The notes below the pieces were generated by a model. That model saw only the letters and a list, made by a program, of their open reading frames with translations. It made no database searches and was not told where the DNA came from. The position numbers and the translations under genes are program-made. From the NCBI RefSeq assembly GCF_000328685.1, contig NC_019974.1:673001-737000 (forward strand): a stretch of 64,000 bases of DNA, given 5' to 3'. The stretch's first letter is position 1; every line of letters starts with the position of its first letter. Below are positions 1 to 64,000 of this stretch, one piece after another. This DNA is from Natronococcus occultus SP4 (lineage in GTDB: Archaea > Halobacteriota > Halobacteria > Halobacteriales > Natrialbaceae).

Positions 1-955
1 GCTCGTCGCGGCCAACACCGACGTTCAACATCTCGTCGAGATCGAGGCCGACACCAAGATCCTGATGGGTGAGGACAAGACCGGCGGTCGCGGTGCGGGC
101 TCGCTCCCCCAGGTCGGCGAGGAGGCCGCCCTCGAGAGCCAAGAGGATATCGCCGGCGCGATCGACGGCTCCGACATGGTCTTCGTCACTGCGGGACTGG
201 GCGGGGGTACCGGAACCGGCTCGGCGCCCGTCGTCGCGAAGGCCGCCCGGGAGTCCGGAGCGCTTACCATCTCGATCGTCACCACTCCCTTCACCGCTGA
301 GGGCGAGGTCCGTCGAACCAACGCCGAGGCCGGCCTCGAGCGCCTGCGTGACGTCTCCGACACGGTCATCGTCGTCCCCAACGACCGCCTGCTGGATTCG
401 GTCGGCAAACTGCCGGTCCGGCAGGCGTTCAAGGTCAGCGACGAGGTGCTAATGCGCAGCGTGAAGGGCATCACCGAGCTGATCACCAAGCCCGGCCTCG
501 TCAACCTCGACTTCGCCGACGTCCGTACCGTCATGGAACGGGGCGGGGTCGCGATGATCGGTCTCGGCGAGTCCGACTCCGAGGCGAAAGCCGAGGACTC
601 GGTCAAGACCGCGCTGCGATCGCCGCTTTTGGACGTCGACATCTCCGGGGCGACCTCCGCACTGGTCAACGTCACGGGTGGCAACGACATGTCCATCGAG
701 GAAGCGGAGGGCGTCGTCGAGGAGATCTACGACCGGATCGACCCCGACGCCCGCATCATCTGGGGGACCTCGATCGACGAGACCCTCGAGGGAAGCATGC
801 GGACGATGATCGTCGTCACGGGCGTCGAGTCGCCCCAGATCTACGGCAACGGCGACGAGCAGCCGACCCAGCCCGAAGGCGGCTCCCAGGCCGGAGGCCG
901 AGGACGTGGCCGTGGCGGCGCTCGCGGCGACGACGATATCGACTTCGTCAACTGA
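1..955 (+). CDS. ftsZ1: Cell-division GTPase FtsZ1 (5' end outside window)
   Basis: Tubulin-like GTPase that polymerises into the division ring at mid-cell. The reading frame is open from the first base, so the N-terminus with the first nucleotide-binding loop lies upstream; about 317 codons are visible. The tubulin signature GGGTGTG lies near position 205, and the T7-loop stretch NLDFADV, which completes the GTPase site of the next subunit, is present. The wording of the core ([25 protein letters not shown]) matches the FtsZ1 group of haloarchaea rather than FtsZ2 or the CetZ proteins. The tail is a short Gly/Arg-rich linker ([12 protein letters not shown]) ending in the acidic peptide DDDIDFVN, the usual place for partner binding. 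The family call is firm; the Z1 subtype comes from remembered sequences. Confidence 0.95.
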
Positions 956-1009
956 TCGGCGGACGCGGTTCGCCGGACGCTTTTCGAGAATGCAGGATCG
1001 ACAGCGCCG

Positions 1010-1336
1010 TCAGTCGTCGGCCCTCGCCGGTTCGCCGCCCGCGAGGTCCCCTTCGATGCTCGGGGGGTACTTTCCGCGCTCGAGTTTCAGATCCGACTGG
1101 GGGCGGGCCATGCAGGTCAGCGCGTAGTTCTCGGCTTCCTCCTCGGTAAAGCCTCGCGCTGCGGGCTGGGTGACTTCTCCCTCGACGATCTCGGCCGAAC
1201 AGGCCAGACACATCCCGACCCGACAGGAGTACTCCTGGGCGATCCCCTCCTCGAGACAGCGGCTGAGGATCGTCTCCTTGTCCGTGCAGGTGATCGACTC
1301 CCCCGTACCGACGAACTCGACCGTGTACTCAGTCAT
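1010..1336 (-). CDS. [2Fe-2S] ferredoxin
   Basis: Small plant-type electron carrier of 108 residues. The cluster ligands form the pattern C-x4-C-x2-C (SCRVGMCLAC) followed by a fourth Cys in YALTCMARP, as in plant-type ferredoxins. The start at MTEYTVEF is preferred over an ATG 24 nt upstream because a TATA-like TTTTAG lies about 26 nt before it, consistent with a leaderless message. It is divergent from the flavoprotein at 1499, an attractive but unproven redox partner. It is similar to the ferredoxin at 33674. Confidence 0.85.
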   Translation of the reverse strand: MTEYTVEFVGTGESITCTDKETILSRCLEEGIAQEYSCRVGMCLACSAEIVEGEVTQPAARGFTEEEAENYALTCMARPQSDLKLERGKYPPSIEGDLAGGEPARADD

Positions 1337-1498
1337 ACCGAACGGTACGGAAGACCGCACTAAAACTCTTTATTACATTTCGTGGCCGCCGCGCCGACGA
1401 AATCGACCGGCGCGGGGTCGTGCTCGTATATCGCGAGCCGGTCGAGCGAGGGCGTGCACATAAAACGTTTTCTTACCTCGCACTTCACACTGTCTTAT

Positions 1499-2905
1499 AT
1501 GAGTACGCAGGAGCAGTCGGCCGCCGATGCGGTCTCCAAGACTCGGTCGTCCGACGTGGTCGTCGTCGGCGCCGGAACCGCCGGCAGCTACGCCGCAGCG
1601 ACCGTCGCGAGCGAGGGGTACGACGTCGTCCTCCTCGAGCGCAAGTCCGAGCAGGAGGCGGGCCACATCGCCTGCGGGGACGCCCTGAAGGGCGCAGCGG
1701 ACTTCCCCGACGCGATCCCCAAGTCACAGCTCGAACCCGCCTTCACGAACACCGACGTCGACCACGGCCGCTTCGAGATCCCACAGGAAGACACCGTCCT
1801 CGAGATCCCGATTCCGGGAGAGCTGGCCGTCGTCGACCGCTGGGAGTACGGCAAGCTCGTCATCGAGGGCGCCGCGAAGGCGGGCGCGGAGATCCACTAC
1901 GACACCGTCGTCCAGGACGTCACCCAGGCCGAGGACGGTCGGGTCACGGGCGTCCGGGCGGTGCGGAAGGGCGACCCCGTCGAGTACGAGGCCGAGGTCG
2001 TCATCGACGCCGCGGGCTCGCTGTCGGTGCTGCAGGATCACGTCGACTTCTCGGGGTCGACGTTCGACACCAACGTCAACTACACCCACTTCTGTTCGGG
2101 CTACCGCGAGGTCGTCACCGTCGACGACCCCGTGGAGTGGTCCGACGCCCTCGTCTTCAAGCCGACCGATCGGGCCGCGGGCTACCTCTGGTACTTTCCG
2201 CGGACCGAGACCGAGATCAACGTCGGCCTGGGGTTCCAGATGACCGAGCAGCCGATGCAACTCGTCGAGAGCCTGAAACGCGACCTCCGGAGCCGCCCGG
2301 AGTTCGAGAGCGCGCAGGTCGACGACAAGCTCGGCGCCGCGCTCCCGACGCGTCGGCCCTACGACTCGGCGATCCATCCGGGCTACATGGCCGTCGGCGA
2401 CGCCGCAGGTCACGTCAACCCGACGACGGGCGGCGGGATCGCGGGCGCGGCCTACGCCGGCAAGTACGCCGCGGAGGCCGCCGTCGACGGGATCGAGGAC
2501 GGTGACGTCGGCGAGCGAGCCCTCTGGGAGTACAACCAGCGTGTGATGGACCACTTCGGCGCCCGCTACGCTGCCCTGGACGTCTACAACGTCCTCTCGA
2601 CGGCTGTCGACGTCGACGAGCTGATGGGGCTGCTCGCGGCGATGCCCGGCGACAAGCTCGCCGAGGCGCTGTACTCGGGCAGTACGGACATCGGAACGAA
2701 GCTCAAGCTCGAGGCGCTGCTCAAGAGCCGCGACCACTGGGGGACGATCTGGACCCTCTACAAGACCAAGCGCTGTGCCGACGACCTGCTCGACCACTAC
2801 GGCAACTACCCCTCCCATCCGGGCGCGCTCGACAGCTGGCAGGACCGACGCGACGACCTGATGGACGCGGTTTACGAGACGACCGGGGCGGACCCGAAGT
2901 ACTAA
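1499..2905 (+). CDS. Geranylgeranyl reductase family FAD-dependent oxidoreductase
   Basis: Flavoprotein of 468 residues in the family that saturates isoprenoid chains (archaeal lipids, menaquinone tails, chlorophyll). The N-terminus holds the Rossmann FAD motif VVGAGTAGSYAA with the ribose-binding Glu in LLERK, followed by the family's Cys motif ACGDALKG. The second FAD motif GDAAGHVNPTTGGGIAGA is near residue 300. The ATG at 1499 is chosen because an upstream in-frame start would translate the promoter region. It is convergent with nothing: its stop codon directly abuts the truncated TnpB reading frame. The substrate cannot be told from sequence; an archaeal lipid or quinone is likely. Confidence 0.85.
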   Translation: MSTQEQSAADAVSKTRSSDVVVVGAGTAGSYAAATVASEGYDVVLLERKSEQEAGHIACGDALKGAADFPDAIPKSQLEPAFTNTDVDHGRFEIPQEDTVLEIPIPGELAVVDRWEYGKLVIEGAAKAGAEIHYDTVVQDVTQAEDGRVTGVRAVRKGDPVEYEAEVVIDAAGSLSVLQDHVDFSGSTFDTNVNYTHFCSGYREVVTVDDPVEWSDALVFKPTDRAAGYLWYFPRTETEINVGLGFQMTEQPMQLVESLKRDLRSRPEFESAQVDDKLGAALPTRRPYDSAIHPGYMAVGDAAGHVNPTTGGGIAGAAYAGKYAAEAAVDGIEDGDVGERALWEYNQRVMDHFGARYAALDVYNVLSTAVDVDELMGLLAAMPGDKLAEALYSGSTDIGTKLKLEALLKSRDHWGTIWTLYKTKRCADDLLDHYGNYPSHPGALDSWQDRRDDLMDAVYETTGADPKY

Positions 2906-3718
2906 CACCGACCGTTTACTTTCCACCGCGACCTGCCCGACGACGCCACCATCAAGACCGTCACTGTCAAACGCGAACCCACCGACAAGTGGTACGCCAT
3001 CCTCGGCGTCGAAACCCCCGACGACCCACCCGAGAAGCCCGACGAGGTGACTGACGCTGTTGGTATCGACGTGGGTATCCTAAAATACGTCCACGACAGC
3101 GACGGGACCGCCGTCGAGTCGCCTGACCTTTCCGACGAACGCGAGCGGTTAGAACGCGCCCAACGTAACCTCTCGCGGAAGGAACACGGCTCGAACAATT
3201 GGGAGGAACAGCGCAAGACGGTCGCTCGACGCCACGCTGACCTGAAGCGCAAGCGTCGAGACTTCTTGCACAAACTCTCGGCGTACTACGCCCGCGAGTA
3301 CGACCTTGTCGCGGTCGAGGACTTGGATACGAAAGGGCTGGTCGAGCTTCCGGACAACTCTCGGAACCGCGCCGGGGCCTCGTGGGGGACGTTCCTGCGA
3401 ATGCTCGAATACAAGTGCGAGCGGGAAGGAACGTACTTCGTCGCCGTGGACCCCCGAGGCACGACCAAAGAGTGCGCGTCATGTGGCGTCGAGACGGACA
3501 AGCCGTTGTGGGTACGCAAGCATTCGTGTCCATCGTGTGGGTTCGAGGCAGACAGAGACGCGAATGCGTCGTGGAACATCCTTTCTCGCGGTCTCGAACA
3601 AGTAGGGGCGGGCTGTCCCGAATCAACGCCTGTGGAGACTGCGCTCCCTACGGGAACCCATTCGGTTCCTGCAAAGCGCGTCATCGAAGCAGGAAGCCCC
3701 GAACCGCGTCAGCGGTGA
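2906..3718 (+). pseudogene. tnpB: 5'-truncated IS1341-type TnpB (RuvC nuclease) remnant
   Basis: C-terminal 270 codons of an IS200/IS605-family TnpB, the RNA-guided RuvC-like nuclease. The frame is open from the base after the preceding gene's stop codon and has no convincing start: the first homologous residues (TFHRDLPDD) belong to the middle of the protein, so roughly the first 130-170 residues are missing. A GTG at 3047 could start only a 223-residue fragment. All three RuvC acidic residues remain (GIDVG at 3062, VAVEDL near 3316, DRDANAS near 3551), as does the zinc ribbon CASCG...CPSCG. No TnpA is present. The 3' end of such genes in Halobacterium is known to give sense-overlapping RNAs, the likely guide-RNA scaffold. 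Confidence 0.85.
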
Positions 3719-3798
3719 GCGAGTAGGGTGGGGAGGAAGTCACTCTGCGCGGTTGTTCGCGCTGACGGCAGCGTCGCTGCCCCACAGTGCGGCGTCCT

Positions 3799-3818
3799 CC
3801 CATGACTGACGTCGTGGG
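3799..3818 (+). repeat. Right-end hairpin of the IS200/IS605-type remnant
   Basis: CCCATGAC and GTCGTGGG pair over eight positions (one G-U) around the loop TGAC, 80 nt after the tnpB stop. Subterminal hairpins of this kind (CCCACGGCTGAAGCCGTGGG-like) mark the right end of haloarchaeal IS1341-type elements. A second perfect hairpin, GGCAGC-GTC-GCTGCC, is at 3767-3781. No matching left end is visible. Confidence 0.5.
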
Positions 3819-3902
3819 GGTTCGCGCTGTTCAGCGGGTAACCTCCTGCTACGTCCCGAACCGTCCCCGTCGCTTTTGGTCGCCCGTCGCCGGTGTCCGG
3901 GC

Positions 3903-5645
3903 ATGGATACGACCGTTCGCCGTCGCGAGGTACTGCTGGCGAGTGGCGGCGCCGGAGTCGCGAGCGTCGCCGGCTGTGCCGACCGTTCGACCGAGGACGT
4001 CGGCGGCGTTGCGCCGGGGGAAGCACGGGCCGTCGTCTCCCAGCACCACCTCGCGACCGAAGCCGGGCTTGAGGTCCTCGAGGACGGCGGGACGGCCGCC
4101 GACGCCGCCGTCGCGGTCGCCTGCGCCCTGAGCGTCGTCGAGCCCTGGTTCTCCTCGGCGCTGGGCGGGGGCACCTGGGCGCTGTACTACGACGCCGACA
4201 CCGACGAGGTGACCAGCCTGGACGGCGTCGGTCCCGCCGGGCTGGAGGCGACACCCGACGATTACGAGGACCGCGCCGACGAGGCGGGGATCCACCAGGC
4301 CGTCGTCCCCGGCGCCTGGGACGGCTGGATGCTGTGGCTCGCCGAGTACGGCGACCTGGCGCTACCGGACGTCCTCGAGCCGGCGATCGCGCTCGCCCGG
4401 GAGGGGTACCCGGTCAGCCCGGAGATGGCGGGCTGGCTCGAGGGCGAGGCAGAACTGATCGCGAACCGACCCGCGGCGGCCGAGATTTACCACGACGACG
4501 GGGAACTCCTCGGAGAGGGCGACACCGTCACCCAGGACGCGATGGCCGACACGTTCGAATCGCTCGCCGACGCCTACGCCGACGAGGACGACCGAGCGGA
4601 CGGGATCCAGGCCGCACGGGACTACTTCTACCGCGGTCCGATCGCCGAGGCGATCGTCGACCACTCCGACGAGCACGGCGGCTACCTGACCCGCGAGGGG
4701 TTCGAGGAGTTCGCGGCCGAGATCGTCGACCCACTCTCGATCGAGTACGACGAGGACGTCGAGGTCTACCAGAACCCGCCAAACAGCCAGGGGATCACCC
4801 AGCTGCTGGCGCTGAATATCCTGAAGGAGTACGACCTCTCGGACCTCGAACCCGACGACGCCGACGCGGTCCATCTCCAGGCCGAGGCGATCAAGCTCGC
4901 GTTCGCGGATCGGTACCACCACGTCGGCGACCCCGACCGCGTCGCGGTCCCCGTCGAGGAGCTCCTCGAGGAGGAGTACGCCGCCGACCAGCGCGACCGG
5001 ATCTCGATGGACGAGGCGATGGAGTGGCCGATCGACACCGGCCTCGAGGACGTCGAAGCCGACCACACCACGACCTTCCACGTCGTCGACGACGACGGCA
5101 ACGCGGCGGCGGTGACGACCAGCCTGGGCGCGCAGTTTCTCGTCGTCGGCGACACCGGGATCCACATCAACAACCGGATGCGGATGCTCTCCGTCGAGGA
5201 CAACGATCCGAATCGGCTGACGCCCGGGTACAAGGTACGACATACCTCGAACCCGTACATGGCGATCCGGGACGGCGACCCGTACGTGCTCGGCGGCGTC
5301 ACCGGCGTCGACACCCAGCCCCAGGGCCAGACCCAGCAGTTCCTCCACGCCGTCGAGTTCGGGCTCGACGCCCAGGCGGCGGTCGACCATCCGCGGTTCG
5401 TAAGCACCGCCTTCCCCTCGACGGACTACCCCTACGACGCCGACGATACCCTTCAGATCGAGACCGAGTTTCCCGAGGCCGTCCGCGAGGAGCTCGCGGA
5501 GCGGGGCCACGACCTCGAGGAAGGGGTCGGCATGTTCGGGACCGGGAACGTGATCGTCCTCGAGGACGACGAGCTCCAGATCGGCGCCGAGCCGCGACAC
5601 TCTACGGCCGAGGGAACGGTCTCGCGGACGGACGACTCGGGTTGA
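3903..5645 (+). CDS. ggt: Gamma-glutamyltransferase (Tat-exported lipoprotein)
   Basis: Ntn-hydrolase of 580 residues that cleaves or transfers the gamma-glutamyl group of glutathione-like peptides. The N-terminus carries a twin-arginine signal with a lipobox (RRREVLLASGGAGVASVAGC), so the protein is probably exported folded and lipid-anchored to the outer membrane face. The self-processing site is in DHTTTFHVVD, with the candidate nucleophile Thr in T389-T391 where the precursor is cut into two subunits. The substrate-binding loop GGVTGVD lies near residue 463. The ATG at 3903 is chosen because it gives the complete Tat signal. Haloarchaea generally use gamma-glutamylcysteine rather than glutathione, so that is the more likely substrate. 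Confidence 0.92.
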   Translation: MDTTVRRREVLLASGGAGVASVAGCADRSTEDVGGVAPGEARAVVSQHHLATEAGLEVLEDGGTAADAAVAVACALSVVEPWFSSALGGGTWALYYDADTDEVTSLDGVGPAGLEATPDDYEDRADEAGIHQAVVPGAWDGWMLWLAEYGDLALPDVLEPAIALAREGYPVSPEMAGWLEGEAELIANRPAAAEIYHDDGELLGEGDTVTQDAMADTFESLADAYADEDDRADGIQAARDYFYRGPIAEAIVDHSDEHGGYLTREGFEEFAAEIVDPLSIEYDEDVEVYQNPPNSQGITQLLALNILKEYDLSDLEPDDADAVHLQAEAIKLAFADRYHHVGDPDRVAVPVEELLEEEYAADQRDRISMDEAMEWPIDTGLEDVEADHTTTFHVVDDDGNAAAVTTSLGAQFLVVGDTGIHINNRMRMLSVEDNDPNRLTPGYKVRHTSNPYMAIRDGDPYVLGGVTGVDTQPQGQTQQFLHAVEFGLDAQAAVDHPRFVSTAFPSTDYPYDADDTLQIETEFPEAVREELAERGHDLEEGVGMFGTGNVIVLEDDELQIGAEPRHSTAEGTVSRTDDSG

Positions 5646-5831
5646 GCGTGTCCGGCTGTGTCGGACCGCGTGCCAGACTGGTGGGTCGGATCCCGTCGAT
5701 GGGGGCAAACGCGCCCGCTCGCCTCGCCCGACGATTGATCCCGTCGACGGGGGCGGGCGAAGCCGGTGACCGTCCGCTTTCCTACGCTGTTAGGGACTAT
5801 CGACAATCTCGTCGGATGACAACGGATGCCT

Positions 5832-6677
5832 ATGTCGCAAGGACATACCCGAAGACGCGCGCTGACGCTGCTCGGAGCCACCGGAGCCGGACTGATCACG
5901 GCCAGTTTCAGCGGGACGAGCGACGACCACGGGGGAGACGACTACGACGACGATCACGAGGACGACCACGACGGCGTCGACGGGCTCGCACAGGTGCGGG
6001 CGGCCCACCTCTCGCCGGACGCGCCGAACGTCGACGTCAGCGTCGAGGGCGAGCCCGTCCTCGAGGACGTCCCCTTCCGCGCGGTCAGCGAGTATCTCGA
6101 GCTCCCGGTCGGCACCGCGAACGTCGCCATCGCGGCGACGGAAGACCCCGACACCGTGGTCTTCGACGAGGACCTCGAACTCGCCGAGGGCGCGTTCACG
6201 ATCGCCGCGCTGGGCGAACTGAGCGGGGAGACCCAGCCCTTCGCACCGGCCGTCCTCGAGGACGACCTGAGCGATCCCGGCGAGGACGCCCGGGTCCGAC
6301 TCGTCCACGCCTCGCCCGACGCCCCGGCGGTCGACGTCACCGCTGACGGCGGCGAGACGGTCCTGTTCGAGGACATCGCGTTCGGCGACGCCGGCGCGAT
6401 CGAGGTTCCCGCGGGCGAGTACGTCCTCGAGGTGCGGCCCGCGACGGAGTGCAACGACGGCGATGTCGTCGCCGAGTTCGACGTCAGTCCGGCCGCCGGC
6501 ACCGTCTACACGGCCTTCGCCGTCGGCTACCTCGACCCGGAGAACGCCCCCGCCGACGAGCCGTTCGATCTGAAGGTCGTCGCGGACGCGGAGGCCGACG
6601 AAGACGCGGCCGACACGGAGGCCGACGGCGACGAGGACGGAGCCGACAACCACGACGGGTACGACGAGGACGACTGA
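5832..6677 (+). CDS. Secreted DUF4397 domain protein
   Basis: Probable exported protein of 281 residues and unknown function. A twin-arginine signal (RRRALTLLGATGAGLITA) is followed by an Asp/His-rich linker (residues about 35-50) that might bind cations. Two related segments follow, each starting VR-AHLSPDAPNVDV and VR-VHASPDAPAVDV, the hallmark of DUF4397, a beta-rich surface module. The C-terminal 40 residues are almost entirely Asp, Glu and Ala and resemble a low-complexity stalk. An in-frame ATG six bases upstream is equally possible. No neighbour suggests a partner. Confidence 0.8.
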   Translation: MSQGHTRRRALTLLGATGAGLITASFSGTSDDHGGDDYDDDHEDDHDGVDGLAQVRAAHLSPDAPNVDVSVEGEPVLEDVPFRAVSEYLELPVGTANVAIAATEDPDTVVFDEDLELAEGAFTIAALGELSGETQPFAPAVLEDDLSDPGEDARVRLVHASPDAPAVDVTADGGETVLFEDIAFGDAGAIEVPAGEYVLEVRPATECNDGDVVAEFDVSPAAGTVYTAFAVGYLDPENAPADEPFDLKVVADAEADEDAADTEADGDEDGADNHDGYDEDD

Positions 6678-6692
6678 TCGACTCGCGAGGGA

Positions 6693-8354
6693 TCACCGAT
6701 CGTTCGAGACGGCCGCCCGGAGGCGGTCGATTCGCTTTTCCGTCGACGGATGAGTCCCGAACACGCCTCGCTCGAGCAGCCGTTGCGTTCGATCGAAGAA
6801 GCGGTGTTTCTCCCACGGCGGCGGCACGATCGAGAACGCCGTTGTCGGCTCCCGACTCCGGAGGTCGGTCGACGGTCGGCGCTCGAGTTCCGCGTCCAGC
6901 GTCTCGAGGGCGCCGGCGAGCGCGGCCGGATCGCCCGTGATCGCGACGGCGCCGTCGTCGGCAGCGTACTCCCGTCCGCGAGCGACGACGGCGACGGCGG
7001 CGCGACCGAACCGGCTCGCGAGGATCGAAAGCGGCTCGAGGACGGGATTGAACCCGTACCGCCCGGTAGCCGCCCGCGCGACAGCGCCGGGGGTTGCAAG
7101 CGCTGTCAGTACCGCCGCGTCGCGGTTGGCCACGTGTGCGAGCTCGTGTGCAACCACGGCCTCGAGCTCCCGATCCTCGAGAGTGTCGACCAGTCCCCGC
7201 GAGAGGACGATCGTCGACGAGGACGGACGGTAGCCGACGGTGAGTGCTGCGGGCGCCTCGGTTTCCGCGAGCCGGAGTTCGGGAACCGGAACGTCAGCCT
7301 GTCCGGCGAGTCGTGCGACCGTGGTCTGCAGCTCCGCGAGGGCGGGATCGTCTTCCCGCGCGTCCGCGAGGGACTCGAGTTCGACCCGTTGCTCGAGGTT
7401 CCGGACGACGGCGGCCTCGCCGTCGAACTCGCTCCGGACGACGCTCGCGACGTGGCCGCCGACGAACGCTAGCGCGAGGATCGTGCCGACGACGGCGGCG
7501 ATCGCCGCGGTCGACAGCGCCGTCGTCGCCACGGAGACGACGACGAGCCCGACGAGGACGCCGAAACCCGCGAGGATCACCGGCGGTGCGTCCTTGAGGC
7601 GGGCCGCGAGCCGTCGACGCTCGTCGGTGATGCCGTAGTACTCGTGTTCGGAATCGGATTCACTGTCGTCCTCCGCGCGGGCCACGAGGCGGGCGCGAAC
7701 GTCGTCGAGGCGGTCGGGGACGATCGCCGCCGCGAGTCCGATCCCGACCAGCGCGATCACGAGGACGCCCGCGAACAGCTCCGAGACGGAGAAACTCAGG
7801 TAGCCGACCCCGAAGACGCCGGCCACGAGCCAGTTGCCGGCGGCGCTTCGCTCGAGGCGGTCGTCCGCGTCGCTCCTCGACCGGGTCCACTCCCGGGCGG
7901 CCCAGACGTACGATATCGTCAGGAGGTAAAAGCCCGCGGCGAGGACGAGCGCGGCGAAGACGGGTCCCGGAAGCGCCGCGCTGACGACGGGTGCGAGCGC
8001 CAGCGCGACCAGCAGCGACGAGAGCAGAAGGACGTACGCGGCGAACTCGACGACCCCCTCGGCGAGCGGGCCGGGACGGGCTGTGTCCGGGTTCGTCCGT
8101 GCGGTCCGGAGCGCCCGAAGCGCCCACTCGACACAGAGCACGGCGAGGACGGCAGCAACGACCGCGAGCACCGTCGCGACGGACGTCGACAGGACGGGCC
8201 CGAGGAGAGCGACCGCGTACCAGACGAAGCCGGCGATCGGCGCACCGACCAGCACCAGGCCGGCGACGGCGACGACCGCGACCAGCGCCAGCGAGAGCGT
8301 CGACGCGATCGCCATCCGCGCCCAGAGCGCCGGACGGCCGTGGCTCGCGGTCAC
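6693..8354 (-). CDS. M48 family membrane metalloprotease (HtpX-like)
   Basis: Zinc protease of about 553 residues. The active-site helix VVAHELAHVANRD gives HExxH, and the third ligand region (REYAADDGA) follows. At least six hydrophobic segments precede and follow an internal cytoplasmic stretch, a longer membrane part than in HtpX. The family degrades misfolded membrane proteins. The start is uncertain: the GTG at 8354 has a GGTGA Shine-Dalgarno 8 nt upstream, while the first ATG is at 8315 and a longer reading to 8465 is open but poorly hydrophobic. It is a distant paralog of htpX at 18764. It converges with the DUF4397 gene, the two stops being 15 nt apart. Confidence 0.85.
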   Translation of the reverse strand: MTASHGRPALWARMAIASTLSLALVAVVAVAGLVLVGAPIAGFVWYAVALLGPVLSTSVATVLAVVAAVLAVLCVEWALRALRTARTNPDTARPGPLAEGVVEFAAYVLLLSSLLVALALAPVVSAALPGPVFAALVLAAGFYLLTISYVWAAREWTRSRSDADDRLERSAAGNWLVAGVFGVGYLSFSVSELFAGVLVIALVGIGLAAAIVPDRLDDVRARLVARAEDDSESDSEHEYYGITDERRRLAARLKDAPPVILAGFGVLVGLVVVSVATTALSTAAIAAVVGTILALAFVGGHVASVVRSEFDGEAAVVRNLEQRVELESLADAREDDPALAELQTTVARLAGQADVPVPELRLAETEAPAALTVGYRPSSSTIVLSRGLVDTLEDRELEAVVAHELAHVANRDAAVLTALATPGAVARAATGRYGFNPVLEPLSILASRFGRAAVAVVARGREYAADDGAVAITGDPAALAGALETLDAELERRPSTDLRSREPTTAFSIVPPPWEKHRFFDRTQRLLERGVFGTHPSTEKRIDRLRAAVSNDR

Positions 8355-8507
8355 GGCCCGCTCACCACCGGGAACCGTTCTCGGGGCCGATACGGCCGAC
8401 GGGAAACTCGCGTGGCGGGTCGCATCGCTACCCGACAGTTTCGGTCGGCGAACCAAATAGTTCACCCTCCGGACAGGTACTGCTCCGCCCCGATCCGACC
8501 GGAGACG

Positions 8508-9788
8508 TCAGGGGCGGCTGTGGCCGAGCCGTTCGATAGCGCCCGCGACCGTCTCGATCCCGTGTCCGATGCTGTCCTCGTCGACGTCGAACGTCGAGGT
8601 GTGGTGGCCGCCGGGGTGGTCGGTGCCGACGCCGACGTAACACGCTAGCCCACCCTGTTGCTGGACTTCCCGCATCAGGAAGGTCGCGTCCTCGCTTCCC
8701 CCGAGCTGGTCGCGCTCGAGGACGTGCTCGACGCCCTCGACGCCGCCGGCGACGTCGGCGACGACGTCGACCAGCTCCTGGTCGCTCGTCGCGCTGGGCG
8801 CGTCGGCGCCGATCTCGAGGTCGACCTCGCAGTCGTGCATCTCGGCTGCGGATCGCATCACGCGTTCGGCCTTCTCGTACATGTACTCCATCAGCTCGGT
8901 CGTCTCGCCCCGGACCTCGGCGACGATGCGGGCCTCCTCGGGGATGACGTTTGCCGCGGTGCCGCCCTCGACGACGCCCGCGTTGATCCGGGTCTGGCCG
9001 TCGCTGTGGCGCGGAATGCCGTAGCAGTTCTGGACGGCCGTCGCCATCGCCTGGACGGCGTTGCGACCCTGCTCGGGGTGGCCGCCGGCGTGGGCCGGCT
9101 CCCCGGTGAAGGTGGCCTCGAGGTGTCGAACCGCCAGGAAGCCGTCGATCCCGGCGACGATCTCGCCAGTGGGGTGGTCCAGCCCGACGTGGAGCGCGAG
9201 CAGGTAGTCGACGTCCGCGATGTGGTCGCTTTTGGCCATCGACTTCCCGCCGCCGACGACCTCCTCGGCGGGCTGGAAGAAGACCTTCAGCGTCCCCTGA
9301 AAATCACTGTCCGCGATCGCCTCGAGGACGCCGACTCCGATCGTCGCGTGGGCGTCGTGGCCGCAGGCGTGCATCGCCTCGTCGTGTTCGGAGCGAAACC
9401 CCTCCGCGACGGGCAGGTGGTCCGGATCCTCGGACTCGGGCTGGGGGAGGCCGTCGATGTCGACCCGCAGCCCGACCGTCGGCCCCTCGCCGCGCTCGAG
9501 GACGGCGACGGCGCCCGTGTACCCGCCCTCGAGGTCGGTGAGGACGTCCTCGTCGGCGCCGTGGTCGCGGGCCTGCTCGTACCAGCTCTCGAGAGCGTCC
9601 TCGTCGGGGACGCCCATCCGGTGGTCGCTCGCGAGGGCCTCGGGGCCGACGTGGAGCTCGTCGAGGTCGAGACGGGACTGGAGCTCCTCGACGATCCGTG
9701 CGGTGGTGTAAAACTCCCGCCAGGCGGGTTCGGGTTTGCGGTGCAGCTCTCGGCGCAGCGAAACGAGGTCCGGATCGGTGGTGGACAT
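8508..9788 (-). CDS. M20 family amidohydrolase (AbgA/hippurate hydrolase type)
   Basis: Cytoplasmic di-metal hydrolase of 426 residues that splits an N-acyl amide bond. Metal ligands are seen in MHACGHDAH and PAEEVVGGG, with the dimerisation lid between them and a late His in GTDHPGGHH. An inserted region around residues 60-100 is typical of the aminobenzoyl-glutamate utilisation (AbgA) branch, so p-aminobenzoyl-glutamate or another N-acyl amino acid is a reasonable substrate; indole-acetyl amides are also hydrolysed by relatives. The start at 9788 (MSTTDPDLV) is chosen over an upstream in-frame ATG at 9815 because homologs begin at this point. Confidence 0.85.
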   Translation of the reverse strand: MSTTDPDLVSLRRELHRKPEPAWREFYTTARIVEELQSRLDLDELHVGPEALASDHRMGVPDEDALESWYEQARDHGADEDVLTDLEGGYTGAVAVLERGEGPTVGLRVDIDGLPQPESEDPDHLPVAEGFRSEHDEAMHACGHDAHATIGVGVLEAIADSDFQGTLKVFFQPAEEVVGGGKSMAKSDHIADVDYLLALHVGLDHPTGEIVAGIDGFLAVRHLEATFTGEPAHAGGHPEQGRNAVQAMATAVQNCYGIPRHSDGQTRINAGVVEGGTAANVIPEEARIVAEVRGETTELMEYMYEKAERVMRSAAEMHDCEVDLEIGADAPSATSDQELVDVVADVAGGVEGVEHVLERDQLGGSEDATFLMREVQQQGGLACYVGVGTDHPGGHHTSTFDVDEDSIGHGIETVAGAIERLGHSRP

Positions 9789-9857
9789 AGCGCCGTATTG
9801 GAAGGGGTAGCTCAAAGCAGTGGCGGGTTTCGGTCGTCGGTCCGCGAGACGGCACCG

Positions 9858-10328
9858 TCAGTCTCGGGTCGGCTCCGAGTTCGCCGGCCGAGCGACCGGG
9901 GCCTCTAGCTCGCGGAGCGCCTGCGTGACCACGTGGGCCTGGACGAGCTTCCGATCCGACGGCGGGTACTCGGTGTCGCCGGCGAGGACCCGTTGGCTCT
10001 CCCGCCAGAACCGCTCCTCGATCGGTTGCTGGTCGGGCTTCTCGCGCGTGCGACCGGTAAAGGCCTCGAAGTCCGCCCGCAGATCGAACGACGCGCGGGC
10101 GACGTTGCAGCGAGGGAGCGGCGACAGTCCCGTCTCGAGGACGAGCTCCCGGACCATCTCCCAGTCGGACTCGCAGAAGTGGATCGACACCTCGCCGACG
10201 ACGTCCCGCCAGGCGACGGCCTCGCTGTGTCGCAGCCGCTGGATGAGCCGTGGCGGGAAGTCGATCCGGCGGTGGATCTCGGGATCGTCACAGAGACAGC
10301 ATGGTTTCTCGACTTTGCCCGTGTACAT
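9858..10328 (-). CDS. Conserved haloarchaeal hypothetical protein with CxxC motif
   Basis: I do not recognise this 156-residue protein. It begins MYTGKVEKPCCLCDDPEIHRR, where CCLC plus a nearby His could hold zinc, and the rest looks like a soluble alpha/beta domain rich in charged residues. Another Cys lies in IHFCESDWE and one in LPRCNVARA. The longer frame upstream of 10328 is antisense to the uS10-like gene region and Arg-rich, so it is rejected as coding. Its start lies 90 nt after the stop of the uS10-like gene on the same strand, so the two may be co-transcribed. Confidence 0.6.
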   Translation of the reverse strand: MYTGKVEKPCCLCDDPEIHRRIDFPPRLIQRLRHSEAVAWRDVVGEVSIHFCESDWEMVRELVLETGLSPLPRCNVARASFDLRADFEAFTGRTREKPDQQPIEERFWRESQRVLAGDTEYPPSDRKLVQAHVVTQALRELEAPVARPANSEPTRD

Positions 10329-10417
10329 CGCTCGCCCCTTCGAGCGAACGGAGAAAAGCCCCTCGCTCGGACGGGCGGTTCCCGGTCGCTGCCTCCCGCT
10401 TCGTCGCCCGTCTGCCG

Positions 10418-10753
10418 TCAGTTCCCCTGGCCGGCGCCGTGGATCTGCTCGACCTCGGCCTCGATGTGGACCGAGTCGGGGAAGTTCTGTTCGGCGATGT
10501 TGCGCGCGAGGTTGTCGTGGCCGTGGATCTCGAGTTCGCGAGTGAAGACGGTGTAGGTCCACGACGAGAAGCGGCGGTCGTCGTCGCTGTGGAGGCGGGC
10601 GTGCTGGGGGACCGTCAGCTTCTCCGGGGGGTGGGAGTGGGGCCCCTTCAGCGCCGCGCCCTTGCGCTCGGCGGTGGATTTGATGTCGTCGACGATGCCG
10701 TCGAGTGCGGCTCGATCGCCGCTCTGAAGCGTGAGCCGGGTGACGAAGGTCAT
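10418..10753 (-). CDS. uS10-like ribosomal-protein-family protein
   Basis: Protein of 111 residues that follows the fold and motif order of ribosomal protein uS10: an N-terminal strand MTFVTRLTLQSGD, a helix, the loop KGPHSHPPEKLTVPQHAR and the strand SWTYTVFTRELEIHG. Archaeal rps10 proper lies beside the elongation factor 1-alpha gene, which is not here, so this is a paralog that may act in ribosome hibernation or assembly, or have left the ribosome. A TATA-like GTTTTTACG lies about 30 nt upstream. The fold call is fairly strong; the function is open. Confidence 0.7.
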   Translation of the reverse strand: MTFVTRLTLQSGDRAALDGIVDDIKSTAERKGAALKGPHSHPPEKLTVPQHARLHSDDDRRFSSWTYTVFTRELEIHGHDNLARNIAEQNFPDSVHIEAEVEQIHGAGQGN

Positions 10754-10863
10754 GCTGGTACTGTACAACTGTGAACGGTCAGCGCGTAAAAACCTGCTGA
10801 GATACGGCGCCGGCGGACGCACAGTCCGATATTCTCTTAACGTCGGGGGCGTTACTCGAGGTA

Positions 10864-11304
10864 ATGGCAGTCGAAGCTACGAGCGCAGGCGCGATCCTCT
10901 TCCGCGATACGCGGGGCCGGCGCGAGTATCTTCTACTCAAGAGCCGCCCGGGCGACTGGGAGTTTCCGAAGGGCGGTGTCGAAGGAGATGAAGAGCTACA
11001 GCAGACGGCGATCCGCGAAGTAAAGGAAGAGGCAGGTATCGACCAGTTCAGACTACTCGACGGGTTTCGCGAGGACTACGACTACGTCTTCGAGGCGAAC
11101 GGAAAGACGATCCACAAGACCGTCCACCTCTTTATCGCGAAGTCGTTCGAGGCAAGCGCCGAACTCTCGAACGAACACCGCGACCTCCAGTGGCGCGACT
11201 ACGAGCAGGCGATAAACACCGTCACCCAGGACGGGCCACGAGAGATCCTCGAGGAGGCCCACGAGTACCTGGACGAGATCCTGGAGGACGAGGACGAAGC
11301 GTAG
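10864..11304 (+). CDS. Nudix hydrolase (Ap4A hydrolase type)
   Basis: Pyrophosphohydrolase of 146 residues. The Nudix box GGVEGDEELQQTAIREVKEE fits G-x5-E-x7-REUxEExGU and binds the catalytic Mg ions. The flanks (SAGAILFRD, GDWEFPKGG) match the bis(5'-nucleosyl)-tetraphosphatase branch, which clears dinucleoside polyphosphates or other capped nucleotides from the cytoplasm. It is divergent from the uS10-like gene, with 110 nt between the start codons. Confidence 0.88.
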   Translation: MAVEATSAGAILFRDTRGRREYLLLKSRPGDWEFPKGGVEGDEELQQTAIREVKEEAGIDQFRLLDGFREDYDYVFEANGKTIHKTVHLFIAKSFEASAELSNEHRDLQWRDYEQAINTVTQDGPREILEEAHEYLDEILEDEDEA

Positions 11305-11444
11305 CCCCACGACGAACTGAACCGCGACGCGAGCGGCGGTCCGAAAGCTCCGGCTGTACTTCTCCCGACGGCCGATCGGCGCCCGCGCTCTCGACCCGCC
11401 GCCGGACCGCAGCGCACTTGTCTCCGATCGCCCTACGGCCGGCA

Positions 11445-12503
11445 GTGACGCGACCGCGAGCGACCGACAGCGAGTTCGCCTTCGAGCTGCGGAGCTGCCG
11501 GTGGGCCGAACGGGCCTGGCCGCCGGCCGAGGACGTCGAGACCGACCGCGCCGTCCTCGTCGCCCGCCAGCTCGGCACCAAGCGCCGACGCTGGGATACG
11601 ATCGTCCTCGAGTGCGATCGGGAGGCCCTCGAACGCCGCGCGAACTTCGGCCCCGAACGCCTCGATAGCGACCTCTTGCACGTCGTCCGGAACGCCCCCG
11701 CCGACTGGCGCTACTACCGCGACGCGCTTCCGGATCCGGGCTACCCGTGGCGGTACGTCCGCGAGGCGATCCACGCCGCCGACGACCGGGGGATCCTCGA
11801 GACCCGCAAGTCGGGCAACCGGATCGAGATCCGCCGGGAGTGGGCCTACCCGGACTGGGTCGACCGGATCGTCGCGATCGAGAACAAACCGGACCTCGAC
11901 GCCAGCGCCGCCCGGACCCTGGCCGCCCAGCTCGAGTACGACGTCGCGCTCGGGCTCGCCGACGAGGTCTGGGTCGCCACCCGGGCGACCGGCGAGCGGG
12001 TCGAACCCGTGCTGTTCGAGGACCTCCCTGTCGAGGCCGGCGTCCTCGCGCTCGAGCCCGCGTCGCTGTCGGCCGAGGTCGCGTGGTATCCCCGATCGCT
12101 CGCGGTCGACGAGCCCGGGACGCGCGTCCTCGAGCGCCCCGAGGGCGGTCGACGGGACGGGTCGGCCGCCCGGTTCGAGTACGTCCCGCCGGAGACGAAA
12201 GCCGAGAAACGGCTCGCGATCGCCGAACGGGCCTACGAACGGGGGTGGCGCTCGTTCGTCGACACGATGCGACCCGACTGCCGACAGTTCGCGCTTCGAG
12301 GCACCGACGGGAGCCAGCTGCGTCCCTACTGCGAGGCGAACGGACGCTGCCAGACGGCCGCGGAGTGTTCGGGCTCCTGCCCCGAGTTCGAGCCCGAACC
12401 GCCGAGCTGGCGGACGAAGGGGTGGCCCATCGAGGGCGGCCCCGGAAAACGGTGCAGACGGCTCCTCGAGGATCGGCGCCGCCGTCGTCGCCCCGGACTG
12501 TAG
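11445..12503 (+). CDS. Haloarchaeal DUF5787-like protein, possible PD-(D/E)xK nuclease fold
   Basis: Protein of 352 residues close to the haloarchaeal family DUF5787, function unknown. The middle reads DRIVAIENKPDLDASAART, an acidic-x-ENK pattern like the catalytic core of PD-(D/E)xK nucleases, followed by a helix and a strand (DEVWVATRA) in the order expected of that fold. Near the C-terminus four cysteines form C-x5-C-x5-C-x3-C-P-E-F, a likely metal or Fe-S site. The tail is an Arg-rich run. The GTG at 11445 is chosen because the longer upstream frame overlaps the Nudix gene and is Arg/Pro-rich. The nuclease idea is inference from the motif. Confidence 0.65.
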   Translation: MTRPRATDSEFAFELRSCRWAERAWPPAEDVETDRAVLVARQLGTKRRRWDTIVLECDREALERRANFGPERLDSDLLHVVRNAPADWRYYRDALPDPGYPWRYVREAIHAADDRGILETRKSGNRIEIRREWAYPDWVDRIVAIENKPDLDASAARTLAAQLEYDVALGLADEVWVATRATGERVEPVLFEDLPVEAGVLALEPASLSAEVAWYPRSLAVDEPGTRVLERPEGGRRDGSAARFEYVPPETKAEKRLAIAERAYERGWRSFVDTMRPDCRQFALRGTDGSQLRPYCEANGRCQTAAECSGSCPEFEPEPPSWRTKGWPIEGGPGKRCRRLLEDRRRRRRPGL

Positions 12504-12543
12504 CCGCGGCGAGGGGTGCGGGTCGGGACGGGGCGCCGATCGC

Positions 12544-13044
12544 TCAGTCGGTCGTCGAGACCTCGAGCTCGTCGCGGTCGACGGCCAGCCGGAACGTCGG
12601 GACGGTGCGGTACTCGATCTCGACGACCCCCTTCCGGCGCAGGCTCTGGAGTCCCGCACGAACGTCCTCGGAGTCGGGGTCGACGTCGTAGGCGTCCCGG
12701 AGCTTGTGCAACACCGAGACGACGCTCTCGGACTCCTCGTCGGGCCCGGCGAGTACGTCGACGATTCGGGCCTGGAGCGCCGGCACTCGGATCTTGCTCG
12801 GAGTGCCGTCGTCGGGATCGCTCTCGACGCCGGGCTCGACATCGACGAGGTCGGCCGCCTCGCTCGTCGCGCGGATCAGACTGTTGTCGTCCCGGAAGTA
12901 GTAGTCGCCCAGTTCGTTCTCGAGGTACTGGTGAACCTCGCTGCCGCTTTCCAGTCCCCACCGGTCTTGCAGCTCCGAGTTCTTCGTCGGCTGTAGTTCC
13001 ACCACGTCGGCCAGCCGTTCCCTGGCCTCGTCCGAGAGCGTCAT
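12544..13044 (-). CDS. DUF5797-like winged-helix protein
   Basis: Soluble acidic protein of 166 residues that I match to haloarchaeal DUF5797. The first 60 residues (MTLSDEARERLADVVELQPT) look like a winged helix-turn-helix, and the last 60 (LQSLRRKGVVEIEYRTVPTF) read like a second winged helix with its wing. It could bind DNA as a regulator, but no target is visible. It lies convergent with the DUF5787-like gene (stops 40 nt apart) and upstream of the MFS gene on the same strand. Confidence 0.7.
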   Translation of the reverse strand: MTLSDEARERLADVVELQPTKNSELQDRWGLESGSEVHQYLENELGDYYFRDDNSLIRATSEAADLVDVEPGVESDPDDGTPSKIRVPALQARIVDVLAGPDEESESVVSVLHKLRDAYDVDPDSEDVRAGLQSLRRKGVVEIEYRTVPTFRLAVDRDELEVSTTD

Positions 13045-13107
13045 CGTCCGGAGGTACGCGGATCCGATACTTTTGCGTTGTGTCCCGCCGCGACGGCTTC
13101 GGTTCGC

Positions 13108-14394
13108 TCAATCCCCGAGTACCGGCACGGGAGCGGTCGTCTCGAGGGTTTCCTCGACCTGGGTGTAGACGAGGACGGCCCCCAGTGCCGCCAGGACGGT
13201 ACCGAAGGCGAAGGGGACCCAGAACCCGTACCCGATCAGCGCGCCCGAGGAGAACGGGCCGATCGCGATCCCGAAGCCGAAGGCCATCGTCAGCACGGAG
13301 AGCTTCGAACCGGACTCGCCGTCGCCGGCGAGATCCCCAGCCAGGGCGAGTGCCGGTGCGAACACCATCGCGCCGGCGATTCCCTGGACGAGACGGGCCA
13401 GGAACATCGCCTCGGAACTCGTGACGAGCCCCTGGGCCATCGTCGCAGGAACGAGTACCACCATCCCGGCCAGGATGAAGGGCCGTCGGCCGTAGCGATC
13501 GCAGGCCCGGCCGATCGGCGTCTGGAGGAGGATCTGGGCGAGGATGAACGCCGCGAACTGGAGCCCGAACCAGGTCGACCCCTGATCGAGGTGATCGTTG
13601 ACCTGGGGCTGGATGGTCGCAAAGAGGGCGATCGCCGCTGCCATGAACAGCGAGACGACGCCGAGGGTGAAGATCGGATCGAGCAGGTTCTTGCCCGACG
13701 AATCGAAGACGTCGATCGAGAGGTCGGCGCCCGCGGTCGCGCCCGTCGAGTCGGGATCCGTGATCAGGATCGTCACCAGCAGGTAGCTCAGCGCGGCCGT
13801 GATCGCGGCGACGTAGAAGGCGGCGTCGAAGCCGCTGATCGACAGCCCGCCGGGAAGCGGGTAGGGGCCGGCGCTGACGACCGCACCGGCGGCGACGGGG
13901 CCGGCGCCGAACCCGACCAGTCGGAACGTGTTGTAGACGCCCATGTTTCCGCCCCGGTCGCCCGTCGTCGCCAGCTCGTTGACCAGCGCGACCGACGCGG
14001 GGATAATGAAGGCGACGCTGATCCCCTGGAGTCCGCGGATCACCAGCAGGGAGTGGTAGGTCTCGGCGAAGACGTACGCCAGGTTCGTCGCCGCGAGACC
14101 GCCCAGTCCCACCAGGATGAACGTCTTCCGGCGTCGCATCCGGTCGGAGAGCCGTCCCGTCAGCGGCTGGAAGGAACTGTTCAGAAAGCCAAACAGCGAG
14201 AGGATGATGCCGATGATCATCGACTCGCCGAGGCCGAACGTCGGCCCGCCGACGACGTCGTCGGCGATGTACAGCGGGATCACGATGATCAGAAAGGAGT
14301 TCCCGACGCCGTCGGCCATCCGCGCGAACGCGAGCGCGAGCACCCGCCTGTCGACGGCAAACTGCGCGAGAATCCACCGAACGAGACGCCGCAT
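13108..14394 (-). CDS. MFS transporter
   Basis: Major facilitator carrier of 428 residues with about twelve hydrophobic segments in two halves. The loop between segments 2 and 3 reads GRLSDRMRRRKTFILVG, the MFS signature G-x3-D-R-x-G-R-(R/K), and a weaker copy, GRACDRYGRRPFI, follows segment 8. The general type resembles drug or metabolite exporters driven by protons or sodium. No neighbouring gene points to the substrate. It starts 115 nt from the divergent DUF5789-like gene. Confidence 0.88.
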   Translation of the reverse strand: MRRLVRWILAQFAVDRRVLALAFARMADGVGNSFLIIVIPLYIADDVVGGPTFGLGESMIIGIILSLFGFLNSSFQPLTGRLSDRMRRRKTFILVGLGGLAATNLAYVFAETYHSLLVIRGLQGISVAFIIPASVALVNELATTGDRGGNMGVYNTFRLVGFGAGPVAAGAVVSAGPYPLPGGLSISGFDAAFYVAAITAALSYLLVTILITDPDSTGATAGADLSIDVFDSSGKNLLDPIFTLGVVSLFMAAAIALFATIQPQVNDHLDQGSTWFGLQFAAFILAQILLQTPIGRACDRYGRRPFILAGMVVLVPATMAQGLVTSSEAMFLARLVQGIAGAMVFAPALALAGDLAGDGESGSKLSVLTMAFGFGIAIGPFSSGALIGYGFWVPFAFGTVLAALGAVLVYTQVEETLETTAPVPVLGD

Positions 14395-14508
14395 CGACTC
14401 GACGTGTGTGGCCCTCCCCGATTATCGTTTCGAATCGAAATGCCGACCGAGCTGACAGTCCGTTTCTGCTGCAGCGCACTACAAGACTTCGGCTCGCGTC
14501 TCTCGGGT

Positions 14509-14763
14509 ATGGAGGAAGTCAAACTCAGTCGAATCGACGACACGTTCGAACGCCTCGAGTACCCGGTCGAGGCCGACGCGGCCGCAAGCGAACTTGAGGA
14601 CGTTACCCTACTGTTGGCCGACGGCGAACGAAACCTGGGCGAGCTGATCGAACGGAGTACGAGCGATCGGTTCGCGTCGGCCGACGACCTCGAGACCGAA
14701 CTGCACAACGTCTTGCCCCGGGAGGCCGTCGGCGAGCCCTACCAGTCGGAAGGAGAAGGGTAG
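14509..14763 (+). CDS. DUF5789-like small acidic protein
   Basis: Protein of 84 residues beginning MEEVKLSRIDDTFERLEYPV, which I match to haloarchaeal DUF5789 (related in layout to the DUF2795 fold). The pattern of a helix, YPV, then ASELEDVTLLLADGERNLGELIE suggests a compact helical domain of unknown role. The real start is at 14509; a long open frame upstream is antisense to the MFS gene and Arg-rich. It precedes transcription factor S on the same strand by 69 nt. Confidence 0.72.
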   Translation: MEEVKLSRIDDTFERLEYPVEADAAASELEDVTLLLADGERNLGELIERSTSDRFASADDLETELHNVLPREAVGEPYQSEGEG

Positions 14764-14832
14764 CTCGCCACGAACGGGAGAGCGGTCCAAACGGGTCGCT
14801 TAAGTCACTCCGTCGACGTATGCCGGACAACG

Positions 14833-15141
14833 ATGGAATTCTGCGACGAATGCGGCTCGATGATGAAAGCCGAGGACGGCACGTGGGAGTGTGGTAGCTG
14901 CGGGTTTACGAAACCGAAAGGCGACGCGGCAGAGTACACAGTTACGGAGGACCAGGAGGCAAGTGAGGTGATCGAGTCCTCCGAGGAGACGTCGCTGCCC
15001 GAAACCGACGCGACCTGTCCCGAGTGCGGTAACGACCGGGCCTACTGGTACATGCAACAGATCCGGGCGGCCGACGAGTCCGAGACACGGTTTTTCATCT
15101 GTACCGACTGCGAGTACAAGTGGCGCGAGGACGACAACTAG
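14833..15141 (+). CDS. tfs: Transcription factor S (TFIIS/RPC11-like)
   Basis: Transcript-cleavage factor of 102 residues that rescues stalled RNA polymerase by stimulating its nuclease activity. The N-terminal zinc ribbon has CDECG...CGSCG, the C-terminal one CPECG...CTDCEY, and the tip of the second holds the acidic pair in RAADESETRF that reaches the polymerase active site. Length and motif order are those of archaeal TFS. An acidic, Ser-rich linker joins the two ribbons. Confidence 0.95.
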   Translation: MEFCDECGSMMKAEDGTWECGSCGFTKPKGDAAEYTVTEDQEASEVIESSEETSLPETDATCPECGNDRAYWYMQQIRAADESETRFFICTDCEYKWREDDN

Positions 15142-15300
15142 CGCTCTGAGAGCGTCGAACGAAGGGGGGTGGGGAGAACGGTGGGGGTCGAACGGCAACG
15201 ACGCCTCTGACACCTGCGGTCGCCCCGTCGGGGCAACCGGCCTGCACGCCATACATATCGCTCCGAAGACAAAAGCCCGGTTCCAATATCGTTTGGTACG

Positions 15301-15387
15301 TCAGACGATCTCCTGTAACTGTTTCTCGCAGCGACTGGGCAGCGTCCCGCAGTCGCTCCGGAGATGAGTTCCAGCAGTCCGTCTCAC
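15301..15387 (-). CDS. Possible 28-residue ORF overlapping the trmI stop
   Basis: A frame starting at a GTG that overlaps the trmI stop (GTGA) encodes 28 residues ending CGTLPSRCEKQLQEIV, with two Cys that could pair in a metal site. The overlap hints at translational coupling in the nac-trmI operon, but length is too small for a firm call. Confidence 0.2.
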   Translation of the reverse strand: MRRTAGTHLRSDCGTLPSRCEKQLQEIV

Positions 15388-16118
15388 TCGTTCCTGGCGA
15401 GGGTCAGGTACCCCGTGTGGCCGACCGGCGCCGTCGACGGCCGCGAGCCGCGGTCGTCGAACTGCATCTCCCGCTGGATCGTCTCCCGGGTACGGATCTC
15501 CGAGAGGTCGGCCTCGCGGGCGGCCGCGACGACCTCGCGGGTCGACTCGACGAACGGGCTGTAGACCGCGAGGAACCCGCCCTCGACGAGCAGCTCCGGA
15601 ACGTGCTCGACGACGTCCGGCGCGTCGCCCGTATCGAGCGTGACGACGTCGAACGACGACGGCTCGAGCTCGCCGACCGAGTCGGTGAGATCGCCGGTAC
15701 GAACGTCGACATCGTCGGCGACTCCGCCCAGGCGCATGTTCTCCCGGGCGACCTCGGCGAACTCGGGATCGCGCTCGTAGGTCACCACCGACGCGCCCGC
15801 ACGGGCCATCAGCGCCGTCAGGACGCCCGTGCCGGTTCCGGTGTCGAGGACGCGGTCGCCACGCGAGATTCCGGTTTCGCCGATCACCAGACCGACGTCC
15901 CGGGGGACCATCGGGGCGCCCGTCCGCTCGAAGTGATGGAAGAGATCGGGCCCCCGGAGTCGCCGCACCCGGAACGCTTCGTCCAGATGGGTCTCGATGG
16001 TCGTGCCGGGCTCGACGTCCTCGGGCACCTCGAGGACGCCCAGATCGGTTCCCATCTCCTCGCCGGGCTCGACGAGGAACTCGCGGTCGCCACGAACCAG
16101 TAGCACGGGTCGGCTCAC
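15384..16118 (-). CDS. trmI: tRNA (adenine-N1)-methyltransferase TrmI family
   Basis: S-adenosylmethionine-dependent methyltransferase of 244 residues. The archaeal TrmI methylates A57/A58 in the T-loop of tRNA. The Rossmann motif I is VLDTGTGTGVLTALMAR, the ribose acidic residue follows in TYERDPE, and the motif IV region reads FDVVTLDTGDAPDVV. The N-terminal 65 residues form the small beta domain that packs the tetramer. It starts 3 nt after the nac stop on the same strand, so the two genes are co-transcribed. Confidence 0.85.
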   Translation of the reverse strand: MSRPVLLVRGDREFLVEPGEEMGTDLGVLEVPEDVEPGTTIETHLDEAFRVRRLRGPDLFHHFERTGAPMVPRDVGLVIGETGISRGDRVLDTGTGTGVLTALMARAGASVVTYERDPEFAEVARENMRLGGVADDVDVRTGDLTDSVGELEPSSFDVVTLDTGDAPDVVEHVPELLVEGGFLAVYSPFVESTREVVAAAREADLSEIRTRETIQREMQFDDRGSRPSTAPVGHTGYLTLARNE

Positions 16119-16121
16119 GCG

Positions 16122-16511
16122 TTACTCGAGAGCCTCGACCGCGGCGGCGAGATCGCCGTCGTGTTCCTCGAGAGCCTCACGGGCCTCGCTCTCGCTGACG
16201 CCCGTTCGGGTGGCGACGATCTCGACGTCGTCGTCGGGGATCGCGCTGCCGGCGTCCTCGCTGGCTCCGGCGCCAGCGGCGTCGGCGCCGCCGGCCGCAC
16301 CGGACTCGACCTCCTCGGGCGAACCGATGACCTGGTAGGTCTCCTGGCCGCGGGCGTCCATCTTCGTGACCTCGGCGTCGTCGAAGACGAGGTCGTACTC
16401 CGAGGTCCGGATGATGACTTCCTCGGCGTCGACGTCCTCGACGTCGATTCCCATCTGTTCCATCATCTGTTCCATCTTGCGCGGGTTCATGCCGCCGCCT
16501 CCTCCGAACAT
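16122..16511 (-). CDS. nac: Nascent polypeptide-associated complex (NAC) protein
   Basis: Ribosome-associated chaperone of 129 residues that shields nascent chains. Archaeal NAC is a homodimer. The N-terminal [20 protein letters not shown] and the NAC beta barrel ([27 protein letters not shown]) are followed by a Gly/Ala-rich linker and a C-terminal UBA domain ending in [14 protein letters not shown]. First gene of a two-gene operon with trmI, 3 nt apart. Confidence 0.93.
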
Positions 16512-16588
16512 ACCCGGTACGTCGCCACCCGCAACCTTTTACTTTGTCGTTCGAGAGACGTCGAGCGTTCTGCAGTAGCCCAGCGACG

Positions 16589-17077
16589 TTAGCGCTCCGC
16601 GGGAACGCCCTCGCGGACGCTCACTGCCATTCCCGTCTCGAAGTCGCCCATCGCCGCGCCGTCGAGTTCGGCCGTCCCGACCGCAAGCACCTCGCCGCGC
16701 TCGTGGACGACGACGACCTCATCGCCCGGGCGGATCTCGGCGCCCGCATCGAGGACGAACTTCGCGAAGACGTTCTTCTCCTCGCGGACGAAGGGCTCGC
16801 TCTCGTCGTCGACGACGACCCGGTAGGCCGGGACGGGAAGCGCGTCGTCGAGGCGCCGTCCGCCCTCGATCCCCAGGGTGAACCGGCCGTCGGTTCCAAA
16901 CGAGACCAGACGGCCGTCCTCGCAGTGGACCTGCTGGGGTCGTCCCGAGGACGTCCGCTTGATCGTCAGCGATTCGGTCGGCGGGAACAGACTCGCACCC
17001 GCGCTCGCCCCGAACTGGTAGTCGGCGATCGTCCGCAGCGCCGGCAAGCCCGCGTTTCCGTCGGCTGGATCGCTCAT
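16589..17077 (-). CDS. PUA domain protein (tRNA-ribosyltransferase related)
   Basis: Protein of 162 residues ending in an RNA-binding PUA domain: KNVFAKFVLDAGAEIRPGDEVVVV and GTAELDGAAM are its typical strand and turn sequences. Haloarchaeal proteins of this size resemble the C-terminal part of archaeosine tRNA-guanine transglycosylase. It likely binds RNA, perhaps in tRNA or rRNA modification. The start at 17077 (MSDPADGN) avoids an Arg-rich extension of 14 residues. Confidence 0.75.
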   Translation of the reverse strand: MSDPADGNAGLPALRTIADYQFGASAGASLFPPTESLTIKRTSSGRPQQVHCEDGRLVSFGTDGRFTLGIEGGRRLDDALPVPAYRVVVDDESEPFVREEKNVFAKFVLDAGAEIRPGDEVVVVHERGEVLAVGTAELDGAAMGDFETGMAVSVREGVPAER

Positions 17078-17180
17078 AGCCCGCGTTCGCCGCGGGCGGT
17101 CGAAAGCCCTTCGACCCACGGCGACGCCCGTCGTTCGTGGATCGGTGACAGCCAGTGTCCCGCGACTGTCATCAGGAGCG

Positions 17181-17188
17181 TTATATAG
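17181..17188 (+). promoter_or_regulatory. TATA box for the 57-residue membrane protein
   Basis: TTATATAG centred about 28 nt before the ATG at 17212, the spacing of a leaderless haloarchaeal transcript; it decides that start. Confidence 0.6.
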
Positions 17189-17211
17189 TCCGGGACCGAC
17201 TGGACGATCGA

Positions 17212-17385
17212 ATGGATTTCACGCAGATCGTTCTCGGACTGGTGGTGCTGGCCGTGAGCAGCCTCACCTTCGCCGGCCCGTCCGCACTCGACTCCCACGT
17301 CCTCGTCTACGCGCTGACGGGCGCGGCGCTGGCGATCGGAATGGGTGCGCTGTTCCTCGATCGCGCCCGCGACGCGCGCCCCTAG
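17212..17385 (+). CDS. Small membrane protein, 57 residues
   Basis: Two hydrophobic segments (IVLGLVVLAVSSLTFAG and VLVYALTGAALAIGMGALFL) joined by a short polar turn make this a hairpin membrane protein of unknown function. The ATG at 17212 is fixed by a TATA box at the leaderless distance. Its stop codon shares the palindrome CTAG with the stop of the convergent NYN gene, so the two genes overlap tail to tail by four bases. Confidence 0.7.
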   Translation: MDFTQIVLGLVVLAVSSLTFAGPSALDSHVLVYALTGAALAIGMGALFLDRARDARP

Positions 17386-17879
17386 AGCAGGAACGTCTCG
17401 TGGCGCGACTCGAGGTCCAGAAACGAGTCGGCCTCCGCGATGAGCTCCTCGGCGGTCGAGGACTCAAAGGCCATTACCTCGACGCGGACGCCCTCGTGGC
17501 GCAGGTGCGAGCAGAGCCGCGAGAAGTCGCCGTCGCCCGTACAGAGCACGACCGTATCGACGTGGTTGGCAAGCGTCACCGCGTCCAGGCTCATCCCGAC
17601 GTCCCAGTCGGCTTTCTTCGACCCGTCGGCGAACGTCTTGATGTCCTTGATCTTCGTCTCGAACCCGATGTCGACCAGCGCGTCGAAGAAGCTCTCCTCC
17701 TCGGGCGCGTCGGCGCGGATCACGTACGCGATCGCGCGCGTGAGCTGGCGGCCCTGGACCGCCTTCTCCAGTAGCGACGAGTAGTCGATATTCCGGCTGT
17801 GGAGGCTCTGTGCAGTGTGGTAGAGGTTCTGCGCGTCGACGAGGACGGCGACGCGCTGACCCGGGTGGATCTCGGTCAT
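17382..17879 (-). CDS. NYN domain (LabA-like) putative RNase
   Basis: Protein of 165 residues with a PIN-like NYN fold. The conserved acidic residues that bind the catalytic metal are seen in VLVDAQNLYH, KKADWDVGMSLDA and CTGDGDFSRLC. Relatives cut RNA or regulate expression (LabA, MARF1). The start at 17879 is supported by a TATA-like CTTTTTAAG 28 nt upstream (17902-17910); residues before it are Arg-rich and lie in the promoter. Confidence 0.82.
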   Translation of the reverse strand: MTEIHPGQRVAVLVDAQNLYHTAQSLHSRNIDYSSLLEKAVQGRQLTRAIAYVIRADAPEEESFFDALVDIGFETKIKDIKTFADGSKKADWDVGMSLDAVTLANHVDTVVLCTGDGDFSRLCSHLRHEGVRVEVMAFESSTAEELIAEADSFLDLESRHETFLL

Positions 17880-18020
17880 ACGATATCTTGGGTCGACGGC
17901 ACTTAAAAAGTCGTGCCGTTTCCGCCGGCGGAGCACCCGTTTCCGTCGCTCGTACTCGGACAGCGCTCTCCTCCGAGAGCGGACGTTCACGGTGACTGAG
18001 AGTGAGAACTAAGTACCGGT

Positions 18021-18053
18021 GTAAAGTACGCTTTACTGTAAAGGGAGCTTTCC
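18021..18053 (+). promoter_or_regulatory. Tandem palindromic operator upstream of the DUF2178-like/XRE pair
   Basis: Two 16-bp inverted repeats stand 1 nt apart: GTAAAG-TACG-CTTTAC (18021-18036, perfect) and GTAAAG-GGAG-CTTTCC (18038-18053, one mismatch). They cover -51 to -19 from the ATG at 18072, the core-promoter zone, and their centres are 17 bp apart. This suits autorepression by the XRE protein encoded in the same operon. The pattern is seen directly; the binder is inferred. Confidence 0.55.
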
Positions 18054-18071
18054 ATAGCTTCCTTCCCAGCT

Positions 18072-18515
18072 ATGACCGAACCAACTACTGCGGAACGGGA
18101 AACCGCCGCACGACGGGAACAGTACAGGGAGTGGATGGGACGCTCGGTCGGCGTCGGGCTCGCGGGATTCTTCGCCGCGGTCGGCGCCTGGCTCTTCGTC
18201 GTCCAAAGCGACGTCATCCTGCTCGCGGGACTCGCACTCTACTACCTGGGGTTCGTCGGCTACCTCCTCGTCTGGGGGCTGACGTCCGTCGCACTGTTCG
18301 ACGAGCGCGAGCAACGGATCGAGAACGAGGCGGGCGGGATCGTGGCGACGGTCACCATGATCGTCGTCATCTTCGGCGTTCCGGGAGACGTCGTCCTCGA
18401 GACGACCGGTCTGGTGGCGGTTCCGGACGCCGTTCGCGGCGCTATCTACGGCTACTTCCTGCTCGTCGTCGGCTACCTACTGGTGTACGGCTACGTGAGC
18501 AGACGCTACTCATGA
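18072..18515 (+). CDS. DUF2178-like four-segment membrane protein
   Basis: Membrane protein of 147 residues with four hydrophobic segments in two pairs, separated by the cytoplasmic loop FDEREQRIENEAGG. That loop (DER-x-x-x-I) is typical of DUF2178-like proteins, which often sit directly before a small XRE regulator, as here: the stop overlaps the regulator's start in ATGA. The function is unknown; such pairs are sometimes proposed to be membrane sensors or toxin-like modules. Confidence 0.75.
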   Translation: MTEPTTAERETAARREQYREWMGRSVGVGLAGFFAAVGAWLFVVQSDVILLAGLALYYLGFVGYLLVWGLTSVALFDEREQRIENEAGGIVATVTMIVVIFGVPGDVVLETTGLVAVPDAVRGAIYGYFLLVVGYLLVYGYVSRRYS

Positions 18516-18718
18516 AAAACGACCTTCGGCAGTACCGGGAGACCCGCGATCTGAGCCAGGCCGATCTCGCGGCGGCCGTCGGCGTCTCCCGACAGACGAT
18601 CAACGCTATCGAACGCGAGCGGTACGATCCCTCGCTCGAGCTCGCGTTCAAGTTGGCCGCGTACTTCGACTGCCGGGTCGAGGAGCTGTTCGATCCGCGG
18701 TTGAACGGGACGGCGTAA
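18512..18718 (+). CDS. XRE-family helix-turn-helix regulator
   Basis: Regulator of 68 residues consisting of one Cro/CI-type domain: the HTH is DLSQADLAAAVGVSRQTINA followed by IERERYDPSLELAFKLA. It probably acts as a dimer on the tandem palindromes at 18021-18053 and represses its own operon. It is translated by coupling with the upstream membrane protein (4-bp overlap ATGA). Regulators of this size (YgzD/YozG-like) usually control the neighbouring DUF2178 gene. Confidence 0.88.
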   Translation: MKNDLRQYRETRDLSQADLAAAVGVSRQTINAIERERYDPSLELAFKLAAYFDCRVEELFDPRLNGTA

Positions 18719-18763
18719 GCGTCCGGATCGTTCGAAACGGCCGCAAAAACGAGTCGACGGACG

Positions 18764-19588
18764 TTAGCTACGCAGCTTCTCGATGCGCTTCTCGGTCGGC
18801 GGGTGGGTCGCGAACACCGTCTCGAGCAGTCCGCGCTCGGAGTTGAAGATACAGAGCGCGGCCTGGCCCTCGTCGATGGTCGACTCGCGGTTCTCGGCGC
18901 CCTTCGAGATCTTCTCGAGGGCTCGCGCGAGCGGGTCGCCGCTGCCGATATACTGGCGAGCGTCGTCGTCGGCGACGTACTCGCGGTACCGCGAGATGGC
19001 CATCACGAGGATCGTTACGAGCATCTGGGCGACCATCGAGAGGATCCAGCCGACGATGAAACCGCCGGGGTTGTCCTCGCCACCGAAGACGTAGACGAAG
19101 TAGACGGCGTAGCCGACCATCATCCCGATGGAGCTGCCGACGGTCATCATCAGGACGTCGCGGTTCTTGATGTGGGCCAGTTCGTGGGCGACGACGCCCT
19201 CGAGTTCGTCGCGGTCGAGCATCCGGATGAGCTCCTCGCTGACGACGACGACGCCGTTACCCTTGCGACCGGTTGCGAAGGCGTTCGGGACGCCCATCTG
19301 CTGGACCATCAGCTTGGGCTTTTTGATTCCCATATCACGGCTCAACGACTCGGTCATGCGGTGGATATCGGCGTACTGTCCCTCCTCGGGCATCTCCTCG
19401 GCGCCGCGGGTAGCCATCCAGGTCCCGAGCTTGTACTGGATGAACGGGAACGTGATCAGCAACGCCAGGACGATCGGCCAGGCGCCCATCCCCAGGAACG
19501 CGAGGCCGACAGCCCCCACGAACAGGTACAGCGCCGCCAGCAGCGAGCCGACGACGAACATTCGTACTTTCAGTCCGAAGTCTGTCAT
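18764..19588 (-). CDS. htpX: Protease HtpX
   Basis: Membrane zinc metalloprotease of 274 residues (M48B) for quality control of membrane proteins. Two hydrophobic segments lie at residues 10-55, the zinc helix GVVAHELAHIKNRD gives HExxH, and the Glu ligand is in YREYVADDDA. Two more hydrophobic segments lie between them. The C-terminus ends THPPTEKRIEKL, the usual end of HtpX. The start at 19588 is set by a TATA box (TTTATA on this strand at 19612-19620). Confidence 0.93.
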   Translation of the reverse strand: MTDFGLKVRMFVVGSLLAALYLFVGAVGLAFLGMGAWPIVLALLITFPFIQYKLGTWMATRGAEEMPEEGQYADIHRMTESLSRDMGIKKPKLMVQQMGVPNAFATGRKGNGVVVVSEELIRMLDRDELEGVVAHELAHIKNRDVLMMTVGSSIGMMVGYAVYFVYVFGGEDNPGGFIVGWILSMVAQMLVTILVMAISRYREYVADDDARQYIGSGDPLARALEKISKGAENRESTIDEGQAALCIFNSERGLLETVFATHPPTEKRIEKLRS

Positions 19589-20001
19589 AGGCGTCGTTAG
19601 GGAGTCACGATGTATAAATTTCGCGGGATAATTCGACAGACGGCGCAGGGTGATCGAGCGTTCGCTCCGTCGCGGGAAGCGGTCGCCGAACGTGTCGAGA
19701 GCCGCTTCGATGCCGACGAGGACGGCTCTGGTCAGCGATACCGGAGAGCCCCGGGCGTCCACAAATACGAGAGAGAGCGAAATTCATAAGTCCGTCCCCG
19801 TCGCTGTTCCGCGTATGCCACGCACCGCTCGCGTCACCGACTCGGTTTCCGTGAGCGGAGCGAGCGCGGTTCCTTTCTCGAAAAAACGCGTCTGAACGGT
19901 GTGCTCGTGGCGAGCGTAGCGACCTCGTCTCGGGCGCGGTTCGGGCGCGGACCGGCTTCGCGGGATCGTTCGACGAACGACCGACCACTACGCAATCCAC
20001 C
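19589..20001. other. Intergenic region between htpX and dapA (413 nt)
   Basis: Divergent region. On the minus strand it carries the htpX TATA box near 19616. On the plus strand, TTCATAAG at 19783 lies 29 nt before an ATG at 19815 that opens a 26-codon frame; dapA begins 106 nt after that frame's stop with no TATA box or Shine-Dalgarno of its own. GATCGTTCGACGAACGA near 19965-19982 could fold into a small hairpin. Confidence 0.5.
19815..19895 (+). CDS. Possible 26-residue leader ORF before dapA
   Basis: A frame of 26 codons starts 29 nt after a TATA-like box, the leaderless spacing, and ends SKKRV, with two Lys and one Arg in its last four residues. It is the only frame placed at the apparent transcript start of the dap operon. 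It could be a lysine-sensing leader, a spurious start, or a small protein; archaeal attenuation of this kind is not established. Confidence 0.25.
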   Translation: MPRTARVTDSVSVSGASAVPFSKKRV

Positions 20002-20925
20002 ATGACAGACACCATCGACCTTTCGGGCGTCTTCCCGGCCATGTGTACGCCCTTCGACGAGGACGAACAGATCGACTTCGAAACCCTCCGCACGGACGCC
20101 CAACGGCTCGAGGAGGCGGGCGTCGACGGGCTCGTTCCCGTCGGCTCGACGGGCGAATCGGCGACGCTGACCCACGACGAACACGTCGAGGTCGTCGAGG
20201 CGGTGATCGACGCCGTCGACGACGTTCCCGTCATCGCGGGCTCGGGCTCGAACAACACCCGCGAGGCCCTGGAGCTCTCCGAGCGCTCGGCCGACGCCGG
20301 CGCCGACGGCCTGCTGTTGATCTCGCCGTACTACAACAAGCCCGAGCAGCGCGGCTTCGTCGAACACTACGAGAGGATCGCCGACGCCGTCGACCTCCCC
20401 CAGATCGTCTACAACGTCCCCTCGCGGACGGGCCAGAACATCGAGCCAGACACGGCCGTCGAACTGGCGAGCCACGAGAACATCGCGGGCTACAAGGCCG
20501 CCAGCGGCGACCTGGGCCAGATCGGCGAGATCGCCGAACGGACGACCGACGAGGAGTTCGCTGTCCTTTCGGGTGACGACGCGCTGACGCTGCCGACGAT
20601 CTCGGTCGGCGGCACCGGCACGATCAGCGTCTCGGCGAACATCGAGCCCGAACGAACGTGTGCGATGGTCGGGGCCGCTCTCGAGGGCGACTACGACCGG
20701 GCCCGCCAGCTCCACCACGAGCTCGGCCCGCTGTTCCGGACGCTGTTCATCGAGACGAACCCGATCCCGGTCAAGGAAGCCATGGAGATCCGCGGCTACG
20801 GCCCCGCCCGTATGCGCTCGCCGATGACCCGCCTCTCGGCGGAGAACCGTGACGTTCTCGAGGACGTCCTCGCCGACCTCGAGGACGAACCGACGGCGGT
20901 CGCAGACGCAGAGGCCAGTCCATGA
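20002..20925 (+). CDS. dapA: 4-hydroxy-tetrahydrodipicolinate synthase
   Basis: First enzyme of the diaminopimelate/lysine branch: condenses pyruvate with aspartate semialdehyde in the cytoplasm. The 307-residue TIM barrel shows the pyruvate-binding GSTGESATL, the conserved Tyr in YYNKPEQRG and YNVPSRTG, and the Schiff-base Lys in AGYKAASGD. First gene of dapABD with a 4-bp overlap into dapB. Relatives such as KDG aldolase share the fold, but the operon settles the call. Confidence 0.95.
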   Translation: MTDTIDLSGVFPAMCTPFDEDEQIDFETLRTDAQRLEEAGVDGLVPVGSTGESATLTHDEHVEVVEAVIDAVDDVPVIAGSGSNNTREALELSERSADAGADGLLLISPYYNKPEQRGFVEHYERIADAVDLPQIVYNVPSRTGQNIEPDTAVELASHENIAGYKAASGDLGQIGEIAERTTDEEFAVLSGDDALTLPTISVGGTGTISVSANIEPERTCAMVGAALEGDYDRARQLHHELGPLFRTLFIETNPIPVKEAMEIRGYGPARMRSPMTRLSAENRDVLEDVLADLEDEPTAVADAEASP

Positions 20926-21689
20926 CGGTCGGGATCGGCGTCACCGGAGCGACGGGACGGATGGGACGGGAGGTCGTCGCGGCTGTCGCCGGTCGCGAGG
21001 ACTGCGAGGTCGCGTTCGCGGTCAACCGCGACCCCGACGACGAGCGCGTCGACGGCGTCGAACTCGAACCCGCCGACCGGTTCGACGCGCTGCTCTCCGA
21101 GCGCGAGCCCGACGCCGTGATCGACTTCACCGGGCCCGAGTCGGCTGCGGACTACGCCCGGGCCTGCGCCGAGACCGGCGTCGCCTTCGTCACGGGCACG
21201 ACCGGGTTCGACGACGGCGGGCTCGCGGCGCTCGAGGACGCCGGCGACGAGGTTCCGATCCTCCACGCGCCGAACTTCGCCCGCGGGGTCCAGGCGCTGG
21301 TCAACGTCGTCGGCCAGGCGGTCCGGAACCTCCCGGGGTACGACGTCGAACTCGTCGAGACCCACCACAACGGGAAACGCGACGCACCCAGCGGCACCGC
21401 GAACAGACTGCTCGACGAGATCGAGGCAAACGGCGACTTCGCCGGGCGTGCGCACGGCCGCGAGGGCGAGGCCCCCCGCGAGGACGGCGAGATCGGCGTC
21501 CACGCGCTTCGTGCTGGCAGTATTACGGGCGAACACGAGGTCGTCCTCGCGGGCAACGACGAGGAGGTCCGGCTCACCCACCGCGCCGAGGACCGAGGCG
21601 TGTTCGCGGCCGGCGCGGTCGACGCCGCGGTCTGGATCGCAGGACGGAAGGCGGGGAACTACGACTTTGCGGACGTGATCGACGAATGA
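20922..21689 (+). CDS. dapB: 4-hydroxy-tetrahydrodipicolinate reductase
   Basis: NAD(P)H-dependent reductase of 255 residues, second step of the lysine branch. The nucleotide-binding motif is GVTGATGRMGREVV at the N-terminus; the catalytic region has ETHHNGKRDAPSGTA with the His and Lys of the active site. It overlaps dapA and dapD by four bases each, giving tight translational coupling. Confidence 0.96.
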   Translation: MTVGIGVTGATGRMGREVVAAVAGREDCEVAFAVNRDPDDERVDGVELEPADRFDALLSEREPDAVIDFTGPESAADYARACAETGVAFVTGTTGFDDGGLAALEDAGDEVPILHAPNFARGVQALVNVVGQAVRNLPGYDVELVETHHNGKRDAPSGTANRLLDEIEANGDFAGRAHGREGEAPREDGEIGVHALRAGSITGEHEVVLAGNDEEVRLTHRAEDRGVFAAGAVDAAVWIAGRKAGNYDFADVIDE

Positions 21690-22522
21690 GCACGCTCGAA
21701 AGCGAGATCGGCGAGCTGTGGGATCGCAAGCAAAACGGCGAGGTCGACGCGGCGTCGGCCGGCGAGGACGAACACGCGACCCTGGAGGCCTTTCTCGAGG
21801 CCCTCGAGGACGGCGAGGTCCGCGCCGCCGAGAAGTCGGGCGGCGAGTGGGAGGCAAACGAGTGGGTCAAGCAGGGGATCCTGCTGAACTTCGGCCTGCG
21901 CGAGAACGAGGCCTACGAGTACGGCGGCGTCGATCACTACGACGTCCTCCCGCTGCGCGAGACCGACGACCTCGGCGAGCGCGGGACCCGGAACACGCCC
22001 GACGGGACGACGATCCGACGGGGCGCCTACCTCGGGTCGGACTGTATCATGATGAGCCCGAGCTTCGTCAACGTCGGCGCCTACGTCGGCGACGGCACCC
22101 TCGTCGACTCCTGTGACACGGTCGGCTCCTGCGCTCAGATCGGCGCGGACGTCAAGCTCGGCGCGAACACGCTGATCGGGGGCGTCCTCGAGCCCGTCGA
22201 GTCGGCGCCCGTCGTTGTCGAAGACAACGTTTCGCTCGGTGCCGGCTGCCGGGTGACCTCCGGGTTCGTCGTCGGCGAGAACAGCGTCGTCGGCGAGAAC
22301 ACCCTTCTGACGCCGCGGATCCCCGTCTACGACCTCGTCGAGGAGGAGGTCGTCTACGGCGAACTGCCCGCGAACCGGCGCGCCTTCACGCGGTTCGTTG
22401 AGTCCTCGGTCAGCGACCACGACCTCTTCGAGGGCGGCGCCTACAAGCCCGCCGTCGTCGCCACCGACCTCGAGACCGAGACCCTCGAGGCCACCGAGCG
22501 CGAGGACGCACTGCGGGAGTAA
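21686..22522 (+). CDS. dapD: Tetrahydrodipicolinate N-succinyltransferase
   Basis: Left-handed beta-helix acyltransferase of 278 residues that succinylates tetrahydrodipicolinate. Hexapeptide repeats run from about residue 115 to 220 (GAYLGSDCIMM, GAYVGDGTLVDS, GADVKLGANTLIGG). It shows that this organism uses the succinylase route, which then needs DapC, DapE and DapF. The upstream 279 codons in the same frame are antisense-like and not part of the gene. The next dap genes are 38 kb away. Confidence 0.95.
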   Translation: MSTLESEIGELWDRKQNGEVDAASAGEDEHATLEAFLEALEDGEVRAAEKSGGEWEANEWVKQGILLNFGLRENEAYEYGGVDHYDVLPLRETDDLGERGTRNTPDGTTIRRGAYLGSDCIMMSPSFVNVGAYVGDGTLVDSCDTVGSCAQIGADVKLGANTLIGGVLEPVESAPVVVEDNVSLGAGCRVTSGFVVGENSVVGENTLLTPRIPVYDLVEEEVVYGELPANRRAFTRFVESSVSDHDLFEGGAYKPAVVATDLETETLEATEREDALRE

Positions 22523-23015
22523 GATCCGACCGCCGTTCCGTTCCCGATCTTTTCATCCGACAGACACCGGTTTCGCTCGTTCTTTCGAGAAGTAACAGGA
22601 GAATATATATCTAATTATACCGAGGGTAGTTCGATAAAGTGTCGGCCAAGGGGTTCGGCATCGAATGGGAAGTTGCTGAGCCATAGTCGGTTTATTCACT
22701 GTTTTAGCGGCATCTGGGGCTACTTCTGAGATTGAGCGTCCGTCCTTCTGTTACCGATCGCCAGCTGTGGCCACTACCTGGTTAGCCGCTATCTTCGGCT
22801 CGCATACCTTTATTCGCTCGATACACTGGATCTGGTCGATACTAACGAGTCACGTTTCGGGACGAGGTCGGAGATATACGGAATCCGATATAAGGTCCAA
22901 ATGATATTCGATCCGATATGCGTTCGGACCTGCGTATCGTAGCCCGTCTCCTGACGAGCGCAGCCGCCGGAGCGAACATGAGAATCGTTATTGTACTCGA
23001 CGCTGTCGCCAGCGT
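22523..23015. other. AT-richer intergenic region after dapD (493 nt)
   Basis: No gene recognised. Composition falls well below its neighbours (AATATATATCTAATTATACC near 22602), stop codons occur in all frames and I find no inverted-repeat ends. This is the left boundary of the catabolic block that separates dapABD from lysA. The last 30 nt carry a TATA-like GTTATTGT (22987) placed 28 nt before the PaaG-like gene. Confidence 0.5.
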
Positions 23016-23765
23016 ATGCGCATCGACGACGAGGACGGAGTGCGAACGATCACCTTCGATCGGCCCGAACAGCTGAACTCGTTTACGGCCGACGAAGCCA
23101 GCGAGCTGGCGGCGGCCATCGAGGACGTCGACGAGGACGAGTACGACGCGATAGTGCTCACCGGCGAGGGCGAGGCGTTCAGCGCCGGAGGCGACCTCGA
23201 GGCGATGGACGAACGCGAGGAGACGCCCAAGGAGTCCTACGAGCGGACGACCGAGACGCTGGGACGGGTCGTCGAGACCGCGCTCACCTCGCCCGTTCCG
23301 GTCGTCGCGAAGGTAAACGGTGACGCCGTCGGCGCCGGACTGGCGGTCACTGCGGTTAGCGACTTCGCCTACGCCGCGGAATCGGCCGCGTTTAGCTGTG
23401 CGTTCGTCCGCGTCGGGCTCGTTCCTGACACCGGCGGGACCTTCCTGCTTCCGCAACTGATCGGGCTCCGGGACGCCAAGCGACTGGCACTGACCGCCGA
23501 GTTCGTCTCCGCCGAGGAGGCCGCGGAGCTGGGGCTCGTCAACGAGGCCGTTCCGGACGAGGAGCTCGACGACGCGGTCGCCGACCTCCTCGAGACGCTC
23601 CGGGAGCGCCCGACCGCGACGCTCGGGCTCACCAAGCGGGCGATCCACGAGAACATGGGCCGCTACTGGCAGGAGGCGCTGGATCACGAGCTACTCACCC
23701 AGTCGCTGGCGTACGGAACGCCGGAACACGAGGACGGCGTGCGGGCGTTTCTGGAACGACGCTGA
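23016..23765 (+). CDS. PaaG-like enoyl-CoA hydratase/isomerase
   Basis: Crotonase of 249 residues. The oxyanion hole segments are AFSAGGDLEAM and GDAVGAGLAV. At the usual catalytic Glu position the sequence reads FVRVGLVPDTGGTFLLPQL, where Asp replaces the second acid as in PaaG, the ring-1,2-epoxyphenylacetyl-CoA isomerase. I therefore assign an isomerase role in aromatic or unsaturated acyl-CoA breakdown rather than simple hydration. The start is supported by GTTATTGT 28 nt upstream. It is the first of five crotonases in this window. Confidence 0.78.
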   Translation: MRIDDEDGVRTITFDRPEQLNSFTADEASELAAAIEDVDEDEYDAIVLTGEGEAFSAGGDLEAMDEREETPKESYERTTETLGRVVETALTSPVPVVAKVNGDAVGAGLAVTAVSDFAYAAESAAFSCAFVRVGLVPDTGGTFLLPQLIGLRDAKRLALTAEFVSAEEAAELGLVNEAVPDEELDDAVADLLETLRERPTATLGLTKRAIHENMGRYWQEALDHELLTQSLAYGTPEHEDGVRAFLERR

Positions 23766-23820
23766 GACGACACGTCGCTCGATCACCTAGCTATTTGGCG
23801 TTCCGTGAGTATGTCTCGGT

Positions 23821-24231
23821 ATGCCAACCGTACTGCTCGCCATCGACGACGACGAGTCACACGTCGAACGCCAGATCGAGACGATCGCCGGACTACCCTT
23901 CTCCGGCGAAGCGCTCACCGTGACGATCCTGCACGTCTTCTCGGAGAACCCCTCGGGTGCGTCCGTCAACCAGCTCAAGACCGCGCGACTCGCACGAGAC
24001 CGGCTGGAGGAGGCGGGTCTCGAGACGACCTTCGCCGAACGGAGCGGGGATCCCGCTGCGGAAGTCCTCGAGCACGCCAAGGACGAGGCCGTCGAACTGA
24101 TCTGTGTCGCCGGACGGAAACGATCACCGACGGGGAAGGCCCTGTTCGGCAGCGTCACCCAGGACGTGATCCTCAACGCCGAGTGTCCGGTACTCGTCGC
24201 GGGCGACCTCGAAACCGAGTTCGAGACGTAG
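23821..24231 (+). CDS. Universal stress protein (UspA family)
   Basis: Protein of 136 residues with the Usp alpha/beta fold. The ATP-binding motif G-x2-G-x9-G-(S/T) appears as GRKRSPTGKALFGSVTQDV, so this belongs to the ATP-binding group. VLLAIDDDESHVE is the usual first strand. Usp proteins accumulate under stress in the cytoplasm; the specific role cannot be told. A TATA-like GCTATTTGG lies 28 nt upstream. Confidence 0.9.
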   Translation: MPTVLLAIDDDESHVERQIETIAGLPFSGEALTVTILHVFSENPSGASVNQLKTARLARDRLEEAGLETTFAERSGDPAAEVLEHAKDEAVELICVAGRKRSPTGKALFGSVTQDVILNAECPVLVAGDLETEFET

Positions 24232-24254
24232 CCGTCTGGAGCCGGCGAAAACTG

Positions 24255-24719
24255 TTAGCTCGGGCGACGCTCGAGCAGTTCGTGGTTCTCGAGTGTCAAC
24301 ACCTCGACGCCGTCCTGGTTCGTGACAGTAATCGACTCACGAACGACACCCGTCTCGGGGTTGCTTTCGGAGACCCGCGTCTCAGTGATCGTGGTCGCTA
24401 CCGAGAGGGTATCCCCCGGTCGAACGGGTTCGTGCCACCGGACGTCGTCGATCCCGAGTCCCGCGACGACCGCCCGATCCTGTCGCACTTCCTCGACGAG
24501 TAGCCGCACCGAAAGCGAGAGCGTGTGATAGCCGCTCGCGATGAGCCCTTCGTACCGGCTTTCAGCGGCCGCGGACGGATCCGTGTGGATCGCCAGCGGA
24601 TCGAACTGTTCCCCGAAGTCGGTGATCTCCTCTTCCGTAACCGTAACTGATCCGCACTCGATCGTCTCGTCGACCGGAACGTCCTCGAGATAGACGACAT
24701 TCGCGTCGCTGTCACACAT
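24255..24719 (-). CDS. MaoC-family hot-dog dehydratase
   Basis: (R)-specific enoyl-CoA hydratase-like protein of about 154 residues. The hydratase motif runs from EQFDPLAIHTDP (catalytic Asp and His) to YEGLIASGYHTLSL. In phenylacetate catabolism, the MaoC half of PaaZ hydrolyses oxepin-CoA; here no fused PaaZ exists, so this free MaoC with the aldehyde dehydrogenase at 55808 might supply the two halves. That link is inference. A GTG 15 nt upstream is an alternative start. Confidence 0.85.
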   Translation of the reverse strand: MCDSDANVVYLEDVPVDETIECGSVTVTEEEITDFGEQFDPLAIHTDPSAAAESRYEGLIASGYHTLSLSVRLLVEEVRQDRAVVAGLGIDDVRWHEPVRPGDTLSVATTITETRVSESNPETGVVRESITVTNQDGVEVLTLENHELLERRPS

Positions 24720-24971
24720 ATCGCCTTCCACCACGCCGAAACTGATGTGTGTTACTATTAGGCCAGGAGCGTCGAGATCGGCCGATTCGAACAGTGCTTC
24801 GGATCGGTAGCCGCCTTATCCCGCAGAAACCACGTATGTGGCGAAGCGACACGATCTATTACCGCTACTCACTCGCACCACCCGTTGCGTTGCTCCGTGA
24901 GGACCGAGACTCCACTCGAGAAAGTTGAATAGAGTTTTTGTGATAGAGCCCCCTACTTACTGATAGCAAGT

Positions 24972-25469
24972 ATGACAGGGAAATACATGACGTCCGAGAG
25001 CAACTTGCCGGAGAAGCCGGAGGGGGAGGAGATCCAGCTCCAGGTCAGCGACGAGCGGACCAAGGAGATCTTCAATATCCGGGCTCGCGTCGGTCGGGAT
25101 CCGGACGAACTGAGCGATCCCGACCGGTTGACCGTCGTCAAGGGGCCACACGAGAACACCGAGGAGGAGTGGTACATCGACGTCCTCGAGACCGATCCGG
25201 ACGACGGAATCGATAGGGAGCTACTCGAGGCGACGATGGCCTCGATGGAGGACAAGTCAACGGTCATCAACACCCGTTCGAAAGAGGTCAAGACGCTGCT
25301 TCGATATCTTACCGAAACGGACGAGTTCGAGTCGGTATCCGAGGCGAGCCGGACGATCATGCTGGAGTATCTCTCGGATAACTACGCCGATCTCGTCGAG
25401 GAGTACATCGACCTCAAGGTTCAATCGGAGCGGAGCGAGTTGGCCGACGAGCTGTACGATTACAAATGA
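24972..25469 (+). CDS. Unrecognised acidic protein heading the UbiD cassette
   Basis: I do not recognise this 165-residue protein. It is highly acidic. A C-terminal stretch, ESVSEASRTIMLEYLSDNY, resembles the second and third helices of ribbon-helix-helix proteins, so a regulatory role is possible; a small subunit of the UbiD-like complex is the other idea. Its stop overlaps the UbiD start by four bases (ATGA), which argues for joint translation with the two UbiD proteins. An in-frame ATG at 24987 is an alternative start. Confidence 0.6.
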   Translation: MTGKYMTSESNLPEKPEGEEIQLQVSDERTKEIFNIRARVGRDPDELSDPDRLTVVKGPHENTEEEWYIDVLETDPDDGIDRELLEATMASMEDKSTVINTRSKEVKTLLRYLTETDEFESVSEASRTIMLEYLSDNYADLVEEYIDLKVQSERSELADELYDYK

Positions 25470-26953
25470 CTGCGGGTAGCCTCCGGCAGTACCTCCAGAC
25501 GCTGGAGACGAGGAAGGATCTCCACCGGATCTCCGAACCCGTCTCCTGGAACCTCGAGGCCAGCGCCGTTACGATGCTCGCGAACACGGAGGACAGCCGG
25601 ATCCCGCTGTTCGAGGACGTCGACGGCGCCCGACTCGTCGGGGATCCGTACCGGGGTAGCCAGCGACGGCCGTGGGACCGAATCGCGCTCGGGCTGGGGC
25701 TCCCGTCGGATCTCTCCTACGAGGAGTACTACGAGATGGTGATCGAACGGTTGAACGACCCGAAGCCGCCGACGACTGTCGGGACCGAGGACGCACCGTG
25801 CAAGGACGTCGTCGAGACCGGAGACGACGTGGATCTACTGGACTTTCCCTGGCCGTACATCCACGCGGGCGACGGTGGACGCTACTCGAATCTCCATACG
25901 CTGATCGCACCCGATCTCGACTCCGAGTGGGTCGACTGGTCGTACCACCGGTCGATGATTCACGACGGTGAGACCGCGAGCGTACTGTTGCTCGCCGGCG
26001 AGCAGACGCCGAACCTCTACTACTACAAGTACGAACAGCACGACGAGCCGATGCCAGTCGCGATCGCCATCGGCGTCGAGCCCGCGGTACAGTACACCTC
26101 CGTCATGTGGATCCCGACCGGACGAAACGAGGCCGAGTTCGCGGGCGGGCTGAAAGGGGAGCCGATCGAACTCGTCGAGTGTGAAACGAACGATCTTCGG
26201 GTGCCGGCGACGGCCGAACTCGTCATCGAGGGAGAGATCGTTCCGAACGAGCGCCGCGACGAGGGACCGTTCGGCGACTACTTCGGCTACGTCCACGGGC
26301 CACGGCGATCGATGCCGCTCCTGCGAGTGACGGGAATCACCCACCAGCAGGATCCCATTATTCCATTTTGTGTCGAAGGAACCGGCGTCGGTTACACCGA
26401 GAACACCACCAGCTCCATGGAAGTCGGCTGTGTCGGTCCGGACGCGACGCTTGGTCTTCGCACCGCCGGGTTCGACGTCGAGTGCTGTGCGCCCTGGAAG
26501 TCGACGCCACGAACGGTGTACACGATTGCGACGCCGTCGAACGACGACGGCTACCTCCATGAACTCGCGAATTTCATCTTTACGACCTGGGGAATGCTTC
26601 ACGTCGACTTTTTCATCTTCGTCGACGCCGACGTCGATCCGCTCGATCAGCGCCAGGTACTCGAGGCGCTTGCGTTACACGCGGATCCGGACGAGGACTT
26701 CCACCAGTTCGGGGTCGAAACGATGCCGAAGGTGCCGCTGAACATCTACCAGACGCCGACAGAGAAGGGAGACGTCCAGACGGGAACCTCGAAAGCCAAG
26801 ACCGCGAAAGCCTACATCGACGCGACCAGCGACGGCGACGGGACGCGAGACGACGACGTCGAGATAGAGTACCGCGCCCAGGAGATCCTCGAATCCGCGG
26901 GGGTTGACCCGGAGAAGCTCCCGTTCGTCGATCCCGGGGAGGGAGGACGATGA
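25466..26953 (+). CDS. UbiD-family prenyl-FMN-dependent decarboxylase
   Basis: Reversible (de)carboxylase of 495 residues for aromatic or unsaturated acids, needing prenylated FMN from UbiX (no ubiX in this window). The signature EGPFGDY is at residues 266-272, following the binding strand TAELVIEGEIVP, so the catalytic acids look intact. An ATLGLRTAGFDVECC stretch and the C-terminal domain ending NIYQTPTEKGD are as in UbiD/AroY-type proteins. It overlaps its neighbours by four bases on both sides. The substrate is unknown; an aryl acid fits the surrounding genes. Confidence 0.9.
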   Translation: MTAGSLRQYLQTLETRKDLHRISEPVSWNLEASAVTMLANTEDSRIPLFEDVDGARLVGDPYRGSQRRPWDRIALGLGLPSDLSYEEYYEMVIERLNDPKPPTTVGTEDAPCKDVVETGDDVDLLDFPWPYIHAGDGGRYSNLHTLIAPDLDSEWVDWSYHRSMIHDGETASVLLLAGEQTPNLYYYKYEQHDEPMPVAIAIGVEPAVQYTSVMWIPTGRNEAEFAGGLKGEPIELVECETNDLRVPATAELVIEGEIVPNERRDEGPFGDYFGYVHGPRRSMPLLRVTGITHQQDPIIPFCVEGTGVGYTENTTSSMEVGCVGPDATLGLRTAGFDVECCAPWKSTPRTVYTIATPSNDDGYLHELANFIFTTWGMLHVDFFIFVDADVDPLDQRQVLEALALHADPDEDFHQFGVETMPKVPLNIYQTPTEKGDVQTGTSKAKTAKAYIDATSDGDGTRDDDVEIEYRAQEILESAGVDPEKLPFVDPGEGGR

Positions 26954-28356
26954 CGACGCTCCGGCAGCAACTCGAGAGGCTCCGGGAGACCGACGACCTG
27001 GTCCCGGTTGCCGAACGGGTCCACTGGGACGCGACGGCTGCGTCGGTCGCCGCCGAAGCGACGCGACACAACTGTCCGGCGACGCTGTTCGAGGACACAC
27101 CCGGCGAGGTACGACTCGCGAGCGGCGTCTTCGGCGGTCCCGATCAGTTCACGAGCCTCGATCGACACCCCTGGCAGCGAACCGCGCAGGCGCTTGGGTT
27201 CGATCCGGACTGTTCGTACGAGACGGTGGTCGAACGGCTGGCCAGCCGAACCACCGCCCCGACCGAGGGCTCGCCCGACGGAGAGCCGGATGCGACGCCT
27301 CTCGAGAACGTCGACCTCTACGGGCTGGGGCTCCCGACGAGCGATGACGGCAGCCCGCTGGTTTCCCTCGGGGTACTGGCAGCGACGCGGGACGGCGTCA
27401 CGACCTGGGTGCCGATTCGGGGAGTCGCGCTGCGCAACGCGACGCTTCGCCTGGTGGTTCCCCAGGTAGCGGCCGACTGGCTCGGACCGCAGGCCGACGC
27501 GAGCGTCGTTCTCGGTGTCGGGGCCGTCCCGCTCGTGGCGGCGCTTCAGGGGTGGACACAGGATCGAATCACTCCCGACGTTCCCGGCCTGACTGCGGGC
27601 ATCGGCGACGTCTCGATGGCGACCGTCGACTCGCGAACCGTCCCGTCGAGTGCGGACGTTCGAATCGACGGTGGGATGACAGTCGATCGGACGGCTCCCG
27701 AGCCGAGCGGACCGAAAGCGGCGTGGGAACGGTCCTGTGAGACGGCGGTGATCGACATGAGCGTCGATCGGATCGCGACCCGCGAGGAGCCGGTCGTCGC
27801 GTTCACGCCCCTCGGAGAACCGCTGACTGACGACCTCCATCTCGTGAGTCTCGTCGAGGCTGCACAGCTGTTCCGGCGAGTCAACAGCTACTGGGGCGTC
27901 TCACCCGTCGAGTGGATCCGACTTCCCGTCGAGTCGCGCCTCGGGCTCTGTATCGTCTCGAGCGAGATCCTCTATGCGGGGTTCGAGTGGCAGCTCGCGA
28001 ACACGCTGTTTTCGTTCTCGAAGCTGTTCGACAAGGTGCTCGTTCTGGACGAGAACGCCGATCCGACGAACCTCGCGAGATCGATCGACGACATGTGGGT
28101 GAAGGCCCACCCCGGAAACGACTGGATCTTCAGCGAGCCGAACGCACCGAGCGCGACCGCGCCACGGTACCGACAGGACGGCGAGACCGGTTCCAGGCTC
28201 TATATTAACGCGACGTGGGACCCCCACTGGGACGAGGAGTATATCGCCCCCCAGGTCACCTTCGAGACGTCGTTCTCGGAGAACGTCAAGGAGGCTCTCG
28301 AGGAGCGATGGGAAGAGTTAGGGCTCGACGAACTCGTCGAATCAAACGACCGATGA
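26950..28356 (+). CDS. Degenerate UbiD-family paralog, probably non-catalytic subunit
   Basis: Protein of 468 residues whose beginning (TLRQQLERLRETDDLVPVAE) and end parallel the preceding UbiD, but which lacks the EGPFG(D/E) signature: the matching place reads MTVDRTAPEPSGPKAA. Several central motifs are also changed. It is co-translated with the active UbiD (4-bp overlap). I infer a structural or regulatory partner in a heteromeric enzyme, as in phenylphosphate carboxylase where several UbiD-like subunits assemble. It may instead be a diverged enzyme of its own. Confidence 0.7.
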   Translation: MTTLRQQLERLRETDDLVPVAERVHWDATAASVAAEATRHNCPATLFEDTPGEVRLASGVFGGPDQFTSLDRHPWQRTAQALGFDPDCSYETVVERLASRTTAPTEGSPDGEPDATPLENVDLYGLGLPTSDDGSPLVSLGVLAATRDGVTTWVPIRGVALRNATLRLVVPQVAADWLGPQADASVVLGVGAVPLVAALQGWTQDRITPDVPGLTAGIGDVSMATVDSRTVPSSADVRIDGGMTVDRTAPEPSGPKAAWERSCETAVIDMSVDRIATREEPVVAFTPLGEPLTDDLHLVSLVEAAQLFRRVNSYWGVSPVEWIRLPVESRLGLCIVSSEILYAGFEWQLANTLFSFSKLFDKVLVLDENADPTNLARSIDDMWVKAHPGNDWIFSEPNAPSATAPRYRQDGETGSRLYINATWDPHWDEEYIAPQVTFETSFSENVKEALEERWEELGLDELVESNDR

Positions 28357-29309
28357 CAGCAATCGTTCGCGTTCCGGTCGGCGGCGGAACCCCTGAAGGA
28401 ACGAACAGCGCGTACCTCCTGCCAGATCGGGGCGTCCTCGTCGACCCCGGTCCACCCTCCGAGCGAGCGTGGGCCGATCTCCGGGATGGAATCGGCGCCC
28501 ACACGGCGATCGAGGATCTCGAACACGTTTTCGTCACGCACTGGCACATCGACCACGCCGGGCTGGCCCATCGGCTCGCGGACCGGGCCGGGGCGGCGAT
28601 CCACGTCCACCGCGAGGACGCACCGTTGATCGGCGACTACGCTGACGCGCGAGCCAGCCGGCTCCGTCGGGACGAACGAACCCTGGAGCGGTGGGGCGTT
28701 CCGAAGTCGGTTCGCGAGTCGGTGATCGATCGCGACGAACCGTCCCCGCTTCCCGACGCGGCGCCGGTGAACCGACACGACGACGGTGATGTCGTCGCTG
28801 GCGTCGAGTTCGTCCACACGCCGGGCCACACGAAGGGACACGCTTCAGTTCGGATCGACGGGACGATCCTTCTTGGCGATCTGCTGTTGCCCACGTACAC
28901 GCCGAACGTCGGCGGGAGCGACACGCGGCTCGACGATCCCCTCGGCGCGTACCTCTCCTCGCTCGAGCGCGTCGCGACCCACGAGGAGGGGGAGCCGGGT
29001 CACGGAACGACGATGTCGATCGACGAGAGCATCGCGGACGTGCGGCGCCACCACCGTGATCGGGCGGCGTCCTCGTTCGAAGCCATCGCCGCGGCGGACG
29101 AGACGGCGGTGACACCGTGGACGGTCGCGCGCCACCTGTTCGGAGAGATGGCAGGCGTTCACGCGAAGTTCGGCGCGGGCGAGGCGGCCGCACATCTGGC
29201 CCGGCTCGCCGAGTTGCGGATCGTCGAGCGGTGGACGGACGATCGCGGCCGAACGCGATACCGACCCGCTGTCGATTCGTATCCAGCCGAGCTTTCTCTC
29301 GGACGGTAA
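28353..29309 (+). CDS. Metallo-beta-lactamase-fold hydrolase
   Basis: Hydrolase of 318 residues. The metal motif HxHxDH is H63-W-H65-I-D67-H68 (THWHIDHAG); a later His lies in TPGHTKGH and an Asp in LGDLLLP. The C-terminal third (ETAVTPWTVARHLFGEMAG) resembles the winged-helix tail of the RBBP9/LACTB2-like branch. Some relatives are thioesterases or lactonases, so it may release an acid from a CoA ester produced around the UbiD step. It overlaps the degenerate UbiD by four bases and closes the cassette. Confidence 0.85.
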   Translation: MTAIVRVPVGGGTPEGTNSAYLLPDRGVLVDPGPPSERAWADLRDGIGAHTAIEDLEHVFVTHWHIDHAGLAHRLADRAGAAIHVHREDAPLIGDYADARASRLRRDERTLERWGVPKSVRESVIDRDEPSPLPDAAPVNRHDDGDVVAGVEFVHTPGHTKGHASVRIDGTILLGDLLLPTYTPNVGGSDTRLDDPLGAYLSSLERVATHEEGEPGHGTTMSIDESIADVRRHHRDRAASSFEAIAAADETAVTPWTVARHLFGEMAGVHAKFGAGEAAAHLARLAELRIVERWTDDRGRTRYRPAVDSYPAELSLGR

Positions 29310-29446
29310 CACTTCTAACGTCGCTCTTTCGGTGTGTGCGTCGGCGAAAAAACCGCTACGGATGAACTATGGGAGTGACACTTGGGACAGCTACTGATGG
29401 GCTGTCCCGAGCCGCGCCACGGGAGTGTCCCAGTCCGAGAGGTGCC

Positions 29447-30286
29447 TTACTCGCTGCCGGGGTCTTTCTCGCCGAGCTCGACGCCCAGGAAGTCGGGCTC
29501 GCGGTCGTTGAGGAAGGCGTCGACACCCTCCTCGGCGACGTCGGAGCCGAGCAGGCGGTTCTGCAGTTCGCGCTCGTGGGCAAGCGCGTCCGAGAGCGGC
29601 ATCTCGAGGCCCTCGTTGACGGCCAGCTTGTTGTTGCCGACCGCGACGCTTGGCTTTTCGACGATCTCCGCGGCGAACTCCTGTGCTTTCTCCTCGACCT
29701 CGTCGGGCGGGTGGATCTCGTCGAAGATACCACGGCCGGTCGCCTCCTGGGGCGTGAGCGTGTCGCCCGTGATCATCATGCGAAGCGCCTCCGAACGGTC
29801 GATGTAGCGCGGGAGCAGCTGCGTTCCGGCCTCTCCTGCGATCATACCCAGGTGGATCTCGGGCATGCCGACGTTGTAGCTCTCGTCGTCGCCGATGTAC
29901 CGGAAGTCACAGGCGAGCGCAAGCTCGAGGCCGCCACCCATACAGTGGCCGTTGACGACGGCGATGAAGATGGTGTCGGTCGTCCGCATCTTCATGATGA
30001 TCTCCTTGCTCGTCTGGCTCGCATAGCCGACCTGACGGCCCGATTTCTCCTGAAGCTCCTGGATGTCGAATCCGGTCGAGAAGAATTTCTCGTTCGAGCT
30101 TCCGAAGATGACGGCGCGGACGTCCTCGTCGAAGCGGACGGCTTCGACCGCGCGCTGGAGGTCCAGCAGGACCTCGATGTCGTGTGCGTTTGCCGGCGGG
30201 CGGTCGAGACGCAGCTCACCGATGTGGTCGTTGACCTCCGTCGTGAAGTACTCTAGATCCAACTCGTCGAACGCTTTGAGTTCCAT
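29447..30286 (-). CDS. Enoyl-CoA hydratase/isomerase family protein
   Basis: Crotonase of 279 residues. The first oxyanion segment is FFSTGFDIQELQ, the second HCMGGGLELALA, and the catalytic Glu stands in VGMPEIHLGM, so hydratase activity is plausible. The usual GxGGTQ turn is replaced by AGEAGTQLL. The start is supported by a TATA-like TTCATATG 28 nt upstream. It lies downstream of the paa operon on the same strand but has its own promoter. An 11-bp repeat (GTGTCCCAGTC) flanks it on both sides. Confidence 0.85.
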   Translation of the reverse strand: MELKAFDELDLEYFTTEVNDHIGELRLDRPPANAHDIEVLLDLQRAVEAVRFDEDVRAVIFGSSNEKFFSTGFDIQELQEKSGRQVGYASQTSKEIIMKMRTTDTIFIAVVNGHCMGGGLELALACDFRYIGDDESYNVGMPEIHLGMIAGEAGTQLLPRYIDRSEALRMMITGDTLTPQEATGRGIFDEIHPPDEVEEKAQEFAAEIVEKPSVAVGNNKLAVNEGLEMPLSDALAHERELQNRLLGSDVAEEGVDAFLNDREPDFLGVELGEKDPGSE

Positions 30287-30372
30287 ACAGTGTCCCAGTC
30301 ACGCCCGCCACATATGAATGTTTTCATTATGTCCACTAATAAGGAGATATATTGGATATACTAAACTCTAAT

Positions 30373-30388
30373 CGGGTGTTTTCACCCG
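30373..30388 (-). terminator. Hairpin after the paa operon
   Basis: CGGGTG-TTTT-CACCCG forms a perfect 6-bp stem with a 4-nt loop, 16 nt after the last stop codon of the operon on this strand and followed by a T/A-rich stretch. A terminator or RNA-processing role is inferred from position. Confidence 0.4.
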
Positions 30389-30403
30389 CAGCGTTTGGTC
30401 TAA

Positions 30404-30583
30404 CTACCGCCCAGTATCCGGATTTTCACCGTCGTACTTGATTCGCTCGAACACGGTGTTGCAGCCGTTGCAGTAGTACTGGGTCTTCGAGATCTCGCTC
30501 CCGAACGCCGATTCCCGTTCCGTATCGGTCGACTCACAGAACGGACACCGGACCGCTGACTCCGGAGCGTGGTCGGTCATCAT
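30404..30583 (-). CDS. Stand-alone PaaD-type zinc-ribbon protein (59 residues)
   Basis: Short gene with translation MTDHAPESAVRCPFCESTD followed by the pair YYCNGC. CPFC...CNGC, with the spacing S-x-FGS-x-I-x-K-T-x-YYC, matches the C-terminal zinc ribbon of bacterial PaaD (CPFCGS...S-x-FGST...Y-x-C-x-x-C). Here that ribbon is a separate protein and the MIP18 half is encoded upstream at 31546. The start ATG overlaps the paaC stop in TGATG; a second ATG follows at 30580. It presumably helps maturation of the diiron or Fe-S centre of the phenylacetyl-CoA epoxidase. Confidence 0.8.
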   Translation of the reverse strand: MMTDHAPESAVRCPFCESTDTERESAFGSEISKTQYYCNGCNTVFERIKYDGENPDTGR

Positions 30584-31344
30584 CAGCTCAGGGCAAACTC
30601 CGCGTTGCGCTCACCGCGGAGCTGTTTGACGTCGTTCGCCGTGATCGCGTCCGTCCCGGTTCGTCGCCGGGTCTCGTTCCAGTCGTCGGCTGGTGCGTCC
30701 CAGTCGACGTCCTCGAGTGAGACGTCCGTCTCGGCGAACAGTTCGCGGTAGTGGTCGATAAACGCCGTTCTGATCTCCGAGATCGGACGATCCGTGAACC
30801 CGGCCTCGTACAGCGGATCCTCGCTCTCGTCGTAGCTCGCCGGCCCGATGAACGCAAGCGCCTGCGGGAGCGTCCGTTCCAGCGTCGCCTGCACCGTCCC
30901 GGGATCCTCCTCGGCCAGCGTCTCGAGGCGAGCGTCGTGGTACTCCAGGTGGAAGTACTCGTCCTCGCCCATCTTCGTGATCAGCCCCTCGAGGTCGTCC
31001 CGGTCGATCGCGTCGAGCAGGTACCACGCGGCTCGGTCGGCGGGGGCGATCGAGGCGACGTACTCGGTCCAGTCGCCGTCGATCCGATCGAGGCAGGCGG
31101 CGTTGGCGAACTCGTCCGGGTCGCGCTGGCCCTTGGTCCACTCGAGGTCCCGTCCCTGGGCCTCGAGCTTGCTCGCGAGCTGTCGGACGTGGCCGATCTC
31201 CTCCTGGGCCGCACTGGCGCCACCGATGTCGTCCTCGAGCGAGGGTCCCGAGAGCGCCCACTGGGCGTACCGGTGTCCCAGGACGAGCTTGGTGTCCGTG
31301 ATCGCCTGGACGTAGTCGACGGCGGGCTCGGGCCACTCACTCAT
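30583..31344 (-). CDS. paaC: Phenylacetyl-CoA epoxidase subunit PaaC
   Basis: Structural ferritin-like subunit (253 residues) that pairs with PaaA in the 1,2-phenylacetyl-CoA epoxidase. Helical bundle sequence with QEEIGHVRQL and GEDEYFHLEYHDARL at the positions of the former metal ligands, plus the typical end part near ASYDESEDPLYEAGFTD. It overlaps paaB by 8 bp and the zinc-ribbon gene by 1 bp. Confidence 0.92.
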   Translation of the reverse strand: MSEWPEPAVDYVQAITDTKLVLGHRYAQWALSGPSLEDDIGGASAAQEEIGHVRQLASKLEAQGRDLEWTKGQRDPDEFANAACLDRIDGDWTEYVASIAPADRAAWYLLDAIDRDDLEGLITKMGEDEYFHLEYHDARLETLAEEDPGTVQATLERTLPQALAFIGPASYDESEDPLYEAGFTDRPISEIRTAFIDHYRELFAETDVSLEDVDWDAPADDWNETRRRTGTDAITANDVKQLRGERNAEFALS

Positions 31345-31549
31345 TGGTGCTCACCCCGACGGTCGGCTTCGGGTCGTTGCTCACTTGCAGGTAGTCGTCC
31401 TCGCGGACGACCGCGAGCATGTCCCAGTCTTCCTCGTCGAACGTGTTGTACGCGTACATCTTTGCTAGTTTATCACTCTTTGCGGTGACGTTGCCGATGT
31501 GTTTGATCTCGTCACCTTGGTTGATTCGTGCGAACACTTCGTACTTCAT
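31337..31549 (-). CDS. paaB: Phenylacetyl-CoA epoxidase subunit PaaB
   Basis: Small subunit of 70 residues that helps assemble the PaaABC epoxidase. The sequence MKYEVFARINQGDEIKHIGNV and the close ALTYNTFDEEDW-like stretch (MYAYNTFDEEDWDMLAVVRE) match PaaB, but the protein is about 25 residues shorter than the Escherichia coli one. The start at 31549 overlaps the paaD stop, and its end overlaps paaC by 8 bp. Confidence 0.88.
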   Translation of the reverse strand: MKYEVFARINQGDEIKHIGNVTAKSDKLAKMYAYNTFDEEDWDMLAVVREDDYLQVSNDPKPTVGVSTNE

Positions 31550-31941
31550 AGGCTGATTCCTGCTTCGCGGATCTTTTTGCGAACCGATTCCGTGAGCATG
31601 TCCTTCGACCAGACGGGATCCCAGACGACGTCGATGTCGACCTCGTCGACGCCGTCGACGACGGTGAGACAGCTCCGAACGTCGTTGTGGATCATGTCGT
31701 AGGCCGGACAGCCCATACAGGGGAACGACATCTCGACGGTGACGTGGCCGTCGTTCTCCGTGACGTCGTAGATCATCGCCATCTCGACCAGACTCACCGG
31801 AATGTGGGGATCCGGAATCTCGTCGAGGACGTCCCACAGCTCCCGCTCGAACGGCGTCGTATCGGCACGCCGTCCCTCGACGAACTCACTGGTCTGGGAG
31901 ATGTCGGTCAGTTCGTCGCCGTTTCGCTGTGCGCTCGACAT
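31546..31941 (-). CDS. paaD: PaaD, MIP18/DUF59 domain part
   Basis: Protein of 131 residues with the MIP18 (DUF59) fold used in Fe-S or metal-centre assembly. LDEIPDPHIPVSLVEM is the family's first motif (normally D-P-E-I-P), and SFPCMGCPAYDMI carries the two Cys near the active loop. Bacterial PaaD has a C-terminal zinc ribbon fused to it; here it is a separate gene at 30404. It lies between paaA and paaB with minimal spacing. Confidence 0.88.
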   Translation of the reverse strand: MSSAQRNGDELTDISQTSEFVEGRRADTTPFERELWDVLDEIPDPHIPVSLVEMAMIYDVTENDGHVTVEMSFPCMGCPAYDMIHNDVRSCLTVVDGVDEVDIDVVWDPVWSKDMLTESVRKKIREAGISL

Positions 31942-31942
31942 G

Positions 31943-32863
31943 TTAGACCTCGACCTCGAGGGTGCCGGACTGGATCAGGTTGACGTACTTCTCGTTGGCC
32001 GGTCCGCGGTCGCGCCAGCGGTCGATCGTGTCGGACCACGAGATCGGTTCGTCGAACCGCCACTCCTTGTTCGCGGCGTCGAACGCGACCGGGAAGTCGT
32101 ACTCGAGGACGTACTCGTCGGCGTCCTCGTCGTAGTGGGCGGGCACGTCCAGATCGAGCTCGTTCATCAGCGGCATCGTCCGCGAGAGCCAGTCCTGACG
32201 GAGCTCGTCGTTGGACTTGCCCTTGATGCGGTACTCGAGCTGGTCGTCGTGTTTCTTCTTATCGTCGGGCATCCCGAACCACTCGACGCCGATCGGGAAC
32301 ATCCAGTCGACCGCCCCCTGGAGCTGCTGTTTGGTCTTCTCGCTGTTGTTCGCGAGCCGGCGCATCCACGTCTCGCCGTGGCGGAGGTGGAACTGCTCTT
32401 CCTTGCTGACCTTCGTCAGCGCGCGCTTCCAGGGCGCATAGGAGGTGTTCTCGTGAATGTCGCCCAGGAGCACGATCCCTGCGCGGTCGAACATCCCGTG
32501 GGCCGTCACGAGTTCGGCGAAGTTGTCGATATGCTGGTCGAACCCGTACGTGTTGCGGAACTCGTGGGGCTCGCGCTCGTAGATGAGTTCCTCGCGGTCC
32601 TCGCCGAGGTCCTCGAGCAGGCGGTAGGCGATGTGGCCGTGGCCGAGCTCGTCCTGGATCACGCTGATACACGACGCGCGGGCGTCCAGCGACGGCGCGT
32701 TGAGCGACTGGTCGTAGTACGCCGGCGCGCTCATCAGCTCGGTGTCGCCCGAGACCAGCAGGATCTGCTTGAGCGCCTTCTTGTAGCCGTCGGTCATCTC
32801 TTCGGTCGATTCGATCATCCGCCCGTTCTGGAGTTCTTGCTTGAACTGCTTTTCTGAGGGCAT
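31943..32863 (-). CDS. paaA: Phenylacetyl-CoA epoxidase catalytic subunit PaaA
   Basis: Diiron oxygenase subunit of 306 residues that epoxidises the ring of phenylacetyl-CoA with O2. Iron ligands are seen as ExxH in QDELGHGHIAYR (about residue 70) and EEQFHLRHGE (about 155). It heads the operon paaA-paaD-paaB-paaC-zinc ribbon. A TATA-like AATTATAAC (about 32901-32909) precedes it, with a GTATAC palindrome at 32916. The operon has no paaE (flavin/ferredoxin reductase), so electrons must come from elsewhere. Confidence 0.94.
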   Translation of the reverse strand: MPSEKQFKQELQNGRMIESTEEMTDGYKKALKQILLVSGDTELMSAPAYYDQSLNAPSLDARASCISVIQDELGHGHIAYRLLEDLGEDREELIYEREPHEFRNTYGFDQHIDNFAELVTAHGMFDRAGIVLLGDIHENTSYAPWKRALTKVSKEEQFHLRHGETWMRRLANNSEKTKQQLQGAVDWMFPIGVEWFGMPDDKKKHDDQLEYRIKGKSNDELRQDWLSRTMPLMNELDLDVPAHYDEDADEYVLEYDFPVAFDAANKEWRFDEPISWSDTIDRWRDRGPANEKYVNLIQSGTLEVEV

Positions 32864-33172
32864 GGTGGTAATCGTCCATCTATCTCTTACTCGTCCAGGG
32901 TTATAATTGTTTTCTGTATACGCTCAGTGTATCTATCGGCGGTTTTGCGGGTGTTTCCGCGAAGCGGCCTCGCCTGTAGCCGCCGGAGTAAGCCGCTGCG
33001 GACCGCTCTGGATTTTGGTGTGACCGTATACGCCCCGACCGACGACTGGAACCCCCCCTCGATCAACTGCGGTTGTTTCCGACGAAGTATCGTGTCCTAT
33101 ACAGCCCGACAAATAAGCTACCCGACCGATACAACAGTGCCTTTTTTAGTAATCCGATCCAGATGGTAAGCT
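32864..33172. promoter_or_regulatory. Divergent regulatory region paaA / GNAT-ferredoxin (309 nt)
   Basis: No gene found. Toward paaA it carries TTATAATTG (32901) and GTATACG (32916). Toward the GNAT gene it carries TTTTTTAGT at 33142-33151, 27 nt before the ATG at 33173 (leaderless spacing). A second CGTATACG palindrome lies at 33025. The shared GTATAC motif suggests coordinated control of both directions. Confidence 0.5.
33142..33151 (+). promoter_or_regulatory. TATA-like box of the GNAT-ferredoxin pair
   Basis: TTTTTTAGTA ends about 22 nt before the ATG at 33173 and is centred 27 nt upstream, the leaderless spacing. Confidence 0.5.
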
Positions 33173-33670
33173 ATGACGTACGACGTACGACAGGCGATCA
33201 GCGAGGACGGCGAGGACCTCCTGGAACTGTGGCACGGATTTACCGACCACCTCTCGGAGCACGACGACCGGTACCGCCACAAGGAAAGCGCCAACGATCG
33301 GTGGCTCCAGTACTTCGAAAACCAACTCATCGACTCGAAGTACGGGACGGTGTTCGTCGCCGAAGCCGAGGAGAGCGGCGAACTCGTCGGCGTCCTCGAG
33401 GCGCGGATCATGGGCAACCACCCGATCTTCCGCCTGCAGGATCACGGCTACATCAACGGACACTTCGTCAAAGAGGATCACCGAGGTGAGGGCGTCGGTA
33501 TCGCGCTGCTGGAGGCCGTCCACGAGTGGTTCGACGAGTCCGATCGCGAGATCGACTTCTACCGCGTCGACGTGATCCAGGGCGACGACGACTCGGCTGG
33601 GTTCTACGAGTCCAACGAGTTCGAACCGGTCGAACACGTCTTCGAAAAGTCGATCGAATCGAACGGGTGA
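33173..33670 (+). CDS. GNAT-family N-acetyltransferase
   Basis: Acetyl-CoA-dependent acetyltransferase of 165 residues with unknown substrate. The acetyl-CoA loop reads VKEDHRGEGVGIALLEAV (R-x-x-G-x-G) and the last strand YRVDVIQGDDDSAGFYESNEF. It is followed by a ferredoxin gene (3 nt gap) and divergent from paaA, so it may be co-expressed with the epoxidase; what it would modify is not clear. Confidence 0.85.
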   Translation: MTYDVRQAISEDGEDLLELWHGFTDHLSEHDDRYRHKESANDRWLQYFENQLIDSKYGTVFVAEAEESGELVGVLEARIMGNHPIFRLQDHGYINGHFVKEDHRGEGVGIALLEAVHEWFDESDREIDFYRVDVIQGDDDSAGFYESNEFEPVEHVFEKSIESNG

Positions 33671-33673
33671 CCC

Positions 33674-33958
33674 ATGGTAGAGACCCACACAGTCGAGTTC
33701 GTCGACGAAGGTCGCACGCTCGAGATCCCGGAGAACCAGCCGATCCTGGAGGCGGCGGAAGAAGCGGGCCTGACGCCGCCGTACCAGTGTCGGATGGGGG
33801 TCTGTGGCGTCTGCTGCGGGATGATCGTCGAGGACGGCGTAGTCGAACAGACGGAAGGCATGTTCCTCTCCGATAGCGAGAAAGAGGAGGGATACGCGCT
33901 GACGTGCGTAGCAAAGCCCCGGTCCGATCTCCGGATTCGCACCGACGAGAGTCCCTGA
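33674..33958 (+). CDS. [2Fe-2S] ferredoxin beside the paa operon
   Basis: Plant-type ferredoxin of 94 residues. Ligands are the pattern C-x4-C-x2-C (YQCRMGVCGVC, plus an extra Cys) and the late Cys in YALTCVAKP. A GGTGA Shine-Dalgarno (33665) supports the ATG at 33674. Since PaaE, whose ferredoxin domain feeds electrons to PaaA, is missing, this protein is a good candidate donor; its own reductase is unknown. This link is inference from position. Confidence 0.85.
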   Translation: MVETHTVEFVDEGRTLEIPENQPILEAAEEAGLTPPYQCRMGVCGVCCGMIVEDGVVEQTEGMFLSDSEKEEGYALTCVAKPRSDLRIRTDESP

Positions 33959-34270
33959 TCGGATAGTTTCGGAATTTCAGTACGTGTTTTTTCGAGTCCC
34001 CCTGTAGCCACGCGACTCGCTCGTTCTCGAGTAGCGTATACGTATACAGTATACGCTTCGAGCACCGCTCCCTCGGTCGGTCGACAGAAGGTTTACCTCC
34101 GTACCTATGTAAAGCAATCCGTTTACGAAAGTACAGATGTAACTACAGTCCGAACGGCAGGTAACTCCGAGCCAAGAAAGGTGAATGGGACGTATACACA
34201 CCCCGTATCTGGAGGGCGATTACGTGGTGCGTATACACTCGTTTGGGAGCGGAAGCCGTAGTGGCGCGTC
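33959..34270. other. Intergenic region rich in GTATAC motifs (312 nt)
   Basis: Lies between two convergent 3' ends, so no standard promoter is expected, yet it holds five GTATAC copies (34036, 34042, 34049, 34192, 34231). Composition is AT-richer than the genes on either side. No ORF with a recognisable product was found; a 74-codon frame on the minus strand looks random. It could be the remnant of a small gene or an element end. Confidence 0.4.
34034..34056. repeat. Inverted repeat GCGTATAC-N7-GTATACGC
   Basis: Perfect 8-bp arms separated by GTATACA, itself containing another GTATAC. Looks like an operator or a stem of a repeat; no matching copy was found in a gene. Confidence 0.6.
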
Positions 34271-34882
34271 TCAGTCGCGTTCCGCGGGCGGTCGCTGCAG
34301 CCGTTCTGCGAGCGGGGACTGCAATTCTAGGCTCATCGACAGTTCGGAGAGTCCGCGCTCGACCACCTCGAACCCGATGTTCTTGTACACCGTGATCGCA
34401 CGTTTGTTCCCGGTCGAGACCTCCAGCGCCAGCTCGTTGCCGTCCTTCTCGTCGGCGTAGGCGACGAGCTGCTTGAGCATCTCGGAGCCGACCCCCTCGT
34501 TCTGGTACTCCTGATGGACGTAGATCAAGAACTTCCACCTGTGGTCGACCGACTCGGACGGGACGACCGCAACGTGACCAATGGCCCGGTCGCCGTCGAA
34601 CGCGACGAGGTTCCACCCCGTCGACGTCAGCTGGTCCAGCCAGCTTTCGATCTTCGACACGCCGTTGGGTGGCAACCCCATACTCCGGCTGTACTGATCG
34701 AACTCGTCGTACATTCGGACGAGCGGATCGAAATCGCCCGCTTCGTAGGATCGAACGAGGAGTGCAGCGCCGGTCTTGCTCTCGAACCGAGGACACCGCG
34801 GCGGACAGTACGGCGTCCCCCGACACTCGGAGTTATCCCACGCTGTACAGACGCCGGTCGCCTGGCTGTCGCTTGAGGACAT
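34271..34882 (-). CDS. GNAT acetyltransferase with N-terminal Cys4 motif
   Basis: Acetyltransferase of about 203 residues. After a short start comes C-x7-C-x5-C-x3-C-P-R-F (residues about 10-32), a likely metal or Fe-S site, then a GNAT domain with the acetyl-CoA loop YVHQEYQNEGVGSEMLKQLV and the end YKNIGFEVVERGL. ATGs at 34909 and 34927 are alternative starts. The same Cys spacing, ending in C-P-x-F, occurs in the DUF5787-like protein at 11445. Its position next to the acyl-CoA ligase is suggestive only. Confidence 0.8.
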   Translation of the reverse strand: MSSSDSQATGVCTAWDNSECRGTPYCPPRCPRFESKTGAALLVRSYEAGDFDPLVRMYDEFDQYSRSMGLPPNGVSKIESWLDQLTSTGWNLVAFDGDRAIGHVAVVPSESVDHRWKFLIYVHQEYQNEGVGSEMLKQLVAYADEKDGNELALEVSTGNKRAITVYKNIGFEVVERGLSELSMSLELQSPLAERLQRPPAERD

Positions 34883-35002
34883 ACGAAACTGTTCCAGTGG
34901 AGACAGCATAACTACTGCGCCGAACATGTTTCGACGCGGCGAAAAGCGGGGTCGTGTCGGAGTAACGTCGGTGAGTCGGGGTTCGATCGCGGACGGCTTC
35001 GA

Positions 35003-36661
35003 TCAGCTACTCTGTTCCTGCTCGCGAAGCTCGGTTCGGCGGATCTTTCCGGTTTCCGTTCGCGGGAGCGACTCCGTGAACTCGATCTCGCGGGGGTACT
35101 TGTACGGGGCGAGCGTGTTCTTGACGTGGTTCTGGATCTCGGTCACGAGCTCGTCGTCGGGAGTCGTCCCGTTCGATAGCACGGTAAACGCCTTCACGAT
35201 CTCGCCGCGTTCCTCGTGGGGGCTTCCGACGACGGCGACCTCCGAGACGGCCTCGTGTTCCTCGATGACCGCTTCGACCTCCGGACCGGGGATGTTGTAC
35301 CCGCTCGAGATAATGAGATCGTCGCTCCGGGACTTGTACTCGAGGCGGCCGTCCTCGCGCTGGACGTAGATGTCGCCAGGGATCGACCAGCCATCCTCGG
35401 TCGTCGACTCCACCTGTTTTTCGGGGCGATCCCAGTACTCGACGCCGGTCGGGCCACGAACCGCGAGTAGGCCGGATTCGCCGCGCTCGAGTTCCTCGCC
35501 GGTATCGGGATCGATGATCTTGCACTCGTAGCCCGGTACGGGGAAGCCGGTGGCGCTCGGGTCGATATCCCCGTCGTGGCAGTGGCTGATGAAGATGTGG
35601 AGCATCTCCGTCGTCCCGATCCCGTCGAGCAGGTTGATCCCGTACTCCTCTTTGAAGTTCTCGAACGTCGTCGGCGTGAGCGGTTCGCCCGCGCTGAGAC
35701 CGACCCGGAGCGAGGAGACATCGTACTCCTCGGGACCGTCGGGGTAGTTCGAGAGGATTTGGTTGAAGCCGGTCGGAATCGAACACAGCACTGAGATCCC
35801 GTGGTTCTCGACAGCCTCGAGCAGATCGCCCGGGCTCGCGTCCTCGACGAGGCTCGTACTCGCGCCGAATCGAAGCGGGAACGTGACCAGGTCGCCGTAG
35901 CCGTACGCGAACGGGAGCGGCGGGTTTCCGCCGAAGACGTCCTCCTCGGTCGGCTCGATGCAGTACCGGGCGTACGTGTCCGCGGTCGCGAGGACGCTCC
36001 GGTGGCTGTGAACTGCGCCCTTCGGGCGACCGGTCGTCCCGCTCGTGTACAGCATCAGTGCCAGGTCCTCGCGCTCGGTTTCGTAGGCTTCGAGTTCGTC
36101 GTCGGCCGACTCGAGGAGATCGTCATAGCTGTGGTGGTCGTGGTCGACGCCGTTGCGCTCGGCGACGATGACGTCCTCGACGGTGTCGAGCTCCGGCAGC
36201 GCGTTCTCGACTTCCTCGAGAAGATCGTCGTAGACGACGACGGTCGTCGCCTCCGCGTTGTTGATGATGTAATCGAGCTCCTTGGCCCGCAGCAGCTTCA
36301 TCGACGGGAGCGCGACGCCGCCGATCTTCTGGACGGCGAGACACGTTACGATCGCTTCCGGACGGTTCGGGAACCGGACGACGACCCGGTCGCCGGCCTC
36401 AACGCCGAGGTCCCGGAGCGCGTTCCCCATCCGATCGACCTGTTCCTGGAGCTGCTCGTAAGTGAACGTTCGATCCTCGAAGTAGATCGCGACGTTGTCG
36501 CCACGTCCCTCCTGAACGTGGCGGTCGACGAGTTCCTCTGCGACGTTGATTCGCTGGGGGTAATGGGCTTCCGGGGTCGGATGGATGTAATCCGGAGCGT
36601 TCGATTCGTCCGGTAGATACTCCTCTGGGACGTTCGGCTGCATGTACGAGTAATCCATCAT
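35003..36661 (-). CDS. Aryl/acyl-CoA ligase (AMP-forming, benzoate-CoA ligase type)
   Basis: Enzyme of 552 residues that makes an acyl-AMP and then the CoA thioester. The P-loop motif LMLYTSGTTGRPKGAVHSH is at about residue 203-221; later motifs are GIGTTEM, the Asp hinge GDIYVQREDGRLEYKSRSDD, and the catalytic Lys in PRTETGKIRRTEL. General layout and size suit the benzoate/2-aminobenzoate-CoA ligase group better than PaaK (about 440 residues), so an aromatic acid other than phenylacetate is possible. A second ATG lies 3 nt downstream. Upstream on the same strand is a CoA-transferase relic. Confidence 0.85.
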   Translation of the reverse strand: MMDYSYMQPNVPEEYLPDESNAPDYIHPTPEAHYPQRINVAEELVDRHVQEGRGDNVAIYFEDRTFTYEQLQEQVDRMGNALRDLGVEAGDRVVVRFPNRPEAIVTCLAVQKIGGVALPSMKLLRAKELDYIINNAEATTVVVYDDLLEEVENALPELDTVEDVIVAERNGVDHDHHSYDDLLESADDELEAYETEREDLALMLYTSGTTGRPKGAVHSHRSVLATADTYARYCIEPTEEDVFGGNPPLPFAYGYGDLVTFPLRFGASTSLVEDASPGDLLEAVENHGISVLCSIPTGFNQILSNYPDGPEEYDVSSLRVGLSAGEPLTPTTFENFKEEYGINLLDGIGTTEMLHIFISHCHDGDIDPSATGFPVPGYECKIIDPDTGEELERGESGLLAVRGPTGVEYWDRPEKQVESTTEDGWSIPGDIYVQREDGRLEYKSRSDDLIISSGYNIPGPEVEAVIEEHEAVSEVAVVGSPHEERGEIVKAFTVLSNGTTPDDELVTEIQNHVKNTLAPYKYPREIEFTESLPRTETGKIRRTELREQEQSS

Positions 36662-36733
36662 AGCTTTAAATCATATAGTTATCGGTTCGTGCACTCGGGG
36701 ATTGTTAAGGAAAAAACATTTCCGGGGGAGTAG

Positions 36734-37257
36734 CTACGTCCAGAACCCGTCCGGATCGAACGTTCGGACCAGTTCGAGTTCCTCGGACGTCGGCGCGGGA
36801 TCGGTAACGACGACGCCCGCGCCGACGTCCTCGGCGGTTCGCAACGCCCAGGGAAAGTCGTCGAACACGTCCTCGACTTCCACGCCGGGATGGACGCTCC
36901 GGGGGTAGAGTTCGCCGGCGTCGTCGAAACCGAACGTCGCCTTCGAAGTGACGAGCGCGCTCGGCCAGCGACCGGTGATGGGTGGGCGCCGAACGGACAC
37001 CCGACGACGCCTGTCACCTGCTTTCGAGTGATCGCGACGCGGCTGGGGTCGCTCTTTGCGACCGCAGGATCGACGATCTCCTCGACGATAACCAGAACGT
37101 CCTCGGCCGCGCCGACTGCGGGATCGACGGTCCCGGAGTTTCCCCAGGAGTGGGCGTCCCCGTCCGGACTCGCGCGCTGGACGTGGACGATTGCTAAGTC
37201 CGGTTCGATCGCGGGTACGAGAACGATTCGCTCGCCGTCGAACGGATCGGTCGTTCA
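36734..37257 (-). pseudogene. Fused relic of a glutaconate-type CoA-transferase (alpha end joined to beta end)
   Basis: Read on this strand, the first part (37257 to about 36975) encodes the second half of a family I CoA-transferase alpha subunit: LVPAIEPDLAIVHVQRAS and VIVEEIVDPAVAKSDPSRVA, ending PFGAHPSPV. The next part is in another frame and is the C-terminus of the beta subunit: FGFDDAGELYPRSVHPGVEV, then an APTSEELELVRTFDPDGFW tail. A stop codon stands directly before the alpha part. The N-terminal half of alpha and most of beta are lost, so about 175 of an expected 550-600 codons remain, joined by an internal deletion with frameshift. It lies just before the acyl-CoA ligase. Confidence 0.75.
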
Positions 37258-37360
37258 GACTCTCTGTACGTACTGATGTTCACCGTAACTATTCAGTAGC
37301 AGCATATGAGATCAGCTGTCGGTCTCCGCAGTACCGTCGATATTGGGTCGCCAACATAAA

Positions 37361-37370
37361 TTATAAATAG
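37361..37370 (+). promoter_or_regulatory. TATA box of the Liv-type ABC operon
   Basis: TTATAAATAG centred 28 nt before the ATG at 37393; the leaderless spacing fixes that start over a TTG six bases upstream. Confidence 0.65.
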
Positions 37371-37392
37371 GGACAGAGCGCACTGATTGGAT

Positions 37393-38637
37393 ATGTCTGG
37401 CAAAGACGTGGGTAGCTCCCACAGTCATACGACCAGCAGGAGTTCCATTTCGAGGCGTTCGCTCCTCGCGAGTGGTGCCGCTGTCGGGGCAACGACGGCA
37501 CTTGGAGGGTGTCTCAGCAGCCACGACGACGAACTAACGATCGGGTTCGCGCTCCCGTTTACCGGCACGTACGCGCTGCTCGGCGAGAGTATCGTCGCCG
37601 GGTTCGAGCTGTTCGTCGAGCAACAGGGCGGGGAGATAAACGGAGAGGACGTCGAGTTCGTCCGGCGGGATACCGAGGCCGAGACGAGCCGCGGCGTCGA
37701 CGTTACTCGGGAGCTGTTGCTCGAGGCCCGAGCCGACGCCATCGTCGGTCCCGTCTCGAGTGCCGTCGCGATGGCGATGATCCAGCCGATCCAGACCGAA
37801 TCGAGCGCGCTCTGGTTCAACGCGAACGCGGGCGACTACCGGGTGACCGCCGAGGGCTGTCCGAAGTACCACTTTCGGACGTCGTTCAACGACTGGCAGA
37901 CGAGCGCACCCCTCGCGCAGTTCGTCTACGAGGAGATCGCCGACAACGTCTGCCTGGCGTACGCCGACTACGCGTTCGGCCAGAACTCGAAGGAGTTCTT
38001 CAAGGAGGCGTTCGAGGAACTCGGCGGCGAGGTCGTCGAGGAGGTGGGTGCGCCGCTCGGCACCGACGACTTCTCGCCGTATCTCGGCGACATTCAGGGG
38101 TCCGGCGCCGACGCCGTCTACTCCTTTTTCGCCGGGGACGACGCTGTCAACTACGTCAACGCCTTCAGCGACTTCGGCCTCGACGAGGAGATGGTACAGA
38201 CCGGGAGCGGGTTCATGCTCGCAAACGACACGCTTCCAGCGCAGGGTGAGTCGGCGCTCGGAATGTACTCACTGCTTCATTACACGACCACACATGATAC
38301 CGAACGTAACCGAGAGTTCGTCGAGAACTACGTCGAACTGTACGACGAGACGCCGAACGTCTACGCCTGCCAGGGGTACGACTCCGCACAGGCGTTCGCC
38401 GGCGCCGTCGAAGAAACCGGTGGCACCGATCCCGACGAGATGGCCGAGAGTCTCGTCGAAATGGAGTTCGACAGCCCACGTGGTGAGTTCGAGTTCGATC
38501 CCGAGACCCACGAGGCGGTCCAGAACCTGTACGTCCGGGAGGTCGTCGAAGCCGACGGTGACGAGGCAGTCGAAAACGAGGTCGTCGAAACACTCGAGGA
38601 CGTCGAGGGGCCCGACTGGGGGTGTAGTCACCGGTAA
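37393..38637 (+). CDS. livK: Liv-type ABC transporter substrate-binding lipoprotein
   Basis: Exported solute-binding protein of 414 residues (LivK/AmiC fold, Peripla_BP_6 type). The Tat signal with lipobox is SRRSLLASGAAVGATTALGGC, so it is probably anchored by lipid after folding inside. The ligand-binding N-terminus reads LTIGFALPFTGTYALLGES. Such proteins take up branched-chain amino acids but also aromatic acids (benzoate, phenylacetate-type) in aromatic clusters. The surrounding genes favour an aromatic acid, which is inference. First gene of the five-gene transporter, with 86 nt before livH. Confidence 0.9.
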   Translation: MSGKDVGSSHSHTTSRSSISRRSLLASGAAVGATTALGGCLSSHDDELTIGFALPFTGTYALLGESIVAGFELFVEQQGGEINGEDVEFVRRDTEAETSRGVDVTRELLLEARADAIVGPVSSAVAMAMIQPIQTESSALWFNANAGDYRVTAEGCPKYHFRTSFNDWQTSAPLAQFVYEEIADNVCLAYADYAFGQNSKEFFKEAFEELGGEVVEEVGAPLGTDDFSPYLGDIQGSGADAVYSFFAGDDAVNYVNAFSDFGLDEEMVQTGSGFMLANDTLPAQGESALGMYSLLHYTTTHDTERNREFVENYVELYDETPNVYACQGYDSAQAFAGAVEETGGTDPDEMAESLVEMEFDSPRGEFEFDPETHEAVQNLYVREVVEADGDEAVENEVVETLEDVEGPDWGCSHR

Positions 38638-38723
38638 CATGTCGTCGCTCGACCGTTTCACTCCGACGGCGTTCCGACTCGCACCGACAGCCGAAAACCG
38701 ATCCGAAGCGGGGGGTTCGTACC

Positions 38724-39593
38724 ATGGTTGAGGCGGTGCTCCGTGCGACGCTTCTCGGACTCCAGCTCGGGATGACGCTGGCCCTGATCGCTGCCGGGCT
38801 GACGCTCATCTTCGGGATGCTCGACGTGATCAACTTCGCTCACGGCGCGTTGTACATGCTCGGAGCGTACTTCGGGACGGTGATCGCGGGCCAGTTCGGA
38901 AGCTTCTGGCTCGCACTGGTGCTTGCACCCCTGATGGTCGGTCTGGTCGGCGCAGCGATCGAGATCTTCTCGTTGCGTCCGCTGTACGACCGGAATCCGC
39001 TGTACCACATCCTGCTCACGTTCGGGATCGCGATCATGATCCAGGGGGCGATCATCCAGATCTGGGGGGCACAGTCGAGACAGATCCCGATCCCCGACCT
39101 GCTCTCGGGAACGGTCGCAGTCGGTCCGGTCAACTATCCTGTCTACTGGCTGTTCGTCCTCGCTGTCAGTACGACGTTGATCGGGCTGGTCTGGCTGGCG
39201 ATCGAGCGAAGCGACCTGGGTATTCTGATGCAGGCGAGCGCTCACGACACCGAGATGGTCAGCGCGCTCGGTATCGACGTCTCGAAGGTGTTTACCGGCG
39301 TGTTCGTCTTCGGTGCGATCCTGGCCGGCATCGCGGGCGTGTTGCTCGGCGGCTCACGGTCGGTACATCCCGGGATGGGCTTTGGTATCATCATCGAGGC
39401 GTTCATCATCGTCGTCATCGGCGGCCTGGGCAGCTTCCGGGGCGCCGTCTACGCAGCGCTGTTGATCGGTCTCGTCACCGCCTACGGGGCGTTGATCGCG
39501 CCGACGCTGACTGAACTGTTCCTGTTCATCATGATGGCAATCGTACTCATGGCAAAGCCGAGCGGACTGTTCGGCACGACGGAGGCAGCATAG
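38724..39593 (+). CDS. livH: Liv-type ABC transporter permease LivH
   Basis: Membrane subunit of 289 residues with about eight hydrophobic segments. IFGMLDVINFAHGALYMLGAY is the classic LivH signature. The loop DISKVFTGVFVFGAILAGIAG-like stretch near residue 185 contacts the ATPases. Its stop codon directly abuts the start of livM. Confidence 0.93.
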   Translation: MVEAVLRATLLGLQLGMTLALIAAGLTLIFGMLDVINFAHGALYMLGAYFGTVIAGQFGSFWLALVLAPLMVGLVGAAIEIFSLRPLYDRNPLYHILLTFGIAIMIQGAIIQIWGAQSRQIPIPDLLSGTVAVGPVNYPVYWLFVLAVSTTLIGLVWLAIERSDLGILMQASAHDTEMVSALGIDVSKVFTGVFVFGAILAGIAGVLLGGSRSVHPGMGFGIIIEAFIIVVIGGLGSFRGAVYAALLIGLVTAYGALIAPTLTELFLFIMMAIVLMAKPSGLFGTTEAA

Positions 39594-40673
39594 ATGAAAT
39601 CCGTAGTCGAGTTCTTCGACCGGAGCCAGGCGTCACCGACCGGAAACGAACTCCTCTCGGGACAGGGACGGCTCGCAGTGGTCCTCGCGATCGTCGTCCT
39701 CGCGTTGTTCGCCCCGATCGCGAACGCTTACGAGCCGTTCTGGCTGAACATGCTCGTCCGGATGATGATCTTCGCGCTGCTGGCGTTGAGCCTCGATTTC
39801 ATCTTCGGCTACGCTGGTTTGCTCTCGTTCGGCCACGCGGCGATGTTCGGCGCGGGCGGCTACGCCGCGGCGATGCTCATCACCGACGTTACCGCGAACG
39901 CGTTGATCGTGCTCCCGATCGCGATGGTCGTCGGCGCGGTCGTCGCCGGTATCATCGGCTGGTTCAGCGTTCGGGCTCACGGGATCTACTTCGCGATGCT
40001 GACGCTGGCGTTCGCGCAGATGTTCTACGTCATCGCCTTTACCGATCTGCCAGCGACCGTCCTGGGACTGGAGTCGTTCACCGGTGGCGATAACGGCCTG
40101 TTCGGGATTCAGCGCTACGAGACGTTCGGGATCGACTTCACGTCGACGCTGCTGTACTTCTATCTGACGCTGGCCACGGTCGCACTCTCGTTCGTGGCCC
40201 TGCTCCGGCTCTCGAACTCCCCGTTCGGACGCGTCCTCCAGGGGATCCGCGAGAACGAGGAGCGGATCCAGTTCCTCGGGTACAACGTCCAGCGGTACAA
40301 GGTGCTCGGCTTCGCGCTCAGCGGCGCGTTCGCCGGGCTGGCCGGGGGACTGTACGTTCCGTTCCAGAGCGTTTCCCACCCCGGACTGCTTCACTGGATG
40401 ATCAGCGGCGAACTCGTCGTCATGCTCCTGCTCGGCGGACTCGGGACGCTCTGGGGACCGATGCTGGGCGCTGGCCTCGTCATCTTCCTCGAGGAGCAAC
40501 TCGCCGGCTTCGCGAGCTGGGAGATCATCCTCGGCGGGATCTTCGTCGTCGTGGTGATCTTCGCACCGCAGGGGCTGGCCGGTGCGATCGTCTCCGTTCG
40601 GAACGATCCAAAAAACGTCGTGACGAACGCGAAACGTGCGATCCGCAACTACATCGACAAGGTGAGGAAATAA
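39594..40673 (+). CDS. livM: Liv-type ABC transporter permease LivM
   Basis: Second membrane subunit, 359 residues, with about ten hydrophobic segments. LLSFGHAAMFGAGGYAAAML is the LivM signature and NEERIQFLGYNVQRYKVLGF is the ATPase-coupling loop. Joined to livH without a gap and followed by livG after one nucleotide. Confidence 0.93.
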   Translation: MKSVVEFFDRSQASPTGNELLSGQGRLAVVLAIVVLALFAPIANAYEPFWLNMLVRMMIFALLALSLDFIFGYAGLLSFGHAAMFGAGGYAAAMLITDVTANALIVLPIAMVVGAVVAGIIGWFSVRAHGIYFAMLTLAFAQMFYVIAFTDLPATVLGLESFTGGDNGLFGIQRYETFGIDFTSTLLYFYLTLATVALSFVALLRLSNSPFGRVLQGIRENEERIQFLGYNVQRYKVLGFALSGAFAGLAGGLYVPFQSVSHPGLLHWMISGELVVMLLLGGLGTLWGPMLGAGLVIFLEEQLAGFASWEIILGGIFVVVVIFAPQGLAGAIVSVRNDPKNVVTNAKRAIRNYIDKVRK

Positions 40674-40674
40674 T

Positions 40675-41475
40675 ATGAGCGAAACCGTAACCGCGACTTC
40701 GAGCGACGTATCGGAAAACGACGCGATCCTCCGGACCGAGGGCGTCACCAAGAAGTTCGGCACGCTGACCGCGATCGACGACGTCTCGATCGAGATCCCC
40801 GCCGACGAGATCACCTCGGTCATCGGGCCGAACGGCGCCGGCAAGACGACGCTGTTCAACCTCCTGACCGGAAAGCACGAGCCGACCGAGGGACGTATCG
40901 AGTTCCGGAACGAGTCGATCGGCGGACTCGCCCCACACACGATCGTCGACAGGGGGATCGTCCGCTCGTTCCAGATCACGAACTTCTTTGCCGACCTCAG
41001 CGCGCTCGAGAACGTTCGGATCGCCACACAGGCCCACTACACCGGGTTCAGCCCGGGCGATTTCACCAGACACCACGCCTCGCTGGAGGAGCCGATCGAG
41101 GACGCCCGGGAGGTCCTCGAACGCGTTCACCTGACCGACGTCGCCCACCGGTCCGCGGCGAACCTCTCGTACGGTCAGCGGCGCCACCTCGAGATCGGAA
41201 TCGCGCTCGCGGCCGATCCGGAACTGCTGTTGATGGACGAACCGACCGCCGGAATGAGCCCCGAGGAGACCTACGAGGTGGTCGATCTCATCGAGACGAT
41301 CGCCGAGGACGTCACGCTGGTCCTGATCGAACACGACACCGACATCGTGATGGAGCTCTCGGACCAGATCGCGGTGCTCAACGAGGGCGAGTTGCTCTCG
41401 TGGGGCAGCCCGGAGGAGATCAAGGCCGACGAGCGCGTCCAGAAGGCGTACCTCGGAGGTGGTGGCCGTGAGTGA
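40675..41475 (+). CDS. livG: Liv-type ABC transporter ATPase LivG
   Basis: ATP-binding subunit of 266 residues. Walker A GPNGAGKTT, signature LSYGQRRHLEIGIALA and Walker B ELLLMDEPTAGMS followed by the H-loop EHDTD are all present. An extra 15-20 residues at the N-terminus precede the usual start. It overlaps livF by 8 bp. Confidence 0.94.
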   Translation: MSETVTATSSDVSENDAILRTEGVTKKFGTLTAIDDVSIEIPADEITSVIGPNGAGKTTLFNLLTGKHEPTEGRIEFRNESIGGLAPHTIVDRGIVRSFQITNFFADLSALENVRIATQAHYTGFSPGDFTRHHASLEEPIEDAREVLERVHLTDVAHRSAANLSYGQRRHLEIGIALAADPELLLMDEPTAGMSPEETYEVVDLIETIAEDVTLVLIEHDTDIVMELSDQIAVLNEGELLSWGSPEEIKADERVQKAYLGGGGRE

Positions 41476-42220
41476 GACGCCGGCCACCGGCCAGCAGGCG
41501 GCCGCCGAGGAGCTGATCGCGGTCGACTCGATAAACACCTACTACGGACAGAGCCACATCCTGTTCGACCTCTCGCTGTCGATCGATCGCGGCGAGATCG
41601 TCGCGCTTGTCGGCCGAAACGGGGCAGGGAAGACCACGACGCTACGGAGCATCATGGGACTTACCGCTCCGGCCGACGGCACGATCACGAAAAGCGGTGA
41701 TCCGATCCAGGGGCTCGAACCGTACGAGATCCGCAAGCGCGGAATCTCGTGGGTGCCCGAGGAGCGCCGCGTGTTCGGTGGTCTCACCGTCGAGGAGAAC
41801 CTCCGGCTGGCGGCCAACACCGGCGATCGAGACCAGTCCGACGAGTTCGGAGAGATCTACGACCGGTTCCCCCGCCTCGACGAGCGACGCGACCAGAAGT
41901 CGGGGACGATGAGCGGCGGTGAACAACAGATGCTGGCGATCGCTCGCGCTCTGCTCGGGCCGGAGACCGATATCCTCCTGCTCGACGAACCCAGCGAGGG
42001 GCTCGCGCCACAGATCGTCGACGACGTTGCCGAGATCATCCGAGAGCTCAACGAGGAATCGGACGTGACGATCCTCCTCGTCGAACAGAACGCCGAGATG
42101 GCCCTCGAACTCGCCGACCACGCCTACGTCCTCGAGAACGGACGGATCGTTCACGACTCGCCAGCGACGGAGCTACTCGAGGATCGCGAGGCGATGGAAA
42201 GTTACCTGGGGGTCAAATAA
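41468..42220 (+). CDS. livF: Liv-type ABC transporter ATPase LivF
   Basis: Second ATP-binding subunit, 250 residues. Walker A GRNGAGKTT, signature MSGGEQQMLAIARAL, Walker B ILLLDEPSEGLAPQI. The GTG at 41468 is preferred over two upstream GTGs because GGAGGTG (41455-41461) is a Shine-Dalgarno at good distance. The start overlaps the livG stop. Last gene of the transporter operon. Confidence 0.93.
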   Translation: MSETPATGQQAAAEELIAVDSINTYYGQSHILFDLSLSIDRGEIVALVGRNGAGKTTTLRSIMGLTAPADGTITKSGDPIQGLEPYEIRKRGISWVPEERRVFGGLTVEENLRLAANTGDRDQSDEFGEIYDRFPRLDERRDQKSGTMSGGEQQMLAIARALLGPETDILLLDEPSEGLAPQIVDDVAEIIRELNEESDVTILLVEQNAEMALELADHAYVLENGRIVHDSPATELLEDREAMESYLGVK

Positions 42221-42247
42221 TAACTTGTCGGCGCACACAGCGGGAGT

Positions 42248-42775
42248 ATGCAACGCGCATTCGAAGGCACGACGCCGTCGATCGCCGACTCGGCGTTCGT
42301 CTCGGAGATGGCCTACCTGATCGGGGACGTCACCCTGGAGGAGAACGCAAGCGTCTGGCCGTTTACCTGCTTGCGAGGGGATTACGGTCCGATCTCGGTC
42401 GGGGAGGGTTCGAACGTGCAAGATTTCACGATGCTTCACGAGGCGACGGTCGGCTCCGGCGTCACGATCGGTCACAACGTCGTCATCGACCGGGCGACCG
42501 TCGGCGACGACGTCCTCGTGGGGATCTCGAGTACGATCCTGCCCGGCGCGACGGTCGGAGACGACTGTATCGTCGCCGCCGGTACGTTGCTTCGCGAGGA
42601 ACAGGAGGTGCCAAGCGGCCACATGGCCTACGGCGCTCCGGCGGAGGTCCGTCCGCTCTCCGAGAAGCACCGCGAACAGATCCGGTGGTACTGCGAGGAG
42701 TACCTCGCCCTCAGCGAGCGATACCGTAATGACGGTTCGATCCGTGGCGACGGGTACGAGGACGATACCCAATGA
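42248..42775 (+). CDS. Gamma-carbonic-anhydrase-fold protein (PaaY-like)
   Basis: Left-handed beta-helix protein of 175 residues. The hexapeptide repeats carry the metal ligands in QDFTMLHE and IGHNVVID, while the later GISSTILPGATV is the usual end of the helix. PaaY, a thioesterase with this fold, is a member of phenylacetate operons, and the neighbouring crotonase (4-bp overlap) supports that reading over a carbonic anhydrase. Confidence 0.82.
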   Translation: MQRAFEGTTPSIADSAFVSEMAYLIGDVTLEENASVWPFTCLRGDYGPISVGEGSNVQDFTMLHEATVGSGVTIGHNVVIDRATVGDDVLVGISSTILPGATVGDDCIVAAGTLLREEQEVPSGHMAYGAPAEVRPLSEKHREQIRWYCEEYLALSERYRNDGSIRGDGYEDDTQ

Positions 42776-43587
42776 TAGCAGACACCGAACGCGTACACGA
42801 GGAGGTTCGAATCGAACACCTCGAGGAGTCAGGAATCGCCCGTCTCGTCATGGAGGAGGGAGACTCGTCGCTGAACACGTTTCGTCCGTCGAAGGTCGAA
42901 GCGATGGCGACGGCGGTCGAAGCGCTCGCCGGCGAGGTCGACTGTTTGATCGTCTACGGCGAGCCGGTGTTTTCCGCCGGGGCGGATCTGCGCGCGATCG
43001 AACAGCGACCCCAGGAGATGCGCTCGGCGAAGATCGACGCCATCGCGGCAGCGTCGAACCGGTTCATCCGGACCGTTCGGACGTTTCCGGCGCCGGTGAT
43101 CGCGGCGGTAACCGAGGTCGCCGCCGGCGGCGGACTCGGGTTCGCGCTGGCGTCCGACCTGATCTACATGCACGAGGACGCCGTCTTCGACACCGCCTAC
43201 GCGCGGATCGGGCTGACGCCGGACAACGCGACGCCGTTTTTCCTCGTGAAGACGATCGGGCCGTACAAGGCCCGCGAGCTGCTGTTCGACCCGCAGCCGA
43301 TCACCGCGGCCGAGGCGGTCGAACTCGGCCTCGCCAACGGCTGCTACGAGACGCCGAGCGCGGAGTTCGTCGACGAAGTGACGAGGGATGCGACGAAGTA
43401 CGCCGAGGGGCCGACCGAAACCCACGCCCGAACTAAGGAGCTCGTCGACACGGTGTTTGCGGGGCGGCTCGACGAACACCTCGAGCACGAGCGAACCGCG
43501 ATTAAACAGATGAGCGACTCGAACCTCTTCGACGAGGGGTTGGCGGCGTTTTTCGCCGATCGCGAACCCGAGTGGGCGAGTCAGTAG
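42772..43587 (+). CDS. Enoyl-CoA hydratase/isomerase, PaaG-like branch
   Basis: Crotonase of 271 residues with an N-terminal extension of about 25 residues. VFSAGADLRAIEQ and VAAGGGLGFALA are the oxyanion segments; at the active site the acid is Asp in ARIGLTPDNATPFFL, as in PaaG-type isomerases. Coupled by 4-bp overlap to the PaaY-like gene. Possibly the dedicated isomerase of the epoxide step, in competition with the gene at 23016. Confidence 0.78.
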   Translation: MIADTERVHEEVRIEHLEESGIARLVMEEGDSSLNTFRPSKVEAMATAVEALAGEVDCLIVYGEPVFSAGADLRAIEQRPQEMRSAKIDAIAAASNRFIRTVRTFPAPVIAAVTEVAAGGGLGFALASDLIYMHEDAVFDTAYARIGLTPDNATPFFLVKTIGPYKARELLFDPQPITAAEAVELGLANGCYETPSAEFVDEVTRDATKYAEGPTETHARTKELVDTVFAGRLDEHLEHERTAIKQMSDSNLFDEGLAAFFADREPEWASQ

Positions 43588-43618
43588 AATCAAGACGGTT
43601 CCACTCGTCTACCGACGC

Positions 43619-44395
43619 ATGACGTTCGACACGCTCGATGTTACCGTCGACGACGGCATCGCGACCGTCAGAATCGACAACGATCCCGTCAACGCGATCG
43701 ACCAGGAGATGCGCCACGAACTCGCCGAAGCCGTCGACGTGCTCCGGGAGGATCGGGTTCGGGTCGGCGTGTTCGCCGGGAACGCCGACGTCTTCTCGGT
43801 CGGCGCCGACGTCGGTCTCTTCGAGACGGCACAGGACTGGACGACCGCCGAGTTCCGCTCGAACTCGCGAGTCCTCGGGCGGGCGTTCGACGGGATCGAG
43901 ACGATGGAGAAACCGGTTCTGGCGGCGATCGAGGGGACCTGTGTCGGCGGCGGCCTCGAACTCGCGCTCGCCTGTGACGTCCGTATCGCCAGCCCCGACG
44001 CGACGCTTGGCTTTCCGGAGCACAACATCGGCCTCATCCCCGGACTCGGCGGCTGTTCGCGCTTCGTCCAGCTCGTCGGCCCGGGGACCGCCAAGGACCT
44101 GATCTTCAGCGGCGAGCTGATCGACGGCGAGCGCGCCCGCGAGATCGGGCTCGTCGAACGCGTCACGGACGATCCCGACGCCGCGGCACAGTCTTACGCG
44201 GAGTCGCTGCTCGAACAACCCCCACAGGCGCTTGGCCTGGCCAAGCGGGTTGTCAACGCCGCCCGCGACACCGACACCCAGACCGCGGGCGTCCTCGAGT
44301 CGCTCGCACAGAGTACGCTCATCGAAACTGCGGACCACCGCGAGGGACTCGACGCGTTCCGCGAGAACCGCGACCCCGAGTTCACCGGCGAGTAA
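43619..44395 (+). CDS. Enoyl-CoA hydratase
   Basis: Crotonase of 258 residues. VFSVGADVGLFE and CVGGGLELALACDV form the oxyanion hole, and the catalytic Glu is in GFPEHNIGLIPGLGG, the canonical arrangement for hydration of a 2-enoyl-CoA. A PaaF-type role (2,3-dehydroadipyl-CoA hydratase) would fit the pathway. Thirty-one nucleotides after the preceding crotonase. Confidence 0.88.
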   Translation: MTFDTLDVTVDDGIATVRIDNDPVNAIDQEMRHELAEAVDVLREDRVRVGVFAGNADVFSVGADVGLFETAQDWTTAEFRSNSRVLGRAFDGIETMEKPVLAAIEGTCVGGGLELALACDVRIASPDATLGFPEHNIGLIPGLGGCSRFVQLVGPGTAKDLIFSGELIDGERAREIGLVERVTDDPDAAAQSYAESLLEQPPQALGLAKRVVNAARDTDTQTAGVLESLAQSTLIETADHREGLDAFRENRDPEFTGE

Positions 44396-44477
44396 CCGAG
44401 CCGGCCACCCAACCACAGCTGCGTGCGCTCGGCGCGGAAAACAACACTTACACCGAACGACTCGAGATACGTAATCG

Positions 44478-46022
44478 ATGGAGCGAAAGAGCGCGTTCGA
44501 CGCCCGGGCGGTCCTTCGCATACCCGCGGGTTCGCGATCGATCGAGACGGACGCCGTACGTGTGAACGCGAGCGAGAACCGAACCCAATCGCCGTCGATC
44601 GTCGCTGTGGGTCCGACCGGGCTTGCAGCGCTTGATCCCTGCCTCACGGCGACACTCGGCGATCGAACAGCGTTTTTCGCCGATCCCGACCAGGCGTGCG
44701 CCGAGGACGTCGCCGAGTCGCTGGCACGGAACGAACTCCCGACGGCCGACGCGACGGCCGTCGTCGAACACGATCCCGGAGCGACGACGCTTCCGGGAGG
44801 CGAGGACGCCCCGTTCGCCGTCGGTCGGGAGCGGGTGGTAGGCGCCTGCGGATGGACTCGTCCGACCGCGATCGCCGACTACGCCGCCAGGGGGCCCGTC
44901 CTCGCCGACGGAGCCGGCGAGGCGCTCGAGCGAGCCGTCGCGAGCGGTCTCCGGGGGCGCGGCCGAGGTGACATCGCGTCGGACGACCCGGTCGGCGAGT
45001 ACTGGGAAACGGCGGCGAGCGCCGACGGCGAGCCCGTCGTCGTCGTCCACGCCAACGAGGCCGATCCGCGCGTGAACGTCGATTCGCTGTTGCTCGCCGC
45101 GGATCCGCTGGCCGTCCTCGATCCCGCGGTCGCGGTCGCCGACCGCGTCGGCGCCTCGGAGCTGGTCGTCTACTGTAACGAGGACGCCGAGCGCGTCCAC
45201 CGAACCGCGGCCGACGCCGCCGCGCGCCTCGAGGGAGTCGTCGACGGCGACGTCTCGATCGACGTCGTCGCCGGTCCCGACGAGTACGCGGCCGGCGAGC
45301 CGACGATGGCCCTCGAGGCCCTCGAGGGTGCGGAGCGGCTCGAGGCGCGACGCCGTCCGCCCGGTCCGGCCGAGTACGGACTGCACGGGCGTCCGACCGT
45401 GATCCACACGCCGCGAACGCTCGCGCAGCTGCGAGCGATCGCACTCGAGGACGCACCCGTCGGTGCCGACGACGACCCCGGAACGCGGCTGTTCGAGGTC
45501 GGCGGCGACCTCGCCGACTCGACCGTCCTCGAGGTGCCGACCGACGAGTCCCTCGCGACGGCGATCGAGCCGCTCGTGGTCGACGACCCCGTGCTGGCGT
45601 GTGTCGGCGGCGTCTTCGGCGGGCTAACCGAGACGCTCGACGTCTCCGCGAACGCGACCGACCTCGCGGCCGCGGGACTCGGCACGAACGGCGCGATCGA
45701 GCTGTTCGGCGAGGATCGCTGCCCCGTCGCGCTCGCGGGACGGCGCGCGGCGTTCGCCCGAGAGACGAACTGCGGCCGCTGCGTTCCCTGCCGCGAGGGA
45801 GCGACGCAGCTGACCGAGCTACTCCGGTCGACCTACGAGCGCGAGGACGCGATCGACGAGGCTCGAGAGCTGGCCCGCGTGATGGAGCGCTCGAGCCTCT
45901 GTGGATTCGGCCGGGACGCCGCCCGCCCGACGACGACGGCGCTCGAGGCGTTCGAGCCCGAGTTCGTCGCCCACGCGAACGGCCGCTGTCCCGCCGGGGA
46001 GTGCAACGGAGAGAACGCATGA
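44478..46022 (+). CDS. NuoF-like subunit of an NAD-linked formate dehydrogenase
   Basis: Flavin/Fe-S subunit type protein of 514 residues. The SLBB and Fe-S parts are recognisable: C432-G-R-C435-V-P-C438-R-E-G and C475 provide the four [4Fe-4S] ligands. The FMN/NADH loop that in NuoF reads GRGGAGFPTG is degenerate here (S156-G-L-R-G-R-G-R-G-D), and the next motif NADEGEPG is replaced by HANEADP. The N-terminal 150 residues are unlike NuoE. It may bind a modified flavin or have lost NADH oxidation. It overlaps fdhA by four bases. Confidence 0.75.
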   Translation: MERKSAFDARAVLRIPAGSRSIETDAVRVNASENRTQSPSIVAVGPTGLAALDPCLTATLGDRTAFFADPDQACAEDVAESLARNELPTADATAVVEHDPGATTLPGGEDAPFAVGRERVVGACGWTRPTAIADYAARGPVLADGAGEALERAVASGLRGRGRGDIASDDPVGEYWETAASADGEPVVVVHANEADPRVNVDSLLLAADPLAVLDPAVAVADRVGASELVVYCNEDAERVHRTAADAAARLEGVVDGDVSIDVVAGPDEYAAGEPTMALEALEGAERLEARRRPPGPAEYGLHGRPTVIHTPRTLAQLRAIALEDAPVGADDDPGTRLFEVGGDLADSTVLEVPTDESLATAIEPLVVDDPVLACVGGVFGGLTETLDVSANATDLAAAGLGTNGAIELFGEDRCPVALAGRRAAFARETNCGRCVPCREGATQLTELLRSTYEREDAIDEARELARVMERSSLCGFGRDAARPTTTALEAFEPEFVAHANGRCPAGECNGENA

Positions 46023-49000
46023 GTTTACAGGATCACCGCCAGAGCCACCGCGACCGAGCCGAGGTATCGGACGAGCAACCGCTGCCGAGCGTGCCGGACG
46101 TCGACGATCCGCAGCCGGACACCCCGCTGACCGAGGAGTTCACGACGGGGACGGCGAACGATCCCGACCCCGCGGGCGCCGACGGCCGAACCACGGTCAC
46201 CGTCGACGGACGAGCGGTCACCGTCGACGACGGCGCGACGATCCTCGAGGCCGTCGAGGCCGCCGGGGCCGACGACGACGTGCCCGCGCTGTGTCACTAC
46301 GAGGGGAGCGAGGAGATCGGGCCCCGGAGCACCTGCCGGACCTGCGTCGTCGACACCGACGAACACGGGATCGTCCCCGCGTGTAGCCACCCCGCCGAGG
46401 AGGGGCTCGAGGTCCGAACCGACGAGGAGGAAGCCGCGGAGGCCCGGGATGTCAATCTCGATCTGGTGCTCTCGAATCACAACCTCCGGTGTACGACCTG
46501 CGGCCAGAACGGGCGCTGTGAGCTCCAAGACACCGCGATCGAGAACGAAGTCGAGGAGCCGCGCTACGGCGTCTTCGACGACCGCGAGGAGTACGAACCG
46601 CTCGACGACACCTCGCCGTTCATCCAGATCGATCGGAACAAGTGCATCCTCTGTAATCGCTGCGTCGAGGCCTGCAACGACGTCCAGGTCGAAGGCGTGC
46701 TCCGGATCGAGGGGACCGGCGAGGACACCCGCATCGCCTTCCAGAACGACGCCGAGGCGATGGTCGACTCGGCCTGTGTCTCCTGTGGCCACTGCGCGAC
46801 GGTCTGTCCGACGGGGTCGATCACGGAGAAGGGACTCGCCGACAGCGCGACGCTGCCGGTTCCCGGCTTCACCCAGAAGAACTCCATCGGAAAGACCGTC
46901 GACCCCGAGGACGCGGGCGATCCCGTTGAGCCCGACGACAGCGAACTGTCGGGCGTCGCCGGCGTCATGGAGCGGGCGAAGCGACAAGCGACGGAGACGG
47001 TTCGGAACGCCGGCGAGCGCGCGCTCCTCGAGGCCGAACACGCCGGCGAGAGCGTCGCTGCGAGTATCCTCTCGGAGGGACAGATGTTCGACATCGCCGA
47101 GTTCGTCGCCGACCGTCGGCTCGACGATCTCGACGTTACCGAGACGACCTGTGGCTACTGCAGCGTCGGCTGCCGGTTCGACGTCTACACCGACGACGAG
47201 GAGGTGCTGGGAGTCCGACCGACCGACGCCGACCACGCCCCCGCCAACGACGGGTTCTCGACCTGCGTGAAGGGGAAGTTCGGCTACGACTTCGTCGACA
47301 GCGAGGACCGCCTCGAGCAACCGCTGGTGCGAGACCGTGAGAGCGGCGAGCTCCGCGAGGCCGGCTGGGAGGAGGCCCTCGAGCGCCTCGTCGACGGACT
47401 GACCGGAATCCGCGAGGAGCACGGCGCCGACGCGCTGGCCTGCTTTGCCTCCTCGAAGTGTACCAACGAGGAGAACTACCTGCTACAGAAGTTCGCCCGC
47501 CAGGTCCTGGGGACGAAAAACGTCGACAACTGCGCGCGGCTCTGTCACTCCTCGACGGTCGCGGCGCTGAAACAGACGGTGGGCTACGGCGCGATGACGA
47601 ACCGCATCGAGGACGTCGCCAACGCCGACTGCTACCTGATCACCGGTTCGAACACGACCGAGAGCCACCCCGTGCTCGCCACCCGCATCAAGCAAAACGT
47701 CCGCGACGGCGCGGATCTGTTCGTCTTCGATCCGCGACGGGTCGGCATCGCCGAACACGCCGACCAGTACACCCGGGTCGAGCCCGGCTACGACGTCGCC
47801 TGGATCAACGGGTTGACTCGGTACGTCCTCGAGCACGACCTCCACGACGAGGCGTTCGTCGCCGAACGAACGAAGAACCTCGAGGAACTCCGGGAGAAGG
47901 TCGAGCCGTTCACACCCGCGGAGGTCGAGCGCCTCTGTGGCGTCGCGCCGGACGAACTCGCGAACGCGGCCGAGACGATCGCGACCGCCGACAGCTGCGT
48001 GTTCGGCTGGGCGATGGGGATGACCCAACACTCCCACGGCACCCAGAACGTGCTGGCGCTGGCGAACCTCGCGCTCGTCACGGGCCATATCGGCAAACCG
48101 AACTCGGGGCTCTCGCCGTTCCGCGGCCACAACAACGTCCAGGGCGGGGGCGGCGACATGGGCACGCTGCCAAACAGCCTGCCGGGCTACCAGCCCGTCG
48201 ACGACCCCGACGTCCTCGAGGTCTTCGAGGAGGCCTGGGGCGACCGACCGCCGAGCGAGCCCGGGCTAACCGTTCCCGAGGTCTTCGATGAAGCCCACGA
48301 GGGCGCCGTCCGCGGGATGTACGTGATGGGCGAGAACCCCGCGCTCTCCGAACCCGACATCGATCACGCCGAGGCGGCGCTCGAGGAGCTTGACTTCCTC
48401 GTCGTCCAGGATATCTTCCCGACCGAGACCGCCGAACACGCCGACGTTGTCCTGCCGGCTGCAAGCTTCGCCGAAAAGGACGGTACGTTCACCAACACCG
48501 AGCGTCGGGTCCAGCTGGTCCGCCAGGCGCTGTCCCCGCCCGGGGAGGCCCGCCAGGACTGGCAGATCCTCCAGACGATCGCGAACCGGCTGGGCTACGA
48601 CTGGAGCTACGACGCGCCCGCCGAGATCATGGACGAGATCAGCGATCTCGCGCCGATCTACGGCGGGATCAGCCACGAGCGCCTCGAGCGCGAGGGCGGA
48701 CTGCAGTGGCCCTGTCGGGACGCGGACGATCCCGGAACGCCGTACCTCTACGACGAGGCGTTCAACTTCGACGACGGGAAGGCCCGGTTCGTCCCCGCCG
48801 ACCTGGGGGAGCCCGGCGAGCTTCCCGACGAGGAGTATCCGCTGACGCTGACGACCGGGCGCGTCCTCTATCATTTCCACACGGGGACGCTCACCCGCCG
48901 CGTCGAGGGGATCATGTCCCACGTCGGCGAGAGCTTCGTCGAGGTCCACCCCGAGACGGCCGCCCAGCTCGGCGTCGCCGACGGCGAGGACGTCCGCCTC

Positions 49001-49210
49001 GAGTCCCGGCGCGGCTCGATCGAGGTGACCGCGCAGGTGACCGACCGTCCCGATCGGGGCGTCGTCTTCATGCCGATGCACTTCGCCGACGGCGCAGTCA
49101 ACGAACTCACCCAGGAGACGTTCGATCCGATTAGCGGGATTCCGGAGTTCAAGATATCGAGCGTCCGGCTCGAGGCCGCAAGCGGGATGGCGACACCTGC
49201 AGACGACTAA
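46019..49210 (+). CDS. fdhA: Formate dehydrogenase alpha subunit with NuoG-like N-terminus
   Basis: Molybdopterin oxidoreductase of 1063 residues. The N-terminal third resembles NuoG: a [2Fe-2S] domain (CHYEGSEEIGPRSTCRTC), a His-Cys3 cluster (HNLRCTTCGQNGRC) and two [4Fe-4S] clusters (CILCNRCVEAC, CVSCGHCATVC). The catalytic part begins with C378-G-Y-C381-S-V-G-C385; the Mo/W ligand is Cys509 (ARLC), not selenocysteine. The C-terminal domain (LTLTTGRVLYHFHTGTLTRR) binds the second pterin. Formate oxidation to CO2 is likely; the electron acceptor goes through the NuoF-like partner. A long acidic N-terminal extension precedes the ferredoxin domain. Confidence 0.92.
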   Translation: MSLQDHRQSHRDRAEVSDEQPLPSVPDVDDPQPDTPLTEEFTTGTANDPDPAGADGRTTVTVDGRAVTVDDGATILEAVEAAGADDDVPALCHYEGSEEIGPRSTCRTCVVDTDEHGIVPACSHPAEEGLEVRTDEEEAAEARDVNLDLVLSNHNLRCTTCGQNGRCELQDTAIENEVEEPRYGVFDDREEYEPLDDTSPFIQIDRNKCILCNRCVEACNDVQVEGVLRIEGTGEDTRIAFQNDAEAMVDSACVSCGHCATVCPTGSITEKGLADSATLPVPGFTQKNSIGKTVDPEDAGDPVEPDDSELSGVAGVMERAKRQATETVRNAGERALLEAEHAGESVAASILSEGQMFDIAEFVADRRLDDLDVTETTCGYCSVGCRFDVYTDDEEVLGVRPTDADHAPANDGFSTCVKGKFGYDFVDSEDRLEQPLVRDRESGELREAGWEEALERLVDGLTGIREEHGADALACFASSKCTNEENYLLQKFARQVLGTKNVDNCARLCHSSTVAALKQTVGYGAMTNRIEDVANADCYLITGSNTTESHPVLATRIKQNVRDGADLFVFDPRRVGIAEHADQYTRVEPGYDVAWINGLTRYVLEHDLHDEAFVAERTKNLEELREKVEPFTPAEVERLCGVAPDELANAAETIATADSCVFGWAMGMTQHSHGTQNVLALANLALVTGHIGKPNSGLSPFRGHNNVQGGGGDMGTLPNSLPGYQPVDDPDVLEVFEEAWGDRPPSEPGLTVPEVFDEAHEGAVRGMYVMGENPALSEPDIDHAEAALEELDFLVVQDIFPTETAEHADVVLPAASFAEKDGTFTNTERRVQLVRQALSPPGEARQDWQILQTIANRLGYDWSYDAPAEIMDEISDLAPIYGGISHERLEREGGLQWPCRDADDPGTPYLYDEAFNFDDGKARFVPADLGEPGELPDEEYPLTLTTGRVLYHFHTGTLTRRVEGIMSHVGESFVEVHPETAAQLGVADGEDVRLESRRGSIEVTAQVTDRPDRGVVFMPMHFADGAVNELTQETFDPISGIPEFKISSVRLEAASGMATPADD

Positions 49211-49309
49211 GACGGCACCGAGAGCGGGCGGTTCAGTCGGGACGTCGCCGTCGCTTGCGGCTCAGAACGCGAAATCAGAAACGGAGGCGAGGACGTCGCG
49301 TCGCGTCGA

Positions 49310-50116
49310 CTATTCGCCGGTGAACTCGGGGTCGCGTCCCTCGAGGAACGCCTCGATTCCCTCGTCTTTGTCCTCGGTGGCAAAGAGCTGGACGAACAGT
49401 TCCGCCTCGTAGTCGAGCCCCTCCTCGAGGCCGGTCCGGGAGCTGGCCTTGATCGCCCGCTTGGCGAACTCCAGCGCGATCGGGCTCTTCGCGGCCATCT
49501 TCCCGGCGAGTTCGTAGACGCGGTCGTCGAGGGCCTCGGCGTCGTGGACCTCGTCGACCAGGCCGATCTCTTTCGCTTCGGCGGCGTCGATCAGCTCGCC
49601 CGAGAGCACGAGCTTCATCGCCTGGCCCTCGCCGACCAGCCGGGTGAGTCGCTGGGTGCCGCCGCCGCCGGGCATGATCCCGAGGTTGATCTCGGGCTGG
49701 CCGAGCTTCGCGCCTGCTTGCGCGATCCGGACGTCGCAGGCCTGTGCGAGTTCACAGCCCCCGCCGAGCGCGTGACCGTTGACGCGGGCGATCACGGGGA
49801 TCGAGGCGTCGTCGACGGTCTCGTACACGCGGGGTCGCTCGCTGGCCTCGCGCTGTTCGACGACGCCGCGGTCGGCGAACTCGGTGACGTCGGCGCCGGC
49901 GACGAACGCGCCCGACCCATCGCCCCCGGTGAGCACGAGGACGCGAACCTCGTCGTCGGCGTCGGCCGCGGCGACGGCCGCCTTGAGTTCGGTGCGGACC
50001 TGGCCGTTGAGCGCGTTGCGCGCGTCGGGGCGCTCGATCGCGACGGTCGCGACCCGGTCGGCGCGCTCGCCGACCTCGACCGACAGCAGCTCGTACTCGT
50101 CTTCGAGCTCACTCAT
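49310..50116 (-). CDS. Enoyl-CoA hydratase
   Basis: Crotonase of 268 residues with canonical active site: AFVAGADVTEFAD, HALGGGCELAQACD and KLGQPEINLGIMPGGGGTQ. The start at 50116 avoids three extra residues. It overlaps the upstream 3-hydroxyacyl-CoA dehydrogenase by 8 bp, so hydration and oxidation are encoded as a unit (PaaF/PaaH-type or general beta-oxidation). Confidence 0.9.
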   Translation of the reverse strand: MSELEDEYELLSVEVGERADRVATVAIERPDARNALNGQVRTELKAAVAAADADDEVRVLVLTGGDGSGAFVAGADVTEFADRGVVEQREASERPRVYETVDDASIPVIARVNGHALGGGCELAQACDVRIAQAGAKLGQPEINLGIMPGGGGTQRLTRLVGEGQAMKLVLSGELIDAAEAKEIGLVDEVHDAEALDDRVYELAGKMAAKSPIALEFAKRAIKASSRTGLEEGLDYEAELFVQLFATEDKDEGIEAFLEGRDPEFTGE

Positions 50117-50999
50117 CGTCCTCACCCCAGTCGCCGCTCATGCCGACGCGCTCGCCGTCCTCCCAGACGTAGAACCCCTCGCCGGACTTCTTGCCGAGGT
50201 TGCCCGCCCGGACCTTCCGGCGCAGCGTCTGCGGGGGCTTGAACCGCTCGCCGAGTTCCTCGCGGAGGTGCTCGGCGATGTGCAGGCGGACGTCGAGCCC
50301 GACGAGGTCGGTCAGCTCGAGGGGCCCCATCGGGTAGCCGTAGCCGACCTTCATCGCCTCGTCGATGTCCGCCGGGCTGGCGACGCCCTCTTCGACCATC
50401 CGGATCGCCTCCAGCCCCGTCGCGACGCCGAGTCGCGAGGACGCAAAGCCTGCCGTATCCCGGACCACGACGTCTTCCTTCTCGAGCCCGCGGACGTACT
50501 CGATCGCCGCCTCCTCGGTCCGGTCGTCGGTCTGCTCGGCGATCACGATCTCGACCAGGTCCATGATGTGAGGCGGGTTGAAGAAGTGCAGCCCGACGGC
50601 GCGCTCGGGACGCTCGAGCGCGCTTGCCATCTCGGTCACCGACAGCGAGGACGTGTTCGAGGCGATGATCGTCTCCTCGTCGGCCGCGTCCTCGACGTCG
50701 GTGAAGACGTCTTTCTTCAGCTCCATGTCCTCGGGAACCGCCTCGACCACCAGATCGGCGTCGGCGACGGCGTCCGCGAGGTCGGTCATTCCCTCGATCC
50801 GCTCGAGGGCCGCTTCCATCTCCGCCTCGGTGACCTTCTCCCGGTCGACCCCGCCCTGGAGGTTCTCGCGGATCCCCTCGAGGCCGTCCTCGACGAGGTC
50901 CGCTTCGATGTCCCGCAGAACGACCTCGTGGCCCGCCATCGCGGACACCTGCGCGATTCCGTGTCCCATGCTTCCGGCTCCGAGTACCGTGACGTGCAT
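50109..50999 (-). CDS. 3-hydroxyacyl-CoA dehydrogenase
   Basis: NAD-dependent dehydrogenase of 296 residues. The Rossmann motif is VTVLGAGSMGHGIAQVSAM; the substrate-domain motif is VGLHFFNPPHIMDLVEIV, with the catalytic His and Asn, and the C-terminal helices contain GYGYPMGPLEL. Similar size to PaaH/FadB2-type enzymes. The start at 50999 (MHVTVLGAG) discards 36 poor residues upstream. Overlaps the crotonase by 8 bp. Confidence 0.92.
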   Translation of the reverse strand: MHVTVLGAGSMGHGIAQVSAMAGHEVVLRDIEADLVEDGLEGIRENLQGGVDREKVTEAEMEAALERIEGMTDLADAVADADLVVEAVPEDMELKKDVFTDVEDAADEETIIASNTSSLSVTEMASALERPERAVGLHFFNPPHIMDLVEIVIAEQTDDRTEEAAIEYVRGLEKEDVVVRDTAGFASSRLGVATGLEAIRMVEEGVASPADIDEAMKVGYGYPMGPLELTDLVGLDVRLHIAEHLREELGERFKPPQTLRRKVRAGNLGKKSGEGFYVWEDGERVGMSGDWGEDDE

Positions 51000-51072
51000 A
51001 CGCGAATCCACTCGCGAGACGATGAAAAGTGTTCCCATCCCACCTCCCGTCCGTTCGGATCGGCGAGGGAGA

Positions 51073-52593
51073 TCAGGCGGTCCAGTCGACGCTTCGCTCG
51101 AACGCACGGCCCGCCCGTAGCACGGTCGCGTCCTCGAACGCCTCGCCGACGAGCATCAACCCGACCGGGAGCCCGTCGCTCGAGCCCGCGGGTACCGAGA
51201 GCGCGGGATGGCCGGTCGCGTCGAACGGCGCGGTGTTTGCGAGCATGTTCACTGCCCGATCGAGGAGCTGGAGCCGCGAGGGGTTCGCGAGACGTTCGTG
51301 GGCCGTCTGGGGCGTCGTCGGCATCGCGAGGACGTCGACGTCGGCGAGGGCCTCGTCGTAGGCGGCCGCGAGGTCCAGCGCGAGGTTCCGGGCTCTGGCG
51401 TAGAACCGGCCGTGATACTCCTCGGCGAGGTACTCCCCGAGCGCGACCACGAGCTTGACCGTCGGCGGGAACTCGTCGGCCCGCTCCCGACGCGCCCGGC
51501 CGAACGCCGCCATCAGCTCGGCGTCGTAGTAGCCGTTCCCGAAGGAGCCGATCCCCTCGCCCGCGACCGTGGCAGTCGTCTCCTCGATGGCGATCCCGTT
51601 CCAGATCGCGAGCCCGTCGCGGTGCATCGGTACCGACACCTCGCGGAGTTCGGCGCCCGCGTCGGCGAACTCGTCGAGCGCGTCGCTGACGGTCTCGTCG
51701 ACGCCTGCCTCGCTCTCCTCGCGGTCGAACCCCTCCTCGAGGACGCCGATCGTGAGATCGGCGGGGTCGGTTTCGAGGTCCTCGGCGTACGGCTCCGTCG
51801 GGACGGCGCCCTGGCGCGGGTCCAACCCGTCCGCACCGGCGATGGCCTCGAGCGTGCGGGCGCAGTCCTCGACCGAGCGCGCGAGGGGGCCGGCGTGGTC
51901 GAACGACCGGCCGAGCCCGACGATCCCGGTGTAGGGGACGAGCCCGTAGGTCGGCTTGTGGCCGACACAGCCACACCACGCAGCCGGAATGCGGATCGAG
52001 CCGGCCTGGTCGGTACCGATCGCGACGTCGACATCGCCGGTGACGACCGCGGCGCCTGACCCGCTCGAGGAGCCACCGGCGAGGTGGTCGGGGTCCCGCG
52101 GGTTCGGGACGGGACCGTAGGCAGACAGCTCGCCGCTGCCCGAGAACGCCATATCCTCCATGTTGAGTTTCCCGGTGATCGTCGCACCCGCCTCGAGCAG
52201 CCGCGTCGCGACCGTCGCGTCCGTCGAGGGCACGTACTCCGAGAGCACCGCGGAGCCACAGGTCAGCCCGATCCCGGCGAGGGAAACGCTGTCCTTCAGT
52301 CCGACGTCGTACCCCTCGAGGAGGGCGCTGCCGTCCGCGGCGCCGGATATCGAGCAGCGCCTGACGAAGGCGTTGTACGGGTTCTCGTCGTCGTCCGGGA
52401 CGGTTCCGGACCGATCGGGGTCGGTAGGCGTCGTCGGTTCCGACGGCGAGAGCGCTGCGAGCCGCTCGTAGGCGTCCAGAAGCTGGGCGGCCGCGGCCGC
52501 GAGGTCCTCGCGTTCGTCGTCCGAGAGATCGACGTGGTGGACCGCGGCGTACCGCTCCAGTTCGTCCGGGGTCGGCGTTTGAGGGTCGTCCAT
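51073..52593 (-). CDS. Amidase (amidase signature family)
   Basis: Hydrolase of 506 residues with the Ser-cisSer-Lys triad: Lys in DVGLKDSVSL, the Gly/Ser-rich GGSSSGSGAAV and the nucleophile region IGTDQAGSIRIPA. The family includes indole-acetamide, phenylacetamide and acetamide hydrolases as well as GatA; single-gene location and N-terminal 60-residue extension argue against GatA. In this setting release of an aryl acid from an amide is possible. Divergent from nothing; an HTH gene follows on the same strand upstream. Confidence 0.87.
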   Translation of the reverse strand: MDDPQTPTPDELERYAAVHHVDLSDDEREDLAAAAAQLLDAYERLAALSPSEPTTPTDPDRSGTVPDDDENPYNAFVRRCSISGAADGSALLEGYDVGLKDSVSLAGIGLTCGSAVLSEYVPSTDATVATRLLEAGATITGKLNMEDMAFSGSGELSAYGPVPNPRDPDHLAGGSSSGSGAAVVTGDVDVAIGTDQAGSIRIPAAWCGCVGHKPTYGLVPYTGIVGLGRSFDHAGPLARSVEDCARTLEAIAGADGLDPRQGAVPTEPYAEDLETDPADLTIGVLEEGFDREESEAGVDETVSDALDEFADAGAELREVSVPMHRDGLAIWNGIAIEETTATVAGEGIGSFGNGYYDAELMAAFGRARRERADEFPPTVKLVVALGEYLAEEYHGRFYARARNLALDLAAAYDEALADVDVLAMPTTPQTAHERLANPSRLQLLDRAVNMLANTAPFDATGHPALSVPAGSSDGLPVGLMLVGEAFEDATVLRAGRAFERSVDWTA

Positions 52594-52650
52594 ACGTCAT
52601 TCTCTCGCACGATACCGATAAGCACACCGATGGCGAGGCCGGACCACCGC

Positions 52651-53028
52651 TCACTCCTCCTCGAGCGCTCTGATCCGCTCGTACAGTTGCTCCAGACGCT
52701 CGTGGCCGTGGACCCGTACCGTTTGACTTCGGGAATCGTACTCGAGGACGCCGACGTCGGCCAGTCGCGGCAGATGTCGATGCCGGAGGTCCGCAGCGAG
52801 CACCTCCCGCTCCGGCCGTCTGCGCTGGCGCCGTTCTAGCTCCACGAGGACGCCGTCAGTGACAGCCTCGAGCGACGCGGTGGCTGCGTCGCGGTCCAGC
52901 AGGTACGCGAGCAGGCACCGTCGTCGCTCGTCCGCCAGCACCTCGAGGAGGGAATCGAGCGAGCGCGCCTCCGATCCGTGCGGGCTCCCCGAACTCGTTC
53001 TCCTGCGATCGTCACAGTCGTCTGTCAT
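52651..53028 (-). CDS. Haloarchaeal HTH regulator (DUF7344-like)
   Basis: Winged-helix protein of 125 residues. ADERRRCLLAYLLDRDAATA, then a coiled charged helix and VLAADLRHRHLPRLADVGVLEYDSR, match the small haloarchaeal DUF7344-type HTH regulators. The C-terminal helix LEQLYERIRALEEE may dimerise. It is the only dedicated transcription factor within the catabolic block, so it is a candidate for controlling neighbouring genes; the target is unknown. Confidence 0.8.
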   Translation of the reverse strand: MTDDCDDRRRTSSGSPHGSEARSLDSLLEVLADERRRCLLAYLLDRDAATASLEAVTDGVLVELERRQRRRPEREVLAADLRHRHLPRLADVGVLEYDSRSQTVRVHGHERLEQLYERIRALEEE

Positions 53029-53123
53029 GTATCTCCGTGTACAACGTCTCCTGTTGCCGCGGTAAAGGCAGCGGTTTCGTCGGTTCTTGCAGCTGGTACG
53101 AACGGCCGAGCGGGTTCGGGGCG

Positions 53124-54530
53124 CTACTCGACCGGTTCGAACTTCACGCCGTACCGGGGCACCCCTTCCTGCGTGTAGATCTTCCGGATCGTCGTCCGGA
53201 CCTCGTCGCCGACCGCGACCGACTCCGGATCGACGTCGGTGAGCTGGGCCGGCAGCGTCACCGTTCCGCCGTCGGCCTCGAGCTCGACGATCGCGACGGC
53301 GTAGGCGCCGTCTCGCTGTTGTAGCTCGGCGAACTCGGGCGGCGCGCCGCCCTGGCCGATGACCGTCACCGCGCGGGTCGTTCCGGTTCGAGCGGCTTCG
53401 ACGGGCTCGAACTCGACGCGAGCGTGACACTCCTGGCAGGCGCCCTCGGGCGGGAAGCTGATCCCGCCACAGTCCGGACAGTTCCCGGCGACGAGCCGGT
53501 AGCGCTGGTCGAGCGAGCGCCGCCAGTTCGGCAGGCTCACGTTCGCGCCCCCGCCGGCGACCTCGCCGTCGACGACGTAGCCGCGCTCGCGGAGGTACGT
53601 CGCGTACTCGACGGGCTCGCCGTTCTCGAGGTCCTCGAGACCCGAGACGGGGAGGTTCCCCTTGCAGGCGAGCGCGGCTGCGGTACCGCCGCCGACGAAG
53701 ACGCCGAGCGTCGCGTCGTCCTCGGCCTCGGCGAGGGCCGCGAGCAGCCCGATCGGCACCGTTGCCGCGCCGGCGTCGCCGATGCGGTCGACAACGGTTC
53801 CGGCCGCCACCGCCTCGCCGGAGACGGGGATATCGCCCGTGATGCGGTAGGGGAGCCCGCCGTCGGGCTGGTGAACCGCCGCGGCGCCGACGTCCTCGAG
53901 CTCGACCGCGAGCGACGAGGACGCCTCGGTGACGGCCTCGCGGACCGCCGTTCGCTCGTAGGTCGTGATGTCGAGCCCCTCGACGTTCCGGTCGCCCCGT
54001 TCGCGGAAGCGGACACCGGGCGCGTGGTCGCTGTGCCAGGCGACGTCCTCGATCGCGACCGCGGGATCGTCGTCGATCACGAACGCCGCCGCGCCGGCGC
54101 CGAGCGCGTGGTCGGCGTCCGCGGCGTTACCTTCGGGACAGTCCGAAGCCACGACGAGGGCGGGGCCGTCGGCGTCCAGTGCCCGCGAGAGTGCCTCCGC
54201 GCCGCCCGCGGCGTGCTGGGTGAGGGTCGCGCTCGCGACGTCCGACGGGAGCTCCAGCGCCCGCACCAGCTGCGGGACGACGTCGCCCTCCTCGAGGGGT
54301 GGGTTCGTCGTCGCGACCGCGATGGTCTCCAGCTCCGCGCGGTCGAGCGCGGCGTCCGCGAGGACGCGCCGGGCCGCCGCGATCGCCATCGTCAGCGCGT
54401 CCTCGTCGGCCGCCGGGACGGCTTTCTCCTCGACGCCCGAAGCGTGGTTCGTTCCCCACGCGGCCTCGACTTTCTCGCTTTCGAGTCTGAACCGGGGGAC
54501 GTAGACGCTGCCCGCGACGATCCCCCTCAT
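53124..54530 (-). CDS. HMG-CoA synthase-like protein fused to a DUF35 OB-fold
   Basis: Protein of 468 residues. The first 330 form a thiolase/3-ketoacyl-synthase-like fold of HMG-CoA synthase type (VYVPRFRLESEKVEAAWG; candidate Cys in VASDCPEG). The last 120 are a DUF35 domain: zinc ribbon CPDCGGISFPPEGACQEC and an OB-fold (GTTRAVTVIGQGG). DUF35 proteins usually are separate partners of thiolases; here fusion puts both in one chain. It overlaps the thiolase gene by four bases, so the two probably make one complex, channelling an acyl-CoA. Confidence 0.82.
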   Translation of the reverse strand: MRGIVAGSVYVPRFRLESEKVEAAWGTNHASGVEEKAVPAADEDALTMAIAAARRVLADAALDRAELETIAVATTNPPLEEGDVVPQLVRALELPSDVASATLTQHAAGGAEALSRALDADGPALVVASDCPEGNAADADHALGAGAAAFVIDDDPAVAIEDVAWHSDHAPGVRFRERGDRNVEGLDITTYERTAVREAVTEASSSLAVELEDVGAAAVHQPDGGLPYRITGDIPVSGEAVAAGTVVDRIGDAGAATVPIGLLAALAEAEDDATLGVFVGGGTAAALACKGNLPVSGLEDLENGEPVEYATYLRERGYVVDGEVAGGGANVSLPNWRRSLDQRYRLVAGNCPDCGGISFPPEGACQECHARVEFEPVEAARTGTTRAVTVIGQGGAPPEFAELQQRDGAYAVAIVELEADGGTVTLPAQLTDVDPESVAVGDEVRTTIRKIYTQEGVPRYGVKFEPVE

Positions 54531-55699
54531 GCTTCCACCTCCTCGCGCTCGAAGACGTGAACGGTGACTCCGCCCCCGCTGCCGCCGACGTTGTGGGTGA
54601 GTCCGTACCGCGGGTCGTCGACCTGGACGTAGGCCTCGCCGCGGAGCTGCTTGAACGCCTCGACGACCTGCCCGGTTCCGGTGGCACCGATCGGGTGGCC
54701 CTTCGATTTGAGCCCGCCGCTGGTGTTGGTCGGCAGCTCGCCGTCGGGATCGGTGACGCCCTCCCGCAGGAGTCGGCCGGCCTCGCCGCGCTCGCAGAAG
54801 CCAAGGTCCTCGTAGGCCAGCAGCTCGGCGATGGCAAAGCAGTCGTGGACTTCGGCGAAGTCGAGCTCCTCGGGGCCGATCCCGGCCTCCTCGTAGGCGT
54901 CCTCGCCCGCGCGGACGCTGGCCGGGATCGAGGTCAGCGACTCGCGCTGGAAGAGCCCGACCCGACCGCTCGAGGCGCCGGCGCCGGCGACCCGGACGAG
55001 CGCGTCGCCGTACTCGCGGGCGACGTCCTCGCTGACCACGAGGACGGCGCTTGCGCCGTCGGTCGTCGGACAGCAGTGATAGAGGTTCAGCGGGTCCGCG
55101 ACCGCCGGGGCGGAGACGGCGTCCTCGAGCGAGCACTCGAAGCCGAGGTGGGCCTTCGGGTTCTGTGCGCCGTTGCCGTGGTTCTTGACCGCGACGCGGC
55201 TCAGGTCCTCGGTGGTCGTGTCGTACTCCTCCATGTGGGCGCTTGCCATCTGGGCGTAGACGCCGGCGAAGGTGGTTCCACTCATCCGTTCCCACTCGGT
55301 CTCGCCGCTAACGCCGAGCCACCAGCGCGTGTGATCGGAGCTGGCGTCGGTCATCACCTCGTAGCCGCCGGCCAGCGCGACGTCGGCCATCCCGGATCTG
55401 ACCGCGGTGACGGCCTGGCGGAACGCGTAGCCGCTGGCGGCGCAGGCGTTCTCGACCCGCGTCGTCGGGACGCCGTGGAGGCCGAGGTGTTCGGTCACGG
55501 CCGGCCCCGAGAGGCCGATCTGACGCCCGCCGACGCCGAGCGTGCCGAGGAACGCTTCGTCGATCTCGTCGGGTGAGAGGTCGCCGTCGACGCTGTCCAT
55601 CGTCGCGTCGAACGCGTCGTCGAACAGCGAGAGGTACGATCGTTCGGGGAAGGAGCCGAACGCCGACTGTCCGGCACCGAGTATGTATGCGTCTCGCAT
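54527..55699 (-). CDS. Thiolase family protein
   Basis: Protein of 390 residues of the non-decarboxylating thiolase/SCP-x type. RVENACAASGYAFRQAVTAV holds the nucleophilic Cys, and the later SGGLKSKGHPIGATGTG and HNVGGSGGGVTV carry the second catalytic residues. Partner to the HMG-CoA synthase-like/DUF35 protein. In the pathway it could act as PaaJ-like beta-ketoacyl-CoA thiolase, although the SCP-x branch leaves this open. Start fixed by a TATA box 28 nt upstream; extension to 56092 would run antisense to the aldehyde dehydrogenase. Confidence 0.87.
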   Translation of the reverse strand: MRDAYILGAGQSAFGSFPERSYLSLFDDAFDATMDSVDGDLSPDEIDEAFLGTLGVGGRQIGLSGPAVTEHLGLHGVPTTRVENACAASGYAFRQAVTAVRSGMADVALAGGYEVMTDASSDHTRWWLGVSGETEWERMSGTTFAGVYAQMASAHMEEYDTTTEDLSRVAVKNHGNGAQNPKAHLGFECSLEDAVSAPAVADPLNLYHCCPTTDGASAVLVVSEDVAREYGDALVRVAGAGASSGRVGLFQRESLTSIPASVRAGEDAYEEAGIGPEELDFAEVHDCFAIAELLAYEDLGFCERGEAGRLLREGVTDPDGELPTNTSGGLKSKGHPIGATGTGQVVEAFKQLRGEAYVQVDDPRYGLTHNVGGSGGGVTVHVFEREEVEA

Positions 55700-55723
55700 G
55701 GAACGAACTATCTGCCGGGGTAA

Positions 55724-55731
55724 CTTATAGC
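55724..55731 (-). promoter_or_regulatory. TATA box of the thiolase gene
   Basis: CTATAAGT on this strand, about 28 nt before the ATG at 55699 (leaderless). It stands back to back with the aldehyde dehydrogenase promoter. Confidence 0.6.
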
Positions 55732-55774
55732 TACCCACCGCTGCCCGAGCGGCGAGGCCTGACCGTACCGGACG

Positions 55775-55783
55775 TTTTTTATC
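55775..55783 (+). promoter_or_regulatory. TATA-like box of the aldehyde dehydrogenase gene
   Basis: TTTTTTATC lies 28 nt before the ATG at 55808 and only a few nucleotides before a second ATG at 55787, so the later start is chosen. Confidence 0.55.
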
Positions 55784-55807
55784 TGGATGTCCACAACCCA
55801 CAGCCGC

Positions 55808-57259
55808 ATGAGCTACGACGGTCCGACAGACCTGTTTATCGACGGCGAGTGGACCCCCGCCGAGGCGGGCGAAACGTTCGAGACCGAGGACCCGGCGACC
55901 GAGGAGCGCTACGCGACCGTCGCCGAGGGAGCGGAAGCGGACGTCGACCGCGCGGTCGACGCCGCGGCCGCAGCCGTCGAGCGCGACGCCGAGTGGCGCT
56001 CGCTGGCTCCCAAGGAGCGAGCCGCACACCTTCGCGCGATGGCCGACGCGATCGAAGACCGCAAGGACGAGATCGTCCAGGTCGAATCCCACGACAACGG
56101 GAAGACCCCCTTCGAGGCGACGCTAGACGTCGACATGGTGATCGACACGTTCCGGTACTACGCGGGCTGGGCCGACAAGGTCGAGGGCGACGAGGTTCCC
56201 GTACCCGGCGATCGACTGAACTACACCGTTCGCGAACCCGTCGGCGTCACCGGCCACGTGATCCCGTGGAACTACCCGTTCCAGCTCGCGGGTCGCAGCC
56301 TCGCGCCGGCGCTGGCCTGCGGGAACACGGCGGTACTGAAACCCTCGAGCACGACGCCGCTGTCGGCGCTGTACTACGCCGTCGCCGCCGAGGAGGCGGG
56401 GCTTCCGGACGGCGTCGTCAACGTCGTTCCGGGTCGGGGAAGCACCGCCGGCAACCGGCTGGCCGAACATCCCGACGTCGACCACATCGCCTTCACCGGC
56501 AGCACCGGGATCGGCAAGGGCGTCATGGAGCGAGCCGCTCAGAACGTCACCGGCGTCACCCTCGAACTCGGCGGGAAAGGGCCGAACATCGTCTTCCCCG
56601 ACGCCGATCTCGATGACGCCGCCGCGGGCTGTCACTACGGCATCTTCATGAACGCGGGACAGATGTGCTGGGCGGGGTCGCGGCTGCTCGTCCACGAGTC
56701 GGTCCACGACGAGGTCGTCGAGAAGGTCGTCGAGCGTGCCGAGGGGACGCCGCTTGGCAGCGGGATCGACGACGACGGTCGGATGGGGCCGACGGTCAGC
56801 GAGGACCAGCAACAGGAAGTCCTCGACTACATCGAGACCGGGAAGGCGGAAGGCGCCACCGTCGCTACCGGCGGCGGCGTTCCGGAGAACAAGGACGTCG
56901 GCCACTTCGTCGAGCCGACGGTCTTTACAGACGTCACCAACGACATGACGATCGCCCGAGAGGAGATCTTCGGCCCCGTCCTCGCGGTCATCGAGTTCTC
57001 GGACCGCGAGGAGGCGATCGAGATCGCCAACGACTCGCCGTACGGACTGATGGCGGGGATCTGGACCTCGGATCTCGAGACCGCACACGGGGTCGCCGAC
57101 CATCTGGATTACGGGATGGTGAGCATCAACGAGTTCCCGGTCACCCAGCCCCAGACGCCGTTCGGCGGCTTCAAACAGAGCGGCTACGGCCGCGAGCAGG
57201 GCACCGAGGCGATCCACGAGTACACCCAGACCAAGAACGTCAACGTCAACCTCGAGTAG
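55808..57259 (+). CDS. NAD(P)-dependent aldehyde dehydrogenase
   Basis: Cytoplasmic enzyme of 483 residues oxidising aldehydes to acids. VTGHVIPWNYPFQLAGRSLA is the Rossmann/active-site Asn motif, VTLELGGKGPNIVF carries the general-base Glu, and NAGQMCWAGSR the nucleophilic Cys. It resembles betaine/aromatic-aldehyde dehydrogenases. It could stand in for the aldehyde dehydrogenase half of PaaZ. Divergent from the thiolase gene with back-to-back promoters. Confidence 0.9.
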   Translation: MSYDGPTDLFIDGEWTPAEAGETFETEDPATEERYATVAEGAEADVDRAVDAAAAAVERDAEWRSLAPKERAAHLRAMADAIEDRKDEIVQVESHDNGKTPFEATLDVDMVIDTFRYYAGWADKVEGDEVPVPGDRLNYTVREPVGVTGHVIPWNYPFQLAGRSLAPALACGNTAVLKPSSTTPLSALYYAVAAEEAGLPDGVVNVVPGRGSTAGNRLAEHPDVDHIAFTGSTGIGKGVMERAAQNVTGVTLELGGKGPNIVFPDADLDDAAAGCHYGIFMNAGQMCWAGSRLLVHESVHDEVVEKVVERAEGTPLGSGIDDDGRMGPTVSEDQQQEVLDYIETGKAEGATVATGGGVPENKDVGHFVEPTVFTDVTNDMTIAREEIFGPVLAVIEFSDREEAIEIANDSPYGLMAGIWTSDLETAHGVADHLDYGMVSINEFPVTQPQTPFGGFKQSGYGREQGTEAIHEYTQTKNVNVNLE

Positions 57260-57287
57260 CGGACCGCGGTTCCGACCGCCTCGAGAA

Positions 57288-57297
57288 CTTTTATAGT
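57288..57297 (+). promoter_or_regulatory. TATA box of the acyl-CoA dehydrogenase gene
   Basis: CTTTTATAGT centred 29 nt before the ATG at 57322 (leaderless spacing). Confidence 0.6.
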
Positions 57298-57321
57298 GGT
57301 GTGTGCCGCGTGTAGAGGTGT

Positions 57322-58479
57322 ATGACGCTTATCGAGAACGCCCTCTCCGAGGAGCACCGGGAGTTTCGCGACCGGGCCGCGACCTTCGCCGAGGAGGTCG
57401 TCGAACCCGAGGCCGAACGGATCGAGAACGAGGACGAGTTCCCACGTGAGGTGATCGAGGCCGCGGGCGAACGCGGACTGCTCGGAATCCTGCTGCCCGA
57501 GGAGTACGGCGGCGAGGGGTCGGACTTCCTCTCGTACTGTCTCGCGGTCGAGGAGATCGCCCGCGCCAGCGGGGCCGTCGCCGAGACGATTCAGGGCCAC
57601 ACGTTCGCTGCACTGCCGATCGCGAACTTCGGCACCGAGGCCCAGAAAGAGGAGTGGCTCGAACCGATGGCCCGGGGCGAGTCGGTCGGCGCGATGTTGC
57701 TGACCGAACCCGACGCGGGCAGTTCGCCGACCGAGCTGTCGACGGTCGCACAGGCGGACGACGACGGCGGCTACCTCATCAGCGGCGAGAAATCCTTCGG
57801 CACGAACGCGGGCGTCGCAGACGTCCACCTCGTCGTCGCGCGCAAGCGCCCCGCTCCGGAGGAGAGCCACGGCGTGAGCGTGTTTCTGGCACCGAGCGCC
57901 GACGAAGCCGACGGGTTCGAGTTCGACCGAACGGAGTTCATGGGGATGCGCGGCCACGTCACCGGCGATTCGACGTTCGAGGACGTCCGCGTCGACGAGG
58001 GCGCGCTGCTGGGCGAGGTCGGGCACGGCTTCCGCATTGCTATGGGTACGATCGACATGGCCCGGACCGGACTGGGCGCCATCGGGACGGGAATCGCCAG
58101 GGCGGCCTTCGAGGAGGCAGTCGACTACGCCGGCGACCGCGAGCAGGGCGGCCAGGCGGTCGGCGAGTACCAGGCGGTGCAGGTGCTGGTCGCCGACATG
58201 GACGCCCAGCTCGATTCGGCTCGCCACCTCGTCTACGACTCCGCGACGGCGATCGCCGACGGGGAGGGCAACACGCGCAAATCGAGCAAGGCGAAGTACG
58301 TCGCCAGCGAGGCCGCGGAGTTTGTCACCCGAAACGCGATCCAGATCTACGGCGGGAAGGGGTACCGGACCGACCTCCCCCTCGAGCGCTACTACCGGGA
58401 CGCGAAGATCCTGAGCATCATCGGCGGCACGACCGAGATCCAGAAGACGACGGTCGCGGGCGAGGCGCTGGGACTGTAG
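57322..58479 (+). CDS. Acyl-CoA dehydrogenase family protein lacking both usual catalytic Glu
   Basis: FAD flavoprotein of 385 residues with the full acyl-CoA dehydrogenase layout: helical N-terminus, AMLLTEPDAGSSPTEL (FAD/acyl site), FMGMRGHVTGDSTFEDV, and the C-terminal bundle with IQIYGGKGYRTDLPLERYYR. The general base is missing at both known positions: the MCAD site reads IIGGTTEI with Gly368 instead of Glu, and the IVD/LCAD site reads IDMAR with Ala247 instead of Glu. It may use another residue or catalyse a different reaction. Own promoter. Confidence 0.88.
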   Translation: MTLIENALSEEHREFRDRAATFAEEVVEPEAERIENEDEFPREVIEAAGERGLLGILLPEEYGGEGSDFLSYCLAVEEIARASGAVAETIQGHTFAALPIANFGTEAQKEEWLEPMARGESVGAMLLTEPDAGSSPTELSTVAQADDDGGYLISGEKSFGTNAGVADVHLVVARKRPAPEESHGVSVFLAPSADEADGFEFDRTEFMGMRGHVTGDSTFEDVRVDEGALLGEVGHGFRIAMGTIDMARTGLGAIGTGIARAAFEEAVDYAGDREQGGQAVGEYQAVQVLVADMDAQLDSARHLVYDSATAIADGEGNTRKSSKAKYVASEAAEFVTRNAIQIYGGKGYRTDLPLERYYRDAKILSIIGGTTEIQKTTVAGEALGL

Positions 58480-59280
58480 CCTCGCCGCGAGACTTCTGTC
58501 CCGGAGCTCCGACACCGGGAGTATGAGCGAGGCCTCGACGCGCGGGAACGGCTGTACGAGCGCCGTGGTGGCGCGTAACGTTTCGGTGCCGATCACGAGC
58601 ATCGTCTCGACGGGACGCAGATCCGAGGCCGACCGACGTCACCACGCTCGCGGCGCTCCCTGAGACGACGCTAGACCGGCACCGCCGAACGCGCGGTCGC
58701 TGTTCGGGCTGGCGATCGATCCGTAGTCACGAAGCGTATACGGGTATCGTATACGGCAGGGCAGAACCGACGATAGGACCCACTCCCGGCGACACGGCCG
58801 ACGGCGACCAGCCCTCCCGTCGGATGAATTTTACAAGTATACGGATGTATTACGAGAGGCGTATACGGTATCTCTCGAGACGAACGACGACCGTCCTCGG
58901 ACCTCCTCGAATAGCATCTTTTCCTGGTAGCTAGCTAAATATACCAGGATAGAAATATAACAGCGATATCTGTAGATGTTCGGTAGAAAACAGCCCTGAC
59001 CGGGCGTTTTGTGTACATAGACCGTTCTACTCGCCCGAACCGCTCTAGTAGTTCGAGGCGTGGAACGATTGGATCGTTCGTTCCTGAAACTCCGATACAA
59101 TTCCTATGGCGGCTTCTCGCGATCGAATAGCTGGAATCCGTGCCGTTCGAAGAACCTCATCCTGCTTCAGAGCTATCGTATTTGATAGTATCTTCTATTT
59201 GTTATGATTTTCGAATCCTCCGAGGACGGAGCGGTGACACGAATACGAGGACTCTTCCGGTCGCCCCGAGAACTCCCACT
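58480..59280. other. Long intergenic region with GTATAC motifs (801 nt)
   Basis: No convincing gene. GC-rich up to about 58720, then AT-rich (near 58935-58975). Four GTATAC copies at 58736, 58749, 58837 and 58861. GAACGATTGGATCGTTC near 59060 can fold into a hairpin. An 89-codon minus-strand frame (58831-59100) has a composition unlike haloarchaeal proteins and looks random. Confidence 0.5.
58735..58755. repeat. Two CGTATACG palindromes 13 bp apart
   Basis: CGTATACG at 58735-58742 and again at 58748-58755, separated by GGTAT; a further CGTATACG is at 58860. Symmetry and repetition suggest a protein-binding site. Confidence 0.55.
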
Positions 59281-60045
59281 ATGCAGCTTCCGCCGATCGG
59301 CCTCGGCACGATGGGAATCGAGGACGCCGAGACGATCGCAACGGCGCTCGAGTGTGGCTACCGACACCTCGATACCGCCCAGGTCTACGGGAACGAGGAC
59401 GTCGTCGGCGAGGGGCTGGCCCGCAGCACGGTCCCTCGCGAGGACGTCGTCGTCGCGACGAAGGTGTGGGCCGACAGCCTCGCGCCCGGTTCCGTCCGCG
59501 AGACGACCGCTGAGAGCCTCGAACGGCTCGGTCTCGACGGCATCGACCTGCTGTACGTCCACCGTCCGATCGAGGCCTACGAGCCCGACCGGACGCTGCC
59601 GGCGTTCGACGAACTGTGCGACGAGGGCACGATCGGCGGCGTCGGGCTGAGCAACTTCTCGGTCGCCGAGCTCGAGACCGCCGCCGACGTCCTCGAGGCG
59701 CCGATCGCGGCCCACCAGGTCGAGTACCACCCGCTGTTCCAGCCCGTGGACGTCCTCGAACACGCCCGGGAGAACGAGTACCCGCTGGTCGCGTACTCGC
59801 CGCTGGCGAACGGCCGCGCGGGCGAGATCGACGCGGTCGTCGATATCGCGAGGCGCCGCGAGACCAGCCCCGAAGCGGTCTGTCTCGTCTGGCTGGCCGC
59901 CAAGGACGGCGTCGTCACGATTCCGAAAGCAAGCAGTCGCGAGCACCTCGAGGCCAACCTCGAGGCGCTGGAGCTCGAACTCGATGTCGACGAGCTCGAA
60001 CGGATCGACGCCGTCGAGCGAACCGAGGAGCTGTTTCCGGAGTAG
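59281..60045 (+). CDS. Aldo/keto reductase
   Basis: NADPH-dependent reductase of 254 residues. The catalytic tetrad Asp, Tyr, Lys and His is seen in HLDTAQVYGNED, ATKVW and YVHRP, and the cofactor loop in IPKASSREHLEANL. Most similar in size and motif to 2,5-diketogluconate reductase-like archaeal enzymes; the substrate is open. The ATG at 59281 removes 47 poor upstream residues. Confidence 0.9.
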   Translation: MQLPPIGLGTMGIEDAETIATALECGYRHLDTAQVYGNEDVVGEGLARSTVPREDVVVATKVWADSLAPGSVRETTAESLERLGLDGIDLLYVHRPIEAYEPDRTLPAFDELCDEGTIGGVGLSNFSVAELETAADVLEAPIAAHQVEYHPLFQPVDVLEHARENEYPLVAYSPLANGRAGEIDAVVDIARRRETSPEAVCLVWLAAKDGVVTIPKASSREHLEANLEALELELDVDELERIDAVERTEELFPE

Positions 60046-60359
60046 GAATCCGAAGACGACGGTCAACTGCGTGCGGTGGCGCGCGCTGGGCGGCGACGAG
60101 CGAACAGCGAGTCGGCGTTCGACGTTGCGCGAGGGATGAGTGAGTGGGGTCACGAACGAATCGGCTGGGGAGGACGTGGAGACCCTTGTGTCGACGAGAC
60201 GTAGCACGCTTCCTTCGATCGCTCTCCCGGAGTTACGCGAACCGGACAGCAACGAACGAGTAACTCACGATTCGATTATCTGAATCGGCTGATTCGTTAC
60301 GTAGGAAGGCGAACTGAGCAAGAAAAGATATACAGGGCGAGACAGGTCATCAAAATATA
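60046..60359. other. Intergenic region before the DUF4870-like gene (314 nt)
   Basis: No gene seen. It contains an inverted repeat CGATTC-N8-GAATCG near 60269 and ends with a TATA-like AGATATAC (60326-60333) placed 30 nt before the ATG at 60360. Confidence 0.45.
60326..60333 (+). promoter_or_regulatory. TATA-like box of the DUF4870-like gene
   Basis: AGATATAC centred 30 nt before the ATG at 60360. Confidence 0.5.
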
Positions 60360-60803
60360 ATGCCCTCTACAGCAACACTATCCGGCTCCGACCAATCCGA
60401 GAACCGTTCTTTAGGCGGCATTCTCGTCCACGTGTTGGCGCTTTTCACCAGTTTCGTTGGCCCTGCCATCATGTATGCCATCTCAGACCACGAATTTACG
60501 CGAGAGAACGCTCGAAACGCGATCAAGTGGCATATCTCCATTATTGTTCTGGCGGTTGCTGCGTTCGTGACAGGCTTCCTTGGTGCCGACGAAGTAACAA
60601 TCAATGGTGAACCGACTGAACTACTGGCGGTACCGTCACCCCTCGATACAGTGTTTACCTTCATTGGAATTCCCTTGCTACTTGCACTGGTGGTCGCGGT
60701 TTTCGCTACATTCGTATTTGCTGTCATTGCCACACAGAAAGCGGCGTCCGGGTCAGCGTGGTCGTATCCCGGTTCGATTAATATCATCGAACGGTTCCGA
60801 TAG
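60360..60803 (+). CDS. DUF4870-like membrane protein
   Basis: Protein of 147 residues with three or four hydrophobic segments. LGGILVHVLALFTSFVGPAI at the N-terminus and ENARNAIKWHISIIVLAV match DUF4870, a small membrane family of unknown role. GC content and codon choice are clearly lower than in the neighbours, a sign of foreign origin. It sits at the right boundary of the catabolic block, just before lysA. Confidence 0.75.
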   Translation: MPSTATLSGSDQSENRSLGGILVHVLALFTSFVGPAIMYAISDHEFTRENARNAIKWHISIIVLAVAAFVTGFLGADEVTINGEPTELLAVPSPLDTVFTFIGIPLLLALVVAVFATFVFAVIATQKAASGSAWSYPGSINIIERFR

Positions 60804-60946
60804 TCGCTCTATTGAGCGGTGAGTTCTTGCCCTGTACGTAGCGGTGGACCACTAGCAATCTCAACTACCAGAACCGTTCTTCCGACTGCTGAGACACGGA
60901 CGGCAAACCCAAACCCTTGTTTCGCCGCGGTCACTTGGACCGAACG

Positions 60947-62182
60947 ATGACCGATCTCGCCGACTCGCCGGCCGTGCGCCGGCTCGCCGACTGGGACCAC
61001 GAGCGACTCGAGGCCCTCGCCGACGAGCACGGCACGCCGCTGTACGTCATGGACCTGGACCGCGTCAAGGAAAACTACACGCGCTTCGCCGCGGCCTTCC
61101 CCGACGCCGAGGTCATGTACGCCGCGAAGGCCCACACCGGGAAGGCCGTCCTCGAGGCCGTCCTCGAAGCTGGCGCCGACATCGAGTGTGCGGCCTGGGG
61201 GGAACTCCAGCGTTCGATCGACGCCGGGGCGGATCCGAACACCCTGCAGTACACCGCCGTCAACCCGCCGGACCACGATCTGGATTACGCCGTCGACCTC
61301 GCCGAGGACGCGCCCGGGCTGACGATCACCATCGGCGCGACGGACACGCTCGAGCGACTCGCCGAGCGCGGCTACGACGGCCGGATCGCCATTCGAATCA
61401 ACCCCGGGATCGGGACGGGCCACCACGAGAAGGTCGCCACGGGTGCGGACGCGAAGTTCGGCATCCCCTACGAGCGGGTGCCCGAAGTCGCCGACCGCGT
61501 CCGCGAGGAGTTCGAGCTCGTCGGGCTCCACGCTCACGCCGGCAGCGGCGTCCTGACCGAGGGGCTCGAAGAGCACTGCCAGGCGATCGAGCGGGTCGGC
61601 AAGATGGCTCGCCGCGTCGGCGACGCGGACCTCGAGTTCGTCGACGTCGGCGGCGGCTACGGCGTCCCCTACCGCGAGGACGAGGACCCCCTCGACCTCG
61701 AGAAGACCTCGAACATGGTTCGGGACGCCGTCGGCGAGCTGGAGGCGACGCTGAAGCTCGAGCCCGGACGCTACGTCGTCGCCGACGCCGGCCTCATCTT
61801 GAGCGAGGTGAACACGATCAAGGACGCTCCGGACACGACCGTCGTCGGGATCGACGCCAGCCTGGCGACGCTGATCCGCCCGGCGATGTTCGGCTCCTAC
61901 CATCCCATGCTGAACGTCAGCGCGCCCGACCGCGAGCCCGAACCGGTGACGGTCGGCGGTCCGGTCTGTACCAGCGCGGACGTCTTCGCCCACGACCGCC
62001 CGGTCGCCCGACCCGAGCGCGAGGACGTCCTCGCGATCGGTAATGCGGGCTCGTACGGCTACGAGCTGGCCAGCCAGTTCCACTCCCAGCCCCGGCCCGC
62101 CGAAGTGGCACTGGAGGACGGCCAGTCCCGCGTCGTCCGTCGGCGCGAGAGCCTCGAGGACGTGACGCGGGTCGAACAGTAG
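60947..62182 (+). CDS. lysA: Diaminopimelate decarboxylase
   Basis: PLP enzyme of 411 residues that makes lysine from meso-diaminopimelate. The Schiff-base Lys is in MYAAKAHTGK, the phosphate-binding Gly run in DVGGGYGVPY, and the dimer-partner residues in GPVCTSADVFA. The start at 60947 discards ten residues of the upstream frame. In other haloarchaea lysA follows dapD directly; here 38 kb lie between them. Confidence 0.95.
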   Translation: MTDLADSPAVRRLADWDHERLEALADEHGTPLYVMDLDRVKENYTRFAAAFPDAEVMYAAKAHTGKAVLEAVLEAGADIECAAWGELQRSIDAGADPNTLQYTAVNPPDHDLDYAVDLAEDAPGLTITIGATDTLERLAERGYDGRIAIRINPGIGTGHHEKVATGADAKFGIPYERVPEVADRVREEFELVGLHAHAGSGVLTEGLEEHCQAIERVGKMARRVGDADLEFVDVGGGYGVPYREDEDPLDLEKTSNMVRDAVGELEATLKLEPGRYVVADAGLILSEVNTIKDAPDTTVVGIDASLATLIRPAMFGSYHPMLNVSAPDREPEPVTVGGPVCTSADVFAHDRPVARPEREDVLAIGNAGSYGYELASQFHSQPRPAEVALEDGQSRVVRRRESLEDVTRVEQ

Positions 62183-62267
62183 CCCCGACCGCAATCGAAA
62201 TCGGACTGTACGCCCATCCTACCGGTCCCCTGATAGCTTTAGGCGACTGGAGCCCGTCGATCGGCGT

Positions 62268-62681
62268 ATGAGCACTGTGACCGATCGACAGTCGAGTCGA
62301 GAGACGAGACTTCCTATCCCCCGGGTGGCCGGACTCGCGGCGGTGGTCGGCGCCTGGATCTTCTGGTCGGGCGTCTTCCTGACGGGCTTTGGCTGGATCG
62401 TTACGAACAACGTTCTGGTCGGGGCCGTCATCGCCACGCTGGCGGCCTACACTGCGGCCCGTCCGACGGGCGGGCGGCTCCCGTCGCTCGCGGGACCGCT
62501 GGTGATCGCGATCCTCGGCGTCTGGACCGTGGCGGCGCCGTTTTTCTTCGGGATCGAGACGGGAGTCTTGTTCTGGAGCAACATCGTCGCGGGCGCGCTC
62601 GTGGCGGTGCTTGCGGTCGGTAGCCTCTACGGCGTGGTCACGGGAACGGGGACGTCGGCGAGCCCGGCGGGCCGTTCGTGA
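62268..62681 (+). CDS. SPW-repeat membrane protein
   Basis: Protein of 137 residues with four hydrophobic segments forming two repeats: VVGAWIFWSG ... WIVTNNVLVGAVIATLAAY and LGVWTVAAPFFFG ... FWSNIVAGALVAVLAV. The Trp-containing, N-x-x-x-G pattern is that of SPW-repeat proteins, function unknown. It sits between lysA and dapE, a place often taken by dapF. Confidence 0.8.
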   Translation: MSTVTDRQSSRETRLPIPRVAGLAAVVGAWIFWSGVFLTGFGWIVTNNVLVGAVIATLAAYTAARPTGGRLPSLAGPLVIAILGVWTVAAPFFFGIETGVLFWSNIVAGALVAVLAVGSLYGVVTGTGTSASPAGRS

Positions 62682-62768
62682 AGCGTCACCGTGCCGAACC
62701 GCGAACGCGGGGCTTATGGCCTGTCGTTCGGAACCTGTCGGTAGCGACGTACCGTCGCCCGACACCCT

Positions 62769-63845
62769 ATGAGCTTCGATATCACCACCTTCCATGCCGA
62801 GGCCGTCCGCACCCCCTCCCACGAGGACGTCGGGGCGATGCGCGACCTGCTACTCGAGACGCTTCGCAAGGCCGGCCACGAGCCCGAGGTCGACGCCCGC
62901 GGGAACGTGTTGGCAACCCGCGGGGACGACGACGGCCCCCACTACGTGCTCAACACCCACTTCGACACCGTCGCCCCCCACGTCCCTTACGAGCGCGACG
63001 GCGACGTCGTCTCCGGACGTGGCGCCTGCGACGCGAAAGGACCCCTCGCCGCCCTGCTGGCGGCCTTTCTCCGCGTGGAGCCGACCGCGGGGCGGCTCAC
63101 ACTGGCGCTGACCCCCGACGAGGAGACGCTGATGACCGGCGCGGCCTCCCTGCAGGAGACGCTGTCGGCGGACGGCTACGTCGTCGGCGAGCCGACGGAC
63201 CTCGACGTCTGTACCGCCGCCCGTGGACAGTGTGAAGGGACCGTAACGATCGAGGGGGAGGCCGGCCACGCGGCGAGCGTCCCCGCCGAGCGAAACCCGG
63301 TGTTCGGCGCCGCCGACGTCCTCGAGGCCCTGCGGTGTTACGACGAGGACGTCGGCCCGGACGCCGACCCGGTGCTGGGCGAGCCGAAGCTCACGGCGTC
63401 GGGACTCGAGGCCGGCGACGCGCCCAACCGCGTCCCGGAACGCTGTCGGATCACGTTCGACCGACGGAACGTCCCGCCCGAGACCAGTGACTCGTTTCGC
63501 GAGAATCTCGAGTCGCACCTCGCGGCGCGCACACCCGAGGGGCGCTCCGTTTCGGTCGAGCTGATCCGGCCCGACACCCCGTTCCCGGATCCGTTCGTCA
63601 CCGACGAGGACGAGCCGCTCGTCCGAACGCTCGCGGACGCCAGTGGGGGAGTGGTTCGCCCCTTCGGGGCGGCGACCGAGGCTTCCTTCTTCGCGACGGA
63701 CGCGCCGACGGTCGTCTTCGGACCGGGCGTGCTGGCCGACGAGGCGGGTGCGGTCGCTCACGCCGAGCGAGAGTACGTCCGACTCCCCGAGCTCGAGGCC
63801 GCGGCCGACGCCGTCGAACGGACCCTCGAGACGCTGCTGGGGTGA
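62769..63845 (+). CDS. dapE: M20 peptidase, succinyl-diaminopimelate desuccinylase type
   Basis: Di-zinc hydrolase of 358 residues. First metal ligands in LNTHFDTVAPH, bridging Asp in GACDAKGPLAALL, catalytic Glu in TPDEETLMTG, last His in AGAVAHAERE. A lid domain with EGEAGHAASVPAERNP fits. The lysA neighbourhood supports desuccinylation of N-succinyl-L,L-diaminopimelate; acetylornithine deacetylase-like activity is the alternative. Confidence 0.82.
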   Translation: MSFDITTFHAEAVRTPSHEDVGAMRDLLLETLRKAGHEPEVDARGNVLATRGDDDGPHYVLNTHFDTVAPHVPYERDGDVVSGRGACDAKGPLAALLAAFLRVEPTAGRLTLALTPDEETLMTGAASLQETLSADGYVVGEPTDLDVCTAARGQCEGTVTIEGEAGHAASVPAERNPVFGAADVLEALRCYDEDVGPDADPVLGEPKLTASGLEAGDAPNRVPERCRITFDRRNVPPETSDSFRENLESHLAARTPEGRSVSVELIRPDTPFPDPFVTDEDEPLVRTLADASGGVVRPFGAATEASFFATDAPTVVFGPGVLADEAGAVAHAEREYVRLPELEAAADAVERTLETLLG

Positions 63846-63895
63846 GCGTTCGGACATAACACTATTTGTCGTCGACGAGAAAGGGAAGATGTCAA

Positions 63896-64000
63896 ATGAG
63901 TGGCGAGAAGGGGAACGGCGTGACTGTCAGCGGTTCCGAGCGCGACGGAGTTCGCGGGGCGCTGTCGCTGCGGGAGCAGGCGATGGACGAAGCTCCAGTG
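63896..64000 (+). CDS. Start of an unidentified gene (runs off the window)
   Basis: Frame beginning MSGEKGNGVTVSG at 63896; 35 codons are visible, acidic and Ser/Glu-rich, with no motif that I recognise. An ATG at 63889 in another frame gives an Arg-rich peptide and is less likely. Confidence 0.4.
   Translation, partial: MSGEKGNGVTVSGSERDGVRGALSLREQAMDEAPV

Follow-up and report, generated by a model that had tools for sequence, protein, structure and literature searches.

The window analyzed here is a stretch of 64,000 nucleotides from Natronococcus occultus SP4, and it holds a cassette of four genes on the plus strand at positions 24972 to 29309. The cassette and its neighbors are as follows, with clade A and clade B denoting two groups of cassette loci that differ in their neighboring genes.

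23016..23765, + strand: enoyl-CoA hydratase/isomerase (PF00378, 1.1e-54), a clade-A neighbor
24255..24734, - strand: MaoC-like hydratase (PF01575, 1.1e-20), divergent neighbor of the cassette
24972..25469, + strand: small UbiD-operon protein, 165 amino acids (aa), with an N-terminal beta domain (aa 1-78) and a C-terminal helical half (aa 81-155)
25466..26953, + strand: UbiD1, a catalytic-type UbiD, 495 aa (PF01977, 3.8e-67)
26950..28356, + strand: UbiD2, a degenerate UbiD paralog, 468 aa, with only UbiD_N and UbiD_C matches
28353..29309, + strand: metallo-beta-lactamase (MBL)-fold hydrolase, 318 aa (PF00753, 2.6e-18)
29447..30286, - strand: enoyl-CoA hydratase/isomerase (PF00378, 3.4e-53), conserved in clade-A loci
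30583..32863, - strand: Paa-type ring epoxidase genes PaaC (PF05138), PaaB-like, PaaD-like, and PaaA, orthologs being so named in pHTUR01
35003..36661, - strand: AMP-forming acyl-CoA ligase (PF00501, 1.3e-82), a relative of the clade-A benzoate-CoA-ligase-family gene
37387..42220, + strand: branched-chain-amino-acid-type ABC uptake system with a binding protein (Peripla_BP_6), two permeases (BPD_transp_2, twice), and two ATPases (ABC_tran, twice)

A preliminary description of the cassette, made from the DNA letters, proved accurate in what it said about the individual genes. Each junction is indeed a 4-bp ATGA overlap, UbiD1 carries the EGPFGDY signature starting at aa 266, and UbiD2 has lost both that signature and any PF01977 match. 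The fourth gene product was rightly called a metallo-beta-lactamase-fold hydrolase and bears an intact HxHxDH motif, in the form THWHIDH at aa 62-68. The small protein, described as unrecognized, has no Pfam or NCBIfam match even at an E value of 1, and its acidity is normal for a haloarchaeal protein.

Gene order and ancestry of the UbiD pair

The genes for the small protein, UbiD1, and UbiD2 are contiguous and on the same strand in all 61 named haloarchaeal loci, so the arrangement of the trio is not a matter of chance. UbiD1 and UbiD2 overlap by 4 bp in 51 of the 61 loci, and a UbiD survey of 53 Natrialbaceae genomes and 44 others never showed the two apart. The four genes had been proposed as a unit that would recur elsewhere; they do recur together, but the conserved unit is the three genes just named, and we have cut the cassette core accordingly. 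Of 25 clade-A loci, 19 have the MBL gene immediately behind UbiD2, 2 have it immediately upstream of the small gene, and 4 lack it; no MBL gene follows UbiD2 in the clade-B loci among those named. It is an accessory gene of clade A, outside the core.

Paa-type epoxidase genes adjoin the cassette in all clade-A loci, accompanied by a benzoate-CoA-ligase-like gene. Haloferax sulfurifontis and Haloferax denitrificans are among the carriers of clade-A cassettes, and the trio also occurs in Haloterrigena turkmenica. The acyl-CoA ligase at 35003..36661 is about 70% identical to a protein of sister loci that passes TIGR02262 (376.0 bits against a cut-off of 375.25). Clade-B loci are flanked by genes for an acyl-CoA ligase, an acyl-CoA dehydrogenase, and a biotin-dependent carboxylase. 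Because the two clades differ in this way, no single substrate is indicated; judged from the gene neighbors, the CoA-linked aryl-acid (de)carboxylation suggested earlier is plausible.

The pair is older than the Halobacteria, since orthologous tandem pairs are present in two other archaeal genomes. In the tree, the first genes of these pairs group with UbiD1 and the second genes with UbiD2 (support 99/97 and 99/98), and the UbiD1 and UbiD2 clades are sisters (100/99) within a 28-row clade of their own. Profile comparison agrees, with E values of 2.3e-39 for UbiD2 versus the non-haloarchaeal second gene and 6.2e-18 versus the first. The second copy is already degenerate in those tandem pairs. 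The coupling of an intact UbiD to a degenerate paralog, which had drawn attention to the locus, is thus kept across the Halobacteria, predates the class, and occurs in CoA-thioester gene neighborhoods.

Site residues, fold, and the small protein

UbiD1 belongs to the UbiD family by Pfam, with the UbiD_N, rift, and UbiD_C domains all present (5.2e-14, 3.8e-67, and 8e-12). Alignment to Fdc (7ney) places three segments:

25934..25951, + strand: DWSYHR, matching NWSIAR of Fdc
25994..26011, + strand: AGEQTP
26258..26290, + strand: catalytic motif DEGPFGDYFGY, with Glu266 and Asp271 corresponding to Glu277 and Glu282 of Fdc

In the first segment, Asn168, Ala172, and Arg173 of Fdc become Asp157, His161, and Arg162, and in the second, Gln190 and His191 become Glu179 and Gln180, both invariant across the cassette family. 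The R...E-x4-(E/D) motif is found at all 61 UbiD1 loci, the equivalents of Arg173, Glu233, Glu277, and Asp282 being invariant. At the metal-phosphate site, the Glu233-type glutamate is kept in 61 of 61 sequences, the Asn168-type asparagine in 1, and the His191-type histidine in none, its position being held by glutamine throughout. Two of the three cofactor-phosphate/metal ligands are therefore replaced while the Arg-Glu-Asp triad is intact, and the new invariants His161, Glu179, Gln180, and Trp215 adjoin the catalytic arginine and the flavin-phosphate pocket. Genuine prenyl-FMN (prFMN) enzymes vary singly at Asn168 and His191, with Ser/His in PA0254 and Asn/Gly in Escherichia coli UbiD (PMC3650080), and a UbiX-linked haloarchaeal UbiD, L105, appears to be without all three ligands. 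Because these proteins vary too, the residue changes of UbiD1 do not by themselves exclude prFMN.

In UbiD2 the fold is kept and the site is lost. Pfam finds UbiD_N (7.7e-13) and UbiD_C (1.3e-12), with no PF01977 match, and the predicted model has a UbiD fold, with Z scores of 26.4 to 34.4 against solved UbiDs over 364 to 407 aligned residues. The catalytic motif is absent from 39 of 39 sequences, and every catalytic and cofactor residue is gone; a paralog with a full prenyl-FMN site, which would have spoken against the original proposal, is not what we find. The C-terminal domain is where conservation peaks, reaching 0.89 at aa 341 to 360; this domain builds most of the dimer interface in PA0254 (PMC3650080). 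Residues 384 to 441, although conserved, have no confident position in the monomer model (pLDDT < 50), which is what one would expect if a partner orders this segment. The missing catalytic residues and a weakly conserved rift domain might suggest a decaying, functionless duplicate, but UbiD2 is always adjacent and intact, has more than 55 invariant positions, mostly C-terminal, among 47 sequences, and degenerated before the Halobacteria arose, and we regard decay as highly improbable.

The small protein contains an invariant GPHE at aa 58-61, and its AlphaFold2 model has a mean pLDDT of 81.6. Residues 81 to 154 match SegB (7duv), a ribbon-helix-helix DNA-binding protein, with a Z score of 6.8 and an rmsd of 3.1 over 73 aligned residues, the next row having a Z score of 3.2; the C-terminal half thus looks like a ribbon-helix-helix domain in the model. 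Other comparisons gave little: nothing credible in Pfam, no match of the profile to PDB sequences (PhdC and LpdD were likewise without a match), no whole-model Foldseek match at E 0.001, no credible match to a single VdcD (hhalign E 0.26), and a weak resemblance to PpcG (E 0.024) in one single comparison, on which we do not rely. Since its C-terminal half is ribbon-helix-helix-like, the small protein may regulate as well as, or instead of, joining the enzyme. That it is a transcriptional regulator only, with UbiD1 and UbiD2 alone making up the enzyme, is a real possibility if not the favored one, and its place as first gene of the operon, divergent from the MaoC gene, is consistent with this. 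However, a Pfam search of the C-terminal half returned no ribbon-helix-helix family except one weak ParD match, so the fold is not confirmed by sequence, and an operator search upstream of the gene found no inverted repeats; a promoter-like conserved block lies about 20 to 45 bp upstream. Also against a regulator-only role, small open reading frames resembling the N-terminal domain, lacking the C-terminal half, adjoin the non-haloarchaeal UbiD pairs (hhalign E 0.003 in a single comparison, probability only 10%).

UbiX, the cofactor, and competing readings

The UbiX product prenyl-FMN is regarded as the cofactor of all UbiD enzymes, and UbiX has been termed the single highly conserved prenyltransferase associated with UbiD enzymes (PMC10865409). 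The preliminary description expected prenyl-FMN here as well, an expectation that fits poorly with 90 of 91 cassette genomes encoding no UbiX, the one exception being genome G055. In the source genome, the UbiX model finds only CoaBC (E 0.27), and in the Natrialbaceae, 46 of 47 cassette genomes have no UbiX, their PF02441 matches being CoaBC. In a 391-genome sample of the class, TIGR00421 matches 32 genomes, none of them among the 85 with a cassette; ignoring phylogeny, 7 UbiX-bearing cassette genomes would be expected versus 0 seen (P = 2.7e-4). UbiX instead accompanies other UbiDs: each of the 33 haloarchaeal genomes that encode it has a UbiD other than that of the cassette, and in the Natrialbaceae it is present in every one of the 6 genomes with a UbiD outside the cassette. 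Haloferax volcanii gives a match neither to PF01977 nor to UbiX. Non-haloarchaeal relatives with the orthologous UbiD pair do carry it. A literature search that covered few subscription journals found nothing on haloarchaeal UbiD, UbiX-less UbiD, or inactive UbiD subunits.

We propose that the cassette encodes an ancient heteromeric UbiD-family (de)carboxylase that in haloarchaea operates without UbiX-made prenyl-FMN, a reading to which we assign a probability of roughly 0.5. UbiD1 would be the catalytic subunit, acting through its Arg-Glu-Asp triad, and UbiD2 a pseudo-UbiD subunit, retained for its C-terminal oligomerization domain and packing onto UbiD1 where a second copy of that subunit would otherwise sit. 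The N-terminal domain of the small protein would touch the enzyme, and its ribbon-helix-helix-like half would probably couple operon expression to enzyme state. The substrate to be (de)carboxylated would be an aromatic acid or an alpha,beta-unsaturated one, or the CoA ester of such an acid, and the product would feed the CoA-thioester catabolism encoded alongside. Working without UbiX, the haloarchaeal complex would use a plain or otherwise modified flavin, or no flavin. More tentatively, the enzyme could be an obligate heteromer with a pseudo-enzyme and use no prenylated flavin. Its flavin could be plain or modified in another way, or the site could be free of flavin and built from the His, Glu, Gln, and Trp that are newly invariant, and the small protein could serve the enzyme as a dedicated loading factor or as a sensor-regulator.

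That the cassette encodes a conventional UbiD heteromer dependent on prFMN, with the cofactor coming from an unrecognized, non-orthologous flavin prenyltransferase or scavenged from neighbors, is somewhat unlikely. This reading accords with the invariant triad and Glu233 of UbiD1, with the use of prFMN by the remainder of the family, and with the presence of UbiX in the genomes of the sister archaeal pairs and in one cassette genome, but runs against the lack of UbiX in the Natrialbaceae and class samples and the altered phosphate/metal ligands in nearly all UbiD1 proteins. Still less probable is a pair repurposed away from (de)carboxylation, for example to another reaction on, or to binding of, CoA esters. 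The new invariants beside the catalytic arginine and flavin-phosphate pocket, the absence of UbiX, and the CoA-ester-acting neighbors in both clades all point that way, yet a decarboxylation triad invariant at 61 of 61 loci would be surprising if the chemistry had changed. A lineage that has an intact UbiD triad, carries a single UbiD per genome, and lacks UbiX offers a direct test between other UbiD chemistry and an unknown flavin prenyltransferase. The cassette also provides the UbiD family with a clear example of an old pseudo-enzyme partner, and would supply a step in haloarchaeal aromatic catabolism, a poorly known area.

Comparison with known UbiD systems

The preliminary description likened the cassette to phenylphosphate carboxylase, and PpcABCD of Thauera and Azoarcus likewise combines two UbiD-like proteins with small subunits in one operon for aromatic metabolism. 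In Ppc, however, both UbiD subunits keep the full site, retaining Asn168, Arg173, Glu277, and Glu282, they fall in other clades, and the cluster encodes UbiX. Against models for PpcA and PpcB, the cassette scores 154.6 bits with TIGR02723 (cut-off 564.6) and 107.8 with TIGR02724 (cut-off 468.95), and no phenylphosphate synthase or PpcD phosphatase gene is named beside annotated cassettes, as judged by the gene names there. On clade, model scores, and motif together, we reject the relationship.

The phenylphosphoamidate carboxylase of Desulfatiglans anilini, likened here by description and not by sequence, also has two UbiD-like subunits, and FMN is reported to suffice for it (PMC7500099); unlike the cassette, it is bacterial, acts after a phosphorylation step, and comes from a genome with UbiX. 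VdcCD, LpdCD, and PhdAC share the association of a UbiD with a small operon protein (PMC10865409, PMC13040415) but have a single UbiD plus UbiX. Phthaloyl-CoA decarboxylase (8oz5, 8pmk) has a UbiD fold that acts on an aryl-CoA and shows a weak sequence match to UbiD1 (2e-10), but its solved complex contains one UbiD type with prFMN bound, and nothing in the haloarchaeal neighbor genes points to phthaloyl-CoA production. Fdc1, TtnD, HmfF, and PA0254/HudA have the fold common to both cassette UbiDs and the Arg173-Glu277-Glu/Asp282 triad common to UbiD1. From these enzymes the cassette differs in its pairing with a pseudo-enzyme, its genome without UbiX, and the replacement of the Asn168 and His191 equivalents in UbiD1.

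Organization and distribution of the UbiD cassette

The genes under study lie in one compact cluster.

24972-29309, + strand: four-gene cluster encoding a 165-amino-acid (aa) protein, UbiD1, UbiD2 and a metallo-beta-lactamase (MBL)-fold hydrolase, with an ATGA overlap at every junction

On re-examination, the coordinates, the overlaps and the motif statement of the preliminary description (EGPFGDY intact in UbiD1, lost in UbiD2) were all correct. Domain model searches assigned no family to the 165-aa protein. UbiD2 was chosen as the diagnostic marker for surveys and was found in 47 of 125 Natrialbaceae genomes (of the 48 listed, G039 was set aside because its match was a weak one to the genome's other UbiD); of 391 genomes sampled from the class, 85 carried it. 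One UbiD2 match from this class sample, at G182:C2:298271-299644, is interrupted by an in-frame stop (TGA), the only such case, and is a possible pseudogene. A scan of one genome per GTDB species gave 61 named loci, every one haloarchaeal, from Natronococcus, Natrinema, Natrialba, Halorubrum, Haloferax, Haloarcula, Haladaptatus, Halorientalis, and other genera. The order small protein-UbiD1-UbiD2 on one strand held in all 61, with 4-bp overlaps between UbiD1 and UbiD2 in 51 and between the small protein gene and UbiD1 in 25. The cassette is genuine, conserved, and under-described.

The four genes had been proposed to act as one unit; the conserved unit is the trio, and the hydrolase is accessory, since its gene comes directly after UbiD2 in 19 of 25 loci in clade A, the group that includes the window, and in none of the 36 clade B loci. 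Clade A loci sit next to PaaA, PaaB, PaaC, and PaaD-type genes together with genes for enoyl-CoA hydratases and a ferredoxin, and most of these loci also have a benzoate-CoA-ligase-like gene; clade B neighbors encode acyl-CoA ligase, acyl-CoA dehydrogenase, biotin carboxylase, carboxyltransferase, and MaoC hydratase. With such different neighbors, the trio therefore serves at least two CoA-thioester pathways.

The window also holds a Paa-type epoxidase (30583-32863) accompanied by a benzoate-CoA-ligase-family relative (35003-36661) and, further down, a NuoF-like gene (44478-46022) beside a very long open reading frame (ORF) (region 44478-49210). The orthologous cluster on Haloterrigena pHTUR01 has genes for formate dehydrogenase alpha and a NuoF-like protein at its flanks. 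The aerobic benzoyl-CoA (box) route releases formate, so these nearby genes make a box-like pathway with a Paa-type epoxidase a candidate idea. The same island encodes all components of a branched-chain-type ABC uptake system (37387-42220), a candidate aromatic-acid importer. An upstream block outside the cassette (20002-22522) encodes, by eye, DapA- and DapB-like lysine-synthesis proteins.

Sequence and predicted structure of the three proteins

The description of UbiD2 as a UbiD paralog without the signature was borne out at the cofactor and catalytic positions: among 39 UbiD2 sequences, none of Asn168, His191, Glu233, Glu277, and Glu282 (Fdc numbering throughout) is kept as a conserved residue; position 173 has His in 24 of them and Arg in another 12. 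The AF2 monomer model (pLDDT 79.5) matches every solved UbiD with Z scores of 26.4 to 34.4 over 364 to 407 residues. As modeled, UbiD2 is a pseudo-enzyme with the UbiD fold retained. The C-terminal domain is its best-conserved part, reaching about 0.9 at aa 341 to 360, and aa 384 to 441 are among its most conserved residues yet fall below pLDDT 50 in the monomer. The C-terminal domain supplies most dimer contacts in PA0254 (PMC3650080). From these features together, we infer that UbiD2 is a subunit retained for assembly.

The cofactor and catalytic site of UbiD1 is, judging by its residues, half changed. Arg173, Glu233, Glu277, and an Asp at 282 are kept in all 61 sequences, which also share Glu190 and Trp226, and position 172 is His in 60. 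His191 is Gln in 61/61 loci; Asn168 is replaced by Asp throughout clade A (25 loci), and clade B loci have Arg, Ser, Thr, His, or Gln there or, in a single case, keep Asn. Asn168 is kept in 10 of 11 comparison UbiDs (10 haloarchaeal non-cassette proteins and that of E. coli).

In the AF2 model of the small protein (24972-25469; pLDDT 81.6, pTM 0.49), a beta domain at the N terminus is followed by helices at the C terminus. A structural match clear of background was obtained for the C-terminal part alone, to the DNA-binding ribbon-helix-helix protein SegB (Z score of 6.8 across 73 residues, with the next unrelated row at 3.2). Sequence searches (Pfam; PDB sequences by profile) did not confirm a ribbon-helix-helix assignment. 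In the N-terminal domain, Gly-Pro-His-Glu (aa 58 to 61) is invariant in 44 sequences and resembles a ligand or contact site. One RefSeq record already names the protein "ubiD operon protein"; it may act in regulation, as an accessory subunit, or in both roles. The known small UbiD partners VdcD, LpdD, and PhdC have prenyl-FMN (prFMN)-handling or subunit roles (PMC10865409, PMC13040415); no homology of the small protein to these three was shown.

Absence of UbiX and age of the pair

What makes the UbiD pair interesting is the absence of UbiX, the maker of prFMN. The UbiX model TIGR00421 matched 32 genomes of the 391-genome class sample but none of its 85 cassette genomes, against 7 expected (P = 2.7e-4, shared ancestry uncorrected). 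Outside Natrialbaceae, a UbiD is present in each of the 27 UbiX genomes, and each of the 44 cassette genomes has exactly one PF01977 match. PF02441 matched just one frame of about 400 aa in cassette genomes, taken to be CoaBC. True UbiX-sized matches occurred in six Natrialbaceae genomes, five without the cassette and all six with a non-cassette UbiD. Over the family and class sets combined, UbiX was present in 1 of 91 cassette genomes (G055). The Natronococcus genome of the window has none; its best UbiX-model match is CoaBC (E = 0.27). Missing sequence does not explain this, because the genomes are 94 to 100% complete and several are assembled into one to five contigs.

The UbiX distribution is a stronger argument than the residue changes in UbiD1, because the Asn168 and His191 ligands are each absent from some enzymes that do use prFMN, the UbiX-bearing relatives already have His191Gln, and a haloarchaeal UbiD adjoining UbiX (L105, G041:C91) appears to lack equivalents of Asn168, His191, and Glu233.

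Tandem UbiDs also occur in two genomes from other families of the same phylum, G617 (L202, G617:C100) and G589 (L203, G589:C38). In the tree, the first gene joins haloarchaeal UbiD1 (99/97) and the second UbiD2 (99/98), in groups that are sisters (100/99), so the pair is old. The first copy still has both Asn168 and the triad, but Glu282 is missing from the second copy (EGPFTGA, EGPYLNF). ORFs of 93 to 118 aa adjoin these UbiD genes and bear a weak likeness to the N-terminal domain of the small protein (hhalign E = 0.003 in one comparison, probability 10%). A PaaK-type ligase adjoins the L202 pair; its AMP-binding_C_2 domain is typical of phenylacetate-CoA ligases. Both genomes encode UbiX.

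Proposed function and comparison with known UbiD systems

Most likely, the trio encodes a heteromeric UbiD (de)carboxylase. UbiD2 would take the place of one partner in the usual UbiD dimer, catalysis would proceed without prFMN from UbiX, and the substrate would be an aromatic or unsaturated acid or the CoA ester of such an acid.

The analogy first drawn to phenylphosphate carboxylase did not hold up. Scores for that family were far below both model cutoffs, and its subunits fall in other tree clades. Both of its UbiD subunits have a full site, unlike UbiD2, and its own cluster includes UbiX, whereas nearly all cassette genomes lack it. The UbiD pair, with its pseudo-enzyme, is a new variation within the known UbiD family. 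For the proposed mode of action, the nearest precedent is phenylphosphoamidate carboxylase, which like UbiD1-UbiD2 has two UbiDs and is reported to need no cofactor beyond FMN (PMC7500099).
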